Shown: positions 1 through 58,142 of the stretch, in pieces
Layout: the number at the start of each line of letters is the position of its first letter
How positions within the stretch are numbered: the stretch's first letter is position 1
DNA from: a virus
IMG/VR virus record: IMGVR_UViG_3300017917_003510
Coordinates: 1 to 58,142 of that record
Reading direction: 5' to 3' (one strand)
DNA: 58,142 bases
Position numbers and translations under genes: made by a program
The notes under the pieces: model-generated
What the model was told of the DNA's origin: nothing
Databases searched by the model: none
What the model saw: only the letters and a program-made list of their open reading frames with translations

Positions 1-34
1 TGAAGGTGTTGCACTACCGTTATGCTACATTACC
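1..34 (-). tRNA. partial tRNA, 5' half only (Met-like)
   Basis: The window edge cuts this tRNA inside its anticodon loop. Read on the minus strand, a 7-nt acceptor strand is followed by T8-A9, a D-stem pairing GCAT with GTGC around a GG-containing loop, and an anticodon stem. The loop shows T-T-C-A before the edge, so the anticodon is CAN. CAU (Met) is the likeliest reading, but CAA or CAG (Leu) cannot be excluded. Confidence 0.6.
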
Positions 35-92
35 ATATAGAAACACACTATGCCACGCTCTGAACCTGGACTCTTAGTAATGTGTTTTTATA

Positions 93-166
93 TGGTAGGG
101 GCACAGAGAATCGAACTCTGATTTACGGGTTAAAAGCCCGCTACTTTACCATTAAGTTATACCCCC
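93..166 (-). tRNA. tRNA-Lys(UUU)
   Basis: Complete cloverleaf. A 7-bp acceptor (one G-U at 1:72), a canonical D-arm, an anticodon loop reading C-T-TTT-A-A and a T-arm with TTCGA are visible. CCA is encoded after discriminator A. It is a member of the leftward tRNA operon. Confidence 0.95.
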
Positions 167-249
167 GCATAGTCCGTATTAAGTTGATTTACTGTGCCAA
201 CTCGGACCATACGGGTTCCGAGCGACACTAACGTTTAGCACGTTTCATG

Positions 250-378
250 TCATTCTCCTTGTTTAACTTCTTTCTTCTGAGCTTGTCGCTCTGCCTTCCA
301 AAATACTCTCTTCCAATCTCGAAGATGTTTCCACCATTGAGGACTGGCAGTAAGCTGTCCTTTTCTTTTGTGTGCCAT
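250..378 (-). CDS. small basic phage protein (KRKGQL type)
   Basis: A 42-residue ORF too short for usual cutoffs. It begins MAHKRKGQLT and is rich in Lys, Arg and Trp, like a small conserved protein of unknown function known from many T4-like phages, where the start Met is likewise followed by an HKRKGQLT stretch (recognised from memory, not by a search). An AGGT sits just upstream of the ATG. The stop overlaps a further ATG preceded by GGAG at 246-248, whose frame is only six codons long before a UAG. Confidence 0.7.
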   Translation of the reverse strand: MAHKRKGQLTASPQWWKHLRDWKRVFWKAERQAQKKEVKQGE

Positions 379-478
379 AGTATAACCTCACTTTAAATTT
401 TTGTCAATAAAGTAAATTAGTACTACAAGCATGAGTAAAACTGCGATCGCCCCATTTTGTTTTCTCCTTAATGAACAG

Positions 479-595
479 TTAGAAAATTTTTCCTAACAAT
501 ACTGCAACACCATAAAGTACAATCATAATTGTTGCGATTCCAACACCAAGCAGTATCCAATAGGATACTATCAGTAAAATCGTAGTAGTAATCAT
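479..595 (-). CDS. small single-pass membrane protein
   Basis: A 38-residue hydrophobic ORF beginning MITTTILLIVSYW that could cross the membrane once. An AGAGGA lies about 12 nt upstream of the ATG, with a tiny out-of-frame ATG between. It sits between two other short ORFs inside the tRNA operon, an arrangement common in T4-like phages. Function unknown. Confidence 0.5.
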   Translation of the reverse strand: MITTTILLIVSYWILLGVGIATIMIVLYGVAVLLGKIF

Positions 596-605
596 AAAAA
601 CATTT

Positions 606-782
606 TTATCCTCTAAAGGTACAGCTGGCTGTAATTCTATAGTTGTCAATATTAATTTTATTAACGATTTGTTCTTTAGCTTTTAAACAACTTTCGTGAT
701 CACCAAATCTAGCGTGTATGCTACCTCCACTAGTATTTGCTCCTGGGATGGTACTCCACATAGTTATTATCAATAACCACAT
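606..782 (-). CDS. small putative secreted protein
   Basis: A 58-residue ORF starting MWLLIITMWSTIPGAN, with a short hydrophobic N-terminus that could be a signal segment. The rest is charged and carries two cysteines (FGDHESC and ITASC). A GGAAGAA Shine-Dalgarno lies upstream of the ATG. Two conserved-looking Cys after a signal-like segment suggest a small periplasmic protein. No function is recognised. Confidence 0.6.
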   Translation of the reverse strand: MWLLIITMWSTIPGANTSGGSIHARFGDHESCLKAKEQIVNKINIDNYRITASCTFRG

Positions 783-799
783 ACTATTCTTCCTATATC

Positions 800-873
800 T
801 GGAGCGGGATACCAGAATCGAACTGGTGACTAGACCTTGGCAAGGTTTCGTTTTACCATTAAACTAATCCCGC
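800..873 (-). tRNA. tRNA-Gly(GCC)
   Basis: The acceptor GCGGGAT pairs fully with ATCCCGC, the anticodon loop is TTGCCAA, the T-arm is canonical, the discriminator is T and CCA is encoded. The anticodon stem has one mismatch. Confidence 0.93.
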
Positions 874-879
874 ATTAGA

Positions 880-955
880 TGGTACACCGTAGGGGAATCG
901 AACCCCTCTTCCTACCGTGAAAGGGTAGTGTCCTAAACCGATAGACGAACGGTGC
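880..955 (-). tRNA. tRNA-Glu(UUC)
   Basis: The anticodon loop reads CTTTCAC within a perfect CTACC/GGTAG stem. The acceptor GCACCGT pairs with ACGGTGT, with discriminator A and encoded CCA. Only 6 nt separate it from tRNA-Gly. Confidence 0.95.
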
Positions 956-963
956 ATAAAACT

Positions 964-1041
964 TGGAGCACCAGGCAGGATTTGAACCTGCGGTTTTACA
1001 GTTTTGCAGACTGCTGCGTTGGGCCTCTCCGCCACTGGTGC
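964..1041 (-). tRNA. tRNA-Cys(GCA)
   Basis: The acceptor GCACCAG pairs perfectly with CTGGTGC. The anticodon loop CTGCAAA gives GCA. The T-arm has a TTCAA loop and CCA is encoded. Confidence 0.92.
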
Positions 1042-1087
1042 ATAAAAATAAATTGTACGACAAATATTTCTACTTGTCAAGTAAATT

Positions 1088-1168
1088 TGGTACCCCTCCC
1101 CGGACTCGAACCGGGATACATAACACTCCTTTTGAGAGAGCTGCCTTTACCAATTTGGCCAGAGGGGC
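1088..1168 (-). tRNA. tRNA-Leu(CAA)
   Basis: The acceptor GCCCCTC pairs with GAGGGGT and the T-arm is strong. The anticodon loop CTCAAAA gives CAA. The variable arm is short for a leucine tRNA. Discriminator A and CCA are encoded. Confidence 0.88.
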
Positions 1169-1169
1169 A

Positions 1170-1267
1170 TTGCTCAATCAGATCCTCAACAGTTCTACAC
1201 TCTGTATCACCTCGTAGCTTATAGCTCGTAGGACTTCCTGTTGCCAGGGGCTAATGCCTTGGATCTA
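1170..1267 (-). ncRNA. structured spacer RNA between tRNA-Leu genes
   Basis: The gap between the two tRNA-Leu genes has no ORF but folds. AGATCC (1261-1266) pairs with GGATCT (1180-1185) as a closing stem. Inside, CAACAG (1238-1243) can pair with CTGTTG (1187-1192), or its bases can form a CCTG-GCAA-CAGG hairpin with a GNRA loop (1237-1248). The two inner pairings exclude each other. T4 encodes two unassigned stable RNAs in its tRNA cluster, which is a possible parallel. Function unknown. Confidence 0.45.
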
Positions 1268-1271
1268 AATT

Positions 1272-1355
1272 TGGTGCGAGTGGTCGGAGTCGAACCGACA
1301 CGCCCGAAGACGGGAGATTTTAAGTCTCCTGTGGCTACCATTACACCACACTCGC
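1272..1355 (-). tRNA. tRNA-Leu(UAA)
   Basis: A class II tRNA. The anticodon loop CTTAAAA sits in a GGAGA/TCTCC stem, a long variable arm has a CTTCGG-type cap, the acceptor is paired and CCA is encoded. Confidence 0.95.
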
Positions 1356-1359
1356 AATT

Positions 1360-1435
1360 TGGTGCTGCCTGTTGGAATCGAACCAACTTCCACGGTTCTT
1401 CAGACCGCCGCTATGACCACATCAGCTAAAGCAGC
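1360..1435 (-). tRNA. tRNA-Phe(GAA)
   Basis: The acceptor GCTGCTT pairs with AGGCAGC. The anticodon loop CTGAAGA sits in a GCGGT/ACCGT stem. Discriminator A and CCA are encoded. Confidence 0.93.
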
Positions 1436-1439
1436 ATTT

Positions 1440-1513
1440 TGGGGTGAAGTGGGGAATCGAACCCTCTCTTACTGTTTCACAGACAGCCGTGCAACCACTA
1501 CACTAACAACACC
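1440..1513 (-). tRNA. tRNA-His(GUG), irregular stems
   Basis: The anticodon loop CTGTGAA gives GUG in a paired stem. The acceptor strands GGTGTTG and CTTCACC leave two adjacent U-U oppositions at 5:68 and 6:67. The T-stem has only about three good pairs. The 3' end reads ACCCCA, so discriminator and CCA share bases, and no G-1 is encoded. It may be a poor gene or a phage-adapted tRNA. Confidence 0.75.
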
Positions 1514-1519
1514 ATTGAT

Positions 1520-1594
1520 TGGCCGGCCCGGAGAGATTCGAACTCCCGACAGCTGGTTTCGAAGACCAGAACTCTTCCACTGAGCTACGGGCCG
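1520..1594 (-). tRNA. tRNA-Arg(UCG)
   Basis: The acceptor CGGCCCG pairs perfectly with CGGGCCG. The anticodon loop CTTCGAA sits in CTGGT/ACCAG. The D- and T-arms are canonical, the discriminator is G and CCA is encoded. Confidence 0.95.
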
Positions 1595-1596
1595 AT

Positions 1597-1683
1597 ATAT
1601 TAACACACCAGCCACCGTCAAAGGACAATGCCGCGGGTCAGACCCTAAGGATTATATCCGTTCTTTCACTGATGTGTTAATAT
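1597..1683 (-). ncRNA. structured RNA with 15-bp closing stem
   Basis: This element fills the whole spacer between tRNA-Arg and tRNA-Thr. Its ends pair perfectly over 11 bp (1597-1607 with 1673-1683) and continue for four more pairs including one G-U. Inside are the hairpins GGAT-ATA-ATCC and GGGT-CTG-ACCC. It lacks tRNA arms and CCA and has no ORF. It is probably released from the tRNA precursor by processing of the flanking tRNAs. Function unknown. Confidence 0.55.
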
Positions 1684-1685
1684 AT

Positions 1686-1760
1686 TGGTGCTCAAGAGCA
1701 GGATCGAACTGCTGACCTCTTTCTTACCAAGAAAGCGTTCTACCACTGAACTACAAGAGC
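1686..1760 (-). tRNA. tRNA-Thr(GGU)
   Basis: The anticodon loop TTGGTAA sits in a perfect CTTTC/GAAAG stem, with canonical D- and T-arms and encoded CCA. The acceptor strands GCTCTTG and CTTGAGC leave U-U oppositions at 5:68 and 6:67, the same two positions as in the tRNA-His gene of this array. Confidence 0.9.
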
Positions 1761-1764
1761 AGTA

Positions 1765-1839
1765 TGGCTGAGGTGCCTGGACTCGAACCAAGAACGACAG
1801 AGTCAAAGTCTGTTGAGTTACCAATTACTCCACACCCCA
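1765..1839 (-). tRNA. tRNA-Gln(UUG)
   Basis: The anticodon loop CTTTGAC sits in ACAGA/TCTGT. The acceptor TGGGGTG pairs with CACCTCA, giving the U1-A72 end typical of bacterial tRNA-Gln. The discriminator is G and CCA is encoded. Confidence 0.93.
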
Positions 1840-1841
1840 AT

Positions 1842-1924
1842 AAATGAATTGTAGCCTAGCGCCTTCAGAATTATCGCTAGTGTTCAGACACACAGAGCCG
1901 GACTTCCTTGTGTCGAGACTTCAA
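1842..1924 (-). ncRNA. two-hairpin structured spacer
   Basis: No ORF is seen on this strand. Read leftward it forms GACACA...TGTGTC and then a perfect CTAGCG...CGCTAG stem. It lies directly downstream of the permuted tRNA-like element and may be part of the same transcript unit. Function unknown. Confidence 0.35.
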
Positions 1925-2010
1925 AGGCTTGTTACTTGGGATAATGAGCCAGACGCTACCACTACAGCTACCATCCTTCCGGATGGCGGGGAGTCGAACC
2001 CCCTTCTGCT
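1925..2010 (-). ncRNA. tRNA-like element, 3' half before 5' half
   Basis: On the minus strand a T-arm-like hairpin (GGGG-TTCGACT-CCCC, 1988-2002) is followed by CCATCC, a 4-nt GGAA link, GGATGG, T-A, a canonical D-arm with AGTGG, and a CTCATTA segment that would give a CAU anticodon (1944-1946). CCATCC and GGATGG pair like an acceptor stem, so the halves appear in circularly permuted order. The anticodon stem is weak and no 3' half is found downstream. A tRNA remnant or a plain hairpin are the alternatives. Confidence 0.35.
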
Positions 2011-2073
2011 TTACATTGTATTAAGTTTCGAACCTCTCTACGATGTGCTTTTCTCTTGCTAACGCTACAAACT

Positions 2074-2147
2074 TGGCGTACCCTGAGGGATTTGAACCCC
2101 CACCAACGGTTTTGGAGACCGGTATGCTGCCGTTACACTAAGGATAC
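2074..2147 (-). tRNA. tRNA-Trp(CCA)
   Basis: The anticodon loop CTCCAAA gives CCA in a CGGT/ACCG stem. The acceptor GTATCCT pairs with AGGGTAC, the discriminator is G and CCA is encoded. Confidence 0.95.
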
Positions 2148-2152
2148 ATGTT

Positions 2153-2226
2153 TGGTGCCTCCACCACGAATTGAACGTAGAATAGCCGGTTATCAGCCGA
2201 CCGTTATACCATTTAACTATAGAGGC
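2153..2226 (-). tRNA. tRNA-Ile(GAU)
   Basis: The anticodon loop CTGATAA gives GAU in a paired stem. The acceptor GCCTCTA pairs with TGGAGGC, the T-loop is TTCAATT and CCA is encoded. Confidence 0.93.
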
Positions 2227-2236
2227 AGTTTTAAAT

Positions 2237-2632
2237 TTAGGCTAGAACTTCGATGTCTTCGTCGAAGAGTCGATCAGCATCAATGAAAGGAATTATAGTT
2301 TTTTCGACTACAGTTTCAAATGCTAGTTTCCAACCATTGTCGGACAGAGTTTTCATCCCTGTTGAGAAATAGGGTTTTGCAGACAAATAATTTTGAAAAT
2401 ATCTTGCTCGATGAAGATCTTCAGAATAATATTCATAGATAGCTGTTTTGGATTCGGAATCAAATGATATGTTTTTTAAATTTTTGATCCAACCCTGTTT
2501 AATGCAAAACTTAAGATCTTCTAAAAAAGAGTTTCTTTCAGATCCAACTAAAATCATACCTAAATCTTCAAAGTCCTTGAAAGATTCTATTTCAGTCGAT
2601 GAATTTTGTATTGTGATTTTAATTGCTATCAT
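2237..2632 (-). CDS. hypothetical protein
   Basis: A 131-residue acidic protein beginning MIAIKITIQNSS, embedded in the tRNA operon between tRNA-Tyr and tRNA-Ile. No family is recognised. Its second half (a run of aromatic residues, then DNGWKLAFE) resembles the end of the 105-residue protein at 3576-3893 (SKGWKIAVAIL), so the two may be distant relatives. An AAGGA lies about 13 nt upstream of the ATG. Confidence 0.75.
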   Translation of the reverse strand: MIAIKITIQNSSTEIESFKDFEDLGMILVGSERNSFLEDLKFCIKQGWIKNLKNISFDSESKTAIYEYYSEDLHRARYFQNYLSAKPYFSTGMKTLSDNGWKLAFETVVEKTIIPFIDADRLFDEDIEVLA

Positions 2633-2674
2633 AGTCCAAATATCCTTATTTGATGAAATATTTAGCTAAAATCT

Positions 2675-2763
2675 TGGTGGAGCCTGAAGGAATCGAACCT
2701 AATTGCCAGCCACCCTACATATTAAGGCAACGGATTTACAGTCCGCCGTAGGGATCAAGCTCC
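2675..2763 (-). tRNA. tRNA-Tyr(GUA), no D-arm
   Basis: The acceptor GGAGCTT pairs with AGGCTCC, the anticodon loop CTGTAAA sits in GCGGA/TCCGT, and discriminator A with CCA is encoded. It is class II, as bacterial tRNA-Tyr should be, with a TGCC/GGCA variable stem. Only 10 nt lie between acceptor and anticodon stem, too few for a D-arm. In that stretch CCCTAC can pair with GTAGGG in the variable loop. The T-stem has about three pairs. Confidence 0.8.
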
Positions 2764-3001
2764 ATAATTTGTAACACTCTCCGCTATGCTTTTAGACGCC
2801 GTCGCAGGGCGAATGAAGAGTGTGTATTAAAGCAGACTACTCATTAACTTGACTGCTCGGCAATCTGCTTTAATACGCTACCATTTTACGCATCTAGGTT
2901 ATCGCCCTAGACTTACCATCCGGTAGGCCGCCCACATTAGTAGCAGGATGTTTTGAGTGCCCTGCAGGGTCGCGTTCCCTATCGCACTTTACTGCTGAAC
3001 A
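2764..3001 (-). ncRNA. multi-hairpin structured RNA upstream of tRNA-Tyr
   Basis: This 238-nt stretch without a plausible ORF is rich in helices. There is a perfect 13-bp stem (2824-2836 with 2864-2876) around a 27-nt loop, AC-rich 7-bp ends (2774-2780 with 2817-2823) around a CGCC/GGCG hairpin, a TCTAGG/CCTAGA hairpin, and three nested stems (2942-2946/2992-2996, 2956-2960/2984-2988, 2966-2969/2977-2980). It could be one or more stable RNAs, or processing signals. Confidence 0.5.
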
Positions 3002-3175
3002 TTACGCATCAGTATGCCACAATGGACAAGCCTTTAAAGCATTATAATGCGCTTCTGCTCTTTCAAACTTATCTTGAATAAGTTTGCGAGTCTGTTCTTC
3101 TGTTAGTCGAAAAGCAGAATCGTAAGCCTGTTCAACAATTTTTTCTTTAATTTTTGTATAATCTATCTGTTCCAT
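3002..3175 (-). CDS. small hypothetical protein
   Basis: A 57-residue ORF beginning MEQIDYTKIKEK and ending CPLWHTDA, predicted helical and highly charged. It has an AGGA Shine-Dalgarno about 7 nt before the ATG. It lies just downstream of the terminator at 3190-3227 and starts the part of the operon that leads into the tRNAs. Function unknown. Confidence 0.65.
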   Translation of the reverse strand: MEQIDYTKIKEKIVEQAYDSAFRLTEEQTRKLIQDKFERAEAHYNALKACPLWHTDA

Positions 3176-3189
3176 TCTTTCCTTTACAT

Positions 3190-3227
3190 AAACAAAAACC
3201 CCAGGGTTTTTAATCCTGGGGTCCTTT
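3190..3227 (-). terminator. intrinsic terminator in the tRNA operon leader
   Basis: The arms ACCCCAGG and CCTGGGGT form a perfect 8-bp stem around an A/T-rich loop. On the minus strand it is followed by TTTTTGTTT. It lies between the 47-residue ORF and the rest of the operon, so it could attenuate readthrough from the two strong promoters into the tRNAs. Confidence 0.7.
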
Positions 3228-3249
3228 TGAAGTTTTGTGTAGTTTTGTT

Positions 3250-3393
3250 TTACGCTACACGATCCTCCACGGACCCCGGTTTTCCTAGACGATCATTACC
3301 TAGACTAATTGTCTCGCATGACCAATAGGTGGGCATAAAGCCTGCCTGTTTGGCTATGGAATTAAATTGTCTATGTAACGATACTGGTTTCAT
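3250..3393 (-). CDS. small hypothetical protein, first ORF after the promoters
   Basis: A 47-residue ORF beginning MKPVSLHRQFNSIAK and ending SVEDRVA. It is the first ORF after the tandem promoters and ends just before the terminator. An AAGGA lies about 12 nt upstream of the ATG, a long spacing. Function unknown; it could also serve as leader sequence. Confidence 0.5.
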   Translation of the reverse strand: MKPVSLHRQFNSIAKQAGFMPTYWSCETISLGNDRLGKPGSVEDRVA

Positions 3394-3444
3394 TTACTTG
3401 TTTTGTCCTTAAATTCATACCGCTTTTTACAGCGTATATGTCAT

Positions 3445-3473
3445 ATTGTACATTCTTTTTTCTAGGGTGTCAA
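3445..3473 (-). promoter_or_regulatory. sigma-70 promoter, proximal
   Basis: TTGACA and TACAAT separated by exactly 17 bp, pointing left into the tRNA operon. It is one of a tandem pair with identical boxes. Confidence 0.85.
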
Positions 3474-3510
3474 GAACTTTTTTACCAAAATTTCCTAACT
3501 TCCAAATTCA

Positions 3511-3539
3511 ATTGTAGCGTTTTTATTTATGTCTGTCAA
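3511..3539 (-). promoter_or_regulatory. sigma-70 promoter, distal
   Basis: TTGACA and TACAAT separated by 17 bp, 66 bp upstream of the proximal promoter. Host-type consensus boxes suggest early transcription of the tRNA operon by unmodified host RNA polymerase. Confidence 0.85.
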
Positions 3540-3575
3540 GAAATATTAGCAGATAATGTGGCATTTTTGCAACAT

Positions 3576-3893
3576 TTACAAAATTGCAACTGCTATCTTC
3601 CATCCCTTAGATCTAGCACAATCAAACACTTCTTTAAATTCACTGCTAGTATATAGTCGGTCTTCTAACGCTGTCAAGTCATTTGTGGCAAATACCTGAG
3701 TAATTTCTTGGGTTTCTTTATTGAATCGATTGTATGTGTGTAATACAACACCTTCGTATTCAAGTTCTAACACAGTCTTGCCGACCTTTTCTAATAACTT
3801 CGATCCAATGTCGCTGTAGAGTTTTTCTAGAGCCGAGCTCGAATCATTAAATTTATAACTAATGTTTGATATAATTACAGAAGATTTTATCAT
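3576..3893 (-). CDS. hypothetical protein
   Basis: A 105-residue protein of unknown function. It starts in an ATGA overlap with the nitroreductase-like gene, so it is the last gene of the leftward part of the enzyme cluster. The C-terminus (EVFDCARSKGWKIAVAIL) resembles that of the 131-residue protein at 2237-2632. No domain is recognised. Confidence 0.75.
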   Translation of the reverse strand: MIKSSVIISNISYKFNDSSSALEKLYSDIGSKLLEKVGKTVLELEYEGVVLHTYNRFNKETQEITQVFATNDLTALEDRLYTSSEFKEVFDCARSKGWKIAVAIL

Positions 3894-4534
3894 AGGAACT
3901 TTATTAGATCATTAAATTTAGGCTTTTGAGTTCTGTTGATATCGATCTCTAACTCGGGATCAGTGTTTGAGTAATCATATCCAATCCTTTTACCTGACTG
4001 ATCATAGATGCCTCTGCGTACTCTTTGATCGGCAGTGGCGTATCCTAAGCCTAACATCATTGTACAGACAACATCGGACCTATGTAGATATTTTGAAATC
4101 TCAGCGCCGTTAAAGGTTGCATTGAATCCAGTAGCTAATCCTAGCTCTGCTGCTGCGCACATGGCTGTTGTTGCACTTACTATAGTATCTACTCGATTTC
4201 TAAGGTTAAGATCTTCTAGATCATTATGGTTTTCTTTTTTTGAAAGGTATAGTAACAGCACCGGAGCAAGAACTTGACCGTTGAATCTTTTATCATCTGC
4301 ACCGTCTTTGGTTAGTGCTCCTTCAAAGCACCAGGTATTCTCATCATAGAGCCATTGTTTAAACTTTTTTCCTTCCTCGCTATCAGTTACAGCTAGAATT
4401 TCATACCGATATACGCCTTGCTTAGATGGGGCGAGATAAGCTGCTTCTAATACAGCGTTGATTTTTTCCGGTTCGACGGGTTTAGGATCCCACCACTTTG
4501 CTGTGAAGCGGTGCTTTAAATGTTCCTTGAGCAT
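3890..4534 (-). CDS. nitroreductase family protein (FMN-dependent)
   Basis: A 214-residue protein with the nitroreductase pattern: an N-terminal RFTAKWW stretch, EAAYLAPSKQG (phosphate/FMN-contacting region) near residue 35, and a C-terminal ATGFNATFNG and MMLGLGYA region typical of the FMN-binding fold. Such enzymes use NAD(P)H and FMN to reduce or oxidise small molecules, and some act in natural-product tailoring. It overlaps the next gene by four bases and its upstream neighbour by 53. Its substrate is unknown; context suggests a role with the adjacent oxygenase and radical SAM genes. Confidence 0.85.
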   Translation of the reverse strand: MLKEHLKHRFTAKWWDPKPVEPEKINAVLEAAYLAPSKQGVYRYEILAVTDSEEGKKFKQWLYDENTWCFEGALTKDGADDKRFNGQVLAPVLLLYLSKKENHNDLEDLNLRNRVDTIVSATTAMCAAAELGLATGFNATFNGAEISKYLHRSDVVCTMMLGLGYATADQRVRRGIYDQSGKRIGYDYSNTDPELEIDINRTQKPKFNDLIKFL

Positions 4535-5102
4535 TAAAATTTTCCAATGGCCATCTAGGCAATAAACTTAATTGTTGGAAAAAACGAAATACATCTAATT
4601 TCCAAACAGTCTGTTCGATTCCTCTATATAAAATAGTCCCGCAGTTTTTTAATGTACCTATTTTTTCTAAGGCTGGGCAATAGATATTATGCACCAGTCG
4701 TTGGGAACCAGTTTTAGATTCGTTACTGGTAATATATAGATTATTTTGAGGTTTTGCCCAACCTATACATTGAGGAATGAAATATTGTGCAGTGATATTT
4801 TGATGTTGTTGTATTGTTTTTGATACAGTTCTTAAATATCCGTCAGGGGTTTGATCAGTCAGCACACAGGTTCTAGCACAAATTCTATAACTGTTTGGGC
4901 CCATCTCGTCGAAACTATGAGCTGCAACAGAACCCACTGCTTGATCTTTATAATAGAGTATCCATACTTGTTTTTCTCTTTCGTTATCGAGAGAATCGAC
5001 CAACATTTTTTTACTGCTGTTGTTGTGATATCCCTTTTCTTCTGCACGACGATAAAAGTCAGTGAGATCTAAGTCATCTGAATATGTTGTTATACTATAC
5101 AT
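4482..5102 (-). CDS. acyltransferase-like (GNAT-type) protein
   Basis: A 206-residue protein whose first half fits a GNAT-like core: QVWILYYKDQAVGSVAAHSF, then a beta-strand-rich segment. A second half includes QYFIPQCIGWAKP and NLYITSN motifs. The assignment is by pattern only and is weak. The ATG at 5102 was preferred to an in-frame TTG at 5120. It overlaps the upstream gene by 8 bases and runs 53 bases into the nitroreductase-like frame, so the genes are probably translationally coupled. Confidence 0.7.
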   Translation of the reverse strand: MYSITTYSDDLDLTDFYRRAEEKGYHNNSSKKMLVDSLDNEREKQVWILYYKDQAVGSVAAHSFDEMGPNSYRICARTCVLTDQTPDGYLRTVSKTIQQHQNITAQYFIPQCIGWAKPQNNLYITSNESKTGSQRLVHNIYCPALEKIGTLKNCGTILYRGIEQTVWKLDVFRFFQQLSLLPRWPLENFNAQGTFKAPLHSKVVGS

Positions 5103-5664
5103 TTTTAAAATAAGGTCCAAAAATTTCTAACGATCTGGTCCAATCTAATCTTTTAGACGCAGATTTTTCTTTTAAAACTATACTTACACACCATCGTGGG
5201 TGGTCTGTGGGATTCTTGACATCATGCAGTACGCTTACATTTACAAGACTAGGCTTTCCTACTCTTGCTGAATATACAAGATCACAGTCTTCTCTAGCGC
5301 AATCCCAATAAAGACCACCTATTGGATTATCTTGTTTGATTAACTCGGTTCCCGGTTTAGGCAAATACCAATTCATCCAGGTTTCGCCTTGGTCGTAGAT
5401 CCAATTTATCTTAGAGCAATTAGGAGGATCGATCTCATCGCTGTGTAAAAATATTCCACTGTGTGGTGCCGAATAAAAAATTTCCGAATATCTAATTTCT
5501 AAATCGTTAGCATCCACCCAATTTAAAAATTCGTCGGCGAGGTCTTCCGCTGGCAGATAAAATTGAGCAGCAGGTTTATCCTTGACGTCTAATTTGTCAA
5601 AATAATTAAGATCTTTTAAGATGTAATCTTGACCTATATCAAGATCTACGAAATATTGATTCAT
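5095..5664 (-). CDS. 2OG/Fe(II) oxygenase-like protein
   Basis: A 189-residue protein with a non-heme iron triad: HSD (H74, D76), a distal H (H147 or H156) and R158 for the co-substrate, in the order expected of double-stranded beta-helix oxygenases. It resembles the protein at 6910-7491 (LPAE...FLNW...D-LE and a matching C-terminal strand), so the two are paralogues. It is ATGA-coupled to the upstream aspartyl-hydroxylase-like gene and ends in UAG. The substrate is unknown. Confidence 0.75.
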   Translation of the reverse strand: MNQYFVDLDIGQDYILKDLNYFDKLDVKDKPAAQFYLPAEDLADEFLNWVDANDLEIRYSEIFYSAPHSGIFLHSDEIDPPNCSKINWIYDQGETWMNWYLPKPGTELIKQDNPIGGLYWDCAREDCDLVYSARVGKPSLVNVSVLHDVKNPTDHPRWCVSIVLKEKSASKRLDWTRSLEIFGPYFKNV

Positions 5665-6209
5665 TCAAGATCCTTGCGTAGAAAAGATATAATTAACACT
5701 CCTCGGCTTTTAGAGCTTCGGTTATAAACCCAATGAGTGATACTCTCATCAAATACATTAACATCTCCATTTTTCATTATACGTTTTTCGTCGCCAACAC
5801 CAATAGCACATTCACCGTCCTCGGCAGCATCGATTACTAGATGATATTTAATAACAGTAGTACTCCAATCTTCTACTACTGTCTCATCGTGATCTTCATG
5901 TGGTGGTATTTCGCTGTTTGCTGACAGTTTAGAAAAGGTAGCTAAAAGAGGAGTGACACCTAAGTTTTGTAAAATTTCTATAGTCTTAGATGTTCTATCT
6001 TGCCATGGTTTAAATTTATACATCAAAGGATATACCTGCCAGTGTTCATCGTTATTCTGAGCACCTTTGAGTAAATTTTCAATTCCATACCTTATAGAAG
6101 TATAATCATAAAAGTCTTTAGGATCAATAGAAAGATATTCGTTTCGTATGTGATCGAAATTATCTTTTAGATATTGAATGTTAATTTTTTTTGAAGGTTC
6201 TAAAAACAT
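5661..6209 (-). CDS. aspartyl/asparaginyl beta-hydroxylase-like oxygenase
   Basis: A 182-residue protein with PPHEDHDE (H104, D106), a KYHLVI strand, ECAIGVG, and THW with R169 in the C-terminal strand. This is the layout of aspartyl/asparaginyl beta-hydroxylase-type 2OG oxygenases. The ATG at 6209 overlaps the previous stop as TAATG. An in-frame upstream ATG would extend far into the previous gene and was rejected. The HxD and distal His are intact, so activity is plausible. The substrate may be a protein or a small molecule. Confidence 0.8.
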   Translation of the reverse strand: MFLEPSKKINIQYLKDNFDHIRNEYLSIDPKDFYDYTSIRYGIENLLKGAQNNDEHWQVYPLMYKFKPWQDRTSKTIEILQNLGVTPLLATFSKLSANSEIPPHEDHDETVVEDWSTTVIKYHLVIDAAEDGECAIGVGDEKRIMKNGDVNVFDESITHWVYNRSSKSRGVLIISFLRKDLE

Positions 6210-6913
6210 TATAATAAAGTCTCGCAGTCTGTGATATCTAATTTTAAAACATCGTCGGCCCATATATTGCCATAAATGTGTATTCTATCTGAATTGCCAC
6301 GATTGTCTGTGCTGTGTAGATAAGTTGTATTAACTAGATAGCACCAACCGTCTGCAGGAAGATTTATTTCTCGACCGTCGATTATAAACATCGCCTTTGA
6401 ATTAGTTAGTATAGGAATATGAAATCTAAATTTATCAGTGCCATCTTGATGTTCAGGAAGTCTAGTACCAGGTGTATGGATAGCGACCTGCACATCATGA
6501 GGAGGAATAGGCATATTTTCTAATATTTCAAGACCATACCCAGTAAGACATTCTCTTGCTCCAAGTCCTTCTTTAAACATCTGGGTATTCCTTGGCATGA
6601 CAGTATCAAATTCCGGCTTGGCGATATATCTCATCCAAGGAACAGGACCTTTGGTATCATCTCCCCAAGTTAGCATAATCCATGAACTATCATTCTTTAG
6701 AAGATTTCCTGTCTTTTCATTAGCGTCATACTTCCACATGTGTTTATGTTTTCCGTATTCCCACTTCCAGTCTCCATAATTTTTGATCAAATCGTCATAC
6801 CATGCGACTAATTTTATCATATCTACCGGAAACCATCGTTTGATTATCCACCCTGTTTCGACTACAGGATAGTCAAAGATACAATCGACTTCTTTGGCTA
6901 AAGGATTATTCAT
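6209..6913 (-). CDS. aspartyl beta-hydroxylase-like 2OG oxygenase
   Basis: A 234-residue protein. A Trp-rich N-terminal half is followed by the oxygenase core: HTPGTRLPEHQDG (H155, D157), RFHIPI, MFIIDG, YLHSTDN (H200) and RIHIYG (R210). The order and spacing match aspartyl beta-hydroxylase-like enzymes. It is ATGA-coupled upstream and TAATG-coupled downstream, so it sits in a five-gene leftward run of oxygenases, acyltransferase and nitroreductase. Confidence 0.82.
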   Translation of the reverse strand: MNNPLAKEVDCIFDYPVVETGWIIKRWFPVDMIKLVAWYDDLIKNYGDWKWEYGKHKHMWKYDANEKTGNLLKNDSSWIMLTWGDDTKGPVPWMRYIAKPEFDTVMPRNTQMFKEGLGARECLTGYGLEILENMPIPPHDVQVAIHTPGTRLPEHQDGTDKFRFHIPILTNSKAMFIIDGREINLPADGWCYLVNTTYLHSTDNRGNSDRIHIYGNIWADDVLKLDITDCETLL

Positions 6914-7491
6914 GAGGATAATTTTTGCAGTAGTTCTTCTATAGTGGCTGTTTTTTTAAATTGTAAGGATATAGAAGTTCGTATTTCGGGAGCCACAATC
7001 AAATGCGGAACGCTGGTGTTTATCAAACAAGGTCCGCGATTGTTCCATATCGCTGCTGGGGTTATGTTAGTAACATCGACGGGAATGTAGGCTTGGACGT
7101 TTTCGGTTTTCCATTCTTTGTCTGCATCATTTCCAAACATCACAGTTTTATCTACATCGGGCATATCATAAAATCGAACGTCACTTTGATTATTATTCAT
7201 AGTGAAATTAAATGCTGCTGGTAAAATTTCACCTTCTGCATTGCAATCTATATGGGCGATATGAGGATCTTTGCACAACCAAGTCCAAACTAATACTTTG
7301 GCTACTTCGAGATCTTTTTCATTTAAAAAATTTAAGAACTGCGGAGTTAAAACTTCGGCAGGTAATTCTACTTTATCTACAAAATTATCATCTACAGGTA
7401 CGCAGTCGATGATTTCAACACAAGATGGATCGATAAGATCATCAATATCAAAAGGAATAAGGTCTTGAACTTCTTGACAAAATGGTAGCAT
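6910..7491 (-). CDS. 2OG/Fe(II) oxygenase-like protein
   Basis: A 193-residue protein with HID (an HxD motif), FNFTMNN, FYDMPD, and a C-terminal VPHLIV...RTSISL stretch giving distal His and Arg. It is a paralogue of the 5095-5664 protein. The ATG at 7491 was preferred because an AAAGGTGA lies upstream. Another in-frame ATG at 7530 would abut the start codon of the divergent gene at 7531. It is the first gene of the leftward oxygenase run. Confidence 0.75.
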   Translation of the reverse strand: MLPFCQEVQDLIPFDIDDLIDPSCVEIIDCVPVDDNFVDKVELPAEVLTPQFLNFLNEKDLEVAKVLVWTWLCKDPHIAHIDCNAEGEILPAAFNFTMNNNQSDVRFYDMPDVDKTVMFGNDADKEWKTENVQAYIPVDVTNITPAAIWNNRGPCLINTSVPHLIVAPEIRTSISLQFKKTATIEELLQKLSS

Positions 7492-7530
7492 AAAATATTT
7501 ATTCACCTTTCTTTTACTGATATATATCAT

Positions 7531-8601
7531 ATGTTCCCTTTCTCTGATTTAAAATTGGTAGAAGTTGAAATAACTTCAAGATGTCAAGCCAGCTGTCCTA
7601 TGTGTGCCAGAAATATACATGGCGGCCCTGTTAATCCTAATTTAAAATTACAAGATTGGACCTTAACTGATTTTAAGAGAATATTTTCCGATGAATTATG
7701 TACGCAAATAACAACTGTAAGATTCTGTGGCAGCTTTGGAGATCCCGTAATTAATCAAGACCTTTTAGAAATGTGTCAGCATCTAAAAGATTTAAATCCA
7801 AAATTAGCAGTTAGATTACATACCAACGGTAGTGCTAGATCCATCGAGTGGTGGAAAGATTTGGCTATAGCATTACCAGAAGATCATTTGATTACTTTTG
7901 GCATAGATGGCCTAACTGATACACACAGCCTTCATAGGATCGGAACTGACTATAATAAAATTATCGAAAACGCCCAAGCATTCATACAAAACAATGGCAA
8001 AGCCGAATGGTGCTTTATTAAATTCAAACACAATGAGCATCAGATAACTCAAGCACAGTTGTTAGCGAAAGAATACGGATTTGTTTCCTTTGCTGTTAAG
8101 AATAGTATTAGATTTAACGGAGAACCGTATCCAGTCATTGATAAAGATAGTAATGTATTGTATAATATAAATCCTCCTTCAGACAACGTTGTTAAATTTG
8201 TAGATAAAGATCTGTTAAAAGGATTTGACAAATGGTTTGAGGAAGTTAAAGTTGATTGCCACGTTTTGAAAAATAAAGAAATTTATATAGATTCTCAGCA
8301 ACACATGTATCCTTGTTGTTGGATTGCATCGGCTCCGTATCTATATCATGATCCGGTTGATATTCTTTATTCATATAAACAGAGAGCCACTGAAGAATTC
8401 TACGATGTATTAGATAGTCTCGGCGGGTTTAAATCTATTGATCTTACAAACAAAACAGTAAAACAAGTATTCGAAATGCCAGAATGGCAGTCTGTTTGGC
8501 AAACTCATTGGAATGATAAAATCTTAGTTTGTGCTAAAAACTGCGGAAACAGTAAATTAACTAAGCCTAAAGATCAGGTAATATTGAAAGTAAATGTTTA
8601 A
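7531..8601 (+). CDS. radical SAM protein (copy A)
   Basis: A 356-residue radical SAM enzyme. C18-x3-C22-x2-C25 (CQASCPMC) binds the 4Fe-4S cluster, followed by RFCGSFGDP, LHTNGS and FGIDGL strands. A C-terminal SPASM-like region has DCHVLKNKEIYID, YPCCW and CAKNC cysteines for auxiliary clusters. SPASM enzymes usually modify peptides. The tandem neighbour at 8594 is a close paralogue and overlaps by 8 bases. No Shine-Dalgarno is visible; the start is supported by the match to the paralogue's N-terminus. Confidence 0.9.
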   Translation: MFPFSDLKLVEVEITSRCQASCPMCARNIHGGPVNPNLKLQDWTLTDFKRIFSDELCTQITTVRFCGSFGDPVINQDLLEMCQHLKDLNPKLAVRLHTNGSARSIEWWKDLAIALPEDHLITFGIDGLTDTHSLHRIGTDYNKIIENAQAFIQNNGKAEWCFIKFKHNEHQITQAQLLAKEYGFVSFAVKNSIRFNGEPYPVIDKDSNVLYNINPPSDNVVKFVDKDLLKGFDKWFEEVKVDCHVLKNKEIYIDSQQHMYPCCWIASAPYLYHDPVDILYSYKQRATEEFYDVLDSLGGFKSIDLTNKTVKQVFEMPEWQSVWQTHWNDKILVCAKNCGNSKLTKPKDQVILKVNV

Positions 8602-9676
8602 GTTCTCGGAATTAAAATCTATACACGTAGAATTAACTAATAACTGTCAAGCCAGTTGTCCTATGTGTGCAAGAAACGATCACGGAGGGTTACCAAATCC
8701 TAATATCGTAATCAATGAATTATCTCTTGATGATTTTAAACAAATATTTTCTACTGAAGTTTTGACACAAATAGATCATCTTTACTTCTGTGGTAACTAT
8801 GGAGATCCTATACTATCAAAAGATCTCTTACATATTTTAGAATATTGTACGACCACTAACTCTAATTTACAAATTGATATACACACAAACGGCAGTGCTA
8901 GAACATTAAAGTGGTGGCGGAGTCTGTTTCGTGTGTTACCTAAAAAACATTGTGTTCATTTTGCCTTAGATGGTTTATCAGATACCCATCATTTGTATAG
9001 AATAGGTACAGATTTTGATCGAATTATTGAAAATGCGAAAGAATTTATTACCTGTGGTGGAACAGCAGAATGGGTTTTTCTTTCTTTTAAGCACAATGAA
9101 CATCAGGTTCATGAGGCTAAAAAGTTAGCCACCGCTTTAGGATTTAATTCTTTCAGTCATAAGGCTACTGGACGCTTTTTAGAAAAACCTTGGTTCGATG
9201 TCTATGATAAAGATGGTAAAGTAACTTACAAGATAGAACCCCCCGAGGAACACAAAATAACATTTGTCAAAAAAGAAGTAATTGAAAACTACAGACAACA
9301 TGTAGCACAAGCAGAAATACATTGCGGAGTTCTGAAGACCAAGGAAATTTATATAGATGCACACGGTCATATATGGCCCTGTTGTTTTATAGGCGCTGTT
9401 CCTTACACCTATGCTGCATTATCGGAAATAACTCATACCTATCATAAAGAAACCAAACAAGAAGTTAAAGATCTCGTTTCTTATATAGGCAGTAATAATC
9501 TCAGAGATCGATCTATTAAAGAAGTAATCGATAGCACTCAGTGGCAGGAAGTCTGGAACAAATATTGGGCTGACAAAAAGTTAGCCACTTGTGCTAGAAC
9601 CTGTGGTAAGTTCCCAGAAAAGATAATCACCCAATACGGTGATCAATTTTTAAAAACCGAGGAATTCAGTGAATAA
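8594..9676 (+). CDS. radical SAM protein (copy B)
   Basis: A 360-residue paralogue of the preceding protein. C18, C22 and C25 form CQASCPMC, then YFCGNYGDP, IHTNGSAR and FALDGL, and a SPASM-like tail with CGVLKTKEIYID, WPCCF and CARTCG. The 8-base overlap with the gene before and after indicates coupled translation of a three-gene radical SAM run. Substrate unknown. Confidence 0.9.
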   Translation: MFKFSELKSIHVELTNNCQASCPMCARNDHGGLPNPNIVINELSLDDFKQIFSTEVLTQIDHLYFCGNYGDPILSKDLLHILEYCTTTNSNLQIDIHTNGSARTLKWWRSLFRVLPKKHCVHFALDGLSDTHHLYRIGTDFDRIIENAKEFITCGGTAEWVFLSFKHNEHQVHEAKKLATALGFNSFSHKATGRFLEKPWFDVYDKDGKVTYKIEPPEEHKITFVKKEVIENYRQHVAQAEIHCGVLKTKEIYIDAHGHIWPCCFIGAVPYTYAALSEITHTYHKETKQEVKDLVSYIGSNNLRDRSIKEVIDSTQWQEVWNKYWADKKLATCARTCGKFPEKIITQYGDQFLKTEEFSE

Positions 9677-11081
9677 CATTTATTGGTTACAACCAGAAGA
9701 TACTAAGCTAGGACATTGGCAGCGTAAAGTCAAAGACCTTAGCGGAAGCGATACCTATTGTGTGCTTCCATGGATCCACTTTGCCACTCGACCCAACGGA
9801 GACATGCGACTTTGTTGTAACTCAAACAGTAGCGGTGCAGGGTTTGATCACGAAATTGGACTAGTTAAAAATGAAACAGGTCGTCCTGCTAACTTTGGAA
9901 AAGAAACTCCAATGAGCGCATGGAACAATGAGTACATGAAGTCTGTGCGTACTACGATGCTAGAAGGGAATATTCCTAGTAGTTGTAAAAAATGTTTTGA
10001 TGAAGAAAGCAAAGGTGTCGTATCAAAACGTATGTGGGAAACTGGTACCTGGGTTGAAGAAGGTATAGACATTCCCGAGTTAATCAAACAAACTCAAGAA
10101 GACGGCACAGTTCCAGAACAGTTAGTCTATCTAGATCTAAGACTTGGACATACTTGCAATTTAAAATGTATTATGTGTAGTCCCCATGACAGCAGTCAGT
10201 GGGCAGCTGATCACAAAAAAGTATTTCCGTTATTTCAACATCCTGAATTAAAAAAACAGATGGCATGGGATAGAAAAGACTTTAACAATTTTTGGCATGA
10301 GAATCCAGACTTCTGGAAAGAAATGTATGCTCAAATTCCGAATCTAAAACAAGTTTATTTTGCCGGAGGCGAGCCTTTAATGATTAAAGAACACAAACTG
10401 TTCTTAGAAGAAATTATTAGACAAGGCTACGCTGACAAAATATTGGTGCGGTACAATACCAACGGTCTTCTTATAGACGATGAAATTATTAATCTATGGA
10501 CTCAATTTAAAAAAGTTAAAGTGGGGTTTAGTATTGATGCTGTAGGGGATCGAAACTATTATATTCGTTATCCCAGTGACTGGGATACCATTGTGCAAAA
10601 TTTGCACAAGCTAGACAATACTCCAAACAACATACAGGTCAGCATTGCTACCGCTATTCAAATTCTAAACATCAAACACTTGCCTGACTTTGCTCGCTGG
10701 AAGGTATCACAAAATTTCAAGAAAGTTAATTTTGAAAATGTCACAGGCGGAATCGAAGCAGGCGGCGGAATATTCAACATGCACCTGCTTTACATTCCTA
10801 CATTCTTAAGTATCAGATGCTTGCCTGCGGAAGATAAAGCAGAAGTTCGAGAAAGTTTTGCAAGGTTAGCTAATTGGTTACATGAAAACTATCGACAGAA
10901 TCAGGACTTTTGGAAAACTAATCCCTATGGTTGGCGTCGATGGAAGGCAGTATTAGATTTTATGGATGGTGAAGATCATACACATCTACTGCCCGCATTT
11001 AGAGAATATATTTCTACTATGGACGCAGAGAGAAGATTGAACTTCAAAGAAACGTTCCCGGAACTAAAACATTTATTATGA
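9669..11081 (+). CDS. twitch-domain radical SAM protein (copy C)
   Basis: A 470-residue protein of the twitch-domain-containing radical SAM type. An N-terminal auxiliary-cluster region carries C31, C49, C50, C106 and C109 (RLCCNSN, SCKKCFDEE). The radical SAM barrel follows, with C163, C167 and C170 (CNLKCIMC), FAGGEPL and YNTNG. It starts with GTG at 9669 behind a GAGGA. It is paired with gene D and mirrors the minus-strand pair at 12042-14238. Product unknown. Confidence 0.88.
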   Translation: MNNIYWLQPEDTKLGHWQRKVKDLSGSDTYCVLPWIHFATRPNGDMRLCCNSNSSGAGFDHEIGLVKNETGRPANFGKETPMSAWNNEYMKSVRTTMLEGNIPSSCKKCFDEESKGVVSKRMWETGTWVEEGIDIPELIKQTQEDGTVPEQLVYLDLRLGHTCNLKCIMCSPHDSSQWAADHKKVFPLFQHPELKKQMAWDRKDFNNFWHENPDFWKEMYAQIPNLKQVYFAGGEPLMIKEHKLFLEEIIRQGYADKILVRYNTNGLLIDDEIINLWTQFKKVKVGFSIDAVGDRNYYIRYPSDWDTIVQNLHKLDNTPNNIQVSIATAIQILNIKHLPDFARWKVSQNFKKVNFENVTGGIEAGGGIFNMHLLYIPTFLSIRCLPAEDKAEVRESFARLANWLHENYRQNQDFWKTNPYGWRRWKAVLDFMDGEDHTHLLPAFREYISTMDAERRLNFKETFPELKHLL

Positions 11082-12103
11082 GTATAATAGCAGTAGATCC
11101 CAATTCCGGAAAAGATACTCTTTACTTACAGTATCAATTTACAAATACCTGTAATTACAAATGCTGGTATTGTTGGCCAGAAAGTCATGCTGCCACTCAT
11201 CGTTGGCCTGATCTAGAATTAGTAAAAAAGAATCTCAGCCATTTGATCAATCATTATAAATCAAATGGAAAGAAAAAAATTGTTATTAATCTAACGGGTG
11301 GCGAACCCACCCTTTGGCCCGACTTAAACAAGTTTATAAAATATTTCTACGAAGAACATGATTGTAATTTTAGTTTAATTACTAACGGTTCGAGAACATT
11401 AAGCTGGTGGCAAACTTATGGAAAATACTTTGATAGGATCACTATAAGCGTTCATCATGAAAGCTGTGATACGGAACACATTAATCGAATCGCGGATTGT
11501 GTTTATAAACAAGGAGTAATAGTAGAAGCTCAGGTATTAATGGATCCATATCATTGGGATAAATGTAAAAATTTAATAACTGATCTTAAAAACAGCAAAT
11601 ACCGTTGGATGATTTCGGTCAAAGAGATATTAGTTGAAAATCAATTAATTTATAACAACGATCAGAAAAAGTTTTTAGAAAAGTCCGTAAAAAGAAAACC
11701 AAATTTCTTCTATCATTTTTTTAACAACAAATTAGACAATAAAAAATTTACAGTTACTCATGAAACAGGTTATACTGAAAAGATAGATTACAACACTATC
11801 ATCGTCAATGACTGGAATCATTTCAAAGAGTGGGAATGTAATCTAGGAGTTGATAGTATCTTTATAGACTTTGCAGGAAAAATATCCGGCACCTGCGGAG
11901 AATTTTTATACGGCGAACCCTCTTATCATAACTTACACGAATTGAATTTTATAGAGAAATTTAATCCTACAATAAAACCAGTGATTTGTACCAAAGAGGG
12001 ATGTTATTGTAGTCCAGAAGTAAATCTTAAGAAACGAAAAATTATACCGATTGTACCTGCTTTGTTATTGGAATATCCGCTGCACAGGTACAGTGGTCTC
12101 TAG
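11078..12103 (+). CDS. radical SAM protein (copy D)
   Basis: A 341-residue radical SAM protein. CNYKCWYC gives C25, C29 and C32, followed by NLTGGEPT, LITNGSR and ISVHHE. A C-terminal Cys set (WECNLGVDS, GTCGEF, ICTKEGCYC) suggests auxiliary clusters. It is ATGA-coupled to copy C. Its last 62 bases overlap the convergent copy E gene, so the final 20 or so residues after the CYC motif may be an accidental extension. It is a paralogue of copies E and H. Confidence 0.88.
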   Translation: MSIIAVDPNSGKDTLYLQYQFTNTCNYKCWYCWPESHAATHRWPDLELVKKNLSHLINHYKSNGKKKIVINLTGGEPTLWPDLNKFIKYFYEEHDCNFSLITNGSRTLSWWQTYGKYFDRITISVHHESCDTEHINRIADCVYKQGVIVEAQVLMDPYHWDKCKNLITDLKNSKYRWMISVKEILVENQLIYNNDQKKFLEKSVKRKPNFFYHFFNNKLDNKKFTVTHETGYTEKIDYNTIIVNDWNHFKEWECNLGVDSIFIDFAGKISGTCGEFLYGEPSYHNLHELNFIEKFNPTIKPVICTKEGCYCSPEVNLKKRKIIPIVPALLLEYPLHRYSGL

Positions 12104-12944
12104 TACAAATAATAGGGCCGGTCGGAACAATAAATGTTCCTTGATATATATTTCCTAAGCTACCTCCTACTCTACAGGTAGCACGATGGACATCTCCATC
12201 CCAGTTAATCATTAAACTTTCAATGCCTGCATTACAACTCCATCCTTTAAATTTGTTAAGATGAAGTTTGATGACATCGTTAGCGTGAATAATTTGTTCT
12301 CCAGAATCTATATTACAGTTAGGATCAGCTGTGGCATCTTGTTCTAAAAGCCATTCTAGATCATTGCCGTTGTATCTTAGATCATCGAACACATTATGAT
12401 CACCATCGGTCCAGCGTATTCTTCGAACAGCATACTTAATACCTAATTCTCGAAAAGCTTTAACGGTATCTCTTACCTGAGACATCTTGTCGTGGTGTGC
12501 CATTATATTGACAAAGAATTTTCTTTCAGTTGAACCATGATATTTAACGATAGTATCAAATACTCTGGTCCATTCAAACTCGAAATGCAGGCTAAAAACT
12601 AAATGATGCCAAAAAATCTCATTTTCTAAATACCACCGATAACCTCTAGTACCATTAGTTGTTACATTTACCCACGAAACATCTTTTCTTTTTAGATATT
12701 CTAGAAAGTCTTCTATGTCAGGATGCACACAAGGTTCTCCTCCTGTGAGACTGATACGCAGAGGTTTGCCTAATTTGCAGAGGTGATCAACAGCCTGTTC
12801 TAATACATTGATATCAGTATGAGGAGAGAAGTTATCGTGTATTGAACTAGGGCAATAACTACAGTCATAGTTACATCTTTTACCTAGATTCCATTCAACC
12901 TTTATAGAATCCTGATGAGGCCAAACACTGGTTATCTTATACAT
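12042..12944 (-). CDS. radical SAM protein (copy E)
   Basis: A 300-residue radical SAM protein. CNYDCSYC gives C24, C28 and C31, followed by SLTGGEPC, VTTNGTR and FSLHFE. A C-terminal WSCNAGIES, ATCRVGG and ICTRDHCTC set is shared with copy D. It overlaps copy F by 8 bases and converges on copy D with a 62-base overlap. Confidence 0.88.
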   Translation of the reverse strand: MYKITSVWPHQDSIKVEWNLGKRCNYDCSYCPSSIHDNFSPHTDINVLEQAVDHLCKLGKPLRISLTGGEPCVHPDIEDFLEYLKRKDVSWVNVTTNGTRGYRWYLENEIFWHHLVFSLHFEFEWTRVFDTIVKYHGSTERKFFVNIMAHHDKMSQVRDTVKAFRELGIKYAVRRIRWTDGDHNVFDDLRYNGNDLEWLLEQDATADPNCNIDSGEQIIHANDVIKLHLNKFKGWSCNAGIESLMINWDGDVHRATCRVGGSLGNIYQGTFIVPTGPIICTRDHCTCAADIPITKQVQSV

Positions 12945-14238
12945 ACGGTTTAAATTCCGGAACAGTATCTAATAAGTTTTGATTTCTTGTTGAATCTAGC
13001 TTACGATTGAATTCTAGAAAGTCGGACCATAAATGACTTTGATCTTTGGCACGTAGATAGTTAATATTATCTTTGATCTGTTGCTGTGTGATTTTTTCTA
13101 ATATAGGATTTTTTTGAACAGCATCGAAAGACCATACTGCTCTTCCAACAGTTTCTAATCTCTGTATAGCGAGTTCTTTAAGTTCTCGCGGTAATACCTG
13201 TGCTGAAAGGCAGTTAGGATAGCTGACTCTATGGCTATAGAAAACTATGTTCATCTCATTGATGAAATAATCAATGCACTCAGCTGCCTGTAAAATGTTA
13301 CCAGCCTGCGCGGTAAATGCTCCTACAACACGACTGACATTAGGGAACGAGCGAAATACCTTAACGTTTTCTTCTACGGTAGCAAATGAAGAATTAGAAC
13401 GAATATAGTCATAAACAGAATGAATACCGTCAATGCTAACATTAACCGCAACGCTTCGGAAATGTGGCCAATAATCGTGGATAGTCCGCGAGCCTTTAAT
13501 TCCAATTGTTGTGCCGTTAGTTGCGTATTTGAGTTCGATGTTTTTTCCATAGGGCTTTAGCATGTCTAATATTTTGTAGTGCTGTGGATCCATAAGTGGT
13601 TCTCCACCAGCGAATTCTACACGTCTAAAATGAGGTAATAGTCGTTCAAAACTAGCCCACCAGTTATCTGTGTCTTCGAAAGGACAGAGATATTTGCTGG
13701 TCTGTAATCCCAGTCTATTGATTACTGGAACAAGATAATTGTTTTCTTTCTTATAAAATTCTTCAACTTGATCCCAGTCATTCCATGACGTACTATCCAT
13801 AGGATGACACATACGGCATTTTAAGTTACAAAGATTATTCAGCTTGATTTCCATAGTAGGAAATTCAAAAGGCATTGTGTAATCTTCACGGAGTTGTTGC
13901 AGAGCATTAGGATAGAGATTAATACGTGCTTCTGGAATAACACCGTTAATGTGTCTTTGACGTAGGCTTTCTACTCCTTGATCCTCTAGATCAAAACAGG
14001 GCTTACATACTTCAGGACGTTCTCCGCAGAGCACTTGCCTGCGAACTTCTCGCATGGTGTCGTTGTTCCAAATTTCTTCCAGACTAGAGTCTTGTATAAA
14101 ACCGATAGGAGCCGAACGGCAACAGACTTTAACTGCTCCATCTTCTCTAGTAGCTAACCCTGTAAAAGGGTGCATACAAAATGTTTTACTTTGATTGTTC
14201 AATTGCCCAAGCTCTCTCTTTACACCAGAAACATTCAC
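12937..14238 (-). CDS. twitch-domain radical SAM protein (copy F)
   Basis: Counterpart of copy C. An N-terminal Cys region (TFCMHPF, KVCCRSA, EVCKPCFDLE) precedes a barrel with CNLKCRMC, FAGGEPLM and YATNGT. The start is uncertain. The frame is open to 14304 but would then overlap the upstream ATPase by 119 bases. A GTG at 14238 or a TTG at 14202 preceded by AGAGAG are more plausible; GTG is used here (433 residues). It is coupled to copy E, forming a pair that mirrors C-D. Confidence 0.85.
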   Translation of the reverse strand: MNVSGVKRELGQLNNQSKTFCMHPFTGLATREDGAVKVCCRSAPIGFIQDSSLEEIWNNDTMREVRRQVLCGERPEVCKPCFDLEDQGVESLRQRHINGVIPEARINLYPNALQQLREDYTMPFEFPTMEIKLNNLCNLKCRMCHPMDSTSWNDWDQVEEFYKKENNYLVPVINRLGLQTSKYLCPFEDTDNWWASFERLLPHFRRVEFAGGEPLMDPQHYKILDMLKPYGKNIELKYATNGTTIGIKGSRTIHDYWPHFRSVAVNVSIDGIHSVYDYIRSNSSFATVEENVKVFRSFPNVSRVVGAFTAQAGNILQAAECIDYFINEMNIVFYSHRVSYPNCLSAQVLPRELKELAIQRLETVGRAVWSFDAVQKNPILEKITQQQIKDNINYLRAKDQSHLWSDFLEFNRKLDSTRNQNLLDTVPEFKPYV

Positions 14239-14917
14239 CGCAAGTTGGGACATATTGTCTTGGCATATAATTTTTGTAACTAAATCCAGGTATTTCTCCT
14301 TCACAACTTCTTGTGATATCGAACAAATCTTCTAGACCTAATTTTATATACTGCGAAACAATCCAAGATTTATCAACAAATCTAAAAGGATGTATTGCCC
14401 AACGATCCATGTGTTTCATTTTTACTAAATGGCCGTTGTCATCCGAAGGATCTATATCTCTAGTAGGCATACCGCGAAAATCCACGTCTTTGGGATTTCT
14501 AGTTACCGCGTTATAGTAAGCATCAATATTATTTTTAAAGCAGACATATTCGGCAAACGCTCTAAGTTCAACGTTATCACCGCTGACTAATTTTCCATAT
14601 TCGTCAGTTATTGTGGGTCCTCGATCACCCCATTCTAATTCCGGGGGAATAAAATTTGTGTGACGCATGAAATTTATCTTTGGGAATTTGTATTGTAACC
14701 AATGATAGACTTTTAAACTATCCCATTCTTGCCAAGGCTTAGTTTTCCAGTTTCTTGTGTGGCTTATAATATGGATTTCAAACGGTTCTATTTCATTAGC
14801 TCTAATATTTTCGCAAAGAAGATATGCCAACAATGCACTATCAGCACCACCACTTAGACTTATAGCTATTTTTTTCCATTCGTTATCGAAAGGTATTTCT
14901 ACAGAATCGATAATCAT
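14186..14917 (-). CDS. QueC-like PP-loop ATPase
   Basis: A 243-residue PP-loop ATP pyrophosphatase. LSGGADSA (residues 21-28) is the nucleotide-binding loop. A C-terminal CEGE, then CGECFWCKER, is the zinc site typical of 7-cyano-7-deazaguanine synthase (QueC) and relatives. QueC turns a carboxylate into a nitrile through an amide; other members form amides. No QueD, QueE or DpdA-like gene is visible here, so deazaguanine DNA modification is not supported from the window. Amidation of the cluster's product is possible. Confidence 0.8.
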   Translation of the reverse strand: MIIDSVEIPFDNEWKKIAISLSGGADSALLAYLLCENIRANEIEPFEIHIISHTRNWKTKPWQEWDSLKVYHWLQYKFPKINFMRHTNFIPPELEWGDRGPTITDEYGKLVSGDNVELRAFAEYVCFKNNIDAYYNAVTRNPKDVDFRGMPTRDIDPSDDNGHLVKMKHMDRWAIHPFRFVDKSWIVSQYIKLGLEDLFDITRSCEGEIPGFSYKNYMPRQYVPTCGECFWCKERAWAIEQSK

Positions 14918-16461
14918 AGACCGAGTTTTTTCTCTATATATTCTGATTTAATCTGCTTCGCTCGAGCCATAAGAGGTGCTTGGTCTGGGCCACCTGATCT
15001 AGTAATCGTGCCACCGCCACCATGCGAAGCGGTATTCATATTGAAATGAGAATAATCTTTCTCTGCTTTTGCTTCTGAGATCGATAAAGCATGCTCGATG
15101 TTATCTGTTAGCGGTAAAAGAGCAAATAATTTCCAAGCATCTACATATCCGGGTTTAAAAGTTTTGATCTGATGATCTACGAGTTCGATAGCATCATACA
15201 TATTCATGTGATCATTTTCCCAAATAGTTAAATCATTTGAGAAAAAATTATGTCTATTGTAGAGCTCTCGTTTTTCCTGTCCCATCAAGGTATAACCATA
15301 TTTCTCATAATTTTCATCTATTTTAGATTTGTTTCCTGTTAAGCTTATATTCAACGGAAAAGATATGACATTTTGATCATTCCAATTATTGCATAACCAA
15401 TCGAGACCATTTAATATAGTTTCCGGAGTTTCTTTAGGTAATCCATATACTAGAGATACTGTTCCTCTATAAGGACCTAGATTTTTGTAGAAATATTCTT
15501 TGGTTCTCAGAAGACCCTCTTTGATTTTATCAGGGTGCATTCCCTTACCGATGATCTTTCCAGTCTCATGATTGAACGTTTCTATGCCGTAATAGTGACT
15601 CCACACCCTAGCTCTTGCTAATAATTCTAACTGTTCGGGTTTGCTGAATAATATATCACCGCGAATAAATGCGTTGAAGTTTAAATCAAATGGCATTTCC
15701 TGTACTATGTCACCGATCTTTTCTAATTTTTCATTTCGATCATTTAGCGTTTCGTCTGCAACCTGATAGTTAGTGACGCCATAAAGAACATAGTTTCTTC
15801 TTAGTTCTTCTCGAAGACTATTGATATCCCGAGTAGTATCCTCTTTCACTCCGAGTACTGGAAAATTACAAAAAGCACAGGAAAATTTACAGCCTCTAGA
15901 AAACTCTAACGCTAGTGTTTCATTGGGGTAGATAAAATCTCGATCTTCATACTCTACACTCAGATCGCTAATCGGCCAGGCTTGATAAAAAGCATTGGCA
16001 TCGACATACCACCCGTTTTTTCTAGGAATACCTTTGATAGGGGGGCCATTGCTGAAAATATATTTCAGTACGGCAAGAGTAGCTATTTCCCCGAATCCGG
16101 CTATGATCCAATCGATATTATCGTAAATATCAAAATGTATGCTAGGATTTTGTCCGCCAGCGATAGTAACTGTTTTAGGATAACTTTTTTTGACAAATCT
16201 TAAAAGATCCCGCATGTTTCGTTGGACAGTATCGGTTGAATAATTGATCCATGTAGTGCTGAATCCAATCCAATCGATATGATATTTTTTACCTCTATCT
16301 TTGATTAAATCTTTTAATTGATCGATATTCCAATGATAGAAAAAATCAATAACTTCAACGTCCCAGCCTTCGCGTCTTAGAACAGTGGCCATCCGATATG
16401 CACCGCTGACTCGTTCTAAACCTCCGGATCTTTCATATCCAGTAAAAATAATTGCATGCAT
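14914..16461 (-). CDS. B12-binding-type radical SAM protein (copy G)
   Basis: A 515-residue protein with an N-terminal Rossmann-like half (VEVIDFF, WIGFSTTW, VTIAGGQNPS, GFGE) resembling cobalamin-binding domains, then a radical SAM barrel with C191, C195 and C198 (CKFSCAFC). Class B radical SAM enzymes of this layout methylate unactivated carbons or rearrange substrates. The DxHxxG cobalamin motif is not obvious, so bound B12 is uncertain. It is ATGA-coupled to the PP-loop gene. Confidence 0.85.
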   Translation of the reverse strand: MHAIIFTGYERSGGLERVSGAYRMATVLRREGWDVEVIDFFYHWNIDQLKDLIKDRGKKYHIDWIGFSTTWINYSTDTVQRNMRDLLRFVKKSYPKTVTIAGGQNPSIHFDIYDNIDWIIAGFGEIATLAVLKYIFSNGPPIKGIPRKNGWYVDANAFYQAWPISDLSVEYEDRDFIYPNETLALEFSRGCKFSCAFCNFPVLGVKEDTTRDINSLREELRRNYVLYGVTNYQVADETLNDRNEKLEKIGDIVQEMPFDLNFNAFIRGDILFSKPEQLELLARARVWSHYYGIETFNHETGKIIGKGMHPDKIKEGLLRTKEYFYKNLGPYRGTVSLVYGLPKETPETILNGLDWLCNNWNDQNVISFPLNISLTGNKSKIDENYEKYGYTLMGQEKRELYNRHNFFSNDLTIWENDHMNMYDAIELVDHQIKTFKPGYVDAWKLFALLPLTDNIEHALSISEAKAEKDYSHFNMNTASHGGGGTITRSGGPDQAPLMARAKQIKSEYIEKKLGL

Positions 16462-16499
16462 GATGATATTTAATTAAATAGACAACGCAGGTAAAATAA

Positions 16500-17192
16500 A
16501 TGAAATATAGCTACTATTATAACATCATTCCAGAAGCAGGTAAAGTCCGAAACAATTTGATATACACCAGTCTGATCAGCGAGGATCAAAAGACTTTTGT
16601 AAAATGGTTTCACAATGACAGCGAATATCATATGGGTATGAACGAAGTTGTAGATCCAAACCTAATGGAATCAAAATGGGAACGCGAACTCAAATATATC
16701 ACCCTGATGAATGATTTTTATCCTGAACATATTCCAGTTTTATTAGATGTAAATCATACGGAAAAAAAATTATATTTTCAAATCGAAGGAGTTGATTTTT
16801 GGCAACGGCACTATGATCAAAATTGTTCTTATGAGGGCGTTCTTCCTGATTGGCAACAGCAGATGCTAGAAATAATTCAAGCACATTATGACCTCGGATT
16901 GTACAAATACAGTATGCATCCTAGCAGTTATTTCATTGTAGATGGAAAACTAAAAAGTATTAATTATTTTTTTGCTTATCACAAAAATGAGCCTCAGGTT
17001 ACCTTAGGCGAGCATCGAACACACATCAGCAAAGAACGTAGAGAAAAACTAGAAAAAATCATGGAAAGTAAATCAATGACTTGGGATTCGATCGTATCTT
17101 TTTATGATATGCAGATGTTGTGTTTTGAAAGTTTTAGAAGTAATTATTCCGACGATTTTATCAACAAGGCTAAAAACATATATGCTGATTGA
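16500..17192 (+). CDS. protein-kinase-like fold protein
   Basis: A 230-residue protein. WERELKYITLMND followed by HIPVLLDV and LYFQIEG resembles the N-lobe and hinge of kinase-like folds. AHYDLGLYKYSMHPSSYFIVDGKLKSINYFF resembles a catalytic loop and DFG region, but with HPSSYF and NYF instead of HxDxxxxN and DFG, so it is degenerate. It could be a pseudokinase or an atypical phosphotransferase. A CAGGT lies before the ATG. It begins the rightward run that continues with two oxygenases. Confidence 0.6.
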   Translation: MKYSYYYNIIPEAGKVRNNLIYTSLISEDQKTFVKWFHNDSEYHMGMNEVVDPNLMESKWERELKYITLMNDFYPEHIPVLLDVNHTEKKLYFQIEGVDFWQRHYDQNCSYEGVLPDWQQQMLEIIQAHYDLGLYKYSMHPSSYFIVDGKLKSINYFFAYHKNEPQVTLGEHRTHISKERREKLEKIMESKSMTWDSIVSFYDMQMLCFESFRSNYSDDFINKAKNIYAD

Positions 17193-17877
17193 TCTGAATA
17201 TAACCGTAGATATAGAATCATTAGTAAAAGAACTAGACAAAGCTGTTTGGGATTCTAAAAATAGATGTAATCTAAATAAGCCAACCGGAAACTGGTTATT
17301 TGACAGTTATGAAATTTTACCAGAATGGAAGGGATCGGCTTTTGATACTTTATTATCGGGATTACCGTTTAGAATAGGTGAAGCTCGACTAATGAAATTA
17401 ACTCCAGGCACTTGTTATCCTTGTCATTCGGATTTGGATGATCGATATCATATAAATCTAACTTCGAATCAACAATCGTATCTTATTGATTTAAAAAATC
17501 ATGTGATGCATCCTGTAGAAACTGATGGCAAGATATATTTAATGAATGCTAATCTGTTACATACTGCGGTAAATTTTGGAGATACTGATAGAATACAGTT
17601 GGTAATTAGAAAACCGTTTGATAGAATATCCGATGAGGATATGATAGAAATGACTGTTAAATTCATAAATCCTAAATTTAATTTTAGATACGAATTTGAT
17701 CAACGAGTTTCGCCAGTCATAGGTAAGTTGGCAAAAGAAAAAGAATTAAGTTGGTTCGAACCTACGTCTGAAACTAACATGATAGTTAAAACTACACAAG
17801 ACGGAATAAATGAATTGTTAGAAACTTTTAATGAATGTGGTTTCAAATATCTCACATCTATATCGGATAAAAAATGA
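17182..17877 (+). CDS. aspartyl beta-hydroxylase-like 2OG oxygenase
   Basis: A 231-residue protein with CHSDLDD (H82, D84), YHINL, SYLIDL, LLHTAVN (H127) and DRIQLVI (R137): the aspartyl/asparaginyl beta-hydroxylase pattern with all iron and 2OG ligands in place. The ATG at 17182 overlaps the previous stop by 11 bases; the frame is open further upstream but that would cut deep into the kinase-like gene. ATGA overlap with the next gene. Confidence 0.82.
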   Translation: MLIDLNITVDIESLVKELDKAVWDSKNRCNLNKPTGNWLFDSYEILPEWKGSAFDTLLSGLPFRIGEARLMKLTPGTCYPCHSDLDDRYHINLTSNQQSYLIDLKNHVMHPVETDGKIYLMNANLLHTAVNFGDTDRIQLVIRKPFDRISDEDMIEMTVKFINPKFNFRYEFDQRVSPVIGKLAKEKELSWFEPTSETNMIVKTTQDGINELLETFNECGFKYLTSISDKK

Positions 17878-18650
17878 TTCGAGGAATAGCAGGCCAACCT
17901 TATATTGATTTAGATCCCTATCTCGATATCGAAACGATTAAATCTTTGCATTATAAAATCTGTAAAGGTATAGTTCAAAGTAGATATAAAAAAGAAGGTA
18001 ATGTGGTAAGACCTGGAGGTTTTAACGATGCTTATGAATTAACGTTTAAACCTACATTCCAAGCATTAGAAGAATATCAGGCACTGCCCGACGACCACGA
18101 AATCAAAGTTCTAGGAAGAGAACTAGGTGAGTTAAACAATAGAGATCAATTTGTATTATTTCTTAAATTAGCCCTGGGTGCTTATGACCCTTATCAGTTT
18201 ATCTTTTTAAAAACTGAGGCCGGCGGATGGGAATCTAGATTCGAAGAAAAACCATGGACACCAGATGCTGAGTATTTTCCAGAGTTAAAACAATGGATTG
18301 AAAAATTACAAGGAACTGTTTTTAAACATCTTGGAAGGATCATTATTTTTAAAGCCGAGCATGACGGAAAGACTGCTATGCATCGAGATTTAATATATCC
18401 TAAAGAAACAGATTACAGCAATCATCGACACGAATTCATACATGTCCGCACTAGACTAGATAGACCCTTTTATATCTGGGATGCTGAAATAGATAAGAAA
18501 GTTGAAGCCAAATCACACGCAATATTTTTTAATGATCAAGATTGGCATAATGGTGGGATCGCTAATGTGCAGACTTTCAGCATACGGATTGACGGAGAAT
18601 TCACAGAAGAATTTAGACAGCGAGCCGGATTCGCTGTTGAATTTTATTAA
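17874..18650 (+). CDS. 2OG/Fe(II) oxygenase-like protein
   Basis: A 258-residue protein with HRD (an HxD motif), FIHVRTRLDRPFYIWD, FFNDQDWHNGG (distal His) and FSIRIDG. It is a paralogue of the 285-residue protein at 20240: the N-termini share P-(Y/F)-I-(D/N)-LDP-(Y/F)-L and both have a D-(W/F)-x-x-R-P-F-Y strand. It converges on the minus-strand gene at 18647 with a four-base stop overlap. Confidence 0.75.
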   Translation: MIRGIAGQPYIDLDPYLDIETIKSLHYKICKGIVQSRYKKEGNVVRPGGFNDAYELTFKPTFQALEEYQALPDDHEIKVLGRELGELNNRDQFVLFLKLALGAYDPYQFIFLKTEAGGWESRFEEKPWTPDAEYFPELKQWIEKLQGTVFKHLGRIIIFKAEHDGKTAMHRDLIYPKETDYSNHRHEFIHVRTRLDRPFYIWDAEIDKKVEAKSHAIFFNDQDWHNGGIANVQTFSIRIDGEFTEEFRQRAGFAVEFY

Positions 18651-19216
18651 CGCTCTCTACCAATAAAATGAAACATGTGTTTGGTTTCAAATCCGGCATT
18701 CATACCTAGATGCCACTCGTCCCATTTAATCCATTTATAAACTGCGCCCTGTTCTATAAAATGAAATGCTTGATCACCTAGAACAAAAATATGACCTATT
18801 TGAGGTTCGTCTAAGAACAAAGAATATCGAACCATTTTAGAATCATTTTTATACTGTTTATAGTTAGCGATGATGTCCCAATGCCAAGGAACGCATTTAC
18901 CAACAGGTATAGTACTAACCCAGGTGTTAATAGGATCGGCATTTACAAGATTAGCGAACTTATCTACATATGAATGATCATAATGCTGACCGGCATAAAA
19001 GTTAATCCATTGTACAGCACCATTAGAGAGATAACCAGCTTTCTCCCAATTCTCTTTCATTTGTTGTTTAGCCAGTTTTAGTTCTTCATCGAGTTCTGCA
19101 TTTTCGCCATAGGGATTTTCTGGTGATCTCAAATCTCCTCGATAGTGAGAAATTTCTTTTAAGAATTGTATGCAATCGAATTTCTCTTTAAAGTTATCTA
19201 TGTATATTGCTTGCAT
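18647..19216 (-). CDS. 2OG/Fe(II) oxygenase-like protein
   Basis: A 189-residue protein with WHWD (HxD), YSLFLDEP, GHIFVLGDQAFHF, EWHLGMN (distal His) and a HMFHFIG strand. The usual 2OG-binding Arg appears replaced by Lys. The ATG at 19216 follows the upstream radical SAM stop by one base; the longer open frame into that gene was rejected. It is paired with copy H. Confidence 0.72.
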   Translation of the reverse strand: MQAIYIDNFKEKFDCIQFLKEISHYRGDLRSPENPYGENAELDEELKLAKQQMKENWEKAGYLSNGAVQWINFYAGQHYDHSYVDKFANLVNADPINTWVSTIPVGKCVPWHWDIIANYKQYKNDSKMVRYSLFLDEPQIGHIFVLGDQAFHFIEQGAVYKWIKWDEWHLGMNAGFETKHMFHFIGRER

Positions 19217-19217
19217 T

Positions 19218-20195
19218 TTATTTTCTTTTAGGTATTTTACTATCAGCCGAACTGACACAGGTTTCTGTAACACATACCCTAGGATTACGAAATATTTCAA
19301 ATCCTTCGGTAATAGTTCCCAACGACGATTCCTTACAGCTATAGGCTCGTCGAACTTCATTTTCTCTAATAACTATACTCTGATATCCGGCATTGCAGGT
19401 CCAGCCTTGAAACCGATTAAATCCGAAGGCATTAAATCTTTCTGCTTGATCCAAGTAATAATCTTTAATTTCGTCATTTAATTTTATTTGATAAAGATCT
19501 TCATCAGACACTCTTTGTGGAAACCCGGTACGCATCAGTGTAATCATATCTTCAGTATAACCATCTACTATGAAACTAGCAGTTGGGTCACTTTGGGGTT
19601 TAAGAGTTACATTGATTCCACGCTGATGTAATCGATCCATTCGTTCGTACAACTCGTAGAACTTGTCAGGAACCATCACTTGATTAACTGTGACGAAAAC
19701 GCTGTCGTAGATTAATTGCAAACACTTGTCGCCAAATTCTTGTTCCTTGGCGAATTCATCATGAAAGCTAGCCGTGATACTTCGACGTTGCAACATTGCG
19801 GTATGTTCTGACCATGCCTTCCACCACTTGCTTCCTGGGCTTAGATTAGTGGTCATGTGTATGCTTTGATAAGGAGTCTGAACACCGTCGTCTAAATGTT
19901 TTACCAAATCTAACAACTGCTTATAAGCAGTAGGCTCTCCTCCTGAAAAACTCCAGTGGAAATCAGTAAATCCATTTTGTCTTGCTTGTTGCTTGATCTC
20001 ATCGATTGTTTGTTTATAAACTTCTAAAGAAAAATGATCTGGTTTATCCGATCTAGCATATGGCCAACAGTAACTACAATTATAATTGCAGAAACGTCCG
20101 AGTATCCAACTAACATTGAATAACGGACGATCAAGCATTGTTCGCTGACCAAAGTTTGTGATTTCTTTAAAAGGTATTGCTGTAAATTCGTTCAT
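19218..20195 (-). CDS. radical SAM protein (copy H)
   Basis: A 325-residue radical SAM protein. CNYNCSYC gives C36, C40 and C43, followed by FSGGEPTA, HMTTNLS and ITASFHDE. A C-terminal WTCNAGYQS, YSCKES and VCVTETC set matches copies D and E. The ATG at 20195 was chosen; an upstream GTG at 20201 is possible. No clear Shine-Dalgarno is seen. It diverges from the oxygenase at 20240 across a 44-base gap. Confidence 0.88.
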   Translation of the reverse strand: MNEFTAIPFKEITNFGQRTMLDRPLFNVSWILGRFCNYNCSYCWPYARSDKPDHFSLEVYKQTIDEIKQQARQNGFTDFHWSFSGGEPTAYKQLLDLVKHLDDGVQTPYQSIHMTTNLSPGSKWWKAWSEHTAMLQRRSITASFHDEFAKEQEFGDKCLQLIYDSVFVTVNQVMVPDKFYELYERMDRLHQRGINVTLKPQSDPTASFIVDGYTEDMITLMRTGFPQRVSDEDLYQIKLNDEIKDYYLDQAERFNAFGFNRFQGWTCNAGYQSIVIRENEVRRAYSCKESSLGTITEGFEIFRNPRVCVTETCVSSADSKIPKRK

Positions 20196-20227
20196 GCTCA
20201 CAAGTATATATCGACAATCGTCTATAC

Positions 20228-20235
20228 CATAAATA
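20228..20235 (+). promoter_or_regulatory. late-promoter-like box CATAAATA
   Basis: Matches the NATAAATA late-promoter form known from T4-like cyanophages. It lies only 4 nt before the ATG at 20240, so a transcript from it would be nearly leaderless. Confidence 0.45.
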
Positions 20236-20239
20236 TTTC

Positions 20240-21097
20240 ATGCTTACACTCAACGGAAAACCTTTTATCAATTTAGATCCTTTTCTTCCAATCGATAAAA
20301 TGCTATCTTTAAAACACGAATGGGAATTTTTATTAAGCTCAAAAGCTTCTGGAATTAGAACAGGGGTATGGAATGCAGGCGGCCATGCCCCCGACGATTA
20401 TGAAAATAATCCAGCTATTCATAGAGAAAAAGGATTGCTGTACTATGTTTATAGAAAAGCCAACGAAGAACGAAAAACAGATTCGGATTTAGATAAACAT
20501 CTAAATCATTTTGAATCTACTAAAGATCAACCCGGACTAGCACGATATCTAAAATTAAGATATAAGGCCTTCGATCCCTACAATGTATTGAATGTAAGAA
20601 AGACCACAGGTCCATTTTATGCTGCTGATGCTTATACTTTCACAGAAGATGACTGGAAACTCTATCATTGGGAAAGTTATATGGAAGAATTTCCGAATTT
20701 AAAAAACTTTATCGAAAACGATTTGCCCTTAGATAGAATAGGTGTAGTTACTGTGTTTTTTAACGAGCATTATGTTCCTCAATGTTATCACAGAGATTTT
20801 AATTATTTTCCTTTTGAAAAAGGAAATAAACCAGAAACATTCCCTCATCGTCAAGAACTTATTTGGTTTAGATTTGAATTAGATAGACCGTTTTATCTTT
20901 TTGATCTAGATAAGACGAATGGCAAAATAAAACAGCAAGTACCTGTCGAAGGACACAGTGCATTTTTTAATCATCATAATTGGCACGGTAGTTTCGACAA
21001 CTATCCTTACAGTTCAATAACTGTCAAAGTTGAAGGAAAATTTTCAGACGAGTTTAGAAAAAAGATAGGGCTTGATAATTTAGAATATTACAATTAA
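20240..21097 (+). CDS. 2OG/Fe(II) oxygenase-like protein
   Basis: A 285-residue paralogue of the protein at 17874. It has YHRDFNY (HxD), RQELIWFRFELDRPFYLFD, FFNHHNWHGS (distal His) and SSITVKVEG. The C-terminal Arg position is Lys, as in some family members. No Shine-Dalgarno is visible. It converges on the HExxH gene with a four-base stop overlap (TTAA), closing the cluster on the right. Confidence 0.75.
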   Translation: MLTLNGKPFINLDPFLPIDKMLSLKHEWEFLLSSKASGIRTGVWNAGGHAPDDYENNPAIHREKGLLYYVYRKANEERKTDSDLDKHLNHFESTKDQPGLARYLKLRYKAFDPYNVLNVRKTTGPFYAADAYTFTEDDWKLYHWESYMEEFPNLKNFIENDLPLDRIGVVTVFFNEHYVPQCYHRDFNYFPFEKGNKPETFPHRQELIWFRFELDRPFYLFDLDKTNGKIKQQVPVEGHSAFFNHHNWHGSFDNYPYSSITVKVEGKFSDEFRKKIGLDNLEYYN

Positions 21098-21759
21098 GTA
21101 ATATCTCTATGTAATATCTTTCCTTGATCTATAGCTAGTATATTGAGATAGATCGATTTCATTACTTTTTTAAACTGAGGTTGATTATAAAATAAACTAT
21201 AGTATTCGGATAGATAGGGATCTTGTTTTGTTAATGATCTTAGATCCTGTAATTTTTTTATAGAATTTATTCCGTATAGTCTGTATAGATTATGCGCGAT
21301 ATTTACAGAGTAACAAAATATTTCATCTTGATCACCGAAATATAGTTGAGCCTCAGTTCCGTCTTTGAATGCCTCGGCCGAATAATCTTTAAATTGAAAT
21401 TGATATCGATGCAGACTTTCGTGACACAGGGTATCGGCTATTTCGTATATTAACGATCGATATTCTTTTTTTGATAAGTTTATTTTTTTCTTTAATGCAC
21501 TAGAACAGATTTCAATCTCGATAGATCTTTTTTGATCCTTGTCGTAGTATCCGTTTATTACAAAACAATTTTTTATCTTGCGATTGATAACAAAACTAAC
21601 TTTAATGCCTTTGAGTCTTCGAGACATTTTTTTTAGTTTTTGTAACAGCAGTTCTGAATTTACCTTTTCGCTTGGAAGGTTAGTTTCTAAATATGATATG
21701 ACCCAGGATGGGTCTATAATTCTATTTTCTAAAAACGATTCTTCCTTTGGTAAGGTCAT
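21094..21759 (-). CDS. HExxH metallopeptidase-like protein
   Basis: A 221-residue protein. [12 protein letters not shown] gives an HExxH zinc site near residue 114. A downstream acidic stretch ([13 protein letters not shown]) could supply the third ligand. It overlaps the end of IF-1 by 38 bases in another frame, so the true start may be later. Proteins of this kind are common in T4-like phages without a known role. Confidence 0.7.
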
Positions 21760-21937
21760 AAGGACTCATCTCTAATTTTACTTCGTCACCTAATAAAACC
21801 TTAATATTGTTTTGTCTCATTCTACCACTAATGTGTGCGAGAATAAGATTTCCATTTTCAATCCTAACTCTATAGGTTGTATTAGGTAAGACTTCTTCGA
21901 CGACTCCGTCGATAGTCAGCACATCTTCTTTTGCCAT
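21722..21937 (-). CDS. infA: translation initiation factor IF-1
   Basis: A 71-residue OB-fold protein of the standard IF-1 length. It starts [19 protein letters not shown] and has [15 protein letters not shown] and [18 protein letters not shown], the conserved RNA-binding face of IF-1. IF-1 sits in the ribosomal A site during initiation. A phage copy may alter initiation on phage messages. It begins one codon after the UAG stop of clpP, in the same frame, and itself ends in UAG. Confidence 0.95.
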
Positions 21938-21940
21938 ATA

Positions 21941-22531
21941 CTACATTAATTTATCTGCGATACCTAATTCAATAGCTTCTTCTGAAGTTAGATATACATC
22001 CGATGCGGGTAATAGTTTTGATCTAATTTTTGATGGAGAAAGCCCGGTAGCTTCTCTAAGAACGTCAATCATACGTTGATTATAAAGCTCGCCTTCTTTC
22101 ATTGTAGCTTTAAGATCATGATGTTTTCCTGAAAGATTATCAGAATATTGATGACACATGAAGCTGGTGTTTTTGGCAGCAAAACGCCACCCTCTGGTAC
22201 CTGATGCAAATATCATAAAAGCGGCACTCATGCAGGCTCCGATTGCTACTGTGCTAATGGTGTGTCTGCTCTGTTTCATCACATCAATTAGAGCGAATGC
22301 CTGATACAAATCACCACCCGTAGAGTTGATATATAGAGTCAGAGTTTTATCTTCTTTGGCTTCAAGATTTTCATACATGATCCAACGCACAATCGGAGTC
22401 ACCGTATCTTCATCGATTTCGCCGGTGAGATAATAAACTGAATTTTCAAGAAGACGAAGATCAATCCTATCTTCGGCATTAAACTCTTCGATTTTTTTCA
22501 CAGATGCTCCGTTGTTTGTATTACTTATCAC
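21941..22531 (-). CDS. clpP: ATP-dependent Clp protease proteolytic subunit
   Basis: A 196-residue ClpP-family serine protease. The triad is S102 (ACMSAAF), H127 (MCHQYS) and D178 (ASDVYL), with the STGGD oxyanion segment near residue 70. All catalytic residues are intact. It starts with GTG at 22531 and has no clear Shine-Dalgarno. No Clp ATPase is seen here, so it would have to work with host ClpA or ClpX. A ClpS adaptor is encoded at 49043. It ends in UAG, one codon before infA in frame. Confidence 0.93.
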   Translation of the reverse strand: MISNTNNGASVKKIEEFNAEDRIDLRLLENSVYYLTGEIDEDTVTPIVRWIMYENLEAKEDKTLTLYINSTGGDLYQAFALIDVMKQSRHTISTVAIGACMSAAFMIFASGTRGWRFAAKNTSFMCHQYSDNLSGKHHDLKATMKEGELYNQRMIDVLREATGLSPSKIRSKLLPASDVYLTSEEAIELGIADKLM

Positions 22532-22590
22532 GATTCTGATATAACTGCTAATATTATTATTAACTGCGTAGTTTATAAATTTTACAGTCT

Positions 22591-22983
22591 TTATTTGGCA
22601 ATATCAACTTCAAACAGTTCTGTTCTTGCTCGTTTATAATCAAACCAAGATAAAACATCTTTTGGATTTTTTCCGTCGAATACTTTGGCAATATGATCAG
22701 CCATAATGCGTTTTAGATATGGATATACCGGTGATGCTTGTACTCTGCTATCCCAAGCCCTAGTTTGAAACCCGTTTGAATAATATATACGATCGTAGTT
22801 TTTCTCCAGAGCAGTTTTCATTTCAGGAGTAGGGTAAATGCCCATATGCTCCATAGACATGCAAAGTGCCATAGAGTGAGGCATAACTACACCGTTCCAA
22901 TAAACAATGTATTCGTCTAAATGCTCCAGATAAAGCAGTACAGGTTTAGGATCCAAAAGACTCCAGCTTTGTTCAGAACGCAT
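22591..22983 (-). CDS. hypothetical protein
   Basis: A 130-residue protein starting MRSEQSWSLLDPKPVLLYLE. The ATG at 22983 overlaps the previous stop by 11 bases, with GGAAGA about 9 nt upstream; a longer in-frame start was rejected. No family is recognised. It follows a nucleotidyltransferase-like gene in the same operon. Confidence 0.75.
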   Translation of the reverse strand: MRSEQSWSLLDPKPVLLYLEHLDEYIVYWNGVVMPHSMALCMSMEHMGIYPTPEMKTALEKNYDRIYYSNGFQTRAWDSRVQASPVYPYLKRIMADHIAKVFDGKNPKDVLSWFDYKRARTELFEVDIAK

Positions 22984-23629
22984 TTTGGTAATCTTCCTCA
23001 TGTGAATATTCCCATCTTGTATCGGCATTATTCTGTATAGCTTCTAATGTGCCTTCTACAGGACGATAACCATAGACCCAATATTTGGTCAGGCGCTTTG
23101 GAGCATCGGGCTGTAGGGGCAGCTTGAATCTAAGGTTATGTTCGCGGATGTCTCGGGCAGTGTTAGTACCTAGTACCCATTCGGTTCCGGTAGTGCCGAT
23201 TTCGCAGACAGTGATATCAAAACTGCTGATCACCTCTTGGATGTCTTTAAAGAATCGGCGGCGGATAACCTGTATGGTCCAACGGTCGTTATTGCTCTTG
23301 CTCCAGTAGTCAAAGGTTATGGCATTTTCACTTTGGAACTTGATAGTGTATCTACCATAGCTCTTGATACGCTCGATCAGTTCATCAGCTTGGATGACAT
23401 CTCTACAGAACACGTCAATATCACTTTCGCCTACGGGCTGACCTTGATACCAACGTAGAGGAGCACCACCAGCGATCCAAGGACCATGTTTTAGATCTGG
23501 TTCGATGATACTCACGGGTTCGAGATCTTTACGATTGATCGTAGGATATTCTTCTATCCGAACTTCCTTGTCAGGATCCCCAGATACGGCTAGAAAGCCT
23601 TCGGAAAAAATTTTAGTTAGATCGACCAT
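22973..23629 (-). CDS. nucleotidyltransferase-superfamily protein
   Basis: A 218-residue protein with GPWIAGGAPLRW and GESDIDVFCRD, the GG...DxD pattern of polymerase-beta-type nucleotidyltransferases (residues about 48-77), followed by a strand with SFDITVCEIG that may give the third carboxylate. Such enzymes add nucleotides to RNA, proteins or small molecules. It overlaps the upstream gene by 17 bases. The substrate is unknown. Confidence 0.75.
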   Translation of the reverse strand: MVDLTKIFSEGFLAVSGDPDKEVRIEEYPTINRKDLEPVSIIEPDLKHGPWIAGGAPLRWYQGQPVGESDIDVFCRDVIQADELIERIKSYGRYTIKFQSENAITFDYWSKSNNDRWTIQVIRRRFFKDIQEVISSFDITVCEIGTTGTEWVLGTNTARDIREHNLRFKLPLQPDAPKRLTKYWVYGYRPVEGTLEAIQNNADTRWEYSHEEDYQNAF

Positions 23630-24083
23630 TTTGTTCCTTGGCTAATTGACACATCAACATAAAATGTTCATAACTCTTGCGAACGCTTTCATTCTTCATC
23701 AGCTTGTCAGCTTCTGCCATCATGGCTTGGACTCCGGCTTCGGCACAGTCATGGATACTCAAGCCTCGAAGGGTACTGATTTCATCACCGAATGCATCTT
23801 TGAGCTTTTCCCAGGCCTTCATTTGTTTTTGAGTGAGAGGTGTTCGTTCAGGACGAAGTTCGGCAGCTTTACTGATCGCTCGGCAGATAGCATCTTCTGC
23901 TGAACGACCTGCGGCGATCATAGCCGCATAGTTAGGATCGATATTAAACCTGCGACTCTGACCTCCGGGATAACACATCACGAGGTGTGTGCCTTTAGGG
24001 AAACTGTCTAGATACTCTTGATCGTATTCAGCTACAGGAACATACCTACGGCCCTGTTTTTTGTAGAATACAGTTTTAGACAT
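23613..24083 (-). CDS. hypothetical protein
   Basis: A 156-residue protein beginning MSKTVFYKKQGRRYVPV, helical and basic-acidic mixed, with no recognised domain. It abuts the upstream RHH-like gene (shared base at 24083) and overlaps the nucleotidyltransferase gene by 17 bases, so all four genes here form one translational unit. Confidence 0.78.
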   Translation of the reverse strand: MSKTVFYKKQGRRYVPVAEYDQEYLDSFPKGTHLVMCYPGGQSRRFNIDPNYAAMIAAGRSAEDAICRAISKAAELRPERTPLTQKQMKAWEKLKDAFGDEISTLRGLSIHDCAEAGVQAMMAEADKLMKNESVRKSYEHFMLMCQLAKEQNGRSN

Positions 24084-24706
24084 TACTTGCCTTTCTTTTT
24101 CTTTGCCTTCATCTTAGCAGGTGCGCCACGCACACCTTCGGAAAAATCATACTCCTCACGCATGTCTTCGTCGATTAGGATATCATCCAACTCTTTGGCC
24201 ATCTGGTGATTTTCAATAGCATGGCGGAGCAGTTTCTCAACGTACTGATTTAAAGTCATGTCTGCTTCGTGTGCCAGCTTCATTAATTGAAATAGACTAT
24301 CGTCGGGCAGATTCAACGGAACATCAACCCGAGTGTCATAATCCTCGTCCGCGACGATACTACGAGCCTTGTCAAGGAAGTCTTCGTCAGTTTCGAGATC
24401 GACATAATTGATATCATCCCATGCTTGATTGATATCTACATCGCGATCACGAGCTTCTTGATCGTGTGCTGCTTTGAATTCGGGATTGATCAGTCGATAA
24501 GCACGATTTCGTTTATAGTCATAGGCCGAGGCTTCATAGACTTCGTGTGTGCGAGTATCGAATAAAATGCTGATAGAGTGACCGTCTTGATCTTGATTCC
24601 AAGAATCAAGTCGATAAGCATTAGGACCAAAACACTGCCAGCAATAGTCTGAACCTTCTGTGATCTTGTAATCAACCACTTCCATAAAATCTTTTAGGGT
24701 AATCAT
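24083..24706 (-). CDS. hypothetical protein with ribbon-helix-helix-like segment
   Basis: A 207-residue protein. The N-terminal part (YCWQCFG, residues about 21-27) is unassigned. Residues about 125-165 (DVPLNLPDDSLFQLMKLAHE, then LNQYVEKLLRHAIE) resemble the beta-strand plus two helices of a ribbon-helix-helix DNA-binding unit. A Lys-rich tail follows. It could be a transcription regulator. The stop of a small membrane ORF directly precedes its ATG (TAAATG). Confidence 0.72.
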   Translation of the reverse strand: MITLKDFMEVVDYKITEGSDYCWQCFGPNAYRLDSWNQDQDGHSISILFDTRTHEVYEASAYDYKRNRAYRLINPEFKAAHDQEARDRDVDINQAWDDINYVDLETDEDFLDKARSIVADEDYDTRVDVPLNLPDDSLFQLMKLAHEADMTLNQYVEKLLRHAIENHQMAKELDDILIDEDMREEYDFSEGVRGAPAKMKAKKKKGK

Positions 24707-24868
24707 TTAAATTGCTCCGATCATTGAAATAAGAATAAAAACACCACTGACAAATCCCAGTATGCTGGTGTAGTAGGTTTCACGGTTACCGGTAGTGCCA
24801 TATGAGTTAGCCAATGCTCCTGAGGCAAAAATAGCCGCGATACCCAAAATTAACATTAGTGTAAGCAC
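24707..24868 (-). CDS. small two-helix membrane protein
   Basis: A 53-residue ORF starting with GTG behind AAAGG. It has two hydrophobic segments separated by a polar turn (SYGTTGNRETYY), so both termini probably face the same side. It ends one base before the next ATG. It is the first gene after the promoter at 24902. Function unknown. Confidence 0.65.
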   Translation of the reverse strand: MLTLMLILGIAAIFASGALANSYGTTGNRETYYTSILGFVSGVFILISMIGAI

Positions 24869-24901
24869 AAGAGACCTTTCAGATTTGTTTAGTATGTGTA
24901 T

Positions 24902-24930
24902 ATTATACTATCATTCTTCTTCCTCGTCAA
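24902..24930 (-). promoter_or_regulatory. sigma-70 promoter
   Basis: TTGACG, 17 bp, TATAAT on the minus strand, overlapping the 3' end of the gene at 24911. It would drive the operon from 24868 to clpP. Confidence 0.75.
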
Positions 24931-25510
24931 GATCTTCATCATACATATCTTCTTCCCAAACGAAGTCTTTGTTTTGATTTTTTGGATCATCGTACCATTT
25001 GTAGTAGGCTTCGTTTGGCATCAGCACCCGAAATGTAGTGTTGGCCATACTTAATGCTAACATAGTAAATTGGGCTTTGTCAAAGATATCTGTGATATAG
25101 AATGTTGATGAACAGGCACCGCCTATGCCTTTAAACGGACCATGGCGAACATTCTGCTGAGAGATCTTTTCTTTGAGTTTCCAAAAGTCCTCGCCTTCTT
25201 TGACAATGATTCGAGTGTATCCCTTCTTTTGATTCCGGATACGGAATTTATCGACTAAGGTTAGTTTGGAAATTGTAGCACAGTTATCTTCTCCAATTAC
25301 GAGAAGACAGTCTTTGATCTTGATGCTACCTTTGGTATGTGAGTTGTCGGGAGTTTCTTTTGTAGTCCAGGGTATTTCACATGTGACATGATTGACATAA
25401 TAACTCTCTCCCTGAGTCTTGAGGATCCACATTGGAACTGAGTCATCCTCTAAGTGCTTCTTGTTGAAATGAAACACTACATCTTTACACGCTAATTCGA
25501 TCTATGCCAT
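24911..25510 (-). CDS. conserved phage protein with in-frame UAG at codon 3
   Basis: The best start is ATG at 25510, eight bases after a perfect AAGGAG. It reads M-A-stop(UAG, 25502-25504) and then stays open for 196 codons (I-E-L-A-C-K-D-V-V-F-H-F...), ending in an acidic tail (DEDLDEEEE). Without suppression only a GTG at 25477 with no Shine-Dalgarno could start the body. A tRNA with CUA anticodon lies about 1.1 kb upstream. Function unknown; a tail this acidic could mimic nucleic acid. Confidence 0.75.
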
Positions 25511-25529
25511 TTTGATATCTCCTTAAGAT

Positions 25530-25552
25530 TAAAGTGGGGACTCTCACCCCAC
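25530..25552 (-). terminator. weak terminator-like hairpin
   Basis: GTGGGG and CCCCAC form a 6-bp stem just downstream of the zinc-ribbon gene at 25569. Only a short T-rich tract follows, so termination would be partial. Confidence 0.45.
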
Positions 25553-25568
25553 ATGTATTATAAATTAC

Positions 25569-26321
25569 TTATGCGAAAATTTCAAGTGCTGTTCCACATT
25601 CGACACAGAACTTAGCAGTTGCTTTATTCTGCTTGCCACAGGTTACACACTTTGGTTTGTGCTTGACTGTGACTGCTTGTTTAACAGCTTCGCCGCCTAA
25701 CAGTTTAAACACCATACTATGCTTTTCGGATTCCAAAGCACCTACATAAGTTGTAGAGAACTTTTGATCACTGCGACTACCTGGAACAGTGATGCCCGCA
25801 TCGTTTAATAGGCTGTGAGCACTATTCACCGAAGTAGCATCATACGATGCTGTAGAACAGGTCACAGAACCTGCCGGGCCTGCCCAGTCGCCGGTGGAAC
25901 TGCGAAGGATCCCGCCCTGTGGATAGATACTACCGGAAATGTTTGAGGTGTTCCAAACGATAGGGCGTGGAGGCTGTTCGAACTGGAATTCTACCCTTAC
26001 AATCCCGTCTTCGATCCCGACTCCACGATGTTGCTCCACGGCTGTTGTACGCTCGATGAATTTAAATCGATTACCTTCTCTGAGGTTGCCGTTTTTGACT
26101 GATCGTTCGAGGTCGATTTCCCTACCAGGATCCAATACGATGCCACCAGGGACCATATCATCACCGTCAATGAAAATATTAACAACAGCACGGGTCGTAT
26201 TAAGATTCTTAAGTAGTATCGAGTATTCTGATCCAAATGGAACATAAACTGAGTCTTTGAATTCGCGGAGTACTTTGCCCCCGACTTTTATGGCCGCAGC
26301 CATCTTTGATGCGTACATCAT
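25569..26321 (-). CDS. virion-type protein with C-terminal zinc ribbon
   Basis: A 250-residue protein. The body is beta-rich and Gly-rich (GGKVLREF, VPFGSEYSILLKN, GGIVLDPG), as in decoration-type phage proteins. The last 30 residues hold CVTCG and CVECG, a four-Cys zinc ribbon. Start ATG-ATG behind GGAGAAACC. T4-like phages encode proteins of this layout with unknown roles. Confidence 0.75.
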   Translation of the reverse strand: MMYASKMAAAIKVGGKVLREFKDSVYVPFGSEYSILLKNLNTTRAVVNIFIDGDDMVPGGIVLDPGREIDLERSVKNGNLREGNRFKFIERTTAVEQHRGVGIEDGIVRVEFQFEQPPRPIVWNTSNISGSIYPQGGILRSSTGDWAGPAGSVTCSTASYDATSVNSAHSLLNDAGITVPGSRSDQKFSTTYVGALESEKHSMVFKLLGGEAVKQAVTVKHKPKCVTCGKQNKATAKFCVECGTALEIFA

Positions 26322-26399
26322 GGTTTCTCCTTTTTACAGCACACAGACTAAGTGCTTATTGTTTAAAAGTCTGTTAGTATGTCACCTCATGTGACAAAT

Positions 26400-26636
26400 T
26401 TATTTAGCAGCGTCTTTTCTTTCGTCTTTCTGCTTTGACAGGGTTTTCTTTATCTCTTCAATGGCTTCGTGATCGACCACAGTAAATTCTTGTGGATTAT
26501 ATATCTGCCATTTGATTGGTTTCCAATATTTAGAAAACAAATTGTTTAATGCGACAATCATAGCACCCATGATTAAGGCACCTACTGAAAACATGATTGA
26601 ACCGACTACGAAATTAATTGCTGACTGTATTTCCAT
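26400..26636 (-). CDS. small membrane protein
   Basis: A 78-residue protein starting MEIQSAINFVVGS, with one long hydrophobic segment (residues about 7-30) and a charged, Lys-rich tail. The ATG at 26636 was chosen; the frame continues upstream only by running through the tRNA gene. No function known. Confidence 0.7.
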   Translation of the reverse strand: MEIQSAINFVVGSIMFSVGALIMGAMIVALNNLFSKYWKPIKWQIYNPQEFTVVDHEAIEEIKKTLSKQKDERKDAAK

Positions 26637-26648
26637 GATTTTATTTAT

Positions 26649-26724
26649 TGGTGCGCAGAGCGGGATTCGAACCCGCGACACGAAGCTTTAGAGACTCCTG
26701 TTCTTACCACTGAACTATCCACGC
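26649..26724 (-). tRNA. tRNA with CUA anticodon (amber suppressor)
   Basis: A solitary tRNA outside the array. The acceptor GCGTGGA pairs with TCTGCGC (two G-U), the D-arm GTTC/GAAC and T-arm are canonical, the discriminator is A and CCA is encoded. The anticodon stem GGAGT/GCTTC encloses CTCTAAA, with U33 before CUA. Shifted readings break the stem or U33. CUA reads UAG. The amino acid identity cannot be told from the sequence alone. Confidence 0.9.
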
Positions 26725-26735
26725 ACATTTTCCTT

Positions 26736-27536
26736 TTACTTTTTAGGTGGCATCATTAGAGCATTGAAGTTCGCAGGAACAACAATGGTCTGTACCTTAC
26801 CATCTCGGATGCCTTCTGAGATGTTAATCATAGCCATGGCCTGCATATATTCTACAGCACCTTTGTTGGCATTTAGGGCCGCGATACGTTCTGCTTCTTT
26901 CTTAGCAGTTTCTACCTCGACCTGCTTCTTCTTCAACTCGTTTTGAGCTTGAACAAGGGCGTTAGCACTTTCGATGATGTTGTCTGCCGGCATGATGTTA
27001 CGCACCAGTACCTGTTGCACAGTAATAGACTGATCCAATTTTTCATCAGCTAAGGCCTTGATCATGCTTTCGCGGACTTCCTGTTCAATCTGCGCACGGT
27101 TATCAGCCATCTTCAACGACTCATACTTACGAGCAGTCTTGTAGGCAGCGTTACGAGCCACTTGATAGACATAGTTGTACATTAAAAGAATGTCGCCGTC
27201 TTTAGCTCGAGCGTGAAAGCTCTTGTTCTTATCTACCCACATCTCCGCTACACTCTGCGGATTGATAGAATAGATCACAGCCATGTCAAAATCTTTGACA
27301 GTGGAGTTATCTGCGGCAAGGGGAGTAAGATCCACGACATCTACTTGAACGTCTTTGACAGAGAAAGTAAGAACATCACCGATCACAGTTTGATTCCAAG
27401 AACCAGGCAGCAGTTCTTCCTGCTTGACCTGTTTGTCAAAGCCAACTCGGATACCAACCTCACCGGTTTCGATACGAGTACAACCGGTTGCCAAAACTGC
27501 GGCGGCAACAATACTAAGGGTAGCGATACGCTTCAT
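26736..27536 (-). CDS. band-7/SPFH domain lipoprotein
   Basis: A 266-residue protein. The N-terminus is a lipoprotein signal with lipobox LATGC (Cys near residue 19). The SPFH/prohibitin core follows (GEVGIRVGFDKQV, FDMAVIYSI, RNAAYKT). A helical, Lys/Glu/Ala-rich segment (residues about 205-235) is the usual prohibitin coiled coil. It probably sits on the outer face of a membrane and may form rings in the envelope. T4-like phages often carry such genes, with unknown roles. Confidence 0.85.
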   Translation of the reverse strand: MKRIATLSIVAAAVLATGCTRIETGEVGIRVGFDKQVKQEELLPGSWNQTVIGDVLTFSVKDVQVDVVDLTPLAADNSTVKDFDMAVIYSINPQSVAEMWVDKNKSFHARAKDGDILLMYNYVYQVARNAAYKTARKYESLKMADNRAQIEQEVRESMIKALADEKLDQSITVQQVLVRNIMPADNIIESANALVQAQNELKKKQVEVETAKKEAERIAALNANKGAVEYMQAMAMINISEGIRDGKVQTIVVPANFNALMMPPKK

Positions 27537-27545
27537 GTGTGTCCT

Positions 27546-27722
27546 TTAAAAAGTTAAAACAAAAATAACCAATGCTGATACTGTTAGCACAGCACAAATT
27601 ATACTATAGGCGATGAGTTTTGTCAATGCCCAACGATCTTTTCCGGTCATTTCTCTCACAGTTTTTATACCGAAAAAGAATGCAGAGAATACTAGTAAAA
27701 ATCCCAAAACGATTTTAATCAT
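27546..27722 (-). CDS. small two-helix membrane protein
   Basis: A 58-residue ORF with two hydrophobic segments flanking a charged turn (REMTGKDRW). Its ATG directly follows the halogenase stop (TAAATG), the same arrangement as at 24707. A perfect sigma-70 promoter lies inside the reading frame. Confidence 0.55.
   Translation of the reverse strand: MIKIVLGFLLVFSAFFFGIKTVREMTGKDRWALTKLIAYSIICAVLTVSALVIFVLTF
27598..27626 (-). promoter_or_regulatory. perfect sigma-70 promoter inside an ORF
   Basis: TTGACA, 17 bp, TATAAT on the minus strand, an exact consensus. It points at the band-7 lipoprotein gene 60 bp downstream. Confidence 0.85.
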
Positions 27723-29228
27723 TTAATTTTCTTTCTGTTTTTTTAAGTAAGCATCGAGTTCTTTAAGAGAAAACGTATGCATGGTTTTACTTTTAGTTTC
27801 ATTTAGATATAATGATAAAGTTGTGTCTGTTTCATCTAATTTTATTCTATGAATTTGAAAAAAATCAGAAATAGTTTTTTTATCAAAATGATCAAGCCCT
27901 GCTAAAGTATAATTCCATAACCATTGTCCTGCATATCCCTCGTGGATATCAAAATCAATCTTTCTAGTTAATCTCTGTTTAGCTAAATTAATAATTTGAT
28001 CTGTTCGTTGTGTTCTTGTTAGATTAGTTGTAACATGATTCCAGAACGGAGTGTCTATTCTTCCTCCGCTGTAGTGCAAAGAAATAAAATCAGCCATGTG
28101 ACTATATAATTTGTCAATCCTCTGATTATAAGAGTTTATTATTTCTTCACTGAACGAGGTGTCTTTAGTTTTTCCAAGACAATTTAAAATTAAATCATAT
28201 ATTTGAATAATAGAACAATGAATACTAGTTGCTTGAAGAGGTTCCAAAAAAGCTGAACTAAGTCCTACAGATAGACAGTTTTTGATCCATACTTCTTTTA
28301 GTCTTCCTGATTGAAATTTAATGGATCTACCCTTCGAAACCCCAGTGCGATATCTTTCTTCGAGTTCTTTGATAATATCTTCTTCATGAGCAAATTGATC
28401 CGAATAGACATATCCTCGACCTATTCGATGTCTGGTAGGGATCTCCCAAACCCAGCCACTGTCCGAAGCATGGGCAGTGGTATAAAGATTTTTTTCGTTA
28501 TTGTCGTGCTCTAGAACAAACGGCATACCTGTATTCACAGGAAGATATTTGCTGTAATCAATCCAGGCGGCATTTAGTTTTTTTATTAAAACTTGAGAAA
28601 AACCTGTGCAGTCAATAAACAAGTCTGCTGTTATAATTTCTCCTTGATTAGAAACTAGAGCAGAAATATTTCCTAATTGATCTAGTTTGATATCGACAAT
28701 TTCGCAATCTTTGTGTAATACTTTATTTTCAATACTTTTTTGTTTAAGGAATTCGATGGTCTTGAATGTGTCGAGATGTAAGGCAGAATTTCCAAAAGTA
28801 CTTTTTAATTTATTATCTTTTCCGATATACAAGTCTGTTTTTTTAATTTCCATTAAAGTTCCAAAACGGCTCGCGTAATTAATATTAGTGTCATTAAGTA
28901 TAGAATGATAAAGTAAGAGATCTACTTTAGAATTAAAAGAATAAGTGCCGTCTATAGGAGATAAGAAATTTTTAGAATTCTTATTCCAATTTATAAAATT
29001 AATACCGTATTTTGGAAGAGCATGTGTTTCTTTAAAAATTTCATCGAAATCTAATCCGCATTGTATTAGAGAGTCTAAAAATAATGAGGTCGTCCCTTCC
29101 CCCACACCGATTGATGATATTTTGGAACTATCTATAGAGGTTATATTAATATCGGGTCGATTTTTTGATATTAATAGGGCGGTAAGCCAACCTGCAGTTC
29201 CGCCGCCTACGATAACTATATTAATCAT
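27723..29228 (-). CDS. flavin-dependent (tryptophan-type) halogenase
   Basis: A 501-residue protein of the tryptophan halogenase family. GGGTAGW (8-14) binds FAD. WVWEIP (259-264) is the WxWxIP signature that separates halogenases from monooxygenases. K73 (LPKYG) is placed like the catalytic Lys of PrnA/RebH. All hallmark residues are present, so halogenation is plausible, needing FADH2 from a separate reductase. The substrate is unknown. It overlaps the upstream gene by 8 bases. Confidence 0.9.
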   Translation of the reverse strand: MINIVIVGGGTAGWLTALLISKNRPDINITSIDSSKISSIGVGEGTTSLFLDSLIQCGLDFDEIFKETHALPKYGINFINWNKNSKNFLSPIDGTYSFNSKVDLLLYHSILNDTNINYASRFGTLMEIKKTDLYIGKDNKLKSTFGNSALHLDTFKTIEFLKQKSIENKVLHKDCEIVDIKLDQLGNISALVSNQGEIITADLFIDCTGFSQVLIKKLNAAWIDYSKYLPVNTGMPFVLEHDNNEKNLYTTAHASDSGWVWEIPTRHRIGRGYVYSDQFAHEEDIIKELEERYRTGVSKGRSIKFQSGRLKEVWIKNCLSVGLSSAFLEPLQATSIHCSIIQIYDLILNCLGKTKDTSFSEEIINSYNQRIDKLYSHMADFISLHYSGGRIDTPFWNHVTTNLTRTQRTDQIINLAKQRLTRKIDFDIHEGYAGQWLWNYTLAGLDHFDKKTISDFFQIHRIKLDETDTTLSLYLNETKSKTMHTFSLKELDAYLKKQKEN

Positions 29229-29481
29229 TGGAATATGTAGAACGAAGTATTTTGATCAGTTGTTCGCAGGAATCTCGACTCATCGACAGAGTCATTGTGC
29301 CGCCACCGTCTGCGATCAACGTCAGTGTAGTCATTCCCCGGTCATCGAACCCCACCCGGTAATGTTCTTTAGGCTTAGGAGGTGCTGCTGGTTTAATGTA
29401 ATCAACAGGAAGTTTAACTACATTTTTGGGTTCAAGATCATCCATAACTTTTTTAAATCCCATCCATTCTAGAAAATTCAT
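29221..29481 (-). CDS. hypothetical protein
   Basis: An 86-residue protein starting MNFLEWMGFKKVMDD, with a Pro-rich middle (AAPPKPKEHY) and a C-terminal strand-helix (TLTLIADGGGTMTLSMS). Linked to both neighbours by short overlaps. No family recognised. Confidence 0.75.
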   Translation of the reverse strand: MNFLEWMGFKKVMDDLEPKNVVKLPVDYIKPAAPPKPKEHYRVGFDDRGMTTLTLIADGGGTMTLSMSRDSCEQLIKILRSTYSND

Positions 29482-29753
29482 TATTCAACCTCAAAAATAA
29501 TTGTCTCTTGTTTTTTAAAAGGATCAGCCCATCCTGTCTTGATTGAAATCCTTGTGATCGTCCTACCTTCTATTTTACTACCTATAGAGATGAAAGGACC
29601 ACCGCTAGGATCAACAAATCCTAGGTCATTGATATCAATTTCGTTCTGGCCTTCTTTGCCGCCAAATCGCCAATACTTTAGATCACCTTTGATAGTATAG
29701 GTGTTGTCACTGATCTTTTCAAAACGGTATTCGTCACCGTAGCGATTCTTCAT
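29481..29753 (-). CDS. hypothetical protein
   Basis: A 90-residue, beta-rich protein (EKISDNTYTIKGDL, ITRISIKTGW) without a recognised domain. It overlaps the downstream gene by one base. Confidence 0.75.
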   Translation of the reverse strand: MKNRYGDEYRFEKISDNTYTIKGDLKYWRFGGKEGQNEIDINDLGFVDPSGGPFISIGSKIEGRTITRISIKTGWADPFKKQETIIFEVE

Positions 29754-29754
29754 T

Positions 29755-30000
29755 TTATCTCCGGTTAAGTTCAGCCCAGACTAGAAACTGTTTAAAAGCA
29801 TTATACACGGTTTCTGCTTCTTTGTCATCCACAGGTACTTTAACACCTCGGACATAGAAACCGTCTTCGGCCACACGCAGCATTTCGGTGCCACCGGCGT
29901 AGCATTGAATAGTATTTTGAGACGATTCACTAACACCGATAGTGGCGTCTTCGATCATATACTGATCATCAAACGCTGTAGTCGAAACATAATTACTCAT
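29755..30000 (-). CDS. hypothetical protein
   Basis: An 81-residue acidic protein. GGTEMLRVAEDGFYVRG is a motif common in small phage proteins, and ETVYNAFKQFLVWAEL is a C-terminal helix. Role unknown. Confidence 0.78.
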   Translation of the reverse strand: MSNYVSTTAFDDQYMIEDATIGVSESSQNTIQCYAGGTEMLRVAEDGFYVRGVKVPVDDKEAETVYNAFKQFLVWAELNRR

Positions 30001-30268
30001 ATGTGTCCCAATTATTTGTTTTGTTGTTCCAATGTCTGCTATCGTAGAGTTGAAACTCGATATTAAATCCTAATAGTCCAACACCAGCATGGAATCCGGC
30101 ATGTGATTGCTTATAGGTGAGCCTAATGAATAAATCTATGATATCTGATCCTTGGTAGATCTGGACTTCCCAAAATTTATTTTTAAAGGGGGTTGAACCG
30201 TGGCAACACTTGATGTTATTAAATCTATTGTTACCCGGTATTCTTAAATTGAAATGTAGATTTATCAT
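29993..30268 (-). CDS. hypothetical protein
   Basis: A 91-residue, beta-rich protein starting MINLHFNLRIPG. It overlaps both neighbours by 4 to 8 bases. No family recognised. Confidence 0.72.
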   Translation of the reverse strand: MINLHFNLRIPGNNRFNNIKCCHGSTPFKNKFWEVQIYQGSDIIDLFIRLTYKQSHAGFHAGVGLLGFNIEFQLYDSRHWNNKTNNWDTYE

Positions 30269-30456
30269 TCTGGTAATAGTCTAAATCTAATTAAAAAACT
30301 TTCTTCATAACAACTAAATTCTTTGGGCATATGTTCCGGTGACTTTTCTAAACGATAATAAACCCAGTCTTTACCTTCTACGATCATAGTTCCAATAACA
30401 ACAAAAACCTTTCCGTCTCCGCCAGTCCATCTCGATCCATTTTTAATCTGCGACAT
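30265..30456 (-). CDS. small hypothetical protein
   Basis: A 63-residue beta-rich protein (GSRWTGGDGKVFVVIG, DWVYYR) resembling small SH3-like phage proteins. It is ATGA-coupled to the next gene. Confidence 0.7.
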   Translation of the reverse strand: MSQIKNGSRWTGGDGKVFVVIGTMIVEGKDWVYYRLEKSPEHMPKEFSCYEESFLIRFRLLPE

Positions 30457-30465
30457 GTTTTCTCC

Positions 30466-30867
30466 TTACTTAAATGTTTCCAATGCTTCATTATCTACGT
30501 TCTCAACCATATGTAACATAAAACGATAATTGTCCCAAGCAGATTTTACTGCGACATTATCAGAGCACTCTGTAGGAAACATATCAACCCAAACTGAGTT
30601 AGATGGCTGCTTGTGACGATGGATACCTTCACGGCGAGGTTGGATCAGTTTATTATTGTCCCAAAGACTCTGTGCTACTCGCTTACACTCTGCTTCATCG
30701 AGACCTTCAAGATAATCTGAGCGTAACATATAATCTTCAATGACTCGATCCAACTGTTCGACATCACGGATACAGGTAGCACCGATAATAAAGGCCACTT
30801 CATCTTCAGAGACTTTTCCAGTAACGATATCGCGAATACAACGACCTAGACTAAATCCGATTTTCAT
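30466..30867 (-). CDS. hypothetical protein
   Basis: A 133-residue, mostly helical protein starting MKIGFSLGRCIRDIVTGKV. Small overlap with the upstream gene. Similar proteins occur in T4-like phages; function unknown. Confidence 0.78.
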   Translation of the reverse strand: MKIGFSLGRCIRDIVTGKVSEDEVAFIIGATCIRDVEQLDRVIEDYMLRSDYLEGLDEAECKRVAQSLWDNNKLIQPRREGIHRHKQPSNSVWVDMFPTECSDNVAVKSAWDNYRFMLHMVENVDNEALETFK

Positions 30868-31136
30868 TTAACTTCACCTGTTTGCGGAAGATTATATGGT
30901 CGTTCATACTGCGAGGTAACACTTCCATACGCCTCTGGACCAGGATACTTAATATTACTTTCAACTTTTAGTCCAAACGCTGTGCGAATGTTTCGACGAT
31001 CAGCCTGACTCATACACATTTGAGCACATTCTTCTGCAATCAACTCGGCGAACTTTTCTTTACTGAAGATTAGTTCTCCATCGTATTCGACCAAACTCTG
31101 TGCGGCAAATCGTTCTAACATTGGTATTTTGTTCAT
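30864..31136 (-). CDS. hypothetical protein
   Basis: A 90-residue protein. KEKFAELIAEECAQMC is a helix seen in many small phage proteins, here followed by ADRRNIRTAFGL. Coupled by ATGA to both neighbours. No function known. Confidence 0.78.
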   Translation of the reverse strand: MNKIPMLERFAAQSLVEYDGELIFSKEKFAELIAEECAQMCMSQADRRNIRTAFGLKVESNIKYPGPEAYGSVTSQYERPYNLPQTGEVK

Positions 31137-31609
31137 TTCTTAAATTCCATATAGGGCGCAATGTTGTTATCAAAAATCTGTGCCATTTGACGCCACAGAC
31201 TTTCGCGTTCTTCTTTGGTCATGCCTGCTGAGGTAATATCAGCGAATCCTGTGCCTACACTTTTTTCGAGACCGTAATCATGTCGCCAAGTATAACACAT
31301 GTTGGTGATGATCAATTCTCGTGCCTCGGCATTGACTTCATCTTCTTCTTTGACTCGCCAACTGTCAGGCATGGTCCATGCTCGCTCTGGGATATCTTCT
31401 ACTCCTAGAAGTTGCCCGATACGTTTTACCATATCGCGTTGATGGCTGTTACTGGTATAGGCATAGTCATAGCCGATAGTTATAAATTCAAAAGGTTTTA
31501 CACCAGGAGCCATATGCTGGATCATAACATGAATTGTACCTAAGAAATCTTTTTCAAACCAGACTTCTGTAGGATAAATGTGTTCAATGGTAGCAGTTTC
31601 AATTTTCAT
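31133..31609 (-). CDS. hypothetical protein
   Basis: A 158-residue protein starting MKIETATIEHIYPTEVW. The ATG at 31609 forms an ATGA overlap with the upstream stop; the longer open frame into that gene was rejected. No domain recognised. Confidence 0.75.
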   Translation of the reverse strand: MKIETATIEHIYPTEVWFEKDFLGTIHVMIQHMAPGVKPFEFITIGYDYAYTSNSHQRDMVKRIGQLLGVEDIPERAWTMPDSWRVKEEDEVNAEARELIITNMCYTWRHDYGLEKSVGTGFADITSAGMTKEERESLWRQMAQIFDNNIAPYMEFKK

Positions 31610-32061
31610 ACCTTGGCCTCGTGAGGTTTGTAGTAATGCACCCACCGAATCAAACTATACAGTTCTTTACTTTGTCCGGGCATTAGACGTTTTTTCCAAT
31701 CATAGTTACAGTTTAGATCCTGATTCCTAAAAGACCGAGTCTTATATTTGGTTCCTGGTTTAGTAACCTTGATATTATATTTCCAAGTGTAGTGATGCCA
31801 CCGACTTTCGCCTTTAGTGCCTCGGGTAGCTTCAATAACATAACCGTCGTAAAAGATTTTCAAAGGTTCTTGACCTTTCGGATCTTCCCAGGTAAAATCT
31901 TGGCACACTTCATTGATCTTGACAATCTCTTCACGCTCAGTTTCTAGAGCTTTGAGACGATTGCCAATCTTAATCATAGATTGAGTACTAAGACCCATAA
32001 GCTGGGCCTGTACTAGAATACGTTCTTCTTTGTCAGTTAGTGCTGCGCGACCTCTAGGCAT
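31606..32061 (-). CDS. hypothetical protein
   Basis: A 151-residue basic protein. The N-terminal part (PRGRAALTDKEERILVQAQL, then IKIGNRLKALETERE) is helical and could bind nucleic acid. The second half is Trp- and Tyr-rich (WHHYTWKYNIKV). No family is recognised. Confidence 0.75.
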   Translation of the reverse strand: MPRGRAALTDKEERILVQAQLMGLSTQSMIKIGNRLKALETEREEIVKINEVCQDFTWEDPKGQEPLKIFYDGYVIEATRGTKGESRWHHYTWKYNIKVTKPGTKYKTRSFRNQDLNCNYDWKKRLMPGQSKELYSLIRWVHYYKPHEAKV

Positions 32062-32062
32062 A

Positions 32063-32428
32063 TTAACACTCCGTTACCTGTAATGATTCTAGTCCTGCTT
32101 CTGAGATTTTTTTTATAAGAGTTTGATTGCGATAATCTTGTTCTTTACGCTTTACTCTTTCTTCGAAATTTTTACCGATCAACATACGATGATATTCTTG
32201 ACACTTTTGAAATCCACGAAGCCACACTTCCATTTCTTCTAATGTTCCTACAAAAATTTCAGCGTCTCGGCTGTAAATTGGAAAGGCATCGTCTTTGGGA
32301 AATAGGGCAACGACATCGCCAAACTCTTGGCGGTAGTTTCCGTGTTTGGAATTACCCATACGGAATCCAAGTTTATCTACTTCTTCTTCGAGCCTACGAA
32401 TACGAAGGATAGTGTGATAACCTGACAT
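32063..32428 (-). CDS. hypothetical protein
   Basis: A 121-residue protein starting MSGYHTILRIRRLEEEVDKLG. A central IYSRDAEIFVGTLEEMEVW segment and helical tail are seen. First gene behind the promoter at 32461. Function unknown. Confidence 0.78.
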   Translation of the reverse strand: MSGYHTILRIRRLEEEVDKLGFRMGNSKHGNYRQEFGDVVALFPKDDAFPIYSRDAEIFVGTLEEMEVWLRGFQKCQEYHRMLIGKNFEERVKRKEQDYRNQTLIKKISEAGLESLQVTEC

Positions 32429-32460
32429 GTGATTCTTTCTATGTTCGTTGATGATATATT

Positions 32461-32489
32461 ATTATAACACCAATAGACTAAAAAGTCAA
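32461..32489 (-). promoter_or_regulatory. sigma-70 promoter
   Basis: TTGACT, 17 bp, TATAAT on the minus strand, overlapping the stop of the LRW-tail gene at 32486. It would drive the operon beginning at 32428. Confidence 0.8.
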
Positions 32490-32710
32490 TAACTTCCCCA
32501 TCTTAATTCGAACATCACAGCGTCTTTGGGATCATTGAATCGATATTCCGCGACATGATCATATATGTATGAAACATCCGAAACATCTTGGACATGAAAA
32601 CCTATATAACTTTGGCATTGATTTCTAGCCCAAAAATCAGCATCGGTAAAATATGCTTGAGCTTTTTCGTAGTCTATTTTAGCATCATTTAGATACACTA
32701 CTTTTATCAT
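32486..32710 (-). CDS. LRW-tail family protein 1
   Basis: A 74-residue protein ending FNDPKDAVMFELRWGSY, a member of the F-x-L-R-W tail family found through this operon. It overlaps a small membrane ORF by 26 bases and has no clear Shine-Dalgarno. It is the last member, and no start codon overlaps its tail, so the tail here is not explained by a neighbour's ribosome-binding site. Confidence 0.75.
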   Translation of the reverse strand: MIKVVYLNDAKIDYEKAQAYFTDADFWARNQCQSYIGFHVQDVSDVSYIYDHVAEYRFNDPKDAVMFELRWGSY

Positions 32711-32825
32711 TTTGGAAATATTTCATAGTTTCAACAACACCACCATAGGCAAGGCTAGCCATGATTATCATCAATGGAGGCACAACAAAAATTATATACA
32801 ACCATATAAATATTTTGGTTATCAT
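32685..32825 (-). CDS. small membrane protein
   Basis: A 46-residue ORF with one strongly hydrophobic segment and a polar tail ending KSSVSK. Its ATG overlaps the preceding LRW-tail stop (ATGA), and the GAGGTGG that encodes the tail serves as Shine-Dalgarno 4-5 nt upstream. Function unknown. Confidence 0.65.
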   Translation of the reverse strand: MITKIFIWLYIIFVVPPLMIIMASLAYGGVVETMKYFQNDKSSVSK

Positions 32826-33085
32826 ACCCACCTCAATGCAAACATTGTAGCATCTTCCTCACGTTTGAAATACCAGAGCATTCCGTCACCGTGTTTGATA
32901 TCTCTAAACTTGTCTGAACAATGTTCGAGACACCATGCTAATTTTTCCGGATATAATTCGTTGTCTTGTAATTGTACTTTGTGATAGGTGTCTAATAAAG
33001 CCATCAGCTGATCATGCTTCTTTAGATCTTCGCTGAACCAAGCTCTTACAGTTTGGTTGGCAGCTTTCATTCTAGGTACTGCCAT
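32822..33085 (-). CDS. LRW-tail family protein 2
   Basis: An 87-residue protein. KLAWCLEHC about 35 residues from the end matches the WC-x-E motif of siblings, and YFKREEDATMFALRWV is the conserved tail. The ATG at 33085 overlaps the previous stop (TGATG); an in-frame GTG at 33088 also exists. Function unknown. Confidence 0.78.
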   Translation of the reverse strand: MAVPRMKAANQTVRAWFSEDLKKHDQLMALLDTYHKVQLQDNELYPEKLAWCLEHCSDKFRDIKHGDGMLWYFKREEDATMFALRWV

Positions 33086-33486
33086 CACTTACCGTACCTT
33101 AACAACCATTCTGTTAATGCTGGTCCCATTAGTTTGGCTCGGATGATATATTTGTAACCATAACTGACGGGGTCTGCCATTCTGTGCCAAGTGGGTGTAT
33201 CACAGGCATTCTTCATTATCCATTGTCCTTGATCACTGTTTTCCCATTTGAGTAGAGGTTCAGCGGCATACAGATCCGGATCTTCAACATCGCCCATTGT
33301 AAAGGAATGGACTACAACTGTTTTACATTCTTCCACACGATCTCCTACGATGTTGTACTTATTTCGTGGAGAACGGTGAGTATAGGGATTGTGATGTTGA
33401 AAGTAGCTGTCCGCGAGCTTTTGGTTCCACTGCGTAGTATAATCTGTGGCATTGGGCCACATGATGCTTTCTTTAAGTTTGCCCAT
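33085..33486 (-). CDS. hypothetical phage protein
   Basis: A 133-residue protein whose end (IIRAKLMGPALTEWLLRYG) is a recurrent ending of small phage proteins and differs from the F-x-L-R-W tail, though it too closes in a Trp-Leu-Leu-Arg-Tyr segment. ATG at 33486; a second ATG at 33462 is possible. Role unknown. Confidence 0.75.
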   Translation of the reverse strand: MGKLKESIMWPNATDYTTQWNQKLADSYFQHHNPYTHRSPRNKYNIVGDRVEECKTVVVHSFTMGDVEDPDLYAAEPLLKWENSDQGQWIMKNACDTPTWHRMADPVSYGYKYIIRAKLMGPALTEWLLRYGK

Positions 33487-33715
33487 ATTTTAATATCTCA
33501 AATAATTCTGCGTACTCTACTTCGGGTTCCATATGAAATCCTGTGCCCCACACTACCCAAAATCGACGCTTGTAGATCCTACGCAGCCAAACATATCTAC
33601 CACCGACAGTCTTTACGGGCCACAGAGCGAATACTAGTCGCCACGGATAACAGTCACAGCCATCGTAGATTCGTTCTGTTTGATTCACATCTATATACCA
33701 AATATTTCTAGTCAT
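33473..33715 (-). CDS. hypothetical protein
   Basis: An 80-residue protein, Trp- and Tyr-rich (YPWRLVFALWPV, RRFWVVWG). It overlaps the downstream gene by 14 bases and shares one base with the upstream gene. No family recognised. Confidence 0.72.
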   Translation of the reverse strand: MTRNIWYIDVNQTERIYDGCDCYPWRLVFALWPVKTVGGRYVWLRRIYKRRFWVVWGTGFHMEPEVEYAELFEILKYGQT

Positions 33716-34023
33716 TACGAATACTTAATATTCCACAACAATTCTTCTTGAGGATCGTCAAATCGTAGTCTTAGATCCCATTTCATTTTATCACTATTAT
33801 AGTACTGTTCCACAAGATACGGTCCGGGATATCGAATCTTCATGTATTTTTCTGCTCGAGCCACGATGTCTGCGTCAGTGACTGTTTCACTTCGATCCGA
33901 GATACCGTTTATACCGTTGCCTAGCCTACGCAAATAACTCTGCCAAGTATCTGGGGCAGGCCGATAAGGGGCATTGATTCCGCCCGCGGCCATCATTACT
34001 TTTCCTCGGTACCCCATTGCCAT
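33715..34023 (-). CDS. hypothetical protein with a weak LRW-like tail
   Basis: A 102-residue protein ending LRFDDPQEELLWNIKYS, a divergent form of the F-x-L-(R/K)-W tail. IRYPGPYLVEQYY is a further motif. The ATG at 34023 overlaps the previous stop as TAATG. The ribosome-binding GAGGTGG is provided by the tail of the preceding gene. Confidence 0.72.
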   Translation of the reverse strand: MAMGYRGKVMMAAGGINAPYRPAPDTWQSYLRRLGNGINGISDRSETVTDADIVARAEKYMKIRYPGPYLVEQYYNSDKMKWDLRLRFDDPQEELLWNIKYS

Positions 34024-34280
34024 TATGCCCACCTCAGAGAAAAATTCACAGCATCTCCTTGATCCTCAAACACAAAGGTACGACCCATGTGTTTATATTT
34101 TTTATGTGTGTGTTCTTCGCACCACTCAAGGATATCGATACTACGCTTGCGATTCAGCAGAGTAGGCAACTTTACACAATGCCAACCACAGGCAATTAGA
34201 ACATCAGTTAATAGTTCGAAATCAATCTGTTGAGCGATCTCTTCGCTGAGTTTGTTGGCGATTTCATCTTCTAGATTCAT
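34023..34280 (-). CDS. LRW-tail family protein 3
   Basis: An 85-residue protein. ILEWCEEH and FVFEDQGDAVNFSLRWA show both family motifs, about 20 residues apart. It starts in an ATGA overlap. Function unknown. Confidence 0.78.
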   Translation of the reverse strand: MNLEDEIANKLSEEIAQQIDFELLTDVLIACGWHCVKLPTLLNRKRSIDILEWCEEHTHKKYKHMGRTFVFEDQGDAVNFSLRWA

Positions 34281-34672
34281 AGTCTGCTCGTTAGGTCTTT
34301 TTCAAATACTGCCCAACCGATTCGTGTCTTAGGTGTGTTCTTTCGGGCCTGGACACAGATGTACCCTTCTTCGTCTAGTGTCACAGACCAATCAACATAC
34401 TTCTTATCGTAGAGATAGTCCCGCAAGCGATAAAGCATCATAGCAGGAATGTTGCTGTTCCAATCTGCTTCTACCAAAGGATCGTAGTTCCTACCTCTGA
34501 GTATTTCGACTAGCTGTAGTTTTTCCAGTGCTGCTTGATTCAAGGGAGTAAATTCAGCACGATCATAGAGGCCGCCGCCCAAAGATAAAAAGCCGCATAG
34601 CGCCTGATCTCGGACACGACGATAATCGTATTCGCGGATGATGACTTTTCGTTTTAATATTCTAATCGTCAT
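34277..34672 (-). CDS. hypothetical protein
   Basis: A 131-residue basic protein (MTIRILKRKVIIREYDYRRV) without the LRW tail, lying between family members. It is ATGA-coupled on both sides; the LRW codons of the previous gene supply its GAGGTGG. No family recognised. Confidence 0.72.
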   Translation of the reverse strand: MTIRILKRKVIIREYDYRRVRDQALCGFLSLGGGLYDRAEFTPLNQAALEKLQLVEILRGRNYDPLVEADWNSNIPAMMLYRLRDYLYDKKYVDWSVTLDEEGYICVQARKNTPKTRIGWAVFEKDLTSRL

Positions 34673-34887
34673 GCCCACCTCAACGCAAATCTTACACGCT
34701 GTTTCTCATCACGAACACGCCAAAGGTCTGTGCCGTAGAAAGTTCCTTGATATTCAGCAGTGATCTTATTTGCTTCACACCAATCCCAGACTGACTGTCG
34801 TTGATCGTAGGGAGCAGCGATATCCCTGCTATCTCCTATCAGCACACACTGTTCTGAATATCGTACGAATTCTTTAAGTTCGCTCAT
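34669..34887 (-). CDS. LRW-tail family protein 4
   Basis: A 72-residue protein. SVWDWCEAN and LWRVRDEKQRVRFALRWA carry both family motifs. It starts in an ATGA overlap. Function unknown. Confidence 0.78.
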   Translation of the reverse strand: MSELKEFVRYSEQCVLIGDSRDIAAPYDQRQSVWDWCEANKITAEYQGTFYGTDLWRVRDEKQRVRFALRWA

Positions 34888-35279
34888 CGCCACCTCAATA
34901 CAAACATAGTACGGTCCGCTTCATTACGGAACCAAAATTTACGATTGTTTTTATACCAACGCTGTGCTGGTTCCGGTGCTTTGTCTTCTCCCCATATAGG
35001 ATAACTATCGTCGCCAAATGCTTCGTAACACCACGCTTCCATCTCACGCCAATTACCGCCTACAGGTTCAGCTGTATAATAACGAGCACCATAGACACGA
35101 CCTTCGGATAACACGATATCTGTAATAGGTTGGCTAAGGATATCATCCATTACACGTTTTAGGGCCTGAGCAGAAAAGACACTCTTGCCTATATTTCGTC
35201 CAGCGGAATAAATCACCATCTCTTTGGGTTTGAAACCTTCGAATTGTTTCAACATATTCATTTGCCAAGGATACATCAT
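34884..35279 (-). CDS. LRW-tail protein with P-loop-like N-terminus
   Basis: A 131-residue protein. Residues about 24-35 (IYSAGRNIGKSVFS) match a Walker A loop of the kind found in terminase and helicase ATPases, but the protein is too short for a full ATPase. REMEAWCYEAFG and FWFRNEADRTMFVLRWR are the family motifs. It looks like a fusion of an ATPase fragment to a family tail. The ATG at 35279 overlaps the previous stop. Confidence 0.75.
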   Translation of the reverse strand: MMYPWQMNMLKQFEGFKPKEMVIYSAGRNIGKSVFSAQALKRVMDDILSQPITDIVLSEGRVYGARYYTAEPVGGNWREMEAWCYEAFGDDSYPIWGEDKAPEPAQRWYKNNRKFWFRNEADRTMFVLRWR

Positions 35280-35485
35280 TGTGCCCACTTTAATGAAAAC
35301 ATCAGAGCATCTTGCTCATTGCGGAAATAGAAATCCACACTCTTCCAATGTTGTACGATATTCCATCTGCCTTTAAATGTGCCGAACTTTCCTCCCATCC
35401 AGATCTCCATCTCCGTCAAGGAAGTATCTTCAGTAGTAGGTATAGTAACTTTAACGGGCCATAGTTCTCGTTTGAGTTCTCTCAT
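35276..35485 (-). CDS. LRW-tail family protein 6
   Basis: A 69-residue protein ending FYFRNEQDALMFSLKWAQ. The WC motif is replaced by a basic-Trp segment (GRWNIVQHWKS). ATGA overlap with the previous gene. Function unknown. Confidence 0.76.
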   Translation of the reverse strand: MRELKRELWPVKVTIPTTEDTSLTEMEIWMGGKFGTFKGRWNIVQHWKSVDFYFRNEQDALMFSLKWAQ

Positions 35486-35727
35486 TTCAGTTTATTCCCT
35501 TCTGCTCCGCCCCACTTGAGCATGAACATAATAGCATCGCGTTCTCCGGCAAATTGAAAATACAATGCGTGTGTAGATTCACAGCGCCATAGATCTTCAC
35601 AGTTTTCTTCACACCATTGTTTCATTTTAGGTAATGTTTCGTAACCTGCGGCATGAAAGTTTATACGATGACTAAATGTAGCTCGAGCCCTGGTAGCCAA
35701 GATTTCTTGAAAGCTAGCTGTTCGCAT
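35482..35727 (-). CDS. LRW-tail family protein 7
   Basis: An 81-residue protein. KMKQWCEENC and YFQFAGERDAIMFMLKWGG carry both motifs, followed by eight extra residues. The tail is therefore not at the gene junction here, which argues for selection on the protein. Function unknown. Confidence 0.77.
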   Translation of the reverse strand: MRTASFQEILATRARATFSHRINFHAAGYETLPKMKQWCEENCEDLWRCESTHALYFQFAGERDAIMFMLKWGGAEGNKLK

Positions 35728-35992
35728 TTTCTATTCTAATCCAATCACTATATTTTAATAGAAAGAATGTTAGTTTTGCTTCATCGAAAAAATCTAGATG
35801 CACTTCACGACGTTCGTAACCCATGCCACCCCATTTATTAGGTTCATCAACCCAATCCGTATGAAGCCGATCAGTGAATCCTAAGACTTCGCGCATCTTC
35901 CATCGTGTCAGCATCACGCTTTTTGGCTGCGTCTGTATCAGCTGATACCTCAATTTCATCCAGTTCTGCTCCGACATTACTATAGGTTTCAC
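35714..35992 (-). CDS. LRW-tail family protein 8 (divergent)
   Basis: About 92 residues ending LDFFDEAKLTFFLLKYSDW and ten more residues. The start is unclear: GTG at 35992 overlaps the previous stop as GTGA, or ATG at 35977. The tail has LKY instead of LRW. Confidence 0.68.
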   Translation of the reverse strand: MKPIVMSEQNWMKLRYQLIQTQPKSVMLTRWKMREVLGFTDRLHTDWVDEPNKWGGMGYERREVHLDFFDEAKLTFFLLKYSDWIRIENANS

Positions 35993-36288
35993 ATCCACCT
36001 CAACTGAAATATCGTTGCTTCCTTGTCTTCTTTGATATAAACTGTGACCATAGGATCGCCAGAATTAAATCTGTTGGTACATTCCGCGGTAGGACAATTC
36101 TTTCCCATCCAATCGTAAAAACTATCGTAGTCTTCGGGATAGACCCAACAGTACCAACCTCGTGGCGGAGGATCCAAAGGAAAAGGGTTTCCAGGATTAG
36201 GACAAGTATCGCCGTCCTCAAACCGCCAATGATGTACTGATGTTTTCATCGATCTCACCCAACCACCTTTTACTGCTGTTAGTCCCAT
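35989..36288 (-). CDS. LRW-tail family protein 9
   Basis: A 99-residue protein with a Pro-rich centre (PNPGNPFPLDPPPRG), a YDWMGKNC motif in place of WC-x-E, and VYIKEDKEATIFQLRWM as tail. It follows the carboxypeptidase gene directly. Function unknown. Confidence 0.76.
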   Translation of the reverse strand: MGLTAVKGGWVRSMKTSVHHWRFEDGDTCPNPGNPFPLDPPPRGWYCWVYPEDYDSFYDWMGKNCPTAECTNRFNSGDPMVTVYIKEDKEATIFQLRWM

Positions 36289-37110
36289 TTACTCTTTGCC
36301 AAACAATTTTTCCAGAGTCTTTTCCCAAAGAGAAATTTCTTTCTGTTCTATAGTAATTGTATATTCTATTTCAGCGAAATGTCTATGTATCATTTCTTTG
36401 GCTAGATTATACCGATGTATTTTATCTCGAGCACCTAGAACTATGACTAGGAATTTTCTATCGTGTCGTTCTAGAATCATTCCTACATTCCAACCTGCTG
36501 GATTAGTAAATCCTGTTTTAGAAAATTTGATTTCATTGAAATCGGCCAGCAATAGTTTATTAGTATTATCTAGCACTACTCGATACTTCTTATTTTTTAT
36601 TTCAACTTGAGGCAGTACGCTGACTTCTGAGATTATAGGTTGCAGAGCAGCTACTTTAATCATAGTCATCACTTCGCCTATGGTCGCGATATTACTCGAA
36701 CTTAAACCTGTAGGATCTGCGAATTTAGTAGAATACATTTCTAAATCTCTAGCACGAGCATTCATAGCGCGGATAAAGGCTTTTCTACCTCCAGGGTAAT
36801 CTGCGGCTAATAGATCAGCAGAATAGTTATCACTTCGAACCATCATGGCTGCAAATAGATCTCCACGAGTGTGTATGCCTGAAGGTAATCTATGACCTGG
36901 AGGTATTTTCACAGGCTTAGATAAATCGCTATCGTGTTCTAATGCTACCAGTGCTGTCATTACTTTAGTAAGGCTAGCGATTGGTCTGGGAACATTACAC
37001 TCGCTACATTCTATGATTTGATCTTTGTTGAGATCATAGATCAGTGTAGAAGGTTTTTTGGCTGCGATCGCCGGCCCAGCTAGTAAAGCTAATAATAAGA
37101 ATATCTTCAT
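36289..37110 (-). CDS. D-alanyl-D-alanine carboxypeptidase (PBP5-like)
   Basis: A 273-residue penicillin-binding-protein-type serine peptidase. The signal peptide is MKIFLLLALLAGPAIAA. SLTK (S46, K49), SDN (93-95) and KTG (198-200) are the three catalytic motifs, all intact. It would remove the terminal D-Ala from peptidoglycan in the periplasm, limiting cross-linking. It lacks the long C-terminal anchor domain of bacterial PBP5. The ATG at 37110 is in an ATGA overlap. Unusual cargo in a phage operon of small genes. Confidence 0.9.
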   Translation of the reverse strand: MKIFLLLALLAGPAIAAKKPSTLIYDLNKDQIIECSECNVPRPIASLTKVMTALVALEHDSDLSKPVKIPPGHRLPSGIHTRGDLFAAMMVRSDNYSADLLAADYPGGRKAFIRAMNARARDLEMYSTKFADPTGLSSSNIATIGEVMTMIKVAALQPIISEVSVLPQVEIKNKKYRVVLDNTNKLLLADFNEIKFSKTGFTNPAGWNVGMILERHDRKFLVIVLGARDKIHRYNLAKEMIHRHFAEIEYTITIEQKEISLWEKTLEKLFGKE

Positions 37111-37430
37111 GACCAAGTCCTGTGATCTTCTGCCACCCATTCGTTGCCGTCATATTCTGCGATGTGCCATGAAACATCACCGGGGATCTCTACAATCTTA
37201 AGATTAGCGTGAGGCCCGTTGGCTTTGGTTCCCAGTTCTTTCACAACCTGTACAAGATAAGCATCATCTCTGGGTAAATCTCTGTGATGGAAGTCTTTTT
37301 CATTTAGACCAGTTAATTCCATATAACGAGCTACAGCAGCATCGCTGAGACCAAAACCTCCGTAGCATTCGTTGATAACCACACGGCGGACACCGCGCAG
37401 TTCTTTGATTAAAGGATGTTCTTCTGTCAT
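37107..37430 (-). CDS. conserved phage protein (NxCYGGFGLS type)
   Basis: A 107-residue protein with VVINECYGGFGLSDAAVARY, a well-known motif of small phage proteins, RDD, LVQVVKELG, and LKIVEIPGDVSWHIAEYDG with EWVAEDHRTW at the end. The function of this widespread family is unknown. The ATG at 37430 was chosen for the ATGA overlap. Confidence 0.82.
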   Translation of the reverse strand: MTEEHPLIKELRGVRRVVINECYGGFGLSDAAVARYMELTGLNEKDFHHRDLPRDDAYLVQVVKELGTKANGPHANLKIVEIPGDVSWHIAEYDGNEWVAEDHRTWS

Positions 37431-37699
37431 AACCATTTTAACACAAACATATCTCTCATTTCAGCAGTTTGAAAACAGACGGCCCATTCAGACCTTATCG
37501 ATCGGTCCTCTGATACTCTAACTACCTTCCATGTTTCGTAATAAGTTTGGTTCCTTTCCTCCATCCAAGAATGTATATGTAGTTGAGGATGTAGCTGTTC
37601 AAATCCTGTTTCATAATAAAGAATATTTTCTATATCTTTATCCTGTATCAAGATAACGAACGGCCACTTCCCCTCCCAAGTTTTATAGTATGCAGTCAT
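37427..37699 (-). CDS. LRW-tail family protein 10
   Basis: A 90-residue protein ending AVCFQTAEMRDMFVLKWL. The N-terminus (MTAYYKTWEGKWPFVIL) is aromatic. The ATG at 37699 overlaps the metallophosphoesterase stop. It is the first family member of the operon. Confidence 0.75.
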   Translation of the reverse strand: MTAYYKTWEGKWPFVILIQDKDIENILYYETGFEQLHPQLHIHSWMEERNQTYYETWKVVRVSEDRSIRSEWAVCFQTAEMRDMFVLKWL

Positions 37700-38505
37700 A
37701 CTACGATTTCTAAACCGGGATCCCAACCAGTGTGTTCCGAACCCCAAGAGCTTTCATATCCTCTGGGATTACACACGATCCTAGTTTCGCCGATCATATA
37801 ATCAAACATATTATGTGTATGACCATGTGTCCATAGTTTAATCTGCGGGCGATCTAAGATCAACTCGCTGAGCTCACTATGGTATGCACCGTTCATTAGA
37901 TACTCGCTGGCATACTGTGGAGCACAGCTACGGAAACTAGGACTGTGATGCGTTACTACTACACACTTACGATCTTTGTTTTGATCAACTACAGTTGTGA
38001 TATAATCACGTGTCTGGCGATGGCGCTCGCAGGTATCCGCAGGTTTTAACGGAATGAATCCATTTTTATCGTTGCGAATAGCTCGATAGTCATTCATCAT
38101 GTCTCGAACGGCATGTAAGGTCATAGGATCATATTTGTTCATATCAGTCCAAAGCGTACCGCCCACAAATACTACATCGTCAATAACCTTAGTGTCGCGC
38201 TCTAAAAGATAAACATTATCATAGACTCCGCAAGCGGCTCGCATGTCATTGATGCTGTCAAACCATCGTCCGCTATCATAGAACTCATGATTACCCATTA
38301 CATAAATGACATGAGGAAACTGAAAGCTACAACGTTTCAAGAAATCACGAAAACGAATTCCGTATTCGCTTTCTGGTTTTAACACTTTACTGGCGACCAT
38401 AATGTCACCAGACAAAATCAAAACATCAATGTCATTAGCATCATTGTTCTTGATGAATATGTCAGAAAACTCTAAGTGTAAATCACTGACCACCTTGATT
38501 TTCAT
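37696..38505 (-). CDS. calcineurin-like metallophosphoesterase
   Basis: A 269-residue phosphoesterase with the full motif set: SDLHLEF, LSGDIM, GNHEFYD, VTHHSPS and THGHTH, forming a di-metal site. Such enzymes hydrolyse phosphomono- or diesters, including nucleotides. It overlaps the upstream HAD gene by 23 bases. Substrate unknown; nucleotide turnover is a reasonable guess. Confidence 0.88.
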   Translation of the reverse strand: MKIKVVSDLHLEFSDIFIKNNDANDIDVLILSGDIMVASKVLKPESEYGIRFRDFLKRCSFQFPHVIYVMGNHEFYDSGRWFDSINDMRAACGVYDNVYLLERDTKVIDDVVFVGGTLWTDMNKYDPMTLHAVRDMMNDYRAIRNDKNGFIPLKPADTCERHRQTRDYITTVVDQNKDRKCVVVTHHSPSFRSCAPQYASEYLMNGAYHSELSELILDRPQIKLWTHGHTHNMFDYMIGETRIVCNPRGYESSWGSEHTGWDPGLEIVV

Positions 38506-39082
38506 TTACTATCCTTTCGTATATCTCTTTCCAATTTTTAACTCGAGGAATTTCTGGGTGTTCATAATCCATATTATGGCCATGCTCCATCAAGAGAGGT
38601 TTCAATCCTACATTATGTCCGGCTACACAATTAGTGATCTTATCTTCAATCCACCAATATCCTTTATCACGATATTTTTCTAGCACCTCGTCCTTGTCCG
38701 CACCTGTATCAAGAATAATAAATTTAGTAAATGCTGTTTCGCCGAACAACTTTTTTAAATTCATTTTTCTTAACTCTTGAGCATTTTCATCTGCACTCAT
38801 TGATGTGATACAATGAAACACATAACCGTGTTCTTCGTGTAAGCGTTTCACGTAGAACATAGCATCTCGTAAAGGTGGCAAGAATCCCATATGGGCTGAT
38901 TCATTGAACATCTTTATAAGTTTCTTAGCTTGGTCTTTTTCGATACCGTAACGTTTGCCTATATCGTATTTAAATTGCCAATCTTCTTGTTTTTGAAATC
39001 CGTGCTGTTCCATCCAAACTGAGAAAGCATATTCCCAATCTAGAAGAACTCCGTCGGCGTCTGTTAAAATGATTTTTTTCAT
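38483..39082 (-). CDS. HAD-like phosphatase (5'-nucleotidase-type)
   Basis: A 199-residue HAD-fold protein. LTDADGVLLDW supplies the nucleophile and acid Asp, HCITSMS the motif II Ser/Thr, and WWIEDKITNC the motif IV Asp. A 5'(3')-deoxyribonucleotidase-like role is likely by layout but unproved. It is the first gene of the leftward operon behind the consensus promoter at 39089. Confidence 0.8.
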   Translation of the reverse strand: MKKIILTDADGVLLDWEYAFSVWMEQHGFQKQEDWQFKYDIGKRYGIEKDQAKKLIKMFNESAHMGFLPPLRDAMFYVKRLHEEHGYVFHCITSMSADENAQELRKMNLKKLFGETAFTKFIILDTGADKDEVLEKYRDKGYWWIEDKITNCVAGHNVGLKPLLMEHGHNMDYEHPEIPRVKNWKEIYERIVNENQGGQ

Positions 39083-39088
39083 ACTACT

Positions 39089-39117
39089 ATTATATAATCA
39101 AAAAAAATATTTGTCAA
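39089..39117 (-). promoter_or_regulatory. perfect sigma-70 promoter
   Basis: TTGACA, 17 bp, TATAAT on the minus strand. It drives the HAD gene and the whole LRW-tail operon, and lies 4 bp from the divergent ATG at 39121. Confidence 0.85.
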
Positions 39118-39120
39118 TAG

Positions 39121-39768
39121 ATGATTTGTTTAAATAAAACTATGAATAATATATCGTTTCCGACCTTAGGATTTTTACAAAAGAAACTTTCTCAATCCGA
39201 ACTAGATCCAATTTGGAAAGAGGTTAATAAGATAAAACAAGATCCAAATTATGCTAGGTCTTACAATAATGATTTGGTTGGGCACATCAAAGACGAGTAT
39301 GAGATCAAAGATTGTCGCGACCATCTAGAAAAAATTGTTTTAGATTGTATTATTGAGTATCATAAAAAATTTTCTTATCCGGGAAATTTAGAAATGGTTG
39401 ATGCTCCCCATAAATTAAGTCTTACCTATACTTGGATTAATTTTATGAAGAAGGGAGAATTCAATCCCATACACGGACATAATGGTGTAATGAGTTTTGT
39501 TTTATGGTTAAAAGTTCCTTACTATATAGACGATGAGATTAAATTATATCCAAATTTGCATCCAGAGAAGTTAGCCAGCGGAAAATTCGCATTTCATTAT
39601 ACCGATACAATAGGAACAATTAATACATTTTTTCTCGCGGCTGATAAGACTTTCGAAGGATCGTTAATTGTTTTCCCTTCTCTAATGCGTCACAGTGTTT
39701 TTCCTTTCTTTAGTTCCGATGACGAAAGAATTAGTATCTCTGGAAATTTTTTATTCAAACCGACGTAG
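39121..39768 (+). CDS. putative 2OG-Fe(II) oxygenase
   Basis: A 215-residue protein of the uncharacterised 2OG-Fe(II) oxygenase type found in many marine phages. It has YTWINFMKKGEFNPIHGHNG (an HxH in place of HxD), SFVLWLKVP, a LIVFPSLMRHSVFPF strand with distal His, and ERISISGN with Arg. An internal ATG at 39142 is an alternative start; neither has a Shine-Dalgarno. It stops at UAG, backed up by a TAA four codons later. Confidence 0.82.
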   Translation: MICLNKTMNNISFPTLGFLQKKLSQSELDPIWKEVNKIKQDPNYARSYNNDLVGHIKDEYEIKDCRDHLEKIVLDCIIEYHKKFSYPGNLEMVDAPHKLSLTYTWINFMKKGEFNPIHGHNGVMSFVLWLKVPYYIDDEIKLYPNLHPEKLASGKFAFHYTDTIGTINTFFLAADKTFEGSLIVFPSLMRHSVFPFFSSDDERISISGNFLFKPT

Positions 39769-39834
39769 ATAATAACTAGGTAAATAATAAAGTCATTAAA
39801 AGGTAGCACCAAGGAAGAGCAGTTTCACTAATAA

Positions 39835-39855
39835 GGGAAGGGATAATCCCTTCCC
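39835..39855 (+). promoter_or_regulatory. 9-bp hairpin before the desaturase
   Basis: GGGAAGGGA and TCCCTTCCC pair perfectly around TAA. No T-run follows, so it is not a standard terminator. It ends right before the GAGGAT ribosome-binding site and could protect or tune the desaturase message. Confidence 0.55.
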
Positions 39856-39867
39856 TGAGGATAAATC

Positions 39868-40584
39868 ATGTTAGCAGTAATCTACACCCTGGTAATGGTT
39901 CAACTTACCATAGCATGTGTTACTCTATATCTACACAGGAGTCAGGCACATAGAGCAGTGAGTTTCCACCCGGCAGTAAATCACTTCATGAGATTTTGGT
40001 TATGGATGACCACAGGTATGGTTACCAAACAGTGGGTGGCCATACATCGCAAACATCATCAGACCGCTGATACAGAAGCAGATCCACATAGTCCAAAAAT
40101 CCACGGCATTTGGACAGTCTTGTTTAAAGGTGCCCTGCTTTATAATAAGGCCAGCAAAAACAAAATTCTAGTCCGCGATCTAGGACACGGCACACCCAAT
40201 GACTGGATTGAGGAAAACCTTTACACCCCACACAGTCGCTTAGGAATATTCTTAATGTTGATCATAGATCTTGTTCTTTTTGGATTCTGGGGACTCTTAG
40301 TGTGGGGTATCCAAATGATATGGATTCCATTTTGGGCCGCTGGTGTGATCAACGGTGCTGCCCATTGGTGGGGATATCGTAACTATGATGTCAAAGATAC
40401 TAGTCGTAACCTATGGCCTTGGGCATTCTGGATCGGTGGAGAAGAGCTACACAATAATCATCATGGTGACGGTGCTTCGGCAAAATTCAGCAAGAACAAC
40501 TGGGAATTTGATATAGGCTGGATGTATATCAGTATCTTGAAAAAATTAGGGCTTGCAAAGATTAGGGAAATACCACCCGTTTAG
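39868..40584 (+). CDS. fatty acid desaturase
   Basis: A 238-residue membrane desaturase with three His boxes: HRSQAH, HRKHH and HNNHH, in the order of acyl-CoA/acyl-lipid delta-9 enzymes. Hydrophobic segments fall between them. It is shorter than host enzymes because the N-terminus is trimmed. It needs an electron donor such as ferredoxin. It may adjust membrane fluidity during infection. GAGGAT precedes the ATG. Confidence 0.9.
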   Translation: MLAVIYTLVMVQLTIACVTLYLHRSQAHRAVSFHPAVNHFMRFWLWMTTGMVTKQWVAIHRKHHQTADTEADPHSPKIHGIWTVLFKGALLYNKASKNKILVRDLGHGTPNDWIEENLYTPHSRLGIFLMLIIDLVLFGFWGLLVWGIQMIWIPFWAAGVINGAAHWWGYRNYDVKDTSRNLWPWAFWIGGEELHNNHHGDGASAKFSKNNWEFDIGWMYISILKKLGLAKIREIPPV

Positions 40585-40704
40585 TGTAGTATTAGTCCAT
40601 TCTTTCCATTCGTCTTGTTTTCCTAAAACATAGTAAGGTTGAAACCAAAGATCTACAAATAATAAAATCTGTAGATCAAACCATGCTTCCCAGGGATTTT
40701 TCAT
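40546..40704 (-). CDS. small hypothetical protein
   Basis: A 52-residue, Trp-rich ORF (MKNPWEAWFDLQILLFV). Its ATG overlaps the stop of the secreted-protein gene as ATGA, which supports translation. Its 3' end overlaps the desaturase end by 39 bases on the other strand. Function unknown. Confidence 0.55.
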   Translation of the reverse strand: MKNPWEAWFDLQILLFVDLWFQPYYVLGKQDEWKEWTNTTLNGWYFPNLCKP

Positions 40705-41024
40705 TTAGAATCTGCCGGTGACATTTTTTCTCCTATTGATACAACACAATATATCTCTGAAGAAAATCTTTCTACTATAGTATATGTTTTAGTCTGCGGA
40801 TTAACAAAGATAACTATTTGGTTTTGAGAAACGTTTCCAGATGAAGATAATCTGTAACCGGACATCCTAACGAAAGGTATTTCGTTATACTCTTTTATTG
40901 TAGCATCAATACTATCATAGTTACCGCAGACTAATTGAGAATTTATCTGTTTTAATTCACTGGCTATTGAAGTATGGAATAAGCCAACGGTCAATGCCAG
41001 TGATGTTATAATTTTTTTAAACAT
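40701..41024 (-). CDS. small secreted protein
   Basis: A 107-residue protein with a signal peptide (MFKKIITSLALTVGLFHTSIAS) and a short beta-rich mature part holding two Cys (LVCGNYD, IYCVVS). AGGAG lies 10 nt before the ATG at 41024; a GTG is directly upstream. Probably periplasmic; role unknown. Confidence 0.72.
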   Translation of the reverse strand: MFKKIITSLALTVGLFHTSIASELKQINSQLVCGNYDSIDATIKEYNEIPFVRMSGYRLSSSGNVSQNQIVIFVNPQTKTYTIVERFSSEIYCVVSIGEKMSPADSK

Positions 41025-41045
41025 CACTGGTCTCCTAACAAAAAA

Positions 41046-41600
41046 TTAAAGTTCTGGTTCTGGATCCTGAACTGGCATTGGTTTTCCAGTAGCACTCATC
41101 ATAGGAGCAGAAGGTGCTCCAAACGGACTTGCTGCTACAGGTGCTGCTGGAGCCGCACCAAATGCTGATGGTGTTGTTGGCGATTTGTTAAAACTGAAAC
41201 TATTGCCGCCGATATTTGCCGAAACTCCAAAACCTCCTGCTGGTGCAGATGGTGTTGTTGGACTTGGACTCACTGTTGGTGCTTTGTTTGCAGCTTCTAA
41301 TGCCTTTGCTCTTAAATCTTTATCATTACCCGCTAACATGATACCTGACAATGTACCTGTTAAGAAAGTAGCGATCGGAATGATCAATTCAAAGAACTTT
41401 TGATCGATTGGGCTAATAGCGTTCAAAGGTTGTGTTACAAAAATAATAGAATATAACACAACGAAAACGATACCAGTTAGCGTTAATGCTAGACAGATAC
41501 CGATGAAGAACTTTAATCGAGCCATCAATTGCTCTTCGGTATAGATAAAGTGTTCTCCTGTGTCTTTATCTTCTTTCTTGAATCGTGATAACAGTTCCAT
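41046..41600 (-). CDS. membrane protein with Pro/Ala-rich tail
   Basis: A 184-residue protein. Two transmembrane segments (residues about 31-55 and 70-92) are followed by a long Pro-, Ala- and Gly-rich tail. The layout is compatible with a holin or an envelope protein, but no family is recognised. The ATG at 41600 overlaps the previous stop as TAATG. Confidence 0.75.
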   Translation of the reverse strand: MELLSRFKKEDKDTGEHFIYTEEQLMARLKFFIGICLALTLTGIVFVVLYSIIFVTQPLNAISPIDQKFFELIIPIATFLTGTLSGIMLAGNDKDLRAKALEAANKAPTVSPSPTTPSAPAGGFGVSANIGGNSFSFNKSPTTPSAFGAAPAAPVAASPFGAPSAPMMSATGKPMPVQDPEPEL

Positions 41601-41887
41601 TATTTGCATCCTTTATTATCTTGGGGTATCGAAACAGTGGGTTTCATTGGAGAAGTTTCTGATTCTCCGTCCTTAGGAGGTCCTAGTCTAGGATCTCGCT
41701 GACCTTTGAAAATGTGCTCTGGGCAGGTACGGGTCACATCGCAAGTGGGCATCTTGCAGATTTCTTTGTCCCAGTTAGCTGGATCTTGACAGGGATAGCG
41801 GAAACTGTCCCCACCGAATATAGCCAGGCCCAAGGGCAGTGCTAAAAGAATCACTACCCATTTAAATAGTTTAAGATCACTATTCAT
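41600..41887 (-). CDS. small membrane-anchored protein with Cys-rich tail
   Basis: A 95-residue protein with one N-terminal membrane segment (WVVILLALPLGLAIFG) and a mature part with several Cys (YPCQDP, EICKMPTCDVTRTC). The membrane segment acts as signal anchor. Role unknown. Confidence 0.75.
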   Translation of the reverse strand: MNSDLKLFKWVVILLALPLGLAIFGGDSFRYPCQDPANWDKEICKMPTCDVTRTCPEHIFKGQRDPRLGPPKDGESETSPMKPTVSIPQDNKGCK

Positions 41888-41926
41888 ATCGCTCCTTCGC
41901 TCCTAAAATTTACTACACACTTATTT

Positions 41927-41957
41927 AACAAAAAAGCCCGAAAACTTCTCGGGCTTT
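41927..41957 (-). terminator. intrinsic terminator
   Basis: AAAGCCCGA and TCGGGCTTT form a strong stem, followed on the minus strand by a T-run (TTTTTTGTT). It closes the operon that ends with the gene at 41981. Confidence 0.85.
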
Positions 41958-41980
41958 AAATTGCTGATAATATGCTACTA

Positions 41981-42454
41981 TTACTTGCCGGCTAGCGGAT
42001 TGTCTAGGGCTTTCTGTATCTTAGTATCGATTTCTTTGCGCAACTGACGTATGTCCTGTTCAACTTCACGGCTCATCTGCTTGTTGCCACGCTCTACATC
42101 TTCTACTACCTTTTCTAACCTACGAAGATCATTCTTGATATCGTTCTTGATATCGCGTGTGTAATCGTTGGTCTTGGCAGCAGATTCTTCAACTACTGTA
42201 AGACGTTTGTCAAACTCTGATAGATCAGGTGCTACGTAGGTAGCGATCTTGTGTTTCATATCCATGTAGTCTTTATAAACTTCAAATGCTCCATAGAGTC
42301 CGCCCAGTACAGACGAAACGATACCTGCGGCTATCATCAGTTTAGCTGGCGTAAATGCGTACCCGCCGATGCTGATCACTGTGTTAGCACTAAGGTATTT
42401 TTCCTTGGCTTCTTCTAATTCATCTACTTTCTTGTTTAGGTCCTTCTCGCTCAC
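41981..42454 (-). CDS. membrane/coiled-coil protein, copy 2
   Basis: A 157-residue protein. An N-terminal helix (KKVDELEEAKEKYL), a conserved hydrophobic domain (SIGGYAFTPAKLMIAAGIV, GGLYGAFEVYKDY), then a heptad-rich coiled coil ending KALDNPLAGK. It is a tandem duplicate of the gene at 42464, with near-identical N-termini and last ten residues. Possibly an envelope-associated scaffold; no known family. Confidence 0.78.
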   Translation of the reverse strand: MSEKDLNKKVDELEEAKEKYLSANTVISIGGYAFTPAKLMIAAGIVSSVLGGLYGAFEVYKDYMDMKHKIATYVAPDLSEFDKRLTVVEESAAKTNDYTRDIKNDIKNDLRRLEKVVEDVERGNKQMSREVEQDIRQLRKEIDTKIQKALDNPLAGK

Positions 42455-42463
42455 TTCTCCTCC

Positions 42464-43072
42464 TTAGTTGGCCAGTGGATTGTCCAACGCTTTTTTAATT
42501 TTGTCATCTACTTCTCTTCTCAAAGCACGTATTTCAGCCTGAGTCTCTTTTTGATTTCTAGCCATCTCTTGATTGTTCTTGGCTATTTCTTGATTGATCT
42601 CTTTGACAGTTTGATCACTATATCTTCTAACTTCTTTAAGAGTGCTATCAACATCTCGTTTGATCTCTTTCACAGTCTGCTCGGTGTCTCTGGCACTTTG
42701 TTTAGAACTACGCTCAGTGTTTTCTACAACACCCTCTAATCTACGTACATCGTTCTTGAGATCGATCTTGATGTTGTCTGTGTATTCAACCATCTTAGAT
42801 GTATTGGCATCTAAAACTTCCATCTTTTTATAGATCTCAGTTAGGTCTGGCGTGACATAGTTAGCGATCTTATCTTTCATATCCATATAGTCTTTATAGA
42901 CTTCAAAGGCTCCATATAAGCCACCTAGCACTGTAGATACTATAGTGGCTGCGATCATTAGTTTAGCCGGAGTGAAGGCATAACCACCAATACTGATCAC
43001 AGTATTCTCGCTCAGATACTTTTCTTTGGCTGCTTCTAATTCATCTACTTTTTCGTCTAGATCTTTTGACAT
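42464..43072 (-). CDS. membrane/coiled-coil protein, copy 1
   Basis: A 202-residue paralogue of the next gene, with the same SIGGYAFTPAKLMIAA and GGLYGAFEVYKDYMD domain and a longer coiled coil that is rich in Gln, Glu, Lys and Arg. The extra length lies in the coiled coil. Separated from copy 2 by 9 bases. Confidence 0.78.
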   Translation of the reverse strand: MSKDLDEKVDELEAAKEKYLSENTVISIGGYAFTPAKLMIAATIVSTVLGGLYGAFEVYKDYMDMKDKIANYVTPDLTEIYKKMEVLDANTSKMVEYTDNIKIDLKNDVRRLEGVVENTERSSKQSARDTEQTVKEIKRDVDSTLKEVRRYSDQTVKEINQEIAKNNQEMARNQKETQAEIRALRREVDDKIKKALDNPLAN

Positions 43073-43223
43073 CTTGTTGTTCCTTTCCTTGTTGTAGTCC
43101 TAGAGGATCCCATATTTTCTTTTTCGGTTGCTTTGGCTCATAGTAAAAATAAATGATATAATATGTTATCACCAATATCTGTATCAGGTAAAAAATCATA
43201 AAAGATTCAAATAACAGACTCAT
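43041..43223 (-). CDS. small membrane protein
   Basis: A 60-residue protein with one N-terminal transmembrane segment (FESFMIFYLIQILVITYYII) and a basic tail ending RRKSR. Overlaps the next gene by 32 bases. Role unknown. Confidence 0.65.
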   Translation of the reverse strand: MSLLFESFMIFYLIQILVITYYIIYFYYEPKQPKKKIWDPLGLQQGKEQQDVKRSRRKSR

Positions 43224-43224
43224 A

Positions 43225-45642
43225 TCATTTAGTTAAGTTATACTGTTGATCTACCATCTCTGTGTGTAATCTATCCGATCCAGTCATGAATCTACGTCCT
43301 GCTGGATTATCTACGTTGCGCTGTCCTTTGTAAATCTCAAAAGGTCTATATCCTGCGGCATCGGGCATGACGACTTTGCCGTAGGCATCAAAGCCTGGGG
43401 TGAATCCCATGGCCTGCACTACTACGTTCTGTACCGCTACCTGTGCTTCCATAGTTGCAGCCTCTCCCATCTTACCAGCGAGATTCTTACCTTCTTCTAC
43501 GGCTTTAGCACGAGCCGCTTCTAATCTACGTTCTGCTAGAGCCTGTCTGTTGCTCTTAGGTTCGTTCTTGTTGTCTGTGCTGGAAGATGATGAAGCAGTA
43601 GTTGAACCGGATGATTCAGATTTCTTTTCTTCTTTCTTTTCTTCTGTTTTCTTTTCTTCTTTCTTTTCCTGTGCTGCGGCTGCGGCAGTAACCGCAGTGG
43701 TAGTAGCAGCAGGAGCAGGTTGAGTTAATCTCACCGCAGCAGCCGGACTAGCCTCACTGTTAGTAGCAGTACTTCTAGTTGTCACTACATTATTAACCAC
43801 TGGATCTGCTACAACGGGTGCGGCCTGTGCTACTGGATCACTGTTGGCCTGTGCCAGAACTATGGTCGAACCTGTAGAGATTGTTGAAGATTCAGTAGTA
43901 GTTGTACCGGTAGATGGCGATGTGCTGCCTATATTAAGAATGTTTTTCTTAGCAAATGCTTCGGCATAATTAGGACAGGATCTATCATATAGTCCGTCAA
44001 GATTACATTGTTGAGTAAAATAAGCCTGAGCATATCCAGTACAGCCTACATCATATAAAGGATTTGCTGTGCATTGTTGTACATAGTAGGCGTCAGCATA
44101 ACCAGGACATCTACTATCATATAAAGGATTCAATGAACACTGCTGATTGAAGTAGGCAGTCTGATAGCCCGAACAATTCACGCTATACAAAGGATTGGCT
44201 GTACATTGCTGTGTGAAATAGGCCTGTTCATATCCTGGACAGCCTGTGTGATACAAAGGATTCGCTGAACATTGATAGTTGTAATAGGCAGTGGCATAGC
44301 CTGGACAATTTACATTGTATAACGGATTGGCTGTACATTGTTGTGTAAAGTAAGCGGCAGCATAACCTGGGCATGAAGGATTATACAAAGCATTGACGGT
44401 ACATTGTTGATTGAAGTAGGCTTCGGCATATCCTGGGCAATTAGGATTGATCAACGGATTAGAACAGTCGGCGGCCTGTGTGCCTGTTAGGCTCCAGTTG
44501 TTGATGCCCATGGTTCCTGGGATGCCAAAGAAACTGTGTGTCTTTTCGCCTAGTCCTAGATTACCTATAGTTCCTGCGGTTACCTGTTGCTGTGACATGA
44601 TGTTACCGTAGGCCGCAGCGATCGATCCGCTAGAACCTAGTTCTAGATTAAATGTATTTCTATTAGCACTGTTACTGATATCTGGAACACTGTCCCAGTG
44701 ATACTTGATCCAGTTGCTGCCTTTGGTGGTATAGATTCTAGAATCTTGATCTGGATATAAGTCAGTCCAGAAAGGTGCGATCACATAATTAAACATCGGA
44801 CCGTGACCTGAAGTATTTTGGCTGAGATCAGGACCACCGCAACAGTAGGCCCATTGACCGGCGTTAGGTTCAGTGGTGCTCAGTGGATCTAGAAAACTAA
44901 CCAGACCATTCGAATGCATCCATGAATTTGTGAATAATCTTCCATAGAAAGGAAATGCGAATGGTAAAGGTACGTGAGCATAAGTGTCATCGTACATGGT
45001 ATAGTAAGTTCTATAATTTGGACATGTTGGAGATGATTGTGGATCTACAGTGCAGGGATCTGCCCCGTACCTCAAACCTATACTGACATTAGATACCTGC
45101 GGTCCATAATATCCAGCCCAGAAACTGCCATCCTTACCTGAAAATTGTACAGACAGGTTACCTAAGTTACCTAGTTGATAAGGGTTGGTATAAGTCTGGC
45201 TACCACTAAACGTTTGATTATTGATTATTCCGCTGTAACTTTGAGAAAAGTTATGTAACAATGATCCTGTGTTACTAAAAGTGTTTATGTTGGCTGTAAG
45301 GTTTCCTGGCGCACTGGTAGTACCGCCGATATTGCCGTTGGTTATAGTCCAAGACCAATTATAGCCATTAACTAATATACCCGAACCCTGTAAGGCCTGA
45401 TTGATGGCTATGGTCTGTGCCACTGTAGATTGCGTATAACCAAAGTAAATGGTATTGTTACTAGAGTTGTATCCGGGAACGTTTCCGCCTGAATATCCAG
45501 CACCTGTTCCAGAGTAAGGTACAACGCCAGACCAGTTACCGCCGACTATATTACCTGTTACTTGTTCTTGAGCCTGTGCGACAGTGGCTGTGGTTACCAC
45601 AGCAATTAACACTGCCGCAATAGACGTTAGAACTTTCTTCAT
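43225..45642 (-). CDS. large secreted protein with NIDO-like domain and Cys repeats
   Basis: An 805-residue secreted protein. A signal peptide ends near AQAQ (residue 25). A Gly/Ser/Asn/Tyr-rich region follows. Residues about 235-385 (FPFYGRLFTNSWMHSNGLVS, IAPFWTDLYPD) resemble a nidogen-type NIDO domain. About eight 22-residue C-x9-C repeats come next, then a Lys/Glu tract (KKEEKKTEEK) and a C-terminal helical part. This suggests an extracellular or virion surface adhesin. It overlaps the next gene by 4 bases. Confidence 0.85.
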   Translation of the reverse strand: MKKVLTSIAAVLIAVVTTATVAQAQEQVTGNIVGGNWSGVVPYSGTGAGYSGGNVPGYNSSNNTIYFGYTQSTVAQTIAINQALQGSGILVNGYNWSWTITNGNIGGTTSAPGNLTANINTFSNTGSLLHNFSQSYSGIINNQTFSGSQTYTNPYQLGNLGNLSVQFSGKDGSFWAGYYGPQVSNVSIGLRYGADPCTVDPQSSPTCPNYRTYYTMYDDTYAHVPLPFAFPFYGRLFTNSWMHSNGLVSFLDPLSTTEPNAGQWAYCCGGPDLSQNTSGHGPMFNYVIAPFWTDLYPDQDSRIYTTKGSNWIKYHWDSVPDISNSANRNTFNLELGSSGSIAAAYGNIMSQQQVTAGTIGNLGLGEKTHSFFGIPGTMGINNWSLTGTQAADCSNPLINPNCPGYAEAYFNQQCTVNALYNPSCPGYAAAYFTQQCTANPLYNVNCPGYATAYYNYQCSANPLYHTGCPGYEQAYFTQQCTANPLYSVNCSGYQTAYFNQQCSLNPLYDSRCPGYADAYYVQQCTANPLYDVGCTGYAQAYFTQQCNLDGLYDRSCPNYAEAFAKKNILNIGSTSPSTGTTTTESSTISTGSTIVLAQANSDPVAQAAPVVADPVVNNVVTTRSTATNSEASPAAAVRLTQPAPAATTTAVTAAAAAQEKKEEKKTEEKKEEKKSESSGSTTASSSSSTDNKNEPKSNRQALAERRLEAARAKAVEEGKNLAGKMGEAATMEAQVAVQNVVVQAMGFTPGFDAYGKVVMPDAAGYRPFEIYKGQRNVDNPAGRRFMTGSDRLHTEMVDQQYNLTK
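43945..44468 (-). repeat. about eight 66-bp Cys-repeat units
   Basis: In-frame DNA repeats inside the large secreted protein. Each unit encodes 22 residues of the form C-x2-N-P-L-Y-x3-C-P-G-Y-x3-Y-x3-Q. A degenerate unit (CTVDPQSSPTCPNY) also occurs earlier near 45050. The number of units could vary between strains by recombination. Confidence 0.85.
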
Positions 45643-46283
45643 TTACCACAGACTCTCGCTCTTACAACAGGATCATCACCAGTATAAGCATCACACTTCC
45701 CCACGTTGCTGCTTTTGGATACCTCCTTACCAGCCGCGGTATTGGGCTGAGATTCTTTCGGTGTTTCTCTTAGATCCACTGTGGGAGATTTTGATGCATA
45801 ATAACCTACATTATCTTTCTTCTGGTTGTCAATGACGCCACGTGCTTGCCATTCAGATTTTGCCTGTTCTCCGATCTTACCATCGATAGGACAAGGTGTT
45901 CCGGCAGCTAACATCGCTGCGAACACTCGTTCATCCTGGCATAGTGTAGCAACTGCGGCTACCTTCATGCCCATGTCGAATAAGTTCTTTGAAAGTTTGA
46001 TTCTTTCGCAATTCATATCTCGCATGGTTCCGCCCATAGAGATACCAAGAATCTGCGTTTGAACTGCTCCACTTGCTGCCACAGCACAGACATCGTTATT
46101 GATGGTGGTTACTGCTGGAGCCACTGCCGTAGGCGGCGGTGATTTGATTGTTGTTGTGCTTGTATTATCTGTAGTACTTCTTGATGTACTATCTGTTCTT
46201 ATTGTATTATCAGTTGTTTGTGCAATAACAGATGTGCTCGCTGCCATCGCCACAAGGACCACTGACATTATTACTTTTTTCAT
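45639..46283 (-). CDS. secreted protein
   Basis: A 214-residue protein with a signal peptide (MKKVIMSVVLVAMAASTSVIAQ), a Ser/Thr-rich linker and a mature domain with several Cys (NDVCAVAA, DMNCERI, TLCQDE). KLSKNLFDMGMKVAAVATLC resembles a phage periplasmic family of unknown role. It is transcribed with the NIDO protein behind a late-promoter box. Confidence 0.75.
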   Translation of the reverse strand: MKKVIMSVVLVAMAASTSVIAQTTDNTIRTDSTSRSTTDNTSTTTIKSPPPTAVAPAVTTINNDVCAVAASGAVQTQILGISMGGTMRDMNCERIKLSKNLFDMGMKVAAVATLCQDERVFAAMLAAGTPCPIDGKIGEQAKSEWQARGVIDNQKKDNVGYYASKSPTVDLRETPKESQPNTAAGKEVSKSSNVGKCDAYTGDDPVVRARVCGK

Positions 46284-46313
46284 TTTTTCGCTCCCGGGTA
46301 TAATCCGTATTAA

Positions 46314-46321
46314 TATTTATA
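46314..46321 (-). promoter_or_regulatory. T4-type late promoter TATAAATA
   Basis: An exact TATAAATA on the minus strand, 30 nt before the ATG at 46283. In T4-like phages this box is read by host RNA polymerase with phage-encoded late factors. It would place the two secreted proteins in the late class. Confidence 0.7.
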
Positions 46322-46375
46322 GGGAGCTGTTATGAATTAAGTGACTGCTTTTTATTTGTTATAGATTAAGAAAGA

Positions 46376-47782
46376 TTAAACTACTGGTTGATTAGAAGAT
46401 GCTTTTTGAGATCTCTTTGATACCCAACCTAACGCTTTTTGTGCTGATTCTCTATTGCCTACTGTGATTCCGGGGACTGCTTTACGTTTGGTACTTTGTT
46501 TTCCTACTTCTTTTGTAGAAACTTTACTCATTGTAATAGGATTAGTAAATCTAAATGATTCGTGTTCTCCGAATGTATTGACTGCCACTGTTCCTACTAA
46601 TGTGGTTTTATCAATAAAAATAAATCCAAAATTACTCGGGCTATCTGAAGAATATTGTTTCATGGCCATTATACCCTGTGCTTTTGCCGATACGAGATGA
46701 TTATAACCACTTTGTATCATTTCTTTTACACCAGGACGAACATCCTGATCTTTTAAATTAGGAAAGACTTTTAAATGGAGTTCGACTAATAGATCTTCCG
46801 GATCCTTGATCTGTGCCATAACATCTTTCAAAAATTGTACTCCGGCCCTTCTAAAGTCGGCAGCAGCTAAAACATTCTCATCAACAGACGCATTTCTAGA
46901 CTTAACGAGCTTAGAAAAAATATTTTTAATTCCTATGATATCTTCAGCATACGGGCCAGCATCTAACCAAGCTTCTGTTGATTTAATATCTCCAGTTTTA
47001 TTAATTCCCCATTTTGTTGCTTTTACTTCATAGGGAGTTGGTCCTACAACTATATCACCTTTTTCTTCGTGACTAGCGTTAGTTAATAGACCAATAAAGA
47101 CTTCGCCGTCGCCTGTAGCCTTTCCACTGGCACCTGTTGCCCATTTTCCTAACGAATTAGCTGATAGCAGACTATCCGTAAGTTCTTTGTTAGACATTAC
47201 CTCTCGAGCCTCGTTACTCATTAACGATTTAAAATTAGCTGTTTGAATACCAGATTTAAAAGGCCATGACATGGCAGTACCTTTTACACATTGATCTAAG
47301 AAAACATATAAAAGCTCTGGTTCTATATCATATCGTTGAAGAGCATGTACGATATTAACTCCCCATTCGTCGGGCTGGGAAAGTTTTTTAGAAATCAACC
47401 TTCCTAAATCATCGAATCCTTTTTTAGTTTGCTGCCTTTGCTCTTTTTCTTGTTCTACACCTAGACTTATTAATTTTTCTATTTGACTTTTAACAGCATT
47501 GTCTTTGAGTATTTTAGACATGTCTAATAGAGCAAACGCAGCTTCTTTCACACCACTAGCTAATAAAACATTTTTAATTAAGTCTGCGCTGACATTAGCT
47601 ACTAAATCTTCTTGAACTGAAGAACCATTTTTAAGACTTAACAAATAATCGTTAAATTCTTGACGTTTTGGATCGTCTTCTGGTAAGGATTTGGCTTTTA
47701 AAAGGAGGCGATTAAAGAACTGCTCCAGATCTTTGGCAAAAGGAGTTCCTTGTTTAGGGGGTACAAATTCAAAAAATCTCAT
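46376..47782 (-). CDS. phage protein with PD-(D/E)xK-like motif
   Basis: A 468-residue protein starting MRFFEFVPP. A central GDIVVGPTPYEVKATK fits D-x(8-10)-E-x-K of PD-(D/E)xK nucleases, with an upstream GKATGDGEVF that could carry the helix Glu. N-terminal helices precede it. The fold call is by pattern alone. The ATG at 47782 follows a GATAAATA box by 7 nt; an upstream in-frame start into the bilin reductase was rejected. Confidence 0.7.
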   Translation of the reverse strand: MRFFEFVPPKQGTPFAKDLEQFFNRLLLKAKSLPEDDPKRQEFNDYLLSLKNGSSVQEDLVANVSADLIKNVLLASGVKEAAFALLDMSKILKDNAVKSQIEKLISLGVEQEKEQRQQTKKGFDDLGRLISKKLSQPDEWGVNIVHALQRYDIEPELLYVFLDQCVKGTAMSWPFKSGIQTANFKSLMSNEAREVMSNKELTDSLLSANSLGKWATGASGKATGDGEVFIGLLTNASHEEKGDIVVGPTPYEVKATKWGINKTGDIKSTEAWLDAGPYAEDIIGIKNIFSKLVKSRNASVDENVLAAADFRRAGVQFLKDVMAQIKDPEDLLVELHLKVFPNLKDQDVRPGVKEMIQSGYNHLVSAKAQGIMAMKQYSSDSPSNFGFIFIDKTTLVGTVAVNTFGEHESFRFTNPITMSKVSTKEVGKQSTKRKAVPGITVGNRESAQKALGWVSKRSQKASSNQPVV

Positions 47783-47789
47783 AGTAGAG

Positions 47790-47797
47790 TATTTATC
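47790..47797 (-). promoter_or_regulatory. late-promoter-like box GATAAATA
   Basis: NATAAATA-type box on the minus strand, 7 nt before the ATG at 47782, inside the end of the bilin reductase gene. Confidence 0.5.
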
Positions 47798-48473
47798 GTA
47801 TTTCGGGAAACAGGCAATCCTGTATAAACACCCTAACATCTTCTTCGTTGAGCCCTAAACTAGTCATTACTTTAGGAGTATGTGGGTTTTGCTTTTGATT
47901 TTGAGCATAAAAGTTCTGTTCGAACGTGCTGTCTGCTATAGAATGATTAGTTTCACCCACGGTTTCTATGTAATGATTAACCATTATATGTGCTAAAGAC
48001 TCTATTTGACTTAATTCCGTTTCGTCCTGTACATTACCAGCAGCTACCATATTAGAACTAAAAATACGCTGTGCCCAGTCTGGTAACTCACGTTTTTTAA
48101 TCCAGTCATATCTGCTGACTTCTTCAGCAAAGTATTCTAGCATCGGATGATTTTTATCAGTGGTAGGGCTATAATCTAAAAAGCAGCCAGTGATTTTGTT
48201 TTTACCGGCTATAACATCAAAGCCGAAAATAGGAGCAGAATTATGAATATGCGGAAAAATACAACAGTGCATCATCCAAAGTCCTTTAGATGATCTAGCA
48301 TCTACTACATCGACGTGTGCTCGACGATACCGATCACTAGTCCATACACGATTAACCCAACCAGGTTGATTAAAACGAGCCATTTCAGGCTCGAACGTCT
48401 CAACTCCGGTTTCATTAAACTTCTGTTCGAAGTAGTGCTGAATCTGAATCAACGTATTCCAAACTTGACTCAT
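47793..48473 (-). CDS. ferredoxin-dependent bilin reductase
   Basis: A 226-residue protein of the ferredoxin-dependent bilin reductase family (PcyA, PebS, PcyX). RVWTSDRYRRAHVDVVDAR, LWMMHCCIFPH, PIFGFDVIAG and GCFLDYSP are the core of these enzymes. They reduce biliverdin with ferredoxin electrons to phycobilins. A PebS- or PcyX-type phage enzyme is likely, but the subtype needs a tree. It overlaps heme oxygenase by 59 bases, so substrate supply and reduction are coupled. Confidence 0.88.
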   Translation of the reverse strand: MSQVWNTLIQIQHYFEQKFNETGVETFEPEMARFNQPGWVNRVWTSDRYRRAHVDVVDARSSKGLWMMHCCIFPHIHNSAPIFGFDVIAGKNKITGCFLDYSPTTDKNHPMLEYFAEEVSRYDWIKKRELPDWAQRIFSSNMVAAGNVQDETELSQIESLAHIMVNHYIETVGETNHSIADSTFEQNFYAQNQKQNPHTPKVMTSLGLNEEDVRVFIQDCLFPEIR

Positions 48474-48987
48474 TTAGTTCCTTCATAATAGCGATAGCAT
48501 GATCAAAAGCTACATTAGCTTCATCACCCATAGAATCATTGATCTTTTGTCTAATTGCTGTTTTCAAATCGTCAGCATTTTTAAATTGATAAAATCTTCC
48601 TTCTCCGGGAACACGACTAGCAATCATCTGTCCTCCGAAAAGATCTCCCATGTGTCTTACATACATATGAGCCATGATTTTATCTTTATCTTCTAAGTTA
48701 GAAAGATACTCTGCATATGTTCTAGTCGATGGAAGGATAGCATAATTGGCACCGCCGGTTAGTTCGCATAGATCATCATAGATAGCTCTGCATCTGGCTA
48801 AACCGTCCAATCCTTCGAATAATCCGTGAGCAGCAGCCTGATGTTCTAGAATAGAATATACTGCCATCATTTGTGTGAGATAACAAGCATATTGTTCTTT
48901 GGTGATTTTCCCGCTGAGTAGAAGTTTAGCAAATTCAGTTCTTTCAGCGTCGTGATGTTTTTCTTTGGTTAGGTCTTTTAAACTCAT
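48415..48987 (-). CDS. heme oxygenase
   Basis: A 190-residue heme oxygenase. An N-terminal H (KHHDAERTEF) is the heme ligand, and YVRHMGDLFGGQMIASRV is the distal helix signature. It opens heme to biliverdin, iron and CO, using ferredoxin electrons. Cyanophage ho1 genes are usually paired with pebS or pcyA, as here with the gene at 47793. A GAGGAG lies before the ATG at 48987. Its job may be bilin supply or iron release. Confidence 0.92.
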   Translation of the reverse strand: MSLKDLTKEKHHDAERTEFAKLLLSGKITKEQYACYLTQMMAVYSILEHQAAAHGLFEGLDGLARCRAIYDDLCELTGGANYAILPSTRTYAEYLSNLEDKDKIMAHMYVRHMGDLFGGQMIASRVPGEGRFYQFKNADDLKTAIRQKINDSMGDEANVAFDHAIAIMKELNESSLEYVDSDSALLRTEV

Positions 48988-49042
48988 ATAATTCTCCTCG
49001 CTGATATTTAACTTGCCAAACTTTTAGTTGATATGAATCTGA

Positions 49043-49345
49043 TTATTCTTCTTCCACTTGTATTTGTAATGGAAATCCGTGTTCGCGAGCAAGTGTTGTA
49101 CTTTCTACACCTTTCTGTTCTGCGATTTCGAAACTATACACACCTGCAACAGCAGCACCTGTTTCATGTATTTCTAGTGTAATATCTCGAGCAGTTTTTT
49201 CAGTATGTCTGAAAACAGCAGTTAATAGTTCAATGACAAATTCCATAGGAGTTTGATCATCGTTTAAGAAAACAACCTTCCACATTTTTGGAGGTTCTAA
49301 ATTGATTTTAATTTTTTCGTCGATTTTTACGTCTGCTGTGCTCAT
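49043..49345 (-). CDS. clpS: ClpS adaptor
   Basis: A 100-residue ClpS. The core is WKVVFLNDDQTPMEFVIELL with a VF helix and VYSFEIAEQK, the N-end-rule-binding and ClpA-contacting parts. ClpS passes N-degron substrates to ClpAP. Together with phage ClpP it could redirect host proteolysis. A CGGAG precedes the ATG. A GGGGGAG/CTCCCCC hairpin sits in its leader. Confidence 0.92.
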   Translation of the reverse strand: MSTADVKIDEKIKINLEPPKMWKVVFLNDDQTPMEFVIELLTAVFRHTEKTARDITLEIHETGAAVAGVYSFEIAEQKGVESTTLAREHGFPLQIQVEEE

Positions 49346-49360
49346 ATAGGGCTCCGTTGT

Positions 49361-49379
49361 GGGGGAGATTGACTCCCCC
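49361..49379 (-). terminator. intercistronic hairpin between hsp20 and clpS
   Basis: GGGGGAG and CTCCCCC pair perfectly around 5 nt. There is no T-run after it on the minus strand, so it is more likely a message-stabilising or attenuating stem than a full terminator. Confidence 0.45.
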
Positions 49380-49390
49380 GGGTTATACTA

Positions 49391-49828
49391 TTACTTAACC
49401 TCTACGACTTCGATCACTCGAGGTTTGAGTTCCTCAGGAACGATGCGCTCTAACATCACTGTTAGAATACCGTTCTCAATTTGGGCACCCTTTACTTCGA
49501 TATGTTCAGCTAACGGAAATACTTTAGTAAAGTCTCTGCTGGCTAATCCTCGATGTAGATATTGCTCTGGATGATATTCTGTAGTTTGGCTTTCACCTTT
49601 GATAGTAAGATGATTATCTTCTAGTTCTACAGTAATCTCAGTCTTAGAAAAACCAGCCACAGCGACCTGTATGAGATAGTCGTTATCACCGGTTTTAATA
49701 ATATTATGTGGAGGATAGTTGTTGTTGATTTGATTAGCAAATCGACGCTCCATGTCGTCGAACATGCGATCAAAACCTACAAGTGCTCTAGCAAGAGCGT
49801 TAGTGTCAAAACGTTGTAATTGTGTCAT
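49391..49828 (-). CDS. small heat shock protein (Hsp20/IbpA type)
   Basis: A 145-residue alpha-crystallin-domain chaperone. YLIQVAVAGFSKTEITVELEDN, HLTIKGE, RGLASRDFTKVFPL and IENGILTVMLERI are the Hsp20 core, with a C-terminal ELKPRVIEV motif for oligomer contacts. It holds unfolding proteins for DnaK. Its leader holds a ROSE-like hairpin that covers the AAGGAG, and a consensus-type promoter lies upstream. Confidence 0.95.
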   Translation of the reverse strand: MTQLQRFDTNALARALVGFDRMFDDMERRFANQINNNYPPHNIIKTGDNDYLIQVAVAGFSKTEITVELEDNHLTIKGESQTTEYHPEQYLHRGLASRDFTKVFPLAEHIEVKGAQIENGILTVMLERIVPEELKPRVIEVVEVK

Positions 49829-49883
49829 TTTATTTTCTCCTTAATTAAGCAAGAATTTATGAGGCCTCACCCGAGCACCTCAT
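49829..49883 (-). promoter_or_regulatory. ROSE-like RNA thermometer in the hsp20 leader
   Basis: The AAGGAG (49837-49842) can pair with TTCTT-G-CTT upstream (49835-49855), leaving one bulged G. The strand holds UUGCU (49848-49852), the UYGCU motif that marks ROSE thermometers opposite the Shine-Dalgarno. An ATGAGG/CCTCAT hairpin (49859-49883) precedes it, as in multi-stem ROSE leaders. Known ROSE elements control bacterial hsp20 genes. Confidence 0.75.
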
Positions 49884-49888
49884 AAGTT

Positions 49889-49917
49889 AGTTTAACATTT
49901 CTCTGTCTGTGTGTCAA
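49889..49917 (-). promoter_or_regulatory. sigma-70 promoter for hsp20
   Basis: TTGACA, 17 bp, TAAACT on the minus strand, about 60 nt before the hsp20 ATG. It overlaps the end of dnaK. Confidence 0.7.
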
Positions 49918-51788
49918 TCCTTCTTTTCGCTAAACTCAGCATCTACAATTTCTGGTTCTGCTGATGCCTGTTCTTTTTTAGTTTTAGCCTGTGCAATTGG
50001 TACGATAGCAGTGTATAATTCTCCAGCTTTGGTAGTTATATTATCTTTATCGTCACCACGTGCTGCTTCCTCTAATGCTGTGATTGCTTCGTTGATTTTT
50101 GTTTTTTCATCGTCAGTGAGTTCAGATTCTACTTCTTTCATATCTGTTCGAGCAGCGTGTATCTGTGCTTCTGCACTATTGCGGGCTTCAACTAATTCTC
50201 TCTGCTTCTTATCTGCTTCTGCGTTGGCTTCGGCATCACGGATCATCTGATCAATCTGATCTTTACTTAGTCCCGAATCTGATTTGATAGTGATCTTATT
50301 TTCTTTGCCTGTGCCTTTGTCTTTGGCTGAGATATTCATGATACCGTTAGCATCAATATCAAAGGTAACTTCGATCTGTGGCATACCACGACGTGCCGGC
50401 GCGATACCTTCTAGATTAAATTCTCCAAGCAGTTTGTTATGCTGACAGAATTCTCTTTCGCCTTGAAAAACTTTGATAGTAACTGCTGGCTGATTATCTT
50501 CTGCTGTTGAGAAAGTTTGACTAGCTTTGGTAGGAATAGTAGTATTCTTCTGGATGATCTTGGCCATCACACCGCCGAGTGTTTCGATACCAAGACTCAA
50601 AGGTGTAACGTCTAACAGTAGAACGTCTTTACGATCGCCACCTAACACAGCACCTTGGATAGCGGCTCCGACTGCCACTGCCTCATCTGGATTCACATCC
50701 TTACGAGGTGATTTGCCAAAAAGTTTCTCCACTGCTTCCTGAACCTTAGGCATGCGAGTCTGACCACCTACAAGAATAACTTCGTCGATATCTGCGGCAG
50801 TAACTCCTGCGTCTTTCATCGCGATGCGGCAAGGTTCTAAACTGCGTTGAATAAGATCTTCAACTAGACTTTCTAATTTTGCTCGAGTTATTTTTACTAC
50901 TAGATGTTTTGGTCCGGAAGCATCAGCAGTAATGTAGGGAAGATTAACTTCAGTTTGGTTGCTGTTAGATAATTCAATCTTGGCTTTTTCTGCAGAATCT
51001 TTTAATCTCTGTAGAGCCAACGTATCATTTTTAAGATCTACACCTTGTTCTTTTTTGAACTCATCGACTAAGTAGTCCATGATGCGTTGGTCAAAGTCTT
51101 CACCGCCTAAGAATGTGTCACCGTTGGTGCTAAGAACTTCGATCTGTTTGTCACCATCGATGTTGGCGATTTCAATAATGCTAACATCAAATGTTCCGCC
51201 ACCTAGATCATAGACAGCAACTTTACGATCCTTACCGTCTTTCTTATCCACACCGTAGGCCAATGCTGCGGCAGTCGGCTCATTGATGATACGCAGAACT
51301 TCTAGACCTGCGATCTGTCCTGCGTCTTTGGTTGCTTGACGTTGTTGGTCGTTGAAATAAGCAGGAACAGTGATAACTGCTTTGGTAACTGTTTCACCTA
51401 GATAGTCTTCGGCAGTCTTTTTCATCTTGCGAAGAACTTCAGCAGAGATCTGTGGAGGGGCTAGTTCTTTGCCCTGAGCACGAACCCACGCATCACCGTT
51501 CTTTGATTCCATGATCTCGTAAGGCATTAGACCGATGTCTTTTTGTACTGCATCTTCTTTGAACTTACGTCCAATTAAACGCTTGGCAGCATAGATTGTA
51601 TTTTTGGGATTAGTTACTGATTGACGTTTAGCTGTAGCACCAACTAGAATTTCTTCTGCGGTGTATGCTACGATACTAGGCGTAGTTCTAGCACCTTCGC
51701 TATTTTCAATTACTTTGGAATTTCCGTTTTCGATAACGGCTACGCATGAATTTGTTGTACCTAAATCGATACCAATAATTTTACTCAT
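49914..51788 (-). CDS. dnaK: chaperone DnaK (Hsp70)
   Basis: A 624-residue Hsp70. [15 protein letters not shown] begins the ATPase domain, [15 protein letters not shown] is phosphate loop 2, and [18 protein letters not shown] marks the linker. The substrate-binding beta-sandwich and the helical lid follow, ending [14 protein letters not shown]. It has full length and all nucleotide-binding motifs, so it is probably active. Phage Hsp70 is rare and would need DnaJ and GrpE from the host. Its leader carries a ROSE-like hairpin. Confidence 0.97.
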
Positions 51789-51861
51789 TTTTTCCTCCTT
51801 AAATTAAGCGAGTAAGTTTTGGGCAACTGCCCTATGTAGAACCCGAAGCGTTCTACAAAAA
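51789..51861 (-). promoter_or_regulatory. ROSE-like RNA thermometer in the dnaK leader
   Basis: The AAGGAG (51795-51800) can pair with CTC-G-CTT (51806-51812) around AATTT, again with one bulged G. The strand holds UCGCU (51807-51811), which fits UYGCU. Two more hairpins lie upstream: GTAGAAC/GTTCTAC and GGGC/GCCC. The core is the same design as in the hsp20 leader. Confidence 0.7.
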
Positions 51862-51869
51862 TATTTATC
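51862..51869 (-). promoter_or_regulatory. late-promoter-like box GATAAATA upstream of dnaK
   Basis: NATAAATA-type box on the minus strand, overlapping the guaC stop, 73 nt before the dnaK ATG. It fits a transcript whose leader begins just before the dnaK thermometer. Confidence 0.5.
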
Positions 51870-52908
51870 TCAGAAAAACGTCATTAAACTGTTTATTGAC
51901 CCGGATAAATGTAGTACATTTTGAAAGCTGTTTTAGGCTGGCGGCGCCTACGTAAGTACATGTACTTCTAATACCGCCCAATAAGTCCAAAATTGTACTT
52001 TTTACAGCACCCTTATATGGAACACGAACTGTACGTCCTTCACTGCTACGATAATCAGCAACACCGCCGTGATGTTTATTCATTGCTGTATCACTACTCA
52101 TGCCGTAAAATTCTACATATTTCTTTTTTGGTGTTTGGGTAAAATCTTCCCAAATTTGGCCACCGCCCTCATCATGTCCAGCCAACATACCACCTAGCAT
52201 CACAAAGTCTGCACCAGCGCCGAAAGCTTTAGCAACATCACCAGGGCATACACATCCGCCATCAGCAATAATGTGCCCGCCAAGACCATGAGCGGCATCG
52301 GCACACTCAATAATGGCACTAAGCTGAGGGTAACCCACACCAGTTTGAATACGAGTAGTACAAACGCTACCAGGGCCAATGCCCACTTTAATAATATCAG
52401 CGCCACGTAAAATTAACTCCTGTGTCATGTCTGCGGTAACAACGTTACCTGCGATAATAGTTATACGAGGATATGTTTGTCTAACTTTAGAAACATATTC
52501 TCCAAAATGTTCGCTGTATCCATTGGCTACATCGATGCAGATAAATTGTATCTCTGGATAAGCATTTACTATCTGTCTTAGTTTTAGAAAATCTTTATCA
52601 CTGGTTCCTGTACTAACAGCAAAATAATTCCCGCCGGACTTAGCTATAAGGTCGTGCAGATCATCTTCGCTATAACTTTTGATCAAGCATGTAAAAAGTT
52701 GATGCTCGGTTAAAGCCTCAGCCATACGAACAGTTCCGACACCGTCCATGTTACTGGCCATTACAGGAACTCCAGTCCATTCGAAACCACTGTGCTTAAA
52801 TTTGTAAGTACGATTTAGATCTACTTCTTTACGACTGCTGAGTGTGCTTCGCTTGGGGCGAATGAGGACGTCAGAAAAATCTAGTTTGACTTCGGTTTCA
52901 ATACGCAT
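51865..52908 (-). CDS. guaC: GMP reductase
   Basis: A 347-residue GMP reductase. [31 protein letters not shown] (catalytic Cys), [29 protein letters not shown] and FYGMSS match GuaC rather than IMP dehydrogenase, which would carry CBS domains. It converts GMP to IMP with NADPH, moving purines from G to A. A plausible role is to bias host nucleotide pools toward an A/T-rich phage genome. Confidence 0.93.
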
Positions 52909-52910
52909 GA

Positions 52911-53498
52911 TTACCTCTGGTTAGCTAATGGAGAGATCAATTGTCCATTAAGTGAGCTTGAAGTTCGCAATACTTTGAAAACGTTTTGTACTCCTACTGC
53001 CTGATTCCACGCATCTTCGAGAGCATGATGTTTTAGTACAGGAGGACGATTAGGATTGATTCCAATATCAAAAATCGTTCGTGTATCGCGAACTTCCCAA
53101 AACTGCCAAGGAATAGATTTTTGTATTTTTCTATAGATGTGTTCGCAGATAGGAACGTCAAAACCTGCACCATGGCACCACACACGTTTTGATCCCCAAG
53201 CAAATTTATAAAGTTGATTCATAGCATCAACGATATCAATGCGCCCTTCGGGACTAAAAGCTTCTTCTTGAGCTTCTTTACTTTGACTGCTCCACCATTC
53301 TAAGGTAGCTTCGGATACTGTTAGTCCTAGTCGATCGCAACTATCAAGATCGACTTTAACATAGAATTTATCTGAGGTAGGTTCATTAACATCGTCACCA
53401 AATGGATCGAATCGAACCGCTCCTATAGTTAGTATTGATGCTGTTGGGGTAACATCCAACGTTTCAAGATCGATCATTAGATCTGTATTATTTGACAT
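52911..53498 (-). CDS. DexA-like 3'-5' exonuclease
   Basis: A 195-residue DEDD exonuclease. [24 protein letters not shown] holds the first Dx[15 protein letters not shown] the second Asp, and [10 protein letters not shown] the final H/D. It resembles T4 DexA, which degrades single-stranded DNA. It is 2 bases from guaC. A perfect sigma-70 promoter lies upstream. Confidence 0.85.
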
Positions 53499-53530
53499 TT
53501 ATTATCTTTCTAATCTGATTAACAATTAAT

Positions 53531-53559
53531 ATTATAACAGATTAACATGTAGATGTCAA
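53531..53559 (-). promoter_or_regulatory. perfect sigma-70 promoter
   Basis: TTGACA, 17 bp, TATAAT on the minus strand, overlapping the rpsU stop. It drives the DexA-like and guaC genes. Confidence 0.85.
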
Positions 53560-53801
53560 TATTTTTTTGGTGGTAACTGTTGGTCTTTTAACTGTTTCTT
53601 CCAGCGAGCTTTGGCAGCAGATTTTTTACGTTTTCTTACTGTGGTGGGTTTCTCATAAAACTCTTTTGCTCTTAGAGTTTCCAATAATTTAGAATCGCTG
53701 ATTTTATTTTTGAAACGACGAAGAGCTTTTTCAATTGGCTCTCCTTCTCTGACTACGACTGTAAGACCTGATGTTTTATTTTTAAGCATATTGTTGTTCA
53801 T
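53556..53801 (-). CDS. rpsU: ribosomal protein S21
   Basis: An 81-residue S21. VVVREGEPIEKALRRFKNKI, then EFYEKPTTVRKRKKSAAKAR, is the standard S21 sequence, with a basic tail. S21 is loosely bound near the anti-Shine-Dalgarno of 16S rRNA. Phage copies, known from many large phages, may enter host ribosomes and favour phage messages. An internal ATG at 53789 is an alternative start. It overlaps the upstream gene by 20 bases. Confidence 0.95.
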   Translation of the reverse strand: MNNNMLKNKTSGLTVVVREGEPIEKALRRFKNKISDSKLLETLRAKEFYEKPTTVRKRKKSAAKARWKKQLKDQQLPPKKY

Positions 53802-54174
53802 AAGTTATTATATATTTTTGTAAAATGATAGAAAATTCATCTGAATCATGTATGACACGATTATTAATTATCCCTAGACTTTTCAATATTCCAAAATAGT
53901 GAGCCTTATTGTAAGCGGCGAAATATCCAACTAATTCACCGTTGTCTGCTTCGGCATTGAAGACAATCAAATGGCTTTTATTTTTCTTATCGAATAGCCA
54001 TTCTAGAGATTCGTTGTTCCAGATATAGATAACGACATTTGGCATTTCGGCAGTCTTGTGTAGGCTGTCTGAAATGATTGAAGTTTGAGTTTGGTTTAAT
54101 CCTACCAAAAGGATTCGAAAAGAATCTTCTAAAACATCATCAGGGTCTGTTACAAGAGAAACTTTATTGGTCAT
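53782..54174 (-). CDS. hypothetical protein
   Basis: A 130-residue protein. FRILLVGLNQTQTSIISDSL and VVIYIWNNES suggest an alpha/beta fold of receiver or TIR type, but no family is recognised. It overlaps the upstream membrane protein gene by 11 bases and rpsU by 20. Confidence 0.72.
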   Translation of the reverse strand: MTNKVSLVTDPDDVLEDSFRILLVGLNQTQTSIISDSLHKTAEMPNVVIYIWNNESLEWLFDKKNKSHLIVFNAEADNGELVGYFAAYNKAHYFGILKSLGIINNRVIHDSDEFSIILQKYIITYEQQYA

Positions 54175-55621
54175 TATCGGATTTTTTATCTTTTATTTTA
54201 GCCCACAATGTCTGAGAATTCTGTTCTGCGTTCTGTTGGTATTCGACTGAACGGATTACTTGATTTTTTCCTTCTTTATCGACATAGGTTAATTCTTTTT
54301 TCTTTTCAATTTGTTCTTGTGCCCATTTGGCTGCTTCTAACGCTGCGTCGTCGGCTTCGTAATCCGCCTGAGGTTTTAGGTAATCTTCCCACGGTAATCG
54401 ATCAATAATTCCTCTTTCTAGAAGTTTTCTTTGGTGTTTTAACGAAGAATCGGGATTATCGTGTTTCCAAGATTTCATCGCTGCTTTTTCATCATCGGGA
54501 GCAGAATCTAAAATCTCATCATCTTCTTTCTGTATTTCTTCAACGGCGGCTTTTTCAGCCTCTTCGATCATCTCATTCCATTCTGCTAACGGATCTTTTT
54601 CTTGAGAGTCTTCAGGCAATGATGCTAGGGTAGCATCAATATCAATTTCTCGATCTATTTCAGCTATTTTTTCGTTAGCTTCGTCTGCGAGATCTCTTTC
54701 CGCCACTCTTCGATCTTCTGTGCGTTGTTCTGAACTTCCTGCATCAGATTCTCCGACATCTGGCTGATGTGGTATGGGTGCCTCTTCTCCGTTTCTTTCT
54801 TGCGGGGTCGTCTCTTGAACCAACTCATCATTTCGCTCCTTTTCTTGCCTAAACCATTGGAAGCTATATTGACTGGCTAAGAGCAAGATAACTGCCAACG
54901 GATCGAAAACAAGAACTATAATGATAATTACCCAAGTTACTGCTTTCTCAAGAATATTAGCGTCCGGGTTATCGCCATAGATTAATTTAGCGATGTATTT
55001 TATCGGTCCGACTTCTGCTTCAACTTTACGAACCTCGGCACGTATTGGGGCTGCTTCTTCGTTGAGTTTGGCGATTACAGCTTGGGATTTTGCTATGTCG
55101 TTTTGTAGGGCTGATCTTTCTCTAGCTTGATTACGACGGATCTGAACAGCACGTTCTGCACCTTTGGCATCGTCAGTTCTACCGAGGACTTGATCTACTT
55201 GGGAATCCATCTGAGCCAATGCTTTCTTGGCTGCTTCGATATTGTCTCTTTCAGTTTTAATTTTTTCGTCTATCAGAGAAATGCGAGATTGAACATCTCC
55301 ACTAATAATGTTTTGGTCTAAATGTGCTTTTGAAAGATATCCAAAAATGCCCATCGATGTGATCAGCATCAATATGGCGATCGCTATAATAAGGTATAAT
55401 TTAATTAATCGGGGAGCTCTTTTCCAATTCCACTTTAACCATACAGTGGCGACTAATTTACTGACTTCAAGAGCGACACCCATGATAATAATAGACATGG
55501 CGCTGGCAGCAAAAATAGCCACTAGTCCAGCCACACTATACCAAACAGCGACAGCGGATATGGTTAATCCGCTGATCAGTGCTAGGTAAGCAATTATTTT
55601 ATCTGATAAGGTATATTTCAT
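54164..55621 (-). CDS. large membrane protein of T4-like phages
   Basis: A 485-residue protein beginning MKYTLSDKIIAYLALISG, with about four transmembrane segments in the first 110 residues and one more near residue 235, separated by a periplasmic or cytoplasmic coiled coil. The C-terminal half is acidic and helical. Proteins of this kind are common in aquatic T4-like phages; function unknown. The ATG at 55621 follows a GATAAATA box by 8 nt. Confidence 0.82.
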   Translation of the reverse strand: MKYTLSDKIIAYLALISGLTISAVAVWYSVAGLVAIFAASAMSIIIMGVALEVSKLVATVWLKWNWKRAPRLIKLYLIIAIAILMLITSMGIFGYLSKAHLDQNIISGDVQSRISLIDEKIKTERDNIEAAKKALAQMDSQVDQVLGRTDDAKGAERAVQIRRNQARERSALQNDIAKSQAVIAKLNEEAAPIRAEVRKVEAEVGPIKYIAKLIYGDNPDANILEKAVTWVIIIIVLVFDPLAVILLLASQYSFQWFRQEKERNDELVQETTPQERNGEEAPIPHQPDVGESDAGSSEQRTEDRRVAERDLADEANEKIAEIDREIDIDATLASLPEDSQEKDPLAEWNEMIEEAEKAAVEEIQKEDDEILDSAPDDEKAAMKSWKHDNPDSSLKHQRKLLERGIIDRLPWEDYLKPQADYEADDAALEAAKWAQEQIEKKKELTYVDKEGKNQVIRSVEYQQNAEQNSQTLWAKIKDKKSDNDQ

Positions 55622-55625
55622 TGAA

Positions 55626-56294
55626 CTAATATTTATCGCTGATCCAACGCCACGAATTACTTGCATTTTCATAACAGGCAGTTCTAGAAATGGTATCAAC
55701 CTTTTTTCCGCTGGCTACCTGTATATGTAATCGTCGGCAGTATCCTTGGCTCGAAGGAAATGTTGCAACAGGCATGGCATAACCTCCCACATCTCCTAAT
55801 CTCCAAATTACTCGTTGCCCTAATTCTGCTTTTTTTAAAGCAGTGGTCACTGCTTCGCCATGTGCTTCTTTTTCGATAGGACTAAGACTATAATAGCCGC
55901 CAGCTACAAGGCCTACTAAAAAACTAACTGCATCACCATTTCCGTAGTCGTAATAATTAGGCAATGGGATATCTTGATTAGAATCAACAGATGTTTTGTC
56001 GATCCAAGGAGCAACATTAAATTGTTCCCATGAATTGTCGGGCTTCATGCAAGATACCACTCGTTGATCTTTAGAATGATCTATCCTGGCCGGAACTCCG
56101 CAGGTTCCATTAAGTAGTCCGGCACGTTTAAGTTGGTGAGAGTTATCAACACAGACTTTTTCTGTGATAGTTCGAACAGATTCTATTCCGTCTTTATTAA
56201 CGAAATGTTCTGTTTTAGTTTGAACGTCACAAAGTGTCGGAGTTTCTGCCCATGCTACAATAGGTAGCATGAGCAGTATCGCATAGCGGTTCAT
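55626..56294 (-). CDS. secreted surface-antigen-like protein
   Basis: A 222-residue protein with a signal peptide (MNRYAILLMLPIVAWAE) and several Cys. The C-terminal 60 residues (WRLGDVGGYAMPVATF, YCRRLHIQV, TACYENASNSWRWI) resemble the outer-membrane surface-antigen domain found in alphaproteobacteria. It shares one base with the upstream lipoprotein gene. Confidence 0.78.
   Translation of the reverse strand: MNRYAILLMLPIVAWAETPTLCDVQTKTEHFVNKDGIESVRTITEKVCVDNSHQLKRAGLLNGTCGVPARIDHSKDQRVVSCMKPDNSWEQFNVAPWIDKTSVDSNQDIPLPNYYDYGNGDAVSFLVGLVAGGYYSLSPIEKEAHGEAVTTALKKAELGQRVIWRLGDVGGYAMPVATFPSSQGYCRRLHIQVASGKKVDTISRTACYENASNSWRWISDKY
55630..55637 (-). promoter_or_regulatory. late-promoter-like box GATAAATA
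   Basis: NATAAATA-type box on the minus strand, 8 nt before the ATG at 55621. Its bases also encode the last residues of the upstream protein. Confidence 0.5.
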
Positions 56295-56869
56295 TATCGT
56301 ACAGGTTTAGAAGTTACTGTATCAAGTTCTTTAAATGCTTCAACTGAACGATTAGCAGTTTTAGCATTCAACTCATCATTAACTTTAGTACGTTTGAGTT
56401 GATTAGCTTCTCCAAACGGCAAAGACATTAGAATATAAGTGCGATATCGAGTACCTTCAGGAACACGTTTGATTTCAACGACCTCTGCTCCAGTAACATC
56501 AACTTTACGACACAATGAACGAATAGCCATTTCACTGTTTTCGTTTGAGCTAGATGCTACGTCATTTCGAAATACTCGACTTTGAGCATCCACTTCGCCA
56601 CCTGCGCTCATACAGATCTTACCCAAAGCCATAACTTTAGCTTTCTCGTCAGCCATTGAAAAGTCTCCGCTAACGGAAGTACCATTGGCATAGACTGCGC
56701 TGGTTGATTTAGGCAGTTCGGTCATCCATTTAGGTGCTTTGTCGATCGAACGCTCAACATATTTTTCCTGACGCTCACGAGCTTCGTCTGCACGTTTTTG
56801 ATAAACATCAGTAGTACCACAGGCTGTCAAAGCAGCCACGATTGGAAGTAATACAAGTGCCTTTTTCAT
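56294..56869 (-). CDS. LPP20-like lipoprotein
   Basis: A 191-residue lipoprotein with lipobox ALTACG. The mature part (APKWMTELPKSTSAVYANGT, EKAKVMALGKICMSAGG, YRTYILMSLPFG) resembles LPP20-family outer-membrane lipoproteins. Probably envelope-associated; role unknown. Confidence 0.8.
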   Translation of the reverse strand: MKKALVLLPIVAALTACGTTDVYQKRADEARERQEKYVERSIDKAPKWMTELPKSTSAVYANGTSVSGDFSMADEKAKVMALGKICMSAGGEVDAQSRVFRNDVASSSNENSEMAIRSLCRKVDVTGAEVVEIKRVPEGTRYRTYILMSLPFGEANQLKRTKVNDELNAKTANRSVEAFKELDTVTSKPVR

Positions 56870-56887
56870 TATTGCCTCTCTGTAAAA

Positions 56888-57010
56888 TTAACGATTACGG
56901 ATCCACTCACCGGCTTTTGATAAGTCCTGTCCGGCACCTGAAACTGCGCCGCCTACAGTACCGCAAGCAGTGAGAGAAAGAGCTACCAAAATAACAGCAG
57001 CAAATTTCAT
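56888..57010 (-). CDS. entericidin-like small lipoprotein
   Basis: A 40-residue ORF: a signal segment with lipobox LTACG and then GTVGGAVSGAGQDLSKAGEWIRNR. This matches entericidin A/B lipoproteins, of which one is a proposed bacteriolytic toxin in enterobacteria. An AAAGGA precedes the ATG. A promoter lies at 57045-57072. Confidence 0.78.
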   Translation of the reverse strand: MKFAAVILVALSLTACGTVGGAVSGAGQDLSKAGEWIRNR

Positions 57011-57044
57011 AATAAATCCTTTCTGTGTGTGTTAAGACAATAAT

Positions 57045-57072
57045 AGTATAGCACCACTAGACAAAAAGTCAA
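57045..57072 (-). promoter_or_regulatory. sigma-70 promoter
   Basis: TTGACT, 16 bp, TATACT on the minus strand, 35 bp before the entericidin-like ATG. Confidence 0.7.
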
Positions 57073-57090
57073 GAGTGATGCTAACCAAAA

Positions 57091-57414
57091 TTATTTGAAA
57101 AAGATCAGAGCCATCATTACGGCTTGAATAATGAAACCAACTCCGATAGTGACCAAATTAAGAGTGTCTTTTTGGACCGCGGCTTTGATGAACAATAATG
57201 TTAAACCAGCCCAAACTAGCAAGACTAAATCAACACCCGGTAATCGGTCAGTGAGTCCAGCCATAACGGCCATCAAACTTGGAATAGTTGATGCGTGTAA
57301 TACTAAAACAGCGATCCAACCCAATGCTTCTGCAGAGATATGACTGAACTTCTCAACGAAAAATTCTTTGATCTTGCTTAGATCAAATTTGAATGGTACT
57401 TTAGATTCTTGCAT
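57091..57414 (-). CDS. membrane protein
   Basis: A 107-residue protein with three hydrophobic segments (WIAVLVLHASTIPSLMAVMA, LVLLVWAGLTLLFI and LVTIGVGFIIQAVMMALIFF). The ATG at 57414 follows AAGGCGG. It overlaps the cell-wall hydrolase gene by 14 bases; a holin role is possible by context but not shown. Confidence 0.75.
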   Translation of the reverse strand: MQESKVPFKFDLSKIKEFFVEKFSHISAEALGWIAVLVLHASTIPSLMAVMAGLTDRLPGVDLVLLVWAGLTLLFIKAAVQKDTLNLVTIGVGFIIQAVMMALIFFK

Positions 57415-57970
57415 ATTTGCCGCCTTTCTCTTTCTGTTTGTAGAAAATGTGTGTTCCGATTTTGCCAATCTTATCTAGATTCCATCTAGGATTGACATAG
57501 TCGGCATGATAATACAATGCTTCTTTAAGAACGCTCAATCTGAAATCTTCCAAAAGAACCTTCTTGGCTACTTCATAGCTTTCTCTGTAAGCGGCCGGAT
57601 TAACTGGACGAGCTTTTGTAGCAGAATCGCAATACCATGAGAATTGGCAAACGATTTTGTCCATAACTGGAGTCTTTTGATAGATCACAGCGCAGATATC
57701 TTTAGGGAAATCTGGATGGGCTACTCGATTCAAAGTAACCTGAGCTACTGCTACTTTGCCTTCGAATGATTCATAGCCTGCTTCACGATAAATGTTCATC
57801 GCTAGACAGTCTAATTGACGCTCACGAGTTTTAATTGAAACTACTTCGTGGCTGTAATATCCGTTCTTTTCTTTTAGAACTCGAAACTTAGATTCTGTGA
57901 TGCCTTGAACCAAAACAAACACAGCGATAAATCCTACTAGGTAGGATAAAATTTTAAATGACTTTTCCAT
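57401..57970 (-). CDS. SleB-type cell wall hydrolase
   Basis: A 189-residue hydrolase of the SleB/CwlJ family (hydrolase_2). LAMNIYREAGYESFEGKVAV holds the catalytic Glu, followed by QVTLNRV, FPKDICAVIYQ and QFSWYCD. An N-terminal membrane segment (ILSYLVGFIAVFVLVQGI) could export it or act as a signal-anchor. It cleaves peptidoglycan and is a good endolysin candidate. The ATG at 57970 has a perfect AGGAGG. Confidence 0.88.
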   Translation of the reverse strand: MEKSFKILSYLVGFIAVFVLVQGITESKFRVLKEKNGYYSHEVVSIKTRERQLDCLAMNIYREAGYESFEGKVAVAQVTLNRVAHPDFPKDICAVIYQKTPVMDKIVCQFSWYCDSATKARPVNPAAYRESYEVAKKVLLEDFRLSVLKEALYYHADYVNPRWNLDKIGKIGTHIFYKQKEKGGKYARI

Positions 57971-58009
57971 AAGTCCTCCTTTCATTTGGTGTAGTGATTC
58001 TCTACTACA

Positions 58010-58099
58010 TTACATTAAGGGAGTAACTTCACGAGGCTCTATAAAAGAACCCTGGGTTCGTGTAGTTGTCTCCATTGGACGCATGATCTCATAACTCAT
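58010..58099 (-). CDS. possible small protein near the window edge
   Basis: A 29-residue ORF (MSYEIMRPMETTTR...) with AAAGG just upstream of the ATG. It is short and unsupported by any family. The remaining sequence to 58142 shows nothing I recognise. Confidence 0.3.
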   Translation of the reverse strand: MSYEIMRPMETTTRTQGSFIEPREVTPLM

Positions 58100-58142
58100 G
58101 TGCCTTTGGAGCCTTGACCGCCCGAATCTCACGGGTTTCTCA

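Follow-up and report, generated by a model that had tools for sequence, protein, structure and literature searches.

An early in-frame UAG codon and a phage-encoded suppressor tRNA as a probable gene-specific translational gate in large phages

Introduction

Phages that combine reassigned stop codons with suppressor tRNAs were reportedly described by Borges et al. in 2022. In such stop-reassigned phages (code 15 or 4), a suppressor tRNA encoded by the phage reads UAG in frame, and a role in the timing of late genes has been proposed (PMC9523058, PMC10879173). Suppressor tRNAs are also known from phages XacN1, Atu_ph07, and Summit, for which targets were sought or discussed and none identified (PMC5852040, PMC6102473, PMC9022506). 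Each terminal repeat of XacN1 contains two CUA tRNAs (PMC5852040), UCA is the only suppressor among the 33 tRNAs of Atu_ph07, with no target named (PMC6102473), and the purpose of the Summit suppressor tRNA is reported as unknown (PMC9022506).

Here, we analyze a locus on a virus record of 58,142 bases, a fragment of a large phage (the window, i.e., the whole stretch of DNA analyzed), in which a tRNA with a CUA anticodon accompanies a gene that has UAG as its third codon. An original prediction from this DNA held that production of the full-length protein requires the suppressor tRNA, possibly as a switch. Comparison with related phages suggests that the early UAG is read by a dedicated tRNA in an otherwise standard code.

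Results

The locus consists of the following features, termed gated gene and gate according to the proposed function.

26649..26724, minus strand: suppressor tRNA gene with anticodon CUA and encoded CCA end (ARAGORN; model R1, 79 bits; family cloverleaf covariation)
25569..26321, minus strand: gene for a zinc-ribbon protein, between the tRNA and the gated gene (Pfam Zn_Ribbon_1)
25519..25524, minus strand: Shine-Dalgarno sequence AAGGAG of the gated gene (sequence; such a motif precedes 82 of the 83 non-redundant homologues)
25508..25510, minus strand: ATG start of the gated gene (sequence; homologous ATG in UAG-bearing members)
25502..25504, minus strand: in-frame UAG at codon 3, the putative gate, followed by ATC (sequence and homologues)
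24911..25510, minus strand: gated FHFNK gene of about 200 aa (alignments A1 and A2; AlphaFold2 model, pLDDT 88)

ARAGORN detects 14 tRNAs in the window. For the tRNA of this locus, which sits upstream of the gated gene in the direction of transcription, the scan returns CUA, in agreement with the original prediction; its label 'Pyl' is based on the anticodon only. The predicted start region was likewise read in the sequence, as AAGGAG..ATG-GCA-TAG-ATC followed by 196 open codons up to the TGA at 24911, and the sole start codon ahead of the FHFNK motif is indeed a GTG at 25477 that lacks a Shine-Dalgarno sequence. The zinc-ribbon gene is a recurrent neighbor (41 loci). The same fragment encodes a tryptophan halogenase (27726–29228), an SPFH/Band 7 protein (26739–27536), a full Hsp70 (49917–51788), and an array of 13 tRNAs (93–2226).

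The FHFNK protein comprises an N-terminal domain of ~80 aa with WW-like spacing and an ACT/ferredoxin-like C-terminal domain, and its AlphaFold2 model is good. Assignment of the N-terminus to WW domains was rejected as unconvincing (sequence match E 0.05). Searches of Pfam, PHROG, and PDB gave no relative; in structure searches, the best PDB match had an E of 4.7e-3 with TM below 0.3, and matches in BFVD were uncharacterised. Scans of bacterial genome contigs for a reservoir of the family also gave no relative.

An IMG/VR search with the protein sequence that follows the UAG yielded 232 relatives. Eighty of them were retrieved, and 79 of these have an in-frame TAG directly before the conserved domain, most commonly in the form ATG-(GCA/TCA/CAA)-TAG-ATT-GAA. 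With a second homologue set reached from Rhizobium phage RHph_I1_18, the total rose to 141 homologous loci, of which 127 have an early in-frame UAG at codon 3–10 (83 non-redundant at a threshold of 92% identity); the UAG of the window gene is therefore not a product of chance. Since isolate genomes and dozens of independent assemblies keep the stop, it is also no read error at 25502–25504. Among the 83 non-redundant members, the UAG is codon 3 in 60, and the +4 base after it is A in 74 and G in 9, never C or T. The arrangement of Shine-Dalgarno sequence, ATG, early stop, and long open frame occurs in 1.14 Mb of related loci with TAG in 86 cases (81 of them the FHFNK gene), with TAA in 12, and with TGA in 8. 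The homologue of RHph_I1_18 itself begins MSEFM-UAG-NESC and has a tRNA-CUA directly after it.

The FHFNK gene is without UAG at 14 of the 141 loci, and at least 12 of these 14 carry UAG instead on an adjacent upstream gene for peptidyl-tRNA hydrolase 2 (PTH2). In a clade with Bacteroidota-type promoters (L187, L193, L194, L196–L198, L201, L202, L204), PTH2 lies directly upstream of the FHFNK gene and starts with M-(T/K/TH)-UAG and then I or V, and roughly 100–250 bases ahead of it lies a CUA tRNA; the UAG is likewise on PTH2 at L072, L205, and L206. At L177 the UAG is lost, with ATG in its place, and at L012 a NUMOD3 homing-type gene (4470–5138) with its own duplicate MA-UAG-IEY start is inserted exactly at the gate.

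Over the eight codons after the UAG, 55% of single-base codon differences are synonymous, compared with 18% expected without selection, which by comparison of codons indicates that this segment is under amino-acid selection. Moreover, the stretch from the UAG to the FHFNK motif contains no ATG, GTG, or TTG in 33 of the 83 members, so that translation has to run through the UAG. A conserved in-frame stop is thus combined with coding constraint behind it, as in a read-through gene. As regards a possible stimulator in cis, which would act with a near-cognate host tRNA, the base after the UAG is a conserved purine, but a cognate tRNA dedicated to this codon appears to do the decoding. The homologues share the UAG and do not start at the position of the GTG; a start there would have counted against the original prediction. 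Its view that the full-length protein needs the suppressor is strongly supported by comparison.

UAG serves as an ordinary stop in other genes, ending 7 of 67 long open reading frames in the window and 22 of 345 and 20 of 339 in related contigs of 344 and 364 kb (6–10% of long open reading frames), and the genome is therefore not recoded; the original prediction had likewise held that UAG is not wholly recoded. Comparison of the 344- and 364-kb relatives revealed no convincing conserved in-frame UAG inside genes; three in-gene candidates in these two large relatives resemble antisense frames and were rejected. Of the features of code 15, an encoded CUA tRNA is present, and use of UAG as sense codon throughout many genes is not.

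A CUA tRNA was found by ARAGORN within the retrieved stretch at 67 of the 83 loci, nearly always upstream on the same strand and often 30–1300 bases from the gated gene, and in each related contig longer than 16 kb that was checked. It was the top match in almost all related contigs, mostly near the gated gene, for a covariance model built from 50 CUA tRNAs, and tRNAs missed by ARAGORN have the anticodon CUA when it is read directly. The cloverleaf shows 214 double changes (66 after shuffling) and a covariation score of 0.619 (0.225 shuffled), and T33-C34-T35-A36 is invariant. The tRNA has, as required of an amber suppressor, a cloverleaf of functional type with a CUA anticodon. The tRNA bodies are very diverse among loci, and A73, G1-C72, and U35 are compatible with several synthetases. 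Pair 31-39 of the anticodon stem is mismatched in 31 of the 50 tRNAs (alignment A3, columns 32 and 40), a mismatch that the UCA tRNA of Atu_ph07 appears to share. Aminoacylation of the phage CUA tRNA and its reading of UAG in the cell are predicted from comparative evidence, namely the selection behind the UAG and the joint change of stop and anticodon described below.

PTH2 carries the gate also in isolates. The PTH2 gene of Sinorhizobium phage Phosso begins ATG AAG TAT TAG GTT, and the phage has a tRNA-CUA at 446731–446806. In its relative Atu_ph07, PTH2 begins ATG ATT GGC GAA CAC TTT TGA ATT, which places UGA at codon 7, and the tRNA at 430713–430787 has the anticodon UCA; an apparent CUA pattern at 323917 was rejected as a different, interrupted tRNA-like stretch. 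Ten further relatives have UAG at codon 4–8, eight of them with a CUA tRNA within 8 kb. In these genomes, stop and anticodon change together (UAG/CUA, UGA/UCA), with the UGA/UCA case represented by one isolate. As the suppressor tRNA is >200 kb from the gated gene in both Phosso and Atu_ph07, linkage is not obligatory.

Gated PTH2 was further found in the uncultured huge phages LR756500, LR756501, LR745206, and LR756511, in Tenacibaculum phage pT24 and L291, and in Acinetobacter phage ME3 (MT-UAG-I, CUA tRNA 0.5 kb upstream), and the PTH2 genes of Serratia phage BF and Cronobacter phage GAP32 begin MTH-UAG and MAQ-UAG, with CUA-type tRNA patterns about 3 kb away. The proteins match PF01981 (E down to 2e-20), some divergent members falling below the cut-off. 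Ordinary PTH2 starts without a gate were found in XacN1, RAS14, SCTP-2, and phiM12; in XacN1 (AP018399) neither of two PTH2-like genes is gated despite the CUA tRNAs. In the public annotation, the PTH2 gene of Phosso begins too far downstream at an inner ATG (L002, PV764938, 3049) and ME3_195 is shortened (L507, KU935715, 2028), and the PTH2 gene of BF (L505, KY630187, 1986–2309) and the FHFNK gene of RHph_I1_18 (L003, MN988519, about 3980–4222) are unannotated; such late or missing gene calls are due to the early stop.

Two further arrangements were observed at PTH2. Mycobacteriophages of cluster C (Alice, Cane17, Nappy, Phabba; loci L297 (MF668280 Phabba, 2971–3041), L259, L296, L300) have PTH2 followed by a CUA tRNA, annotated as Arg(tct) in Phabba, and a conserved xTG-TAG-GTG at the PTH2 start, where the Shine-Dalgarno spacing fits the GTG after the TAG. 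PTH2-like genes also occur near tRNAs with UCA or UUA anticodons (L292, L291, Lak-C1; L292 8421–8493, L291 6000–6070, L299 1740–1812) and are possible opal or ochre versions of the gate.

A protein-unbiased scan for the motif SD-ATG-NNN-TAG-ATT returned at least 80 loci. Among the matches listed, 28 of 80 have at least 100 open codons after the UAG and the rest at most 44; the 28 long loci comprise 18 FHFNK, 6 PTH2, 2 of a third family (L384 and L423, where about 21 bases separate the end of the CUA tRNA from the start region), and 2 others. A same-strand CUA tRNA accompanies 18 of the 28 long loci among these matches, and a CUA tRNA 8 of the 52 short ones, most of which encode a leader of the form M-x-UAG-I-..-P-P-stop. 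Behind the leader stands a third-family gene or a different one, and in some cases PTH2 and then the CUA tRNA come after that. Phage NCTB has a third-family gene without a gate and no CUA pattern. In Stenotrophomonas phage Summit, the leader MK-UAG-VYKPP-stop stands ahead of gene 069, and the suppressor tRNA starts 6 bases after this gene; the form also occurs in DSS3_MAL1, in OLIVR1, and in seven IMG/VR leaders. On a minus strand, a repetitive tail-like reading frame (L386, UAG at 3053) starts SD-ATG-CCT-TAG-ATT and has another TAG at its end; a CUA tRNA was not found at this locus.

In folding calculations, a hairpin covers the Shine-Dalgarno sequence or start of the next gene in all ten leaders. 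With a ribosome at the UAG it persists in every leader (-10 to -18 kcal/mol), and a ribosome placed at the second stop abolishes it or weakens it greatly, again in 10 of 10. The drop in hairpin energy is 6.9 to 14 kcal/mol, against a mean of 4.2 (sd 3.1) at 400 random SD-ATG control sites, with simple folding and an assumed ribosome footprint. Judged by folding alone, the leader form, and this form only, has the properties of a translational attenuator.

Discussion

The best explanation of the locus is very probably a gene-specific translational gate to which the phage's own suppressor tRNA is the only key. Ribosomes would initiate at the ATG behind the strong Shine-Dalgarno sequence and reach the UAG at codon 3, where translation without the phage CUA tRNA would terminate after two residues. 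Once the tRNA has been made, processed, and charged, it would compete with release factor 1 for the UAG, decode it, and thus, as a dedicated decoder, allow synthesis of the full FHFNK protein. In relatives, an AUG-x-UAG gate on PTH2 would control a PTH2-FHFNK operon at its first gene. Where the gate sits in a leader, reading of the UAG would carry the ribosome onto the hairpin that hides the ribosome site of the next gene, where a Pro-Pro-stop, which is known to slow termination, would hold it. Comparison across loci shows that the UAG is conserved, that the frame downstream is translated, and that the suppressor is linked and co-varies. The gated genes found number one per genome, with UAG an ordinary stop elsewhere. 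The dependence on the tRNA postulated by the original prediction is strongly supported, and its switch is a matter of interpretation: we lean slightly towards an AND-type device for delayed or leak-free expression once the phage suppressor tRNA accumulates. It is also reasonably likely that phages of many hosts share a kind of control not described before, in which a suppressor tRNA devoted to this purpose reads an early stop in one gene or in a Pro-Pro-stop leader, so that the phage's tRNA itself is the signal that opens translation-related genes, and the stop/anticodon pair is swappable.

The UAG could alternatively gauge release factor against suppressor, so that PTH2 or FHFNK as output mends trouble from weak termination or suppression, similar to the RF2 frameshift. 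PTH2, the recurrent output, recycles peptidyl-tRNA, the two-codon minigene belongs to a known source of peptidyl-tRNA drop-off, and the leaders end in Pro-Pro-stop, all of which would suit such a sensor. Most genomes with only FHFNK, however, are without PTH2, and the exchange of stop and anticodon for UGA/UCA in Atu_ph07 argues against a sensor of RF1 alone; we consider this proposal rather unlikely. Still less probable is a single origin of the early stop next to a suppressor tRNA, after which it was retained, without regulatory value, since the tRNA is always present. A nonsense codon at a dispensable N-terminal position would be cheap under a constant tRNA supply, and the lineage of L177 did lose its UAG, but recurrence of the gate in three protein families as well as in leader peptides, the purine after the UAG in all FHFNK cases, and the joint change of stop type and anticodon in Atu_ph07 are at odds with a mere relic.

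That the UAG genuinely ends a two-codon leader, with the protein initiated at the GTG behind it or at another internal start, is highly improbable, and for the FHFNK family as a whole already refuted. A GTG precedes FHFNK in the window and in many homologues, some with a weak AAGG ahead of it, but this start is missing in the 33 members mentioned above, residues from the UAG to FHF are under purifying selection, and the stop that is kept is UAG, not UAA or UGA, with a CUA tRNA linked to it. Recoding of the whole genome (code 15, UAG = Gln), known from some gut phages, would account for the CUA tRNA but has practically no chance of being correct, as it is already refuted by the stop usage and finds no support in the comparison of the two large relatives.

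The gate system is much wider than the window and apparently undescribed: a literature search, with bioRxiv and most subscription journals outside its scope, retrieved stop reassignment, orphan suppressors, and a synthetic equivalent but not the gate. It offers a likely purpose for phage suppressor tRNAs without a known target under the standard code, with testable targets in the isolates Phosso, Atu_ph07, RHph_I1_18, ME3, pT24, Summit, and DSS3_MAL1, and it connects suppressor tRNAs to peptidyl-tRNA hydrolase. A stop codon can, in this manner, act as a private lock within an otherwise standard code, and the gate is a source of natural parts for tight expression control.

Comparison with known systems

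The gate shares with code 15 and code 4 phages a phage-encoded suppressor tRNA that reads in-frame UAG. In those phages, however, many genes contain many UAGs and UAG is no longer a stop, whereas the gate is confined to a single gene or operon in each genome, occupies a fixed position next to the start codon, leaves UAG ordinary elsewhere, and also has UGA/UCA and leader-peptide versions. Orphan suppressors are the same tRNAs as those of the gate, which now provides likely targets for Atu_ph07 (PTH2) and Summit (leader), but not for XacN1. In the TnaC, ermC, and cat attenuators, the position of the ribosome on a leader decides on a hairpin over the next ribosome site, and Pro-stop slows termination; the leader form differs in its trigger, a suppressor tRNA reading an early stop in the leader. 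The prfB (RF2) frameshift resembles the gate in that an early in-frame stop controls a translation-related gene, but it uses a +1 frameshift instead of a dedicated tRNA, and RF2 is what is sensed (PMC12421855). A synthetic feed-forward leak dampener based on a suppressor tRNA follows the same logic, with gene and tRNA both required, and is engineered where the gate is natural (PMC7969014). Pyrrolysine and selenocysteine insertion also employ a CUA or UCA tRNA that decodes a stop; the tRNAs of the gate, in contrast, are ordinary cloverleafs with a canonical fold.

Follow-up and report, generated by a model that had tools for sequence, protein, structure and literature searches.

A ROSE-type RNA element is carried by many phages upstream of their chaperone genes. 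In the window, by which we mean the whole stretch of 58,142 nucleotides analyzed here, taken from a virus record of IMG/VR, it precedes both hsp20 and dnaK, and in all probability it serves there as a phage-encoded switch of access to the Shine-Dalgarno (SD) sequence. An earlier note on this DNA had proposed a ROSE-like hsp20 leader in which the SD is paired with one bulged G, and this is borne out by RNAfold, by covariation, and by the leaders of related phages. The coordinates given there are correct to within two bases, although the element extends beyond the SD hairpin described, and the second copy before dnaK (51789-51857, minus strand) had been missed.

The Two Leaders of the Window

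The hsp20 leader (49829-49885, minus strand) was read from the sequence as two hairpins, and RNAfold at 37 °C returned exactly these two (−16.7 kcal/mol, z = −2.86), with 3 of 200 shuffles as stable (table 1). In hairpin I the bulged G lies at 49876, flanked by a U.G and a C-G pair. Hairpin II, as RNA UUCUU[G]CUU-AAUU-AAGGAGAA, pairs UUCUU-[G]-CUU with the SD AAGGAG around one bulged G at 49850, and the ATG start codon stands at 49828. The product is a true Hsp20 (Pfam HSP20, 2.2e-17), as the earlier note had named it, which places a small heat shock gene downstream of the element. In gene order, dnaK precedes hsp20, and a putative promoter at the end of dnaK, to judge from its letters, would start an mRNA just before hairpin I. 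Downstream, on the same strand (47793-49345), follow clpS, a heme oxygenase, and a ferredoxin-dependent bilin reductase, the latter two a bilin-making pair on a phage. Elsewhere the window encodes several radical SAM proteins and a tryptophan halogenase-like protein (7531-14304 and 27723-29228), as well as fourteen tRNA genes, all but one in a single cluster (96-2226 and 26652-26724).

Table 1. Coordinates of the hsp20 and dnaK leaders and of adjoining features in the window
Feature	Position	Strand	Details
hsp20, 145 aa	49391..49828	-	alpha-crystallin domain
SD of hsp20, AAGGAG	49837..49842	-	sequestered in hairpin II
Hairpin II (thermosensing hairpin), hsp20 leader	49835..49855	-	TTCTT[G]CTT-AATT-AAGGAGAA; ROSE_2 alignment
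Hairpin I, hsp20 leader, RNA	49857..49885	-	UUAUGAGGU[G]CUC-GGGU-GAGGCCUCAUAA; single bulged G
Hairpin I, hsp20 leader, DNA	49857..49885	-	TTATGAGGT[G]CTC-GGGT-GAGGCCTCATAA
Putative sigma-70-like promoter, end of dnaK	49889..49917	-	TTGACA-17-TAAACT; from sequence
dnaK, 624 aa	49914..51788	-	
Hairpin II, dnaK leader	51795..51812	-	CTC[G]CTTAATTTAAGGAG; bulged G at 51809
Middle hairpin, dnaK leader	51821..51832	-	GGGCAGTTGCCC (RNA GGGCAGUUGCCC); recurs in many relatives
Hairpin I, dnaK leader	51835..51857	-	TGTAGAAC[G]C-UUCG-GGTTCTACA; bulged G at 51849
T4-late-promoter-like octamer (putative), just upstream of dnaK leader	51862..51869	-	GATAAATA

The dnaK leader folds into three hairpins (z = −3.16). 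Its hairpin I reads GUAGAAC[G]C-UUCG-G-GUUCUAC as RNA, and its hairpin II, CUC[G]CUUAAUUUAAGGAG, sequesters the SD at 51795-51800. It is resembled by 65 related dnaK leaders and five groES leaders, and a third hairpin, GGGCAnnnnTGCCC, stands between hairpins I and II in most of the dnaK leaders (L082-L160) and in some hsp20 leaders. Just 5′ of hairpin I, most dnaK leaders (L082-L161) carry an octamer (T/G)ATAAATA resembling the T4 late promoter, which suggests late expression of a message whose 5′ end is hairpin I.

Conservation and Covariation among Phage Leaders

The search with the Rfam ROSE models that had been put forward as a check gave no significant score for the window leader (ROSE_2, RF01832: 18.4 bits, E = 0.29 in 501 bases, below the gathering cut-off of 65), so that the assignment to the ROSE type rests on comparative evidence. 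For ROSE_3 (RF02523, gathering cut-off 43 bits) the window was not listed and no phage leader reached the cut-off, the best scores being 37.6 bits for L099 (E = 4e-4, 69-kb scan), 33.2 for L222, and 30.5 for L109.

Among 80 viral loci with related Hsp20 proteins (46 to 90% identity), the two hairpins are kept in almost every hsp20 leader, and the bulged core is preserved even where the proteins are only 46% identical. A covariance model, R1, was built from eight phage leaders with the window excluded; as MAFFT aligned the mixed leaders poorly near the SD, an ungapped subset was used. R1 recovered the window hsp20 leader at 35.4 bits (E = 5e-7 over 725 kb, E-values being rough), and its match to the window dnaK leader was too weak because of the middle hairpin of the latter. 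Over 14 pairs in 150 leaders, 97.8% of the cells are paired, and 236 double changes were counted where shuffles gave 65 and slid partners 21 at the highest, figures that lean towards the structure since the alignment was fitted to it. Covariation is strong in the stem of hairpin I, where the sequence turns over freely with compensatory changes.

The association with chaperone genes was also recovered without protein information. When viral contigs were scanned with a DNA pattern for hairpin II, SD, and ATG only, a chaperone gene lay downstream in 117 of the 121 distinct matches listed, all totals being lower bounds. Among these matches a scripted count gave 98 hsp20, 13 dnaK, and 1 groES; five further chaperone cases were read by eye, namely three hsp20 genes cut by the end of the locus (L174, L185, L224), a cut dnaK (L223), and an hsp20 standing second in its operon (L201). 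The other 4 matches are unrelated. In this last locus (4184-4847) the element precedes a 65-aa ORF of unknown function, which is followed directly by hsp20, ClpS-like, and IMP dehydrogenase-like genes. Another viral contig with ROSE-type leaders, at groES and hsp20, encodes a permuted, alphaproteobacterial-type tmRNA (L217, 3178-3493).

Both hairpins were seen by eye in 21 of 23 hsp20 leaders from named phage records, the two in which they were not seen being Vibrio PWH3a-P1 and SCTP-2. Carriers of the element include Mosig, HTVC008M, HTVC115P, Melnitz, Atu_ph07, S-CAM22, Syn33, Syn1, S-SM2, P-SSM2, P-SSM3, and PA5oct, and most, not all, of these named-phage elements are supported by R1 at E below 1 in 68 kb. 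In the hsp20 leaders L051-L080 the dnaK stop codon lies inside or beside the loop of hairpin I, so that ribosomes ending dnaK would open this hairpin.

The element occurs in virus after virus, long-cultured phages included, and its presence on dnaK and groES takes it beyond the range described for ROSE. For Salmonella groES an upstream RNA thermometer is already known; to our knowledge, no ROSE element has been known on either groES or dnaK. In the literature ROSE is invariably placed on small heat shock genes of bacteria, and the thermometers recorded from phages number only about three (PMC4166951, PMC11182007). According to a 2024 paper, two had been known, cIII and blyA, before it added a sigma-70 case (PMC11182007). 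The statement that phage thermometers on chaperone genes are little described therefore holds, and our literature search for a phage ROSE element found no paper.

Predicted Temperature Response and Concerted Bulge Identity

By homology, the element is very likely a thermometer. At low temperature hairpin II would pair UUCUU-G-CUU with AAGGAG and keep the ribosome off; since the single bulged purine and the adjacent U.G pair would weaken this helix, warming would open it and the chaperones would be made. Hairpin I is stable and would not be expected to melt. In Pseudomonas the two-hairpin ROSE element has been proven to act as a thermometer, with melting confined to hairpin II (PMC3669281), and the role of its hairpin I has been called not fully understood (PMC3669281).

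We infer melting and control of translation from this likeness, and the energy models prove little on the point, since they fail for accepted bacterial ROSE elements too: for these leaders almost no SD opening is predicted, and for the phage SD only a gradual one. In the window, the exposure computed for the SD of hsp20 climbs from 0.07 (15 °C) to 0.22 (42 °C), and that for dnaK from 0.03 to 0.36 between these temperatures. Across 150 phage leaders the predicted mean fraction of unpaired SD is 0.14 at 15 °C and 0.32 at 45 °C, compared with 0.38 and 0.45 when the 5′ part is shuffled and 0.39 and 0.51 for 16 window genes with an SD (hsp20 and dnaK included), all leaders in this comparison having been truncated at 60 bases, a length at which the dnaK fold is broken.

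The two hairpins have a motif in common, a pyrimidine followed by a bulged purine and a C opposite GG, and the identity of the purine is concerted between them. Among 325 distinct leaders we observed 228 G/G, 87 A/A, and 5 discordant cases, 4 leaders without a bulge in hairpin I, and 1 that is cut off; a parser blind to base identity had first read 214 G/G, 82 A/A, and 29 others, and its failures were then read by eye, a step that was not blind. Where a leader has both bulges their types agree in 315 of 320 cases. Of the 143 contigs on which leaders of at least two genes were readable, 142 show a single type common to these genes, the sole exception being L290 (dnaK A in hairpin I and G in hairpin II, hsp20 A/A). 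The other discordant leaders are L324 (G in I, A in II) and the group L311/L326/L368, whose hairpin I is built differently. Six apparent exceptions (L042, L109, L125, L131, L132, L134) proved false, the pattern having caught UUGCUUACUU in the wrong register.

The A-type is seen in one phage clade, with G replaced by A in both hairpins of hsp20, dnaK, and groES. On a tree of 152 Hsp20 proteins it needs about three changes, and a single clade is not rejected (AU p = 0.849); repeated convergence was dropped on this ground, and the switch probably represents one or two events, each at both hairpins of several genes. With so few events, the agreement between the bulges may go back to a single switch or to two, and a test on independent pairs, with too few switches, did not reach significance. 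Other causes, a change of host for example, could also have produced a clade-wide change of the bulge.

A shared motif whose purine switches at once across genes suggests that something recognizes the bulges of hairpins I and II alike. As such a reader the phage Hsp20 itself is the best candidate; like E. coli IbpA, it would repress its own message and let go of it when busy with unfolded protein. We put forward tentatively, as a possibility open to considerable doubt, that Hsp20 represses a chaperone regulon of hsp20, dnaK, and groES by reading the bulged purine twice per leader, and that one clade switched the purine from G to A at all sites together. Through R93, E. coli IbpA attaches to the 5′ UTR of its own message and represses translation, and both R93 and Y34 are required for this binding (PMC10474464). 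In the 152 phage Hsp20s the equivalent of Y34 is Y in 130 and F in the rest, and that of R93 is R in 134; it is K in the remaining 18, a residue that abolishes RNA binding in E. coli IbpA and so counts against Hsp20 as the reader. The window Hsp20 has R and Y at the two sites. Positions were counted along a ruler sequence which we take to be that of IbpA; its R83, R93, R97, K98, and Y34 fall where the positions in PMC10474464 stand. The column best separating the two types is the equivalent of IbpA A54, with Thr in 30 of 31 A-type and Ala in 112 of 115 G-type proteins, and Ser occupies it in L290 and L324, the two genomes whose bulges are mixed. As the matching change on the protein side, residue 54 is suggestive only, a lead and no more, since any clade has marker residues and the A-type has about one origin. 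The predicted Hsp20 structure is a moderate model (pLDDT 72).

A thermometer without any reader is a real possibility, if short of a probable one. Hairpin I would then be no more than a stabilizer of the 5′ end and a folding aid, and the bulge and its change from G to A would simply be inherited within one clade. Hairpin II of Pseudomonas is thermoresponsive alone (PMC3669281), hairpin I stands at the likely 5′ end, and the A-type clade may have a single origin. A mere stabilizer, however, could do without a bulge. In fact hairpin I hardly ever lacks one; the bulged base is invariably a purine and, with few exceptions, sits between a pyrimidine and a C opposite GG, whereas the letters of the stem turn over completely. 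Descent, moreover, explains one switched site but not both hairpins of two or three genes, and such single-site switches are hardly seen elsewhere in the tree.

It is improbable that the bulged purines pair like with like (G.G or A.A), docking hairpin I on hairpin II and thereby setting the melting point: matching bulges within one leader would be accounted for, but not the type shared among dnaK, hsp20, and groES of one genome, and the hairpins are about 8 to 28 bases apart, often with a third hairpin. Less credible still, to the point of being very improbable, is a target for a phage translational regulator, RegA or RegB, in place of a thermometer. T4 RegB cuts at GGAG, and regA often lies before the hsp20 of cyanophages; ROSE elements of bacteria, in which the same two hairpins with bulges occur, nevertheless work without such proteins, and, unlike the targets of RegA or RegB, the phage element is restricted to chaperone genes. 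That hairpin I, G+C rich and directly after dnaK, is only the terminator of that gene and hairpin II a chance pairing is excluded by the comparison of leaders, as no U run follows hairpin I, the same pair of hairpins stands before dnaK and groES, and about 320 distinct leaders retain hairpin II.

Should Hsp20 indeed read the bulged purines, hairpin I of ROSE would gain a function and the RNA feature read by IbpA-type proteins would be named. The phage sequences amount to a natural mutagenesis in which the bulge of hairpin I is retained and varies, across genes, in step with the SD hairpin, and this natural variation makes both the role of hairpin I and IbpA-type recognition directly testable.

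Relation to Known Regulatory RNAs

Three features of the ROSE class are found in the phage element: two to four hairpins (two for hsp20 and three for dnaK, with covariation), a U(U/C)GCU imperfectly paired to the SD with a bulged G (here UUCUU[G]CUU/AAGGAG), and a small heat shock gene downstream, beyond which the dnaK and groES copies go. The architecture agrees with all three Rfam ROSE models, in each of which U(U/C)RCU lies opposite the SD with a bulge and a stable hairpin precedes; the bulged G stands in the first hairpin of the RF00435 consensus and in both hairpins of the ROSE_3 consensus. The bacterial relatives of the window Hsp20 (37 to 47% identical) are mostly alphaproteobacterial, and RF00435 elements score above cut-off in three of the seven of their loci scanned.

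The freshwater-2 RNA (RF02980) scored 22.8 bits (E = 0.29) at 49826-49895 of the window, below its gathering cut-off of 49.9. Like the hsp20 leader it ends in AAGGAGAAAA-AUG, the stretch from SD to AUG; unlike it, its consensus lacks the ROSE core. The two families might be related.

ROSE of the alphaproteobacteria (RF00435) and ROSE_2 of E. coli ibpA (RF01832) share with the phage element the core of the SD hairpin and one bulged G in the first hairpin of the models, but the bacterial elements are longer than the window hsp20 leader, with three to four hairpins. The closer likeness is to ROSE_3 of Pseudomonas ibpA, which has two hairpins, is of similar length, and likewise stands before a small heat shock gene; its first hairpin is stable and carries a bulged G ahead of CC...GG, and in its second U(U/C)GCU pairs with the SD. 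The phage element differs in being virus-borne, in standing also on dnaK and groES, in often having a third hairpin, in the bulged A of both hairpins of some leaders, and in a best score of 37.6 of the 43 bits.

The self-repression of E. coli IbpA offers a parallel on the protein side, an Hsp20 with R93 and Y34 acting on a ROSE-type leader, with the difference that the phage regulon would include dnaK and groES and that the candidate RNA binding is read from residues. The lambda cIII, SPbeta blyA, and phage sigma-70 fourU thermometers are likewise phage-encoded and let temperature set access to the SD, but they have other structures and genes, none of them being ROSE and none standing on a chaperone gene.

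Follow-up and report, generated by a model that had tools for sequence, protein, structure and literature searches.

The window analysed here, IMG/VR record IMGVR_UViG_3300017917_003510, is a virus fragment of 58,142 bases that carries phage genes for a head-maturation protease, an exonuclease and an endolysin as well as 14 tRNAs, the only families recovered when the window was searched against Rfam at gathering cut-offs. Thirteen of the tRNA genes are packed tightly on the minus strand at 96-2226 and the 14th lies at 26652, while several radical-SAM-like proteins with CxxxCxxC-type motifs are grouped at 7531-20201 with oxygenase-like proteins in between. The minus strand carries dnaK, hsp20 and clpS, and a heme oxygenase and a ferredoxin-dependent bilin reductase-like gene adjoin this group (47793-48987). 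The dnaK (Hsp70) gene (49914-51788, minus strand) encodes 624 amino acids and matches Pfam HSP70 (PF00012) with 864.7 bits. The hsp20 gene (49391-49828, minus strand) encodes a protein of 145 amino acids (Pfam HSP20, 63.4 bits; PHROG 432), which belongs to the IbpA class by its equivalent of R93 and its aromatic residue at position 34. In the alignment to E. coli IbpA, Arg98 (codon 49535-49537, minus strand) corresponds to R93 and Ala58 (codon 49655-49657, minus strand) to residue 54. An AlphaFold model of this Hsp20 (mean pLDDT 74) places both residues in predicted loops beside strands, in the numbering of the window protein after strand 50-56 for residue 54 and before strand 100-105 for R93.

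The dnaK leader covers positions 51861-51789 of the minus strand (UUUUUGUAGAACGCUUCGGGUUCUACAUAGGGCAGUUGCCCAAAACUUACUCGCUUAAUUUAAGGAGGAAAAA) and is followed by the AUG at 51788. Its order from 5' to 3' is a GATAAATA box, a first hairpin (HP1), a spacer hairpin, the Shine-Dalgarno (SD) hairpin ending in AAGGAGG, and the AUG. The box, which by its sequence resembles a T4 late promoter, lies just 5' of HP1 (51862-51869, minus strand) and overlaps the end of the upstream IMPDH/GMP-reductase-like gene. HP1 (UGUAGAAC(G)CUUCGGGUUCUACA; 51835-51857, minus strand) has a bulged G at 51849 and is backed by folding and by covariation over 93 leaders; the spacer hairpin (GGGCAGUUGCCC; 51821-51832, minus strand), seen in sequence and fold, is found in many relatives but not in all. 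Sequence and fold also define the SD hairpin (CUC(G)CUU-AAUUU-AAGGAG; 51795-51812, minus strand), in which UCGCU pairs opposite AAGGAG (SD, 51795-51800), leaving one G bulged (51809) and closing an A/U-rich loop. The initial annotation had described this pairing as the same design as in hsp20, and it holds both in the sequence and in the RNAfold minimum free energy structure, which is this very stem. A stronger and more informative feature had been passed over, namely the upstream HP1 with its identical bulged-G module in both leaders (51835-51857 for dnaK, 49857-49885 for hsp20).

In the hsp20 leader, likewise defined by sequence and fold, HP1 (UUAUGAGGU(G)CUCGGGUGAGGCCUCAUAA; 49857-49885, minus strand) has its bulged G at 49876, and the SD hairpin (UUCUU(G)CUU-AAUU-AAGGAGAA; 49835-49855, minus strand) has a bulged G at 49850 and the SD at 49837-49842. 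Between 25 C and 42 C the predicted opening of the SD rises from 10% to 22% for hsp20 and from 1% to 4.5% for dnaK; nearest-neighbour energies model the bulge poorly, the predicted openings are small and the in silico trend is weak. The fold z-score of the dnaK leader is -1.8 for the 29-nt SD hairpin alone and -2.9 for the whole leader. Taken from the single window, the evidence for the dnaK leader is modest.

ROSE-like elements are defined by a U(U/C)GCU motif imperfectly paired with the SD and containing one bulged G, by two to four stem-loops with the SD in the last and a free AUG, by opening and translation that depend on temperature, and by a position before a small heat-shock gene. The motif is UCGCU in dnaK and UUGCU in hsp20, and the leaders have three and two hairpins, respectively. 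The position agrees for hsp20, while dnaK departs from it; ROSE-like elements have also been published upstream of ABC-transporter genes (PMC11342760). By this literature definition the window leaders qualify, as far as sequence features can tell, as ROSE-like. They stay below the Rfam cut-offs for RF01832 (ROSE_2) and RF02523 (ROSE_3), with 20.9 bits for dnaK on ROSE_3 (cut-off 43, E 0.33) and 18.4 bits for hsp20 on ROSE_2 (cut-off 65), and are therefore not filed as members of these families. The E. coli ibpA ROSE, used as a yardstick, scores 100 bits on ROSE_2 and 20.8 on ROSE_3, so that about 20 bits is the score of one ROSE family on another. The R2 covariance model recovers both leaders, dnaK with 26.4 bits (E 2.6e-7, 51794-51857) and hsp20 with 60.1 bits (E 5.1e-20, 49836-49884); its match at 25518-25553 of the window (16.1 bits) was taken as chance. 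Rfam RF02980 (freshwater-2) was rejected for the hsp20 leader, on which it scores 22.8 bits against a cut-off of 49.9 and displays a consensus without the UYGCU strand.

Two IMG/VR scans yielded about 80 loci each for dnaK and hsp20, and the core is kept in all of them with a complete leader. Relatives that retain the genes but lack the upstream strand, which would have spoken against the element, were thus not encountered among these loci. Specificity was counted over every distinct gene with an ARGGAG SD in the scanned loci and the window: the core is present in 157 of 158 chaperone genes (dnaK, hsp20 or groES) versus 0 of 52 other genes. The 53 genes without it comprise one hsp20, with a single C-to-U change, and otherwise clpS, groEL and unrelated genes. 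Fisher's test gives a p of about 7e-49, which ignores relatedness; since the leaders were fetched via these same genes and are related, it overstates independence, while the contrast itself does not. The earlier argument that a core shared by two chaperone genes makes chance less likely is borne out by this count, and it is supported that the dnaK and hsp20 leaders of this phage are ROSE-type, far beyond chance.

Cultured phages have the same arrangement, since the hsp20 leaders of the pelagiphages Mosig, HTVC008M, HTVC115P and HTVC103P, of the Methylophilales phage Melnitz-3, Agrobacterium phage Atu_ph07 and phage C48C1, and of the cyanophages metaG-MbCM1, Syn33, Syn1 and P-RSM4 all consist of a bulged-G upstream hairpin and the core. 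Phage groES leaders (L004, L005, L009, L029) carry the element too, and groEL, the second gene behind groES, is without it. The dnaK leaders of six huge phages of distant relationship (LR756501, LR756502, LR756504, LR756508, Lak-A1, Lak-B4) have no core, and these six phages are absent among the IbpA-type hsp20 matches listed, with 448 hsp20 records not itemised singly. The element is thus widespread in environmental phages and covers dnaK and groES besides hsp20.

The SD stem is nearly invariant across the leaders, and covariation is therefore uninformative for this helix; its support is the conservation of the anti-SD strand, which itself neither codes for protein nor serves as an SD. The initial annotation had pointed to paired strands kept with compensatory changes, and the strands are indeed kept, but compensatory changes were looked for in the SD stem and none occur there; covariation lies in HP1. 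With a covariance model that started from ten leaders and was enlarged to 93, 98.7% of the HP1 cells are paired over the 93 leaders, and eight of the nine pairs show changes on both sides. Double-changed cells in both helices number 203 versus 51.6 in shuffles, with every slid control far lower, and the covariation score is 0.385 versus 0.139. Fitting the alignment to the structure inflates the covariation counts, yet several pair types occur at most HP1 pairs.

HP1 repeats the ROSE module of a wobble pair, a bulged purine and a C-G pair; the crystal structure of a ROSE-like stem likewise has the bulged G between U.G and C-G (PMC11342760). Of 61 leaders, 45 have U.G and 15 have C-G as the pair next to the HP1 bulge, and U.G occurs at none of the other outer HP1 pairs counted. 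In its strict form, with a Y.G pair, the bulge, a C-G pair and at least five outer pairs, the module is present in 142 of 165 chaperone leaders versus 138 of 3300 shuffles (4%) and 3 of 52 other genes; all 142 have a purine as the bulged base.

The bulged base is G in most phages and A in one group, here called A-type. The UYGCU motif of the initial annotation consequently holds for the G-type phages, but the A-type relatives have UYACU with a bulged A and do not strictly conform to the ROSE-like motif. The bulge of HP1 equals that of the SD hairpin in every leader, no true exception being left after inspection: discordant bulges in L022, L029, L035, L040, L051, L052, L054, L066, L081, L093 and L195, and six more in the later Hsp20 set, proved by eye to be parser or regex errors or mismatched hairpins. 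The dnaK, hsp20 and groES leaders of one contig also agree in bulge type (60 of 60, L051 corrected). SD pairing alone does not demand equal bulged bases across leaders.

According to Cheng, Miwa and Taguchi (2023), IbpA binds its own 5'UTR and represses its own translation, for which R93 is essential and Y34 must be aromatic (PMC10474464). R93 is kept in 132 of 133 viral Hsp20 proteins, an aromatic residue (Y/F) at position 34 in all 133. Residue 54 (IbpA numbering) follows the bulge, with Thr in 42 of 42 A-bulge phages and Ala (90) or Ser (1) in the 91 G-bulge phages; no other alignment column splits cleanly by leader type, the next best overlapping by 18%. Two apparent cases of Ala54 with an A bulge turned out to be internal start codons. 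A further 94 proteins, fetched afterwards and all with R93, fit with one exception: Thr accompanies A in 33 and Ala accompanies G in 60, while a single Ser occurs together with A. On the best trees the A-type is found at two to four positions, and AU tests did not reject a single A-type origin (p 0.64 for DnaK, 0.29 for Hsp20, 0.53 combined), so that between one and four switches may underlie the link to residue 54; in view of these tests we gave up the claim that G had changed to A three or more times independently. The link cannot reach significance by independent pairs. As a putative code, residue 54 therefore shows an association that is perfect but phylogenetically thin, and the equality of the bulge across four or more RNA sites is the stronger half of the evidence. 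The apparent co-evolution of the phage Hsp20 with the bulged base suggests that the protein may read the switch directly.

Most of the bacterial ibpA and ibpB leaders compared (L225-L250, L293-L382) carry the same module upstream, for example AAGCAC(G)CCGACAGGGUGCUU in Siccibacter ibpA. In a set of 133 ibpA-/ibpB-like leaders of proteobacteria with a parsed core, the bulge of the SD hairpin is G in nearly all and residue 54 is always Ala or Ser, with no Thr54 among them. The strict HP1 form is present in 97 of 131 bacterial leaders versus 13.5% of shuffles, and its bulge is G in 95 of the 97. Leaders of bacterial IbpB, which has Q93, carry the module as well; this counts against a reading by Hsp20, although these leaders could be targets of IbpA. 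A genome scan of bacteria for the Thr fragment confirmed nothing, and a second scan returned only enterobacteria with Ala54. For E. coli, the Rfam ROSE_2 model begins downstream of a 5' bulged-G hairpin.

ROSE control of dnaK had been considered unusual even in bacteria. In our comparison most bacterial dnaK leaders are without the core (0 of 30 have it at a threshold reached by 139 of 166 viral chaperone leaders), and 30 bacterial groES leaders were also without it at the same threshold. However, a few bacterial dnaK leaders have an HP1-like hairpin and sometimes a core, so that the arrangement is not obviously phage-only. An HP1-like bulged-G hairpin was seen in L398, L399, L400, L402, L405, L409, L410, L444, L446 and L448 (GGGAAU(G)CCUUCUCGGGGUUC in L402); in L398, L402, L405 and L409 a core-like strand also lies opposite the SD. 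ROSE-like control of dnaK may thus exist in bacteria too and need not have arisen in phages.

The dnaK/hsp20 leader is almost certainly a genuine ROSE-type cis-regulatory element. Translation is likely to respond to temperature, judging from a core identical to that of proven ROSE elements, and the analogy to IbpA together with the co-variation makes it fairly probable that the phage Hsp20 reads the leader. We propose a ROSE-type translational switch on the phage chaperone regulon, hsp20, dnaK and, where present, groES, which on balance is probably read by the phage Hsp20 as well. Each leader mRNA would offer two copies of the module (Y.G, in most cases U.G, then the bulged purine and C-G), one in the stable upstream HP1 and one in the weak hairpin that hides the SD. 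In the unstressed cell the SD hairpin would be closed, and free IbpA-class Hsp20 with its RNA-binding arginine would read the bulged purines and keep it so. Upon heat or in the presence of unfolded protein the SD hairpin would open and Hsp20 would be drawn off, so that Hsp20, DnaK and GroES could be made together. This order of events is inferred.

The alternative to be taken most seriously, although we regard it as unlikely, is a plain ROSE-type thermometer without a protein partner, in which HP1 would protect the 5' end or aid folding, the bulges would derive from hairpin duplication and the link to residue 54 would reflect the ancestry of one clade. The function of the 5' hairpins of ROSE leaders is not fully understood, and in Pseudomonas hairpin II alone is temperature-responsive while HP1 does not melt (PMC3669281); that the core of G-type phages matches published ROSE exactly and that the A-type may have one origin also suits a plain thermometer. 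A protective hairpin, however, has no need of the destabilising U.G pair and the bulge that HP1 keeps, and a plain thermometer would leave unexplained why G turned into A in concert in both hairpins of two or three mRNAs. The retention of R93 and of the aromatic residue at position 34, and the position of residue 54 as the sole disjoint column, likewise argue against it. Since pure temperature sensing accounts neither for the equal bulge in both hairpins nor for its tracking of an Hsp20 residue, a reader acting in trans is the better fit. That this reader is another one, be it an RNase or an RNA-binding protein of host or phage, with Hsp20 residue 54 only correlated, seems improbable: equal bulged bases across leaders demand a common reader and name none, but phages whose hosts are unrelated (cyanobacteria, SAR11, Methylophilales, Agrobacterium) share the module wherever an IbpA-class hsp20 is present, and the six huge-phage dnaK leaders without the module come from phages absent among the IbpA-type hsp20 matches listed. 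A leader without any regulation, A/T-rich and with strong SD pairing to an upstream U-rich stretch by accident, would agree with the unremarkable single-sequence fold scores, but chance pairing is ruled out, as far as sequences can show, by the lack of the core in the 52 other SD genes of the same phages and by the strict HP1 counts, and conservation and covariation leave this explanation a negligible probability.

Extending the Hsp20-read switch, ROSE leaders in general might be protein-read operators as well as thermometers, a view for and against which we see about equal weight. Hsp20 would recognise a flipped bulged purine, residue 54 would set the base (Ala for G, Thr for A), dnaK, hsp20 and groES would stand under one sensor of aggregation and heat, and the two-site code would apply to bacterial ibpA leaders as well. 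If true, this code would account for the puzzling 5' hairpin of ROSE elements, and the pairs Ala/G and Thr/A would be a natural specificity pair for IbpA-RNA recognition, in which just one essential arginine is known to date. For the phage it would mean that its chaperone genes form a regulon which heat or protein aggregation switches during infection. The chaperone mRNAs of a freshwater virus of bacteria appear in any case to begin with a bacterial-type thermometer RNA that contains the bulged-base motif twice.

With the ROSE families (RF00435, RF01832, RF02523; Bradyrhizobium hspA, E. coli ibpA, Pseudomonas ibpA), our named comparison set, the phage leaders share the U(U/C)GCU-SD pairing, the bulged G, the A/U-rich loop, at least two stem-loops, the free start codon and a heat-shock gene downstream. 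They differ by their location on a phage, by standing also before dnaK and groES, by UYACU with a bulged A in one group and by scores under all Rfam cut-offs; the repetition of the bulged-purine module in HP1 is a further difference from ROSE as described. The likeness to IbpA self-repression lies in an IbpA-class Hsp20 with R93 and an aromatic residue 34 whose own leader is ROSE-type, whereas the proposed phage targets include dnaK and groES and the binding is a candidate only; for IbpA, the parts of that study consulted mention no purine specificity linked to residue 54 (PMC10474464). Like the Salmonella groESL thermometer (PMC4166951), the phage element precedes groES, the first gene, and groEL is without it, but what may set the phage groES leader apart is its ROSE bulged-purine core together with HP1. 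The ROSE-like/ROSE-G elements of ABC-transporter genes (PMC11342760, PMC12857270) share the SD-hairpin module with the U.G, bulged G and C-G of the crystal structure, but belong to other genes with no chaperone link; the terms phage and dnaK are absent from both texts, and chaperone from that of PMC11342760. The lambda cIII and SPbeta blyA thermometers (PMC4166951, PMC10586365) are likewise RNA thermometers in phage mRNAs, but have other structures (alternative folds and fourU) and unrelated genes. A search of the open-access literature, with subscription journals outside its range, returned no report of a phage ROSE element.

Upstream of HP1, TATAAATA with at most one mismatch occurs within 30 nt in 92 of 162 leaders versus 25 expected, and the commonest gap from such a late box to HP1 is 3 to 5 nt. 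The TATAAATA-like box is a putative T4-type late promoter, and transcription probably starts at the foot of HP1. Strong matches of R2 over 27 whole phage records were confined to chaperone leaders and one leader before a small helical ORF. The latter is a ROSE-type leader (39.3 bits with R2; L281:2484, minus strand) on the L015 contig of a large phage (IMGVR_UViG_3300032322_002561, 205990-206045), and the gene behind it, coding for a helical protein of 88 amino acids with no confident Pfam match, is a possible further member of the regulon.
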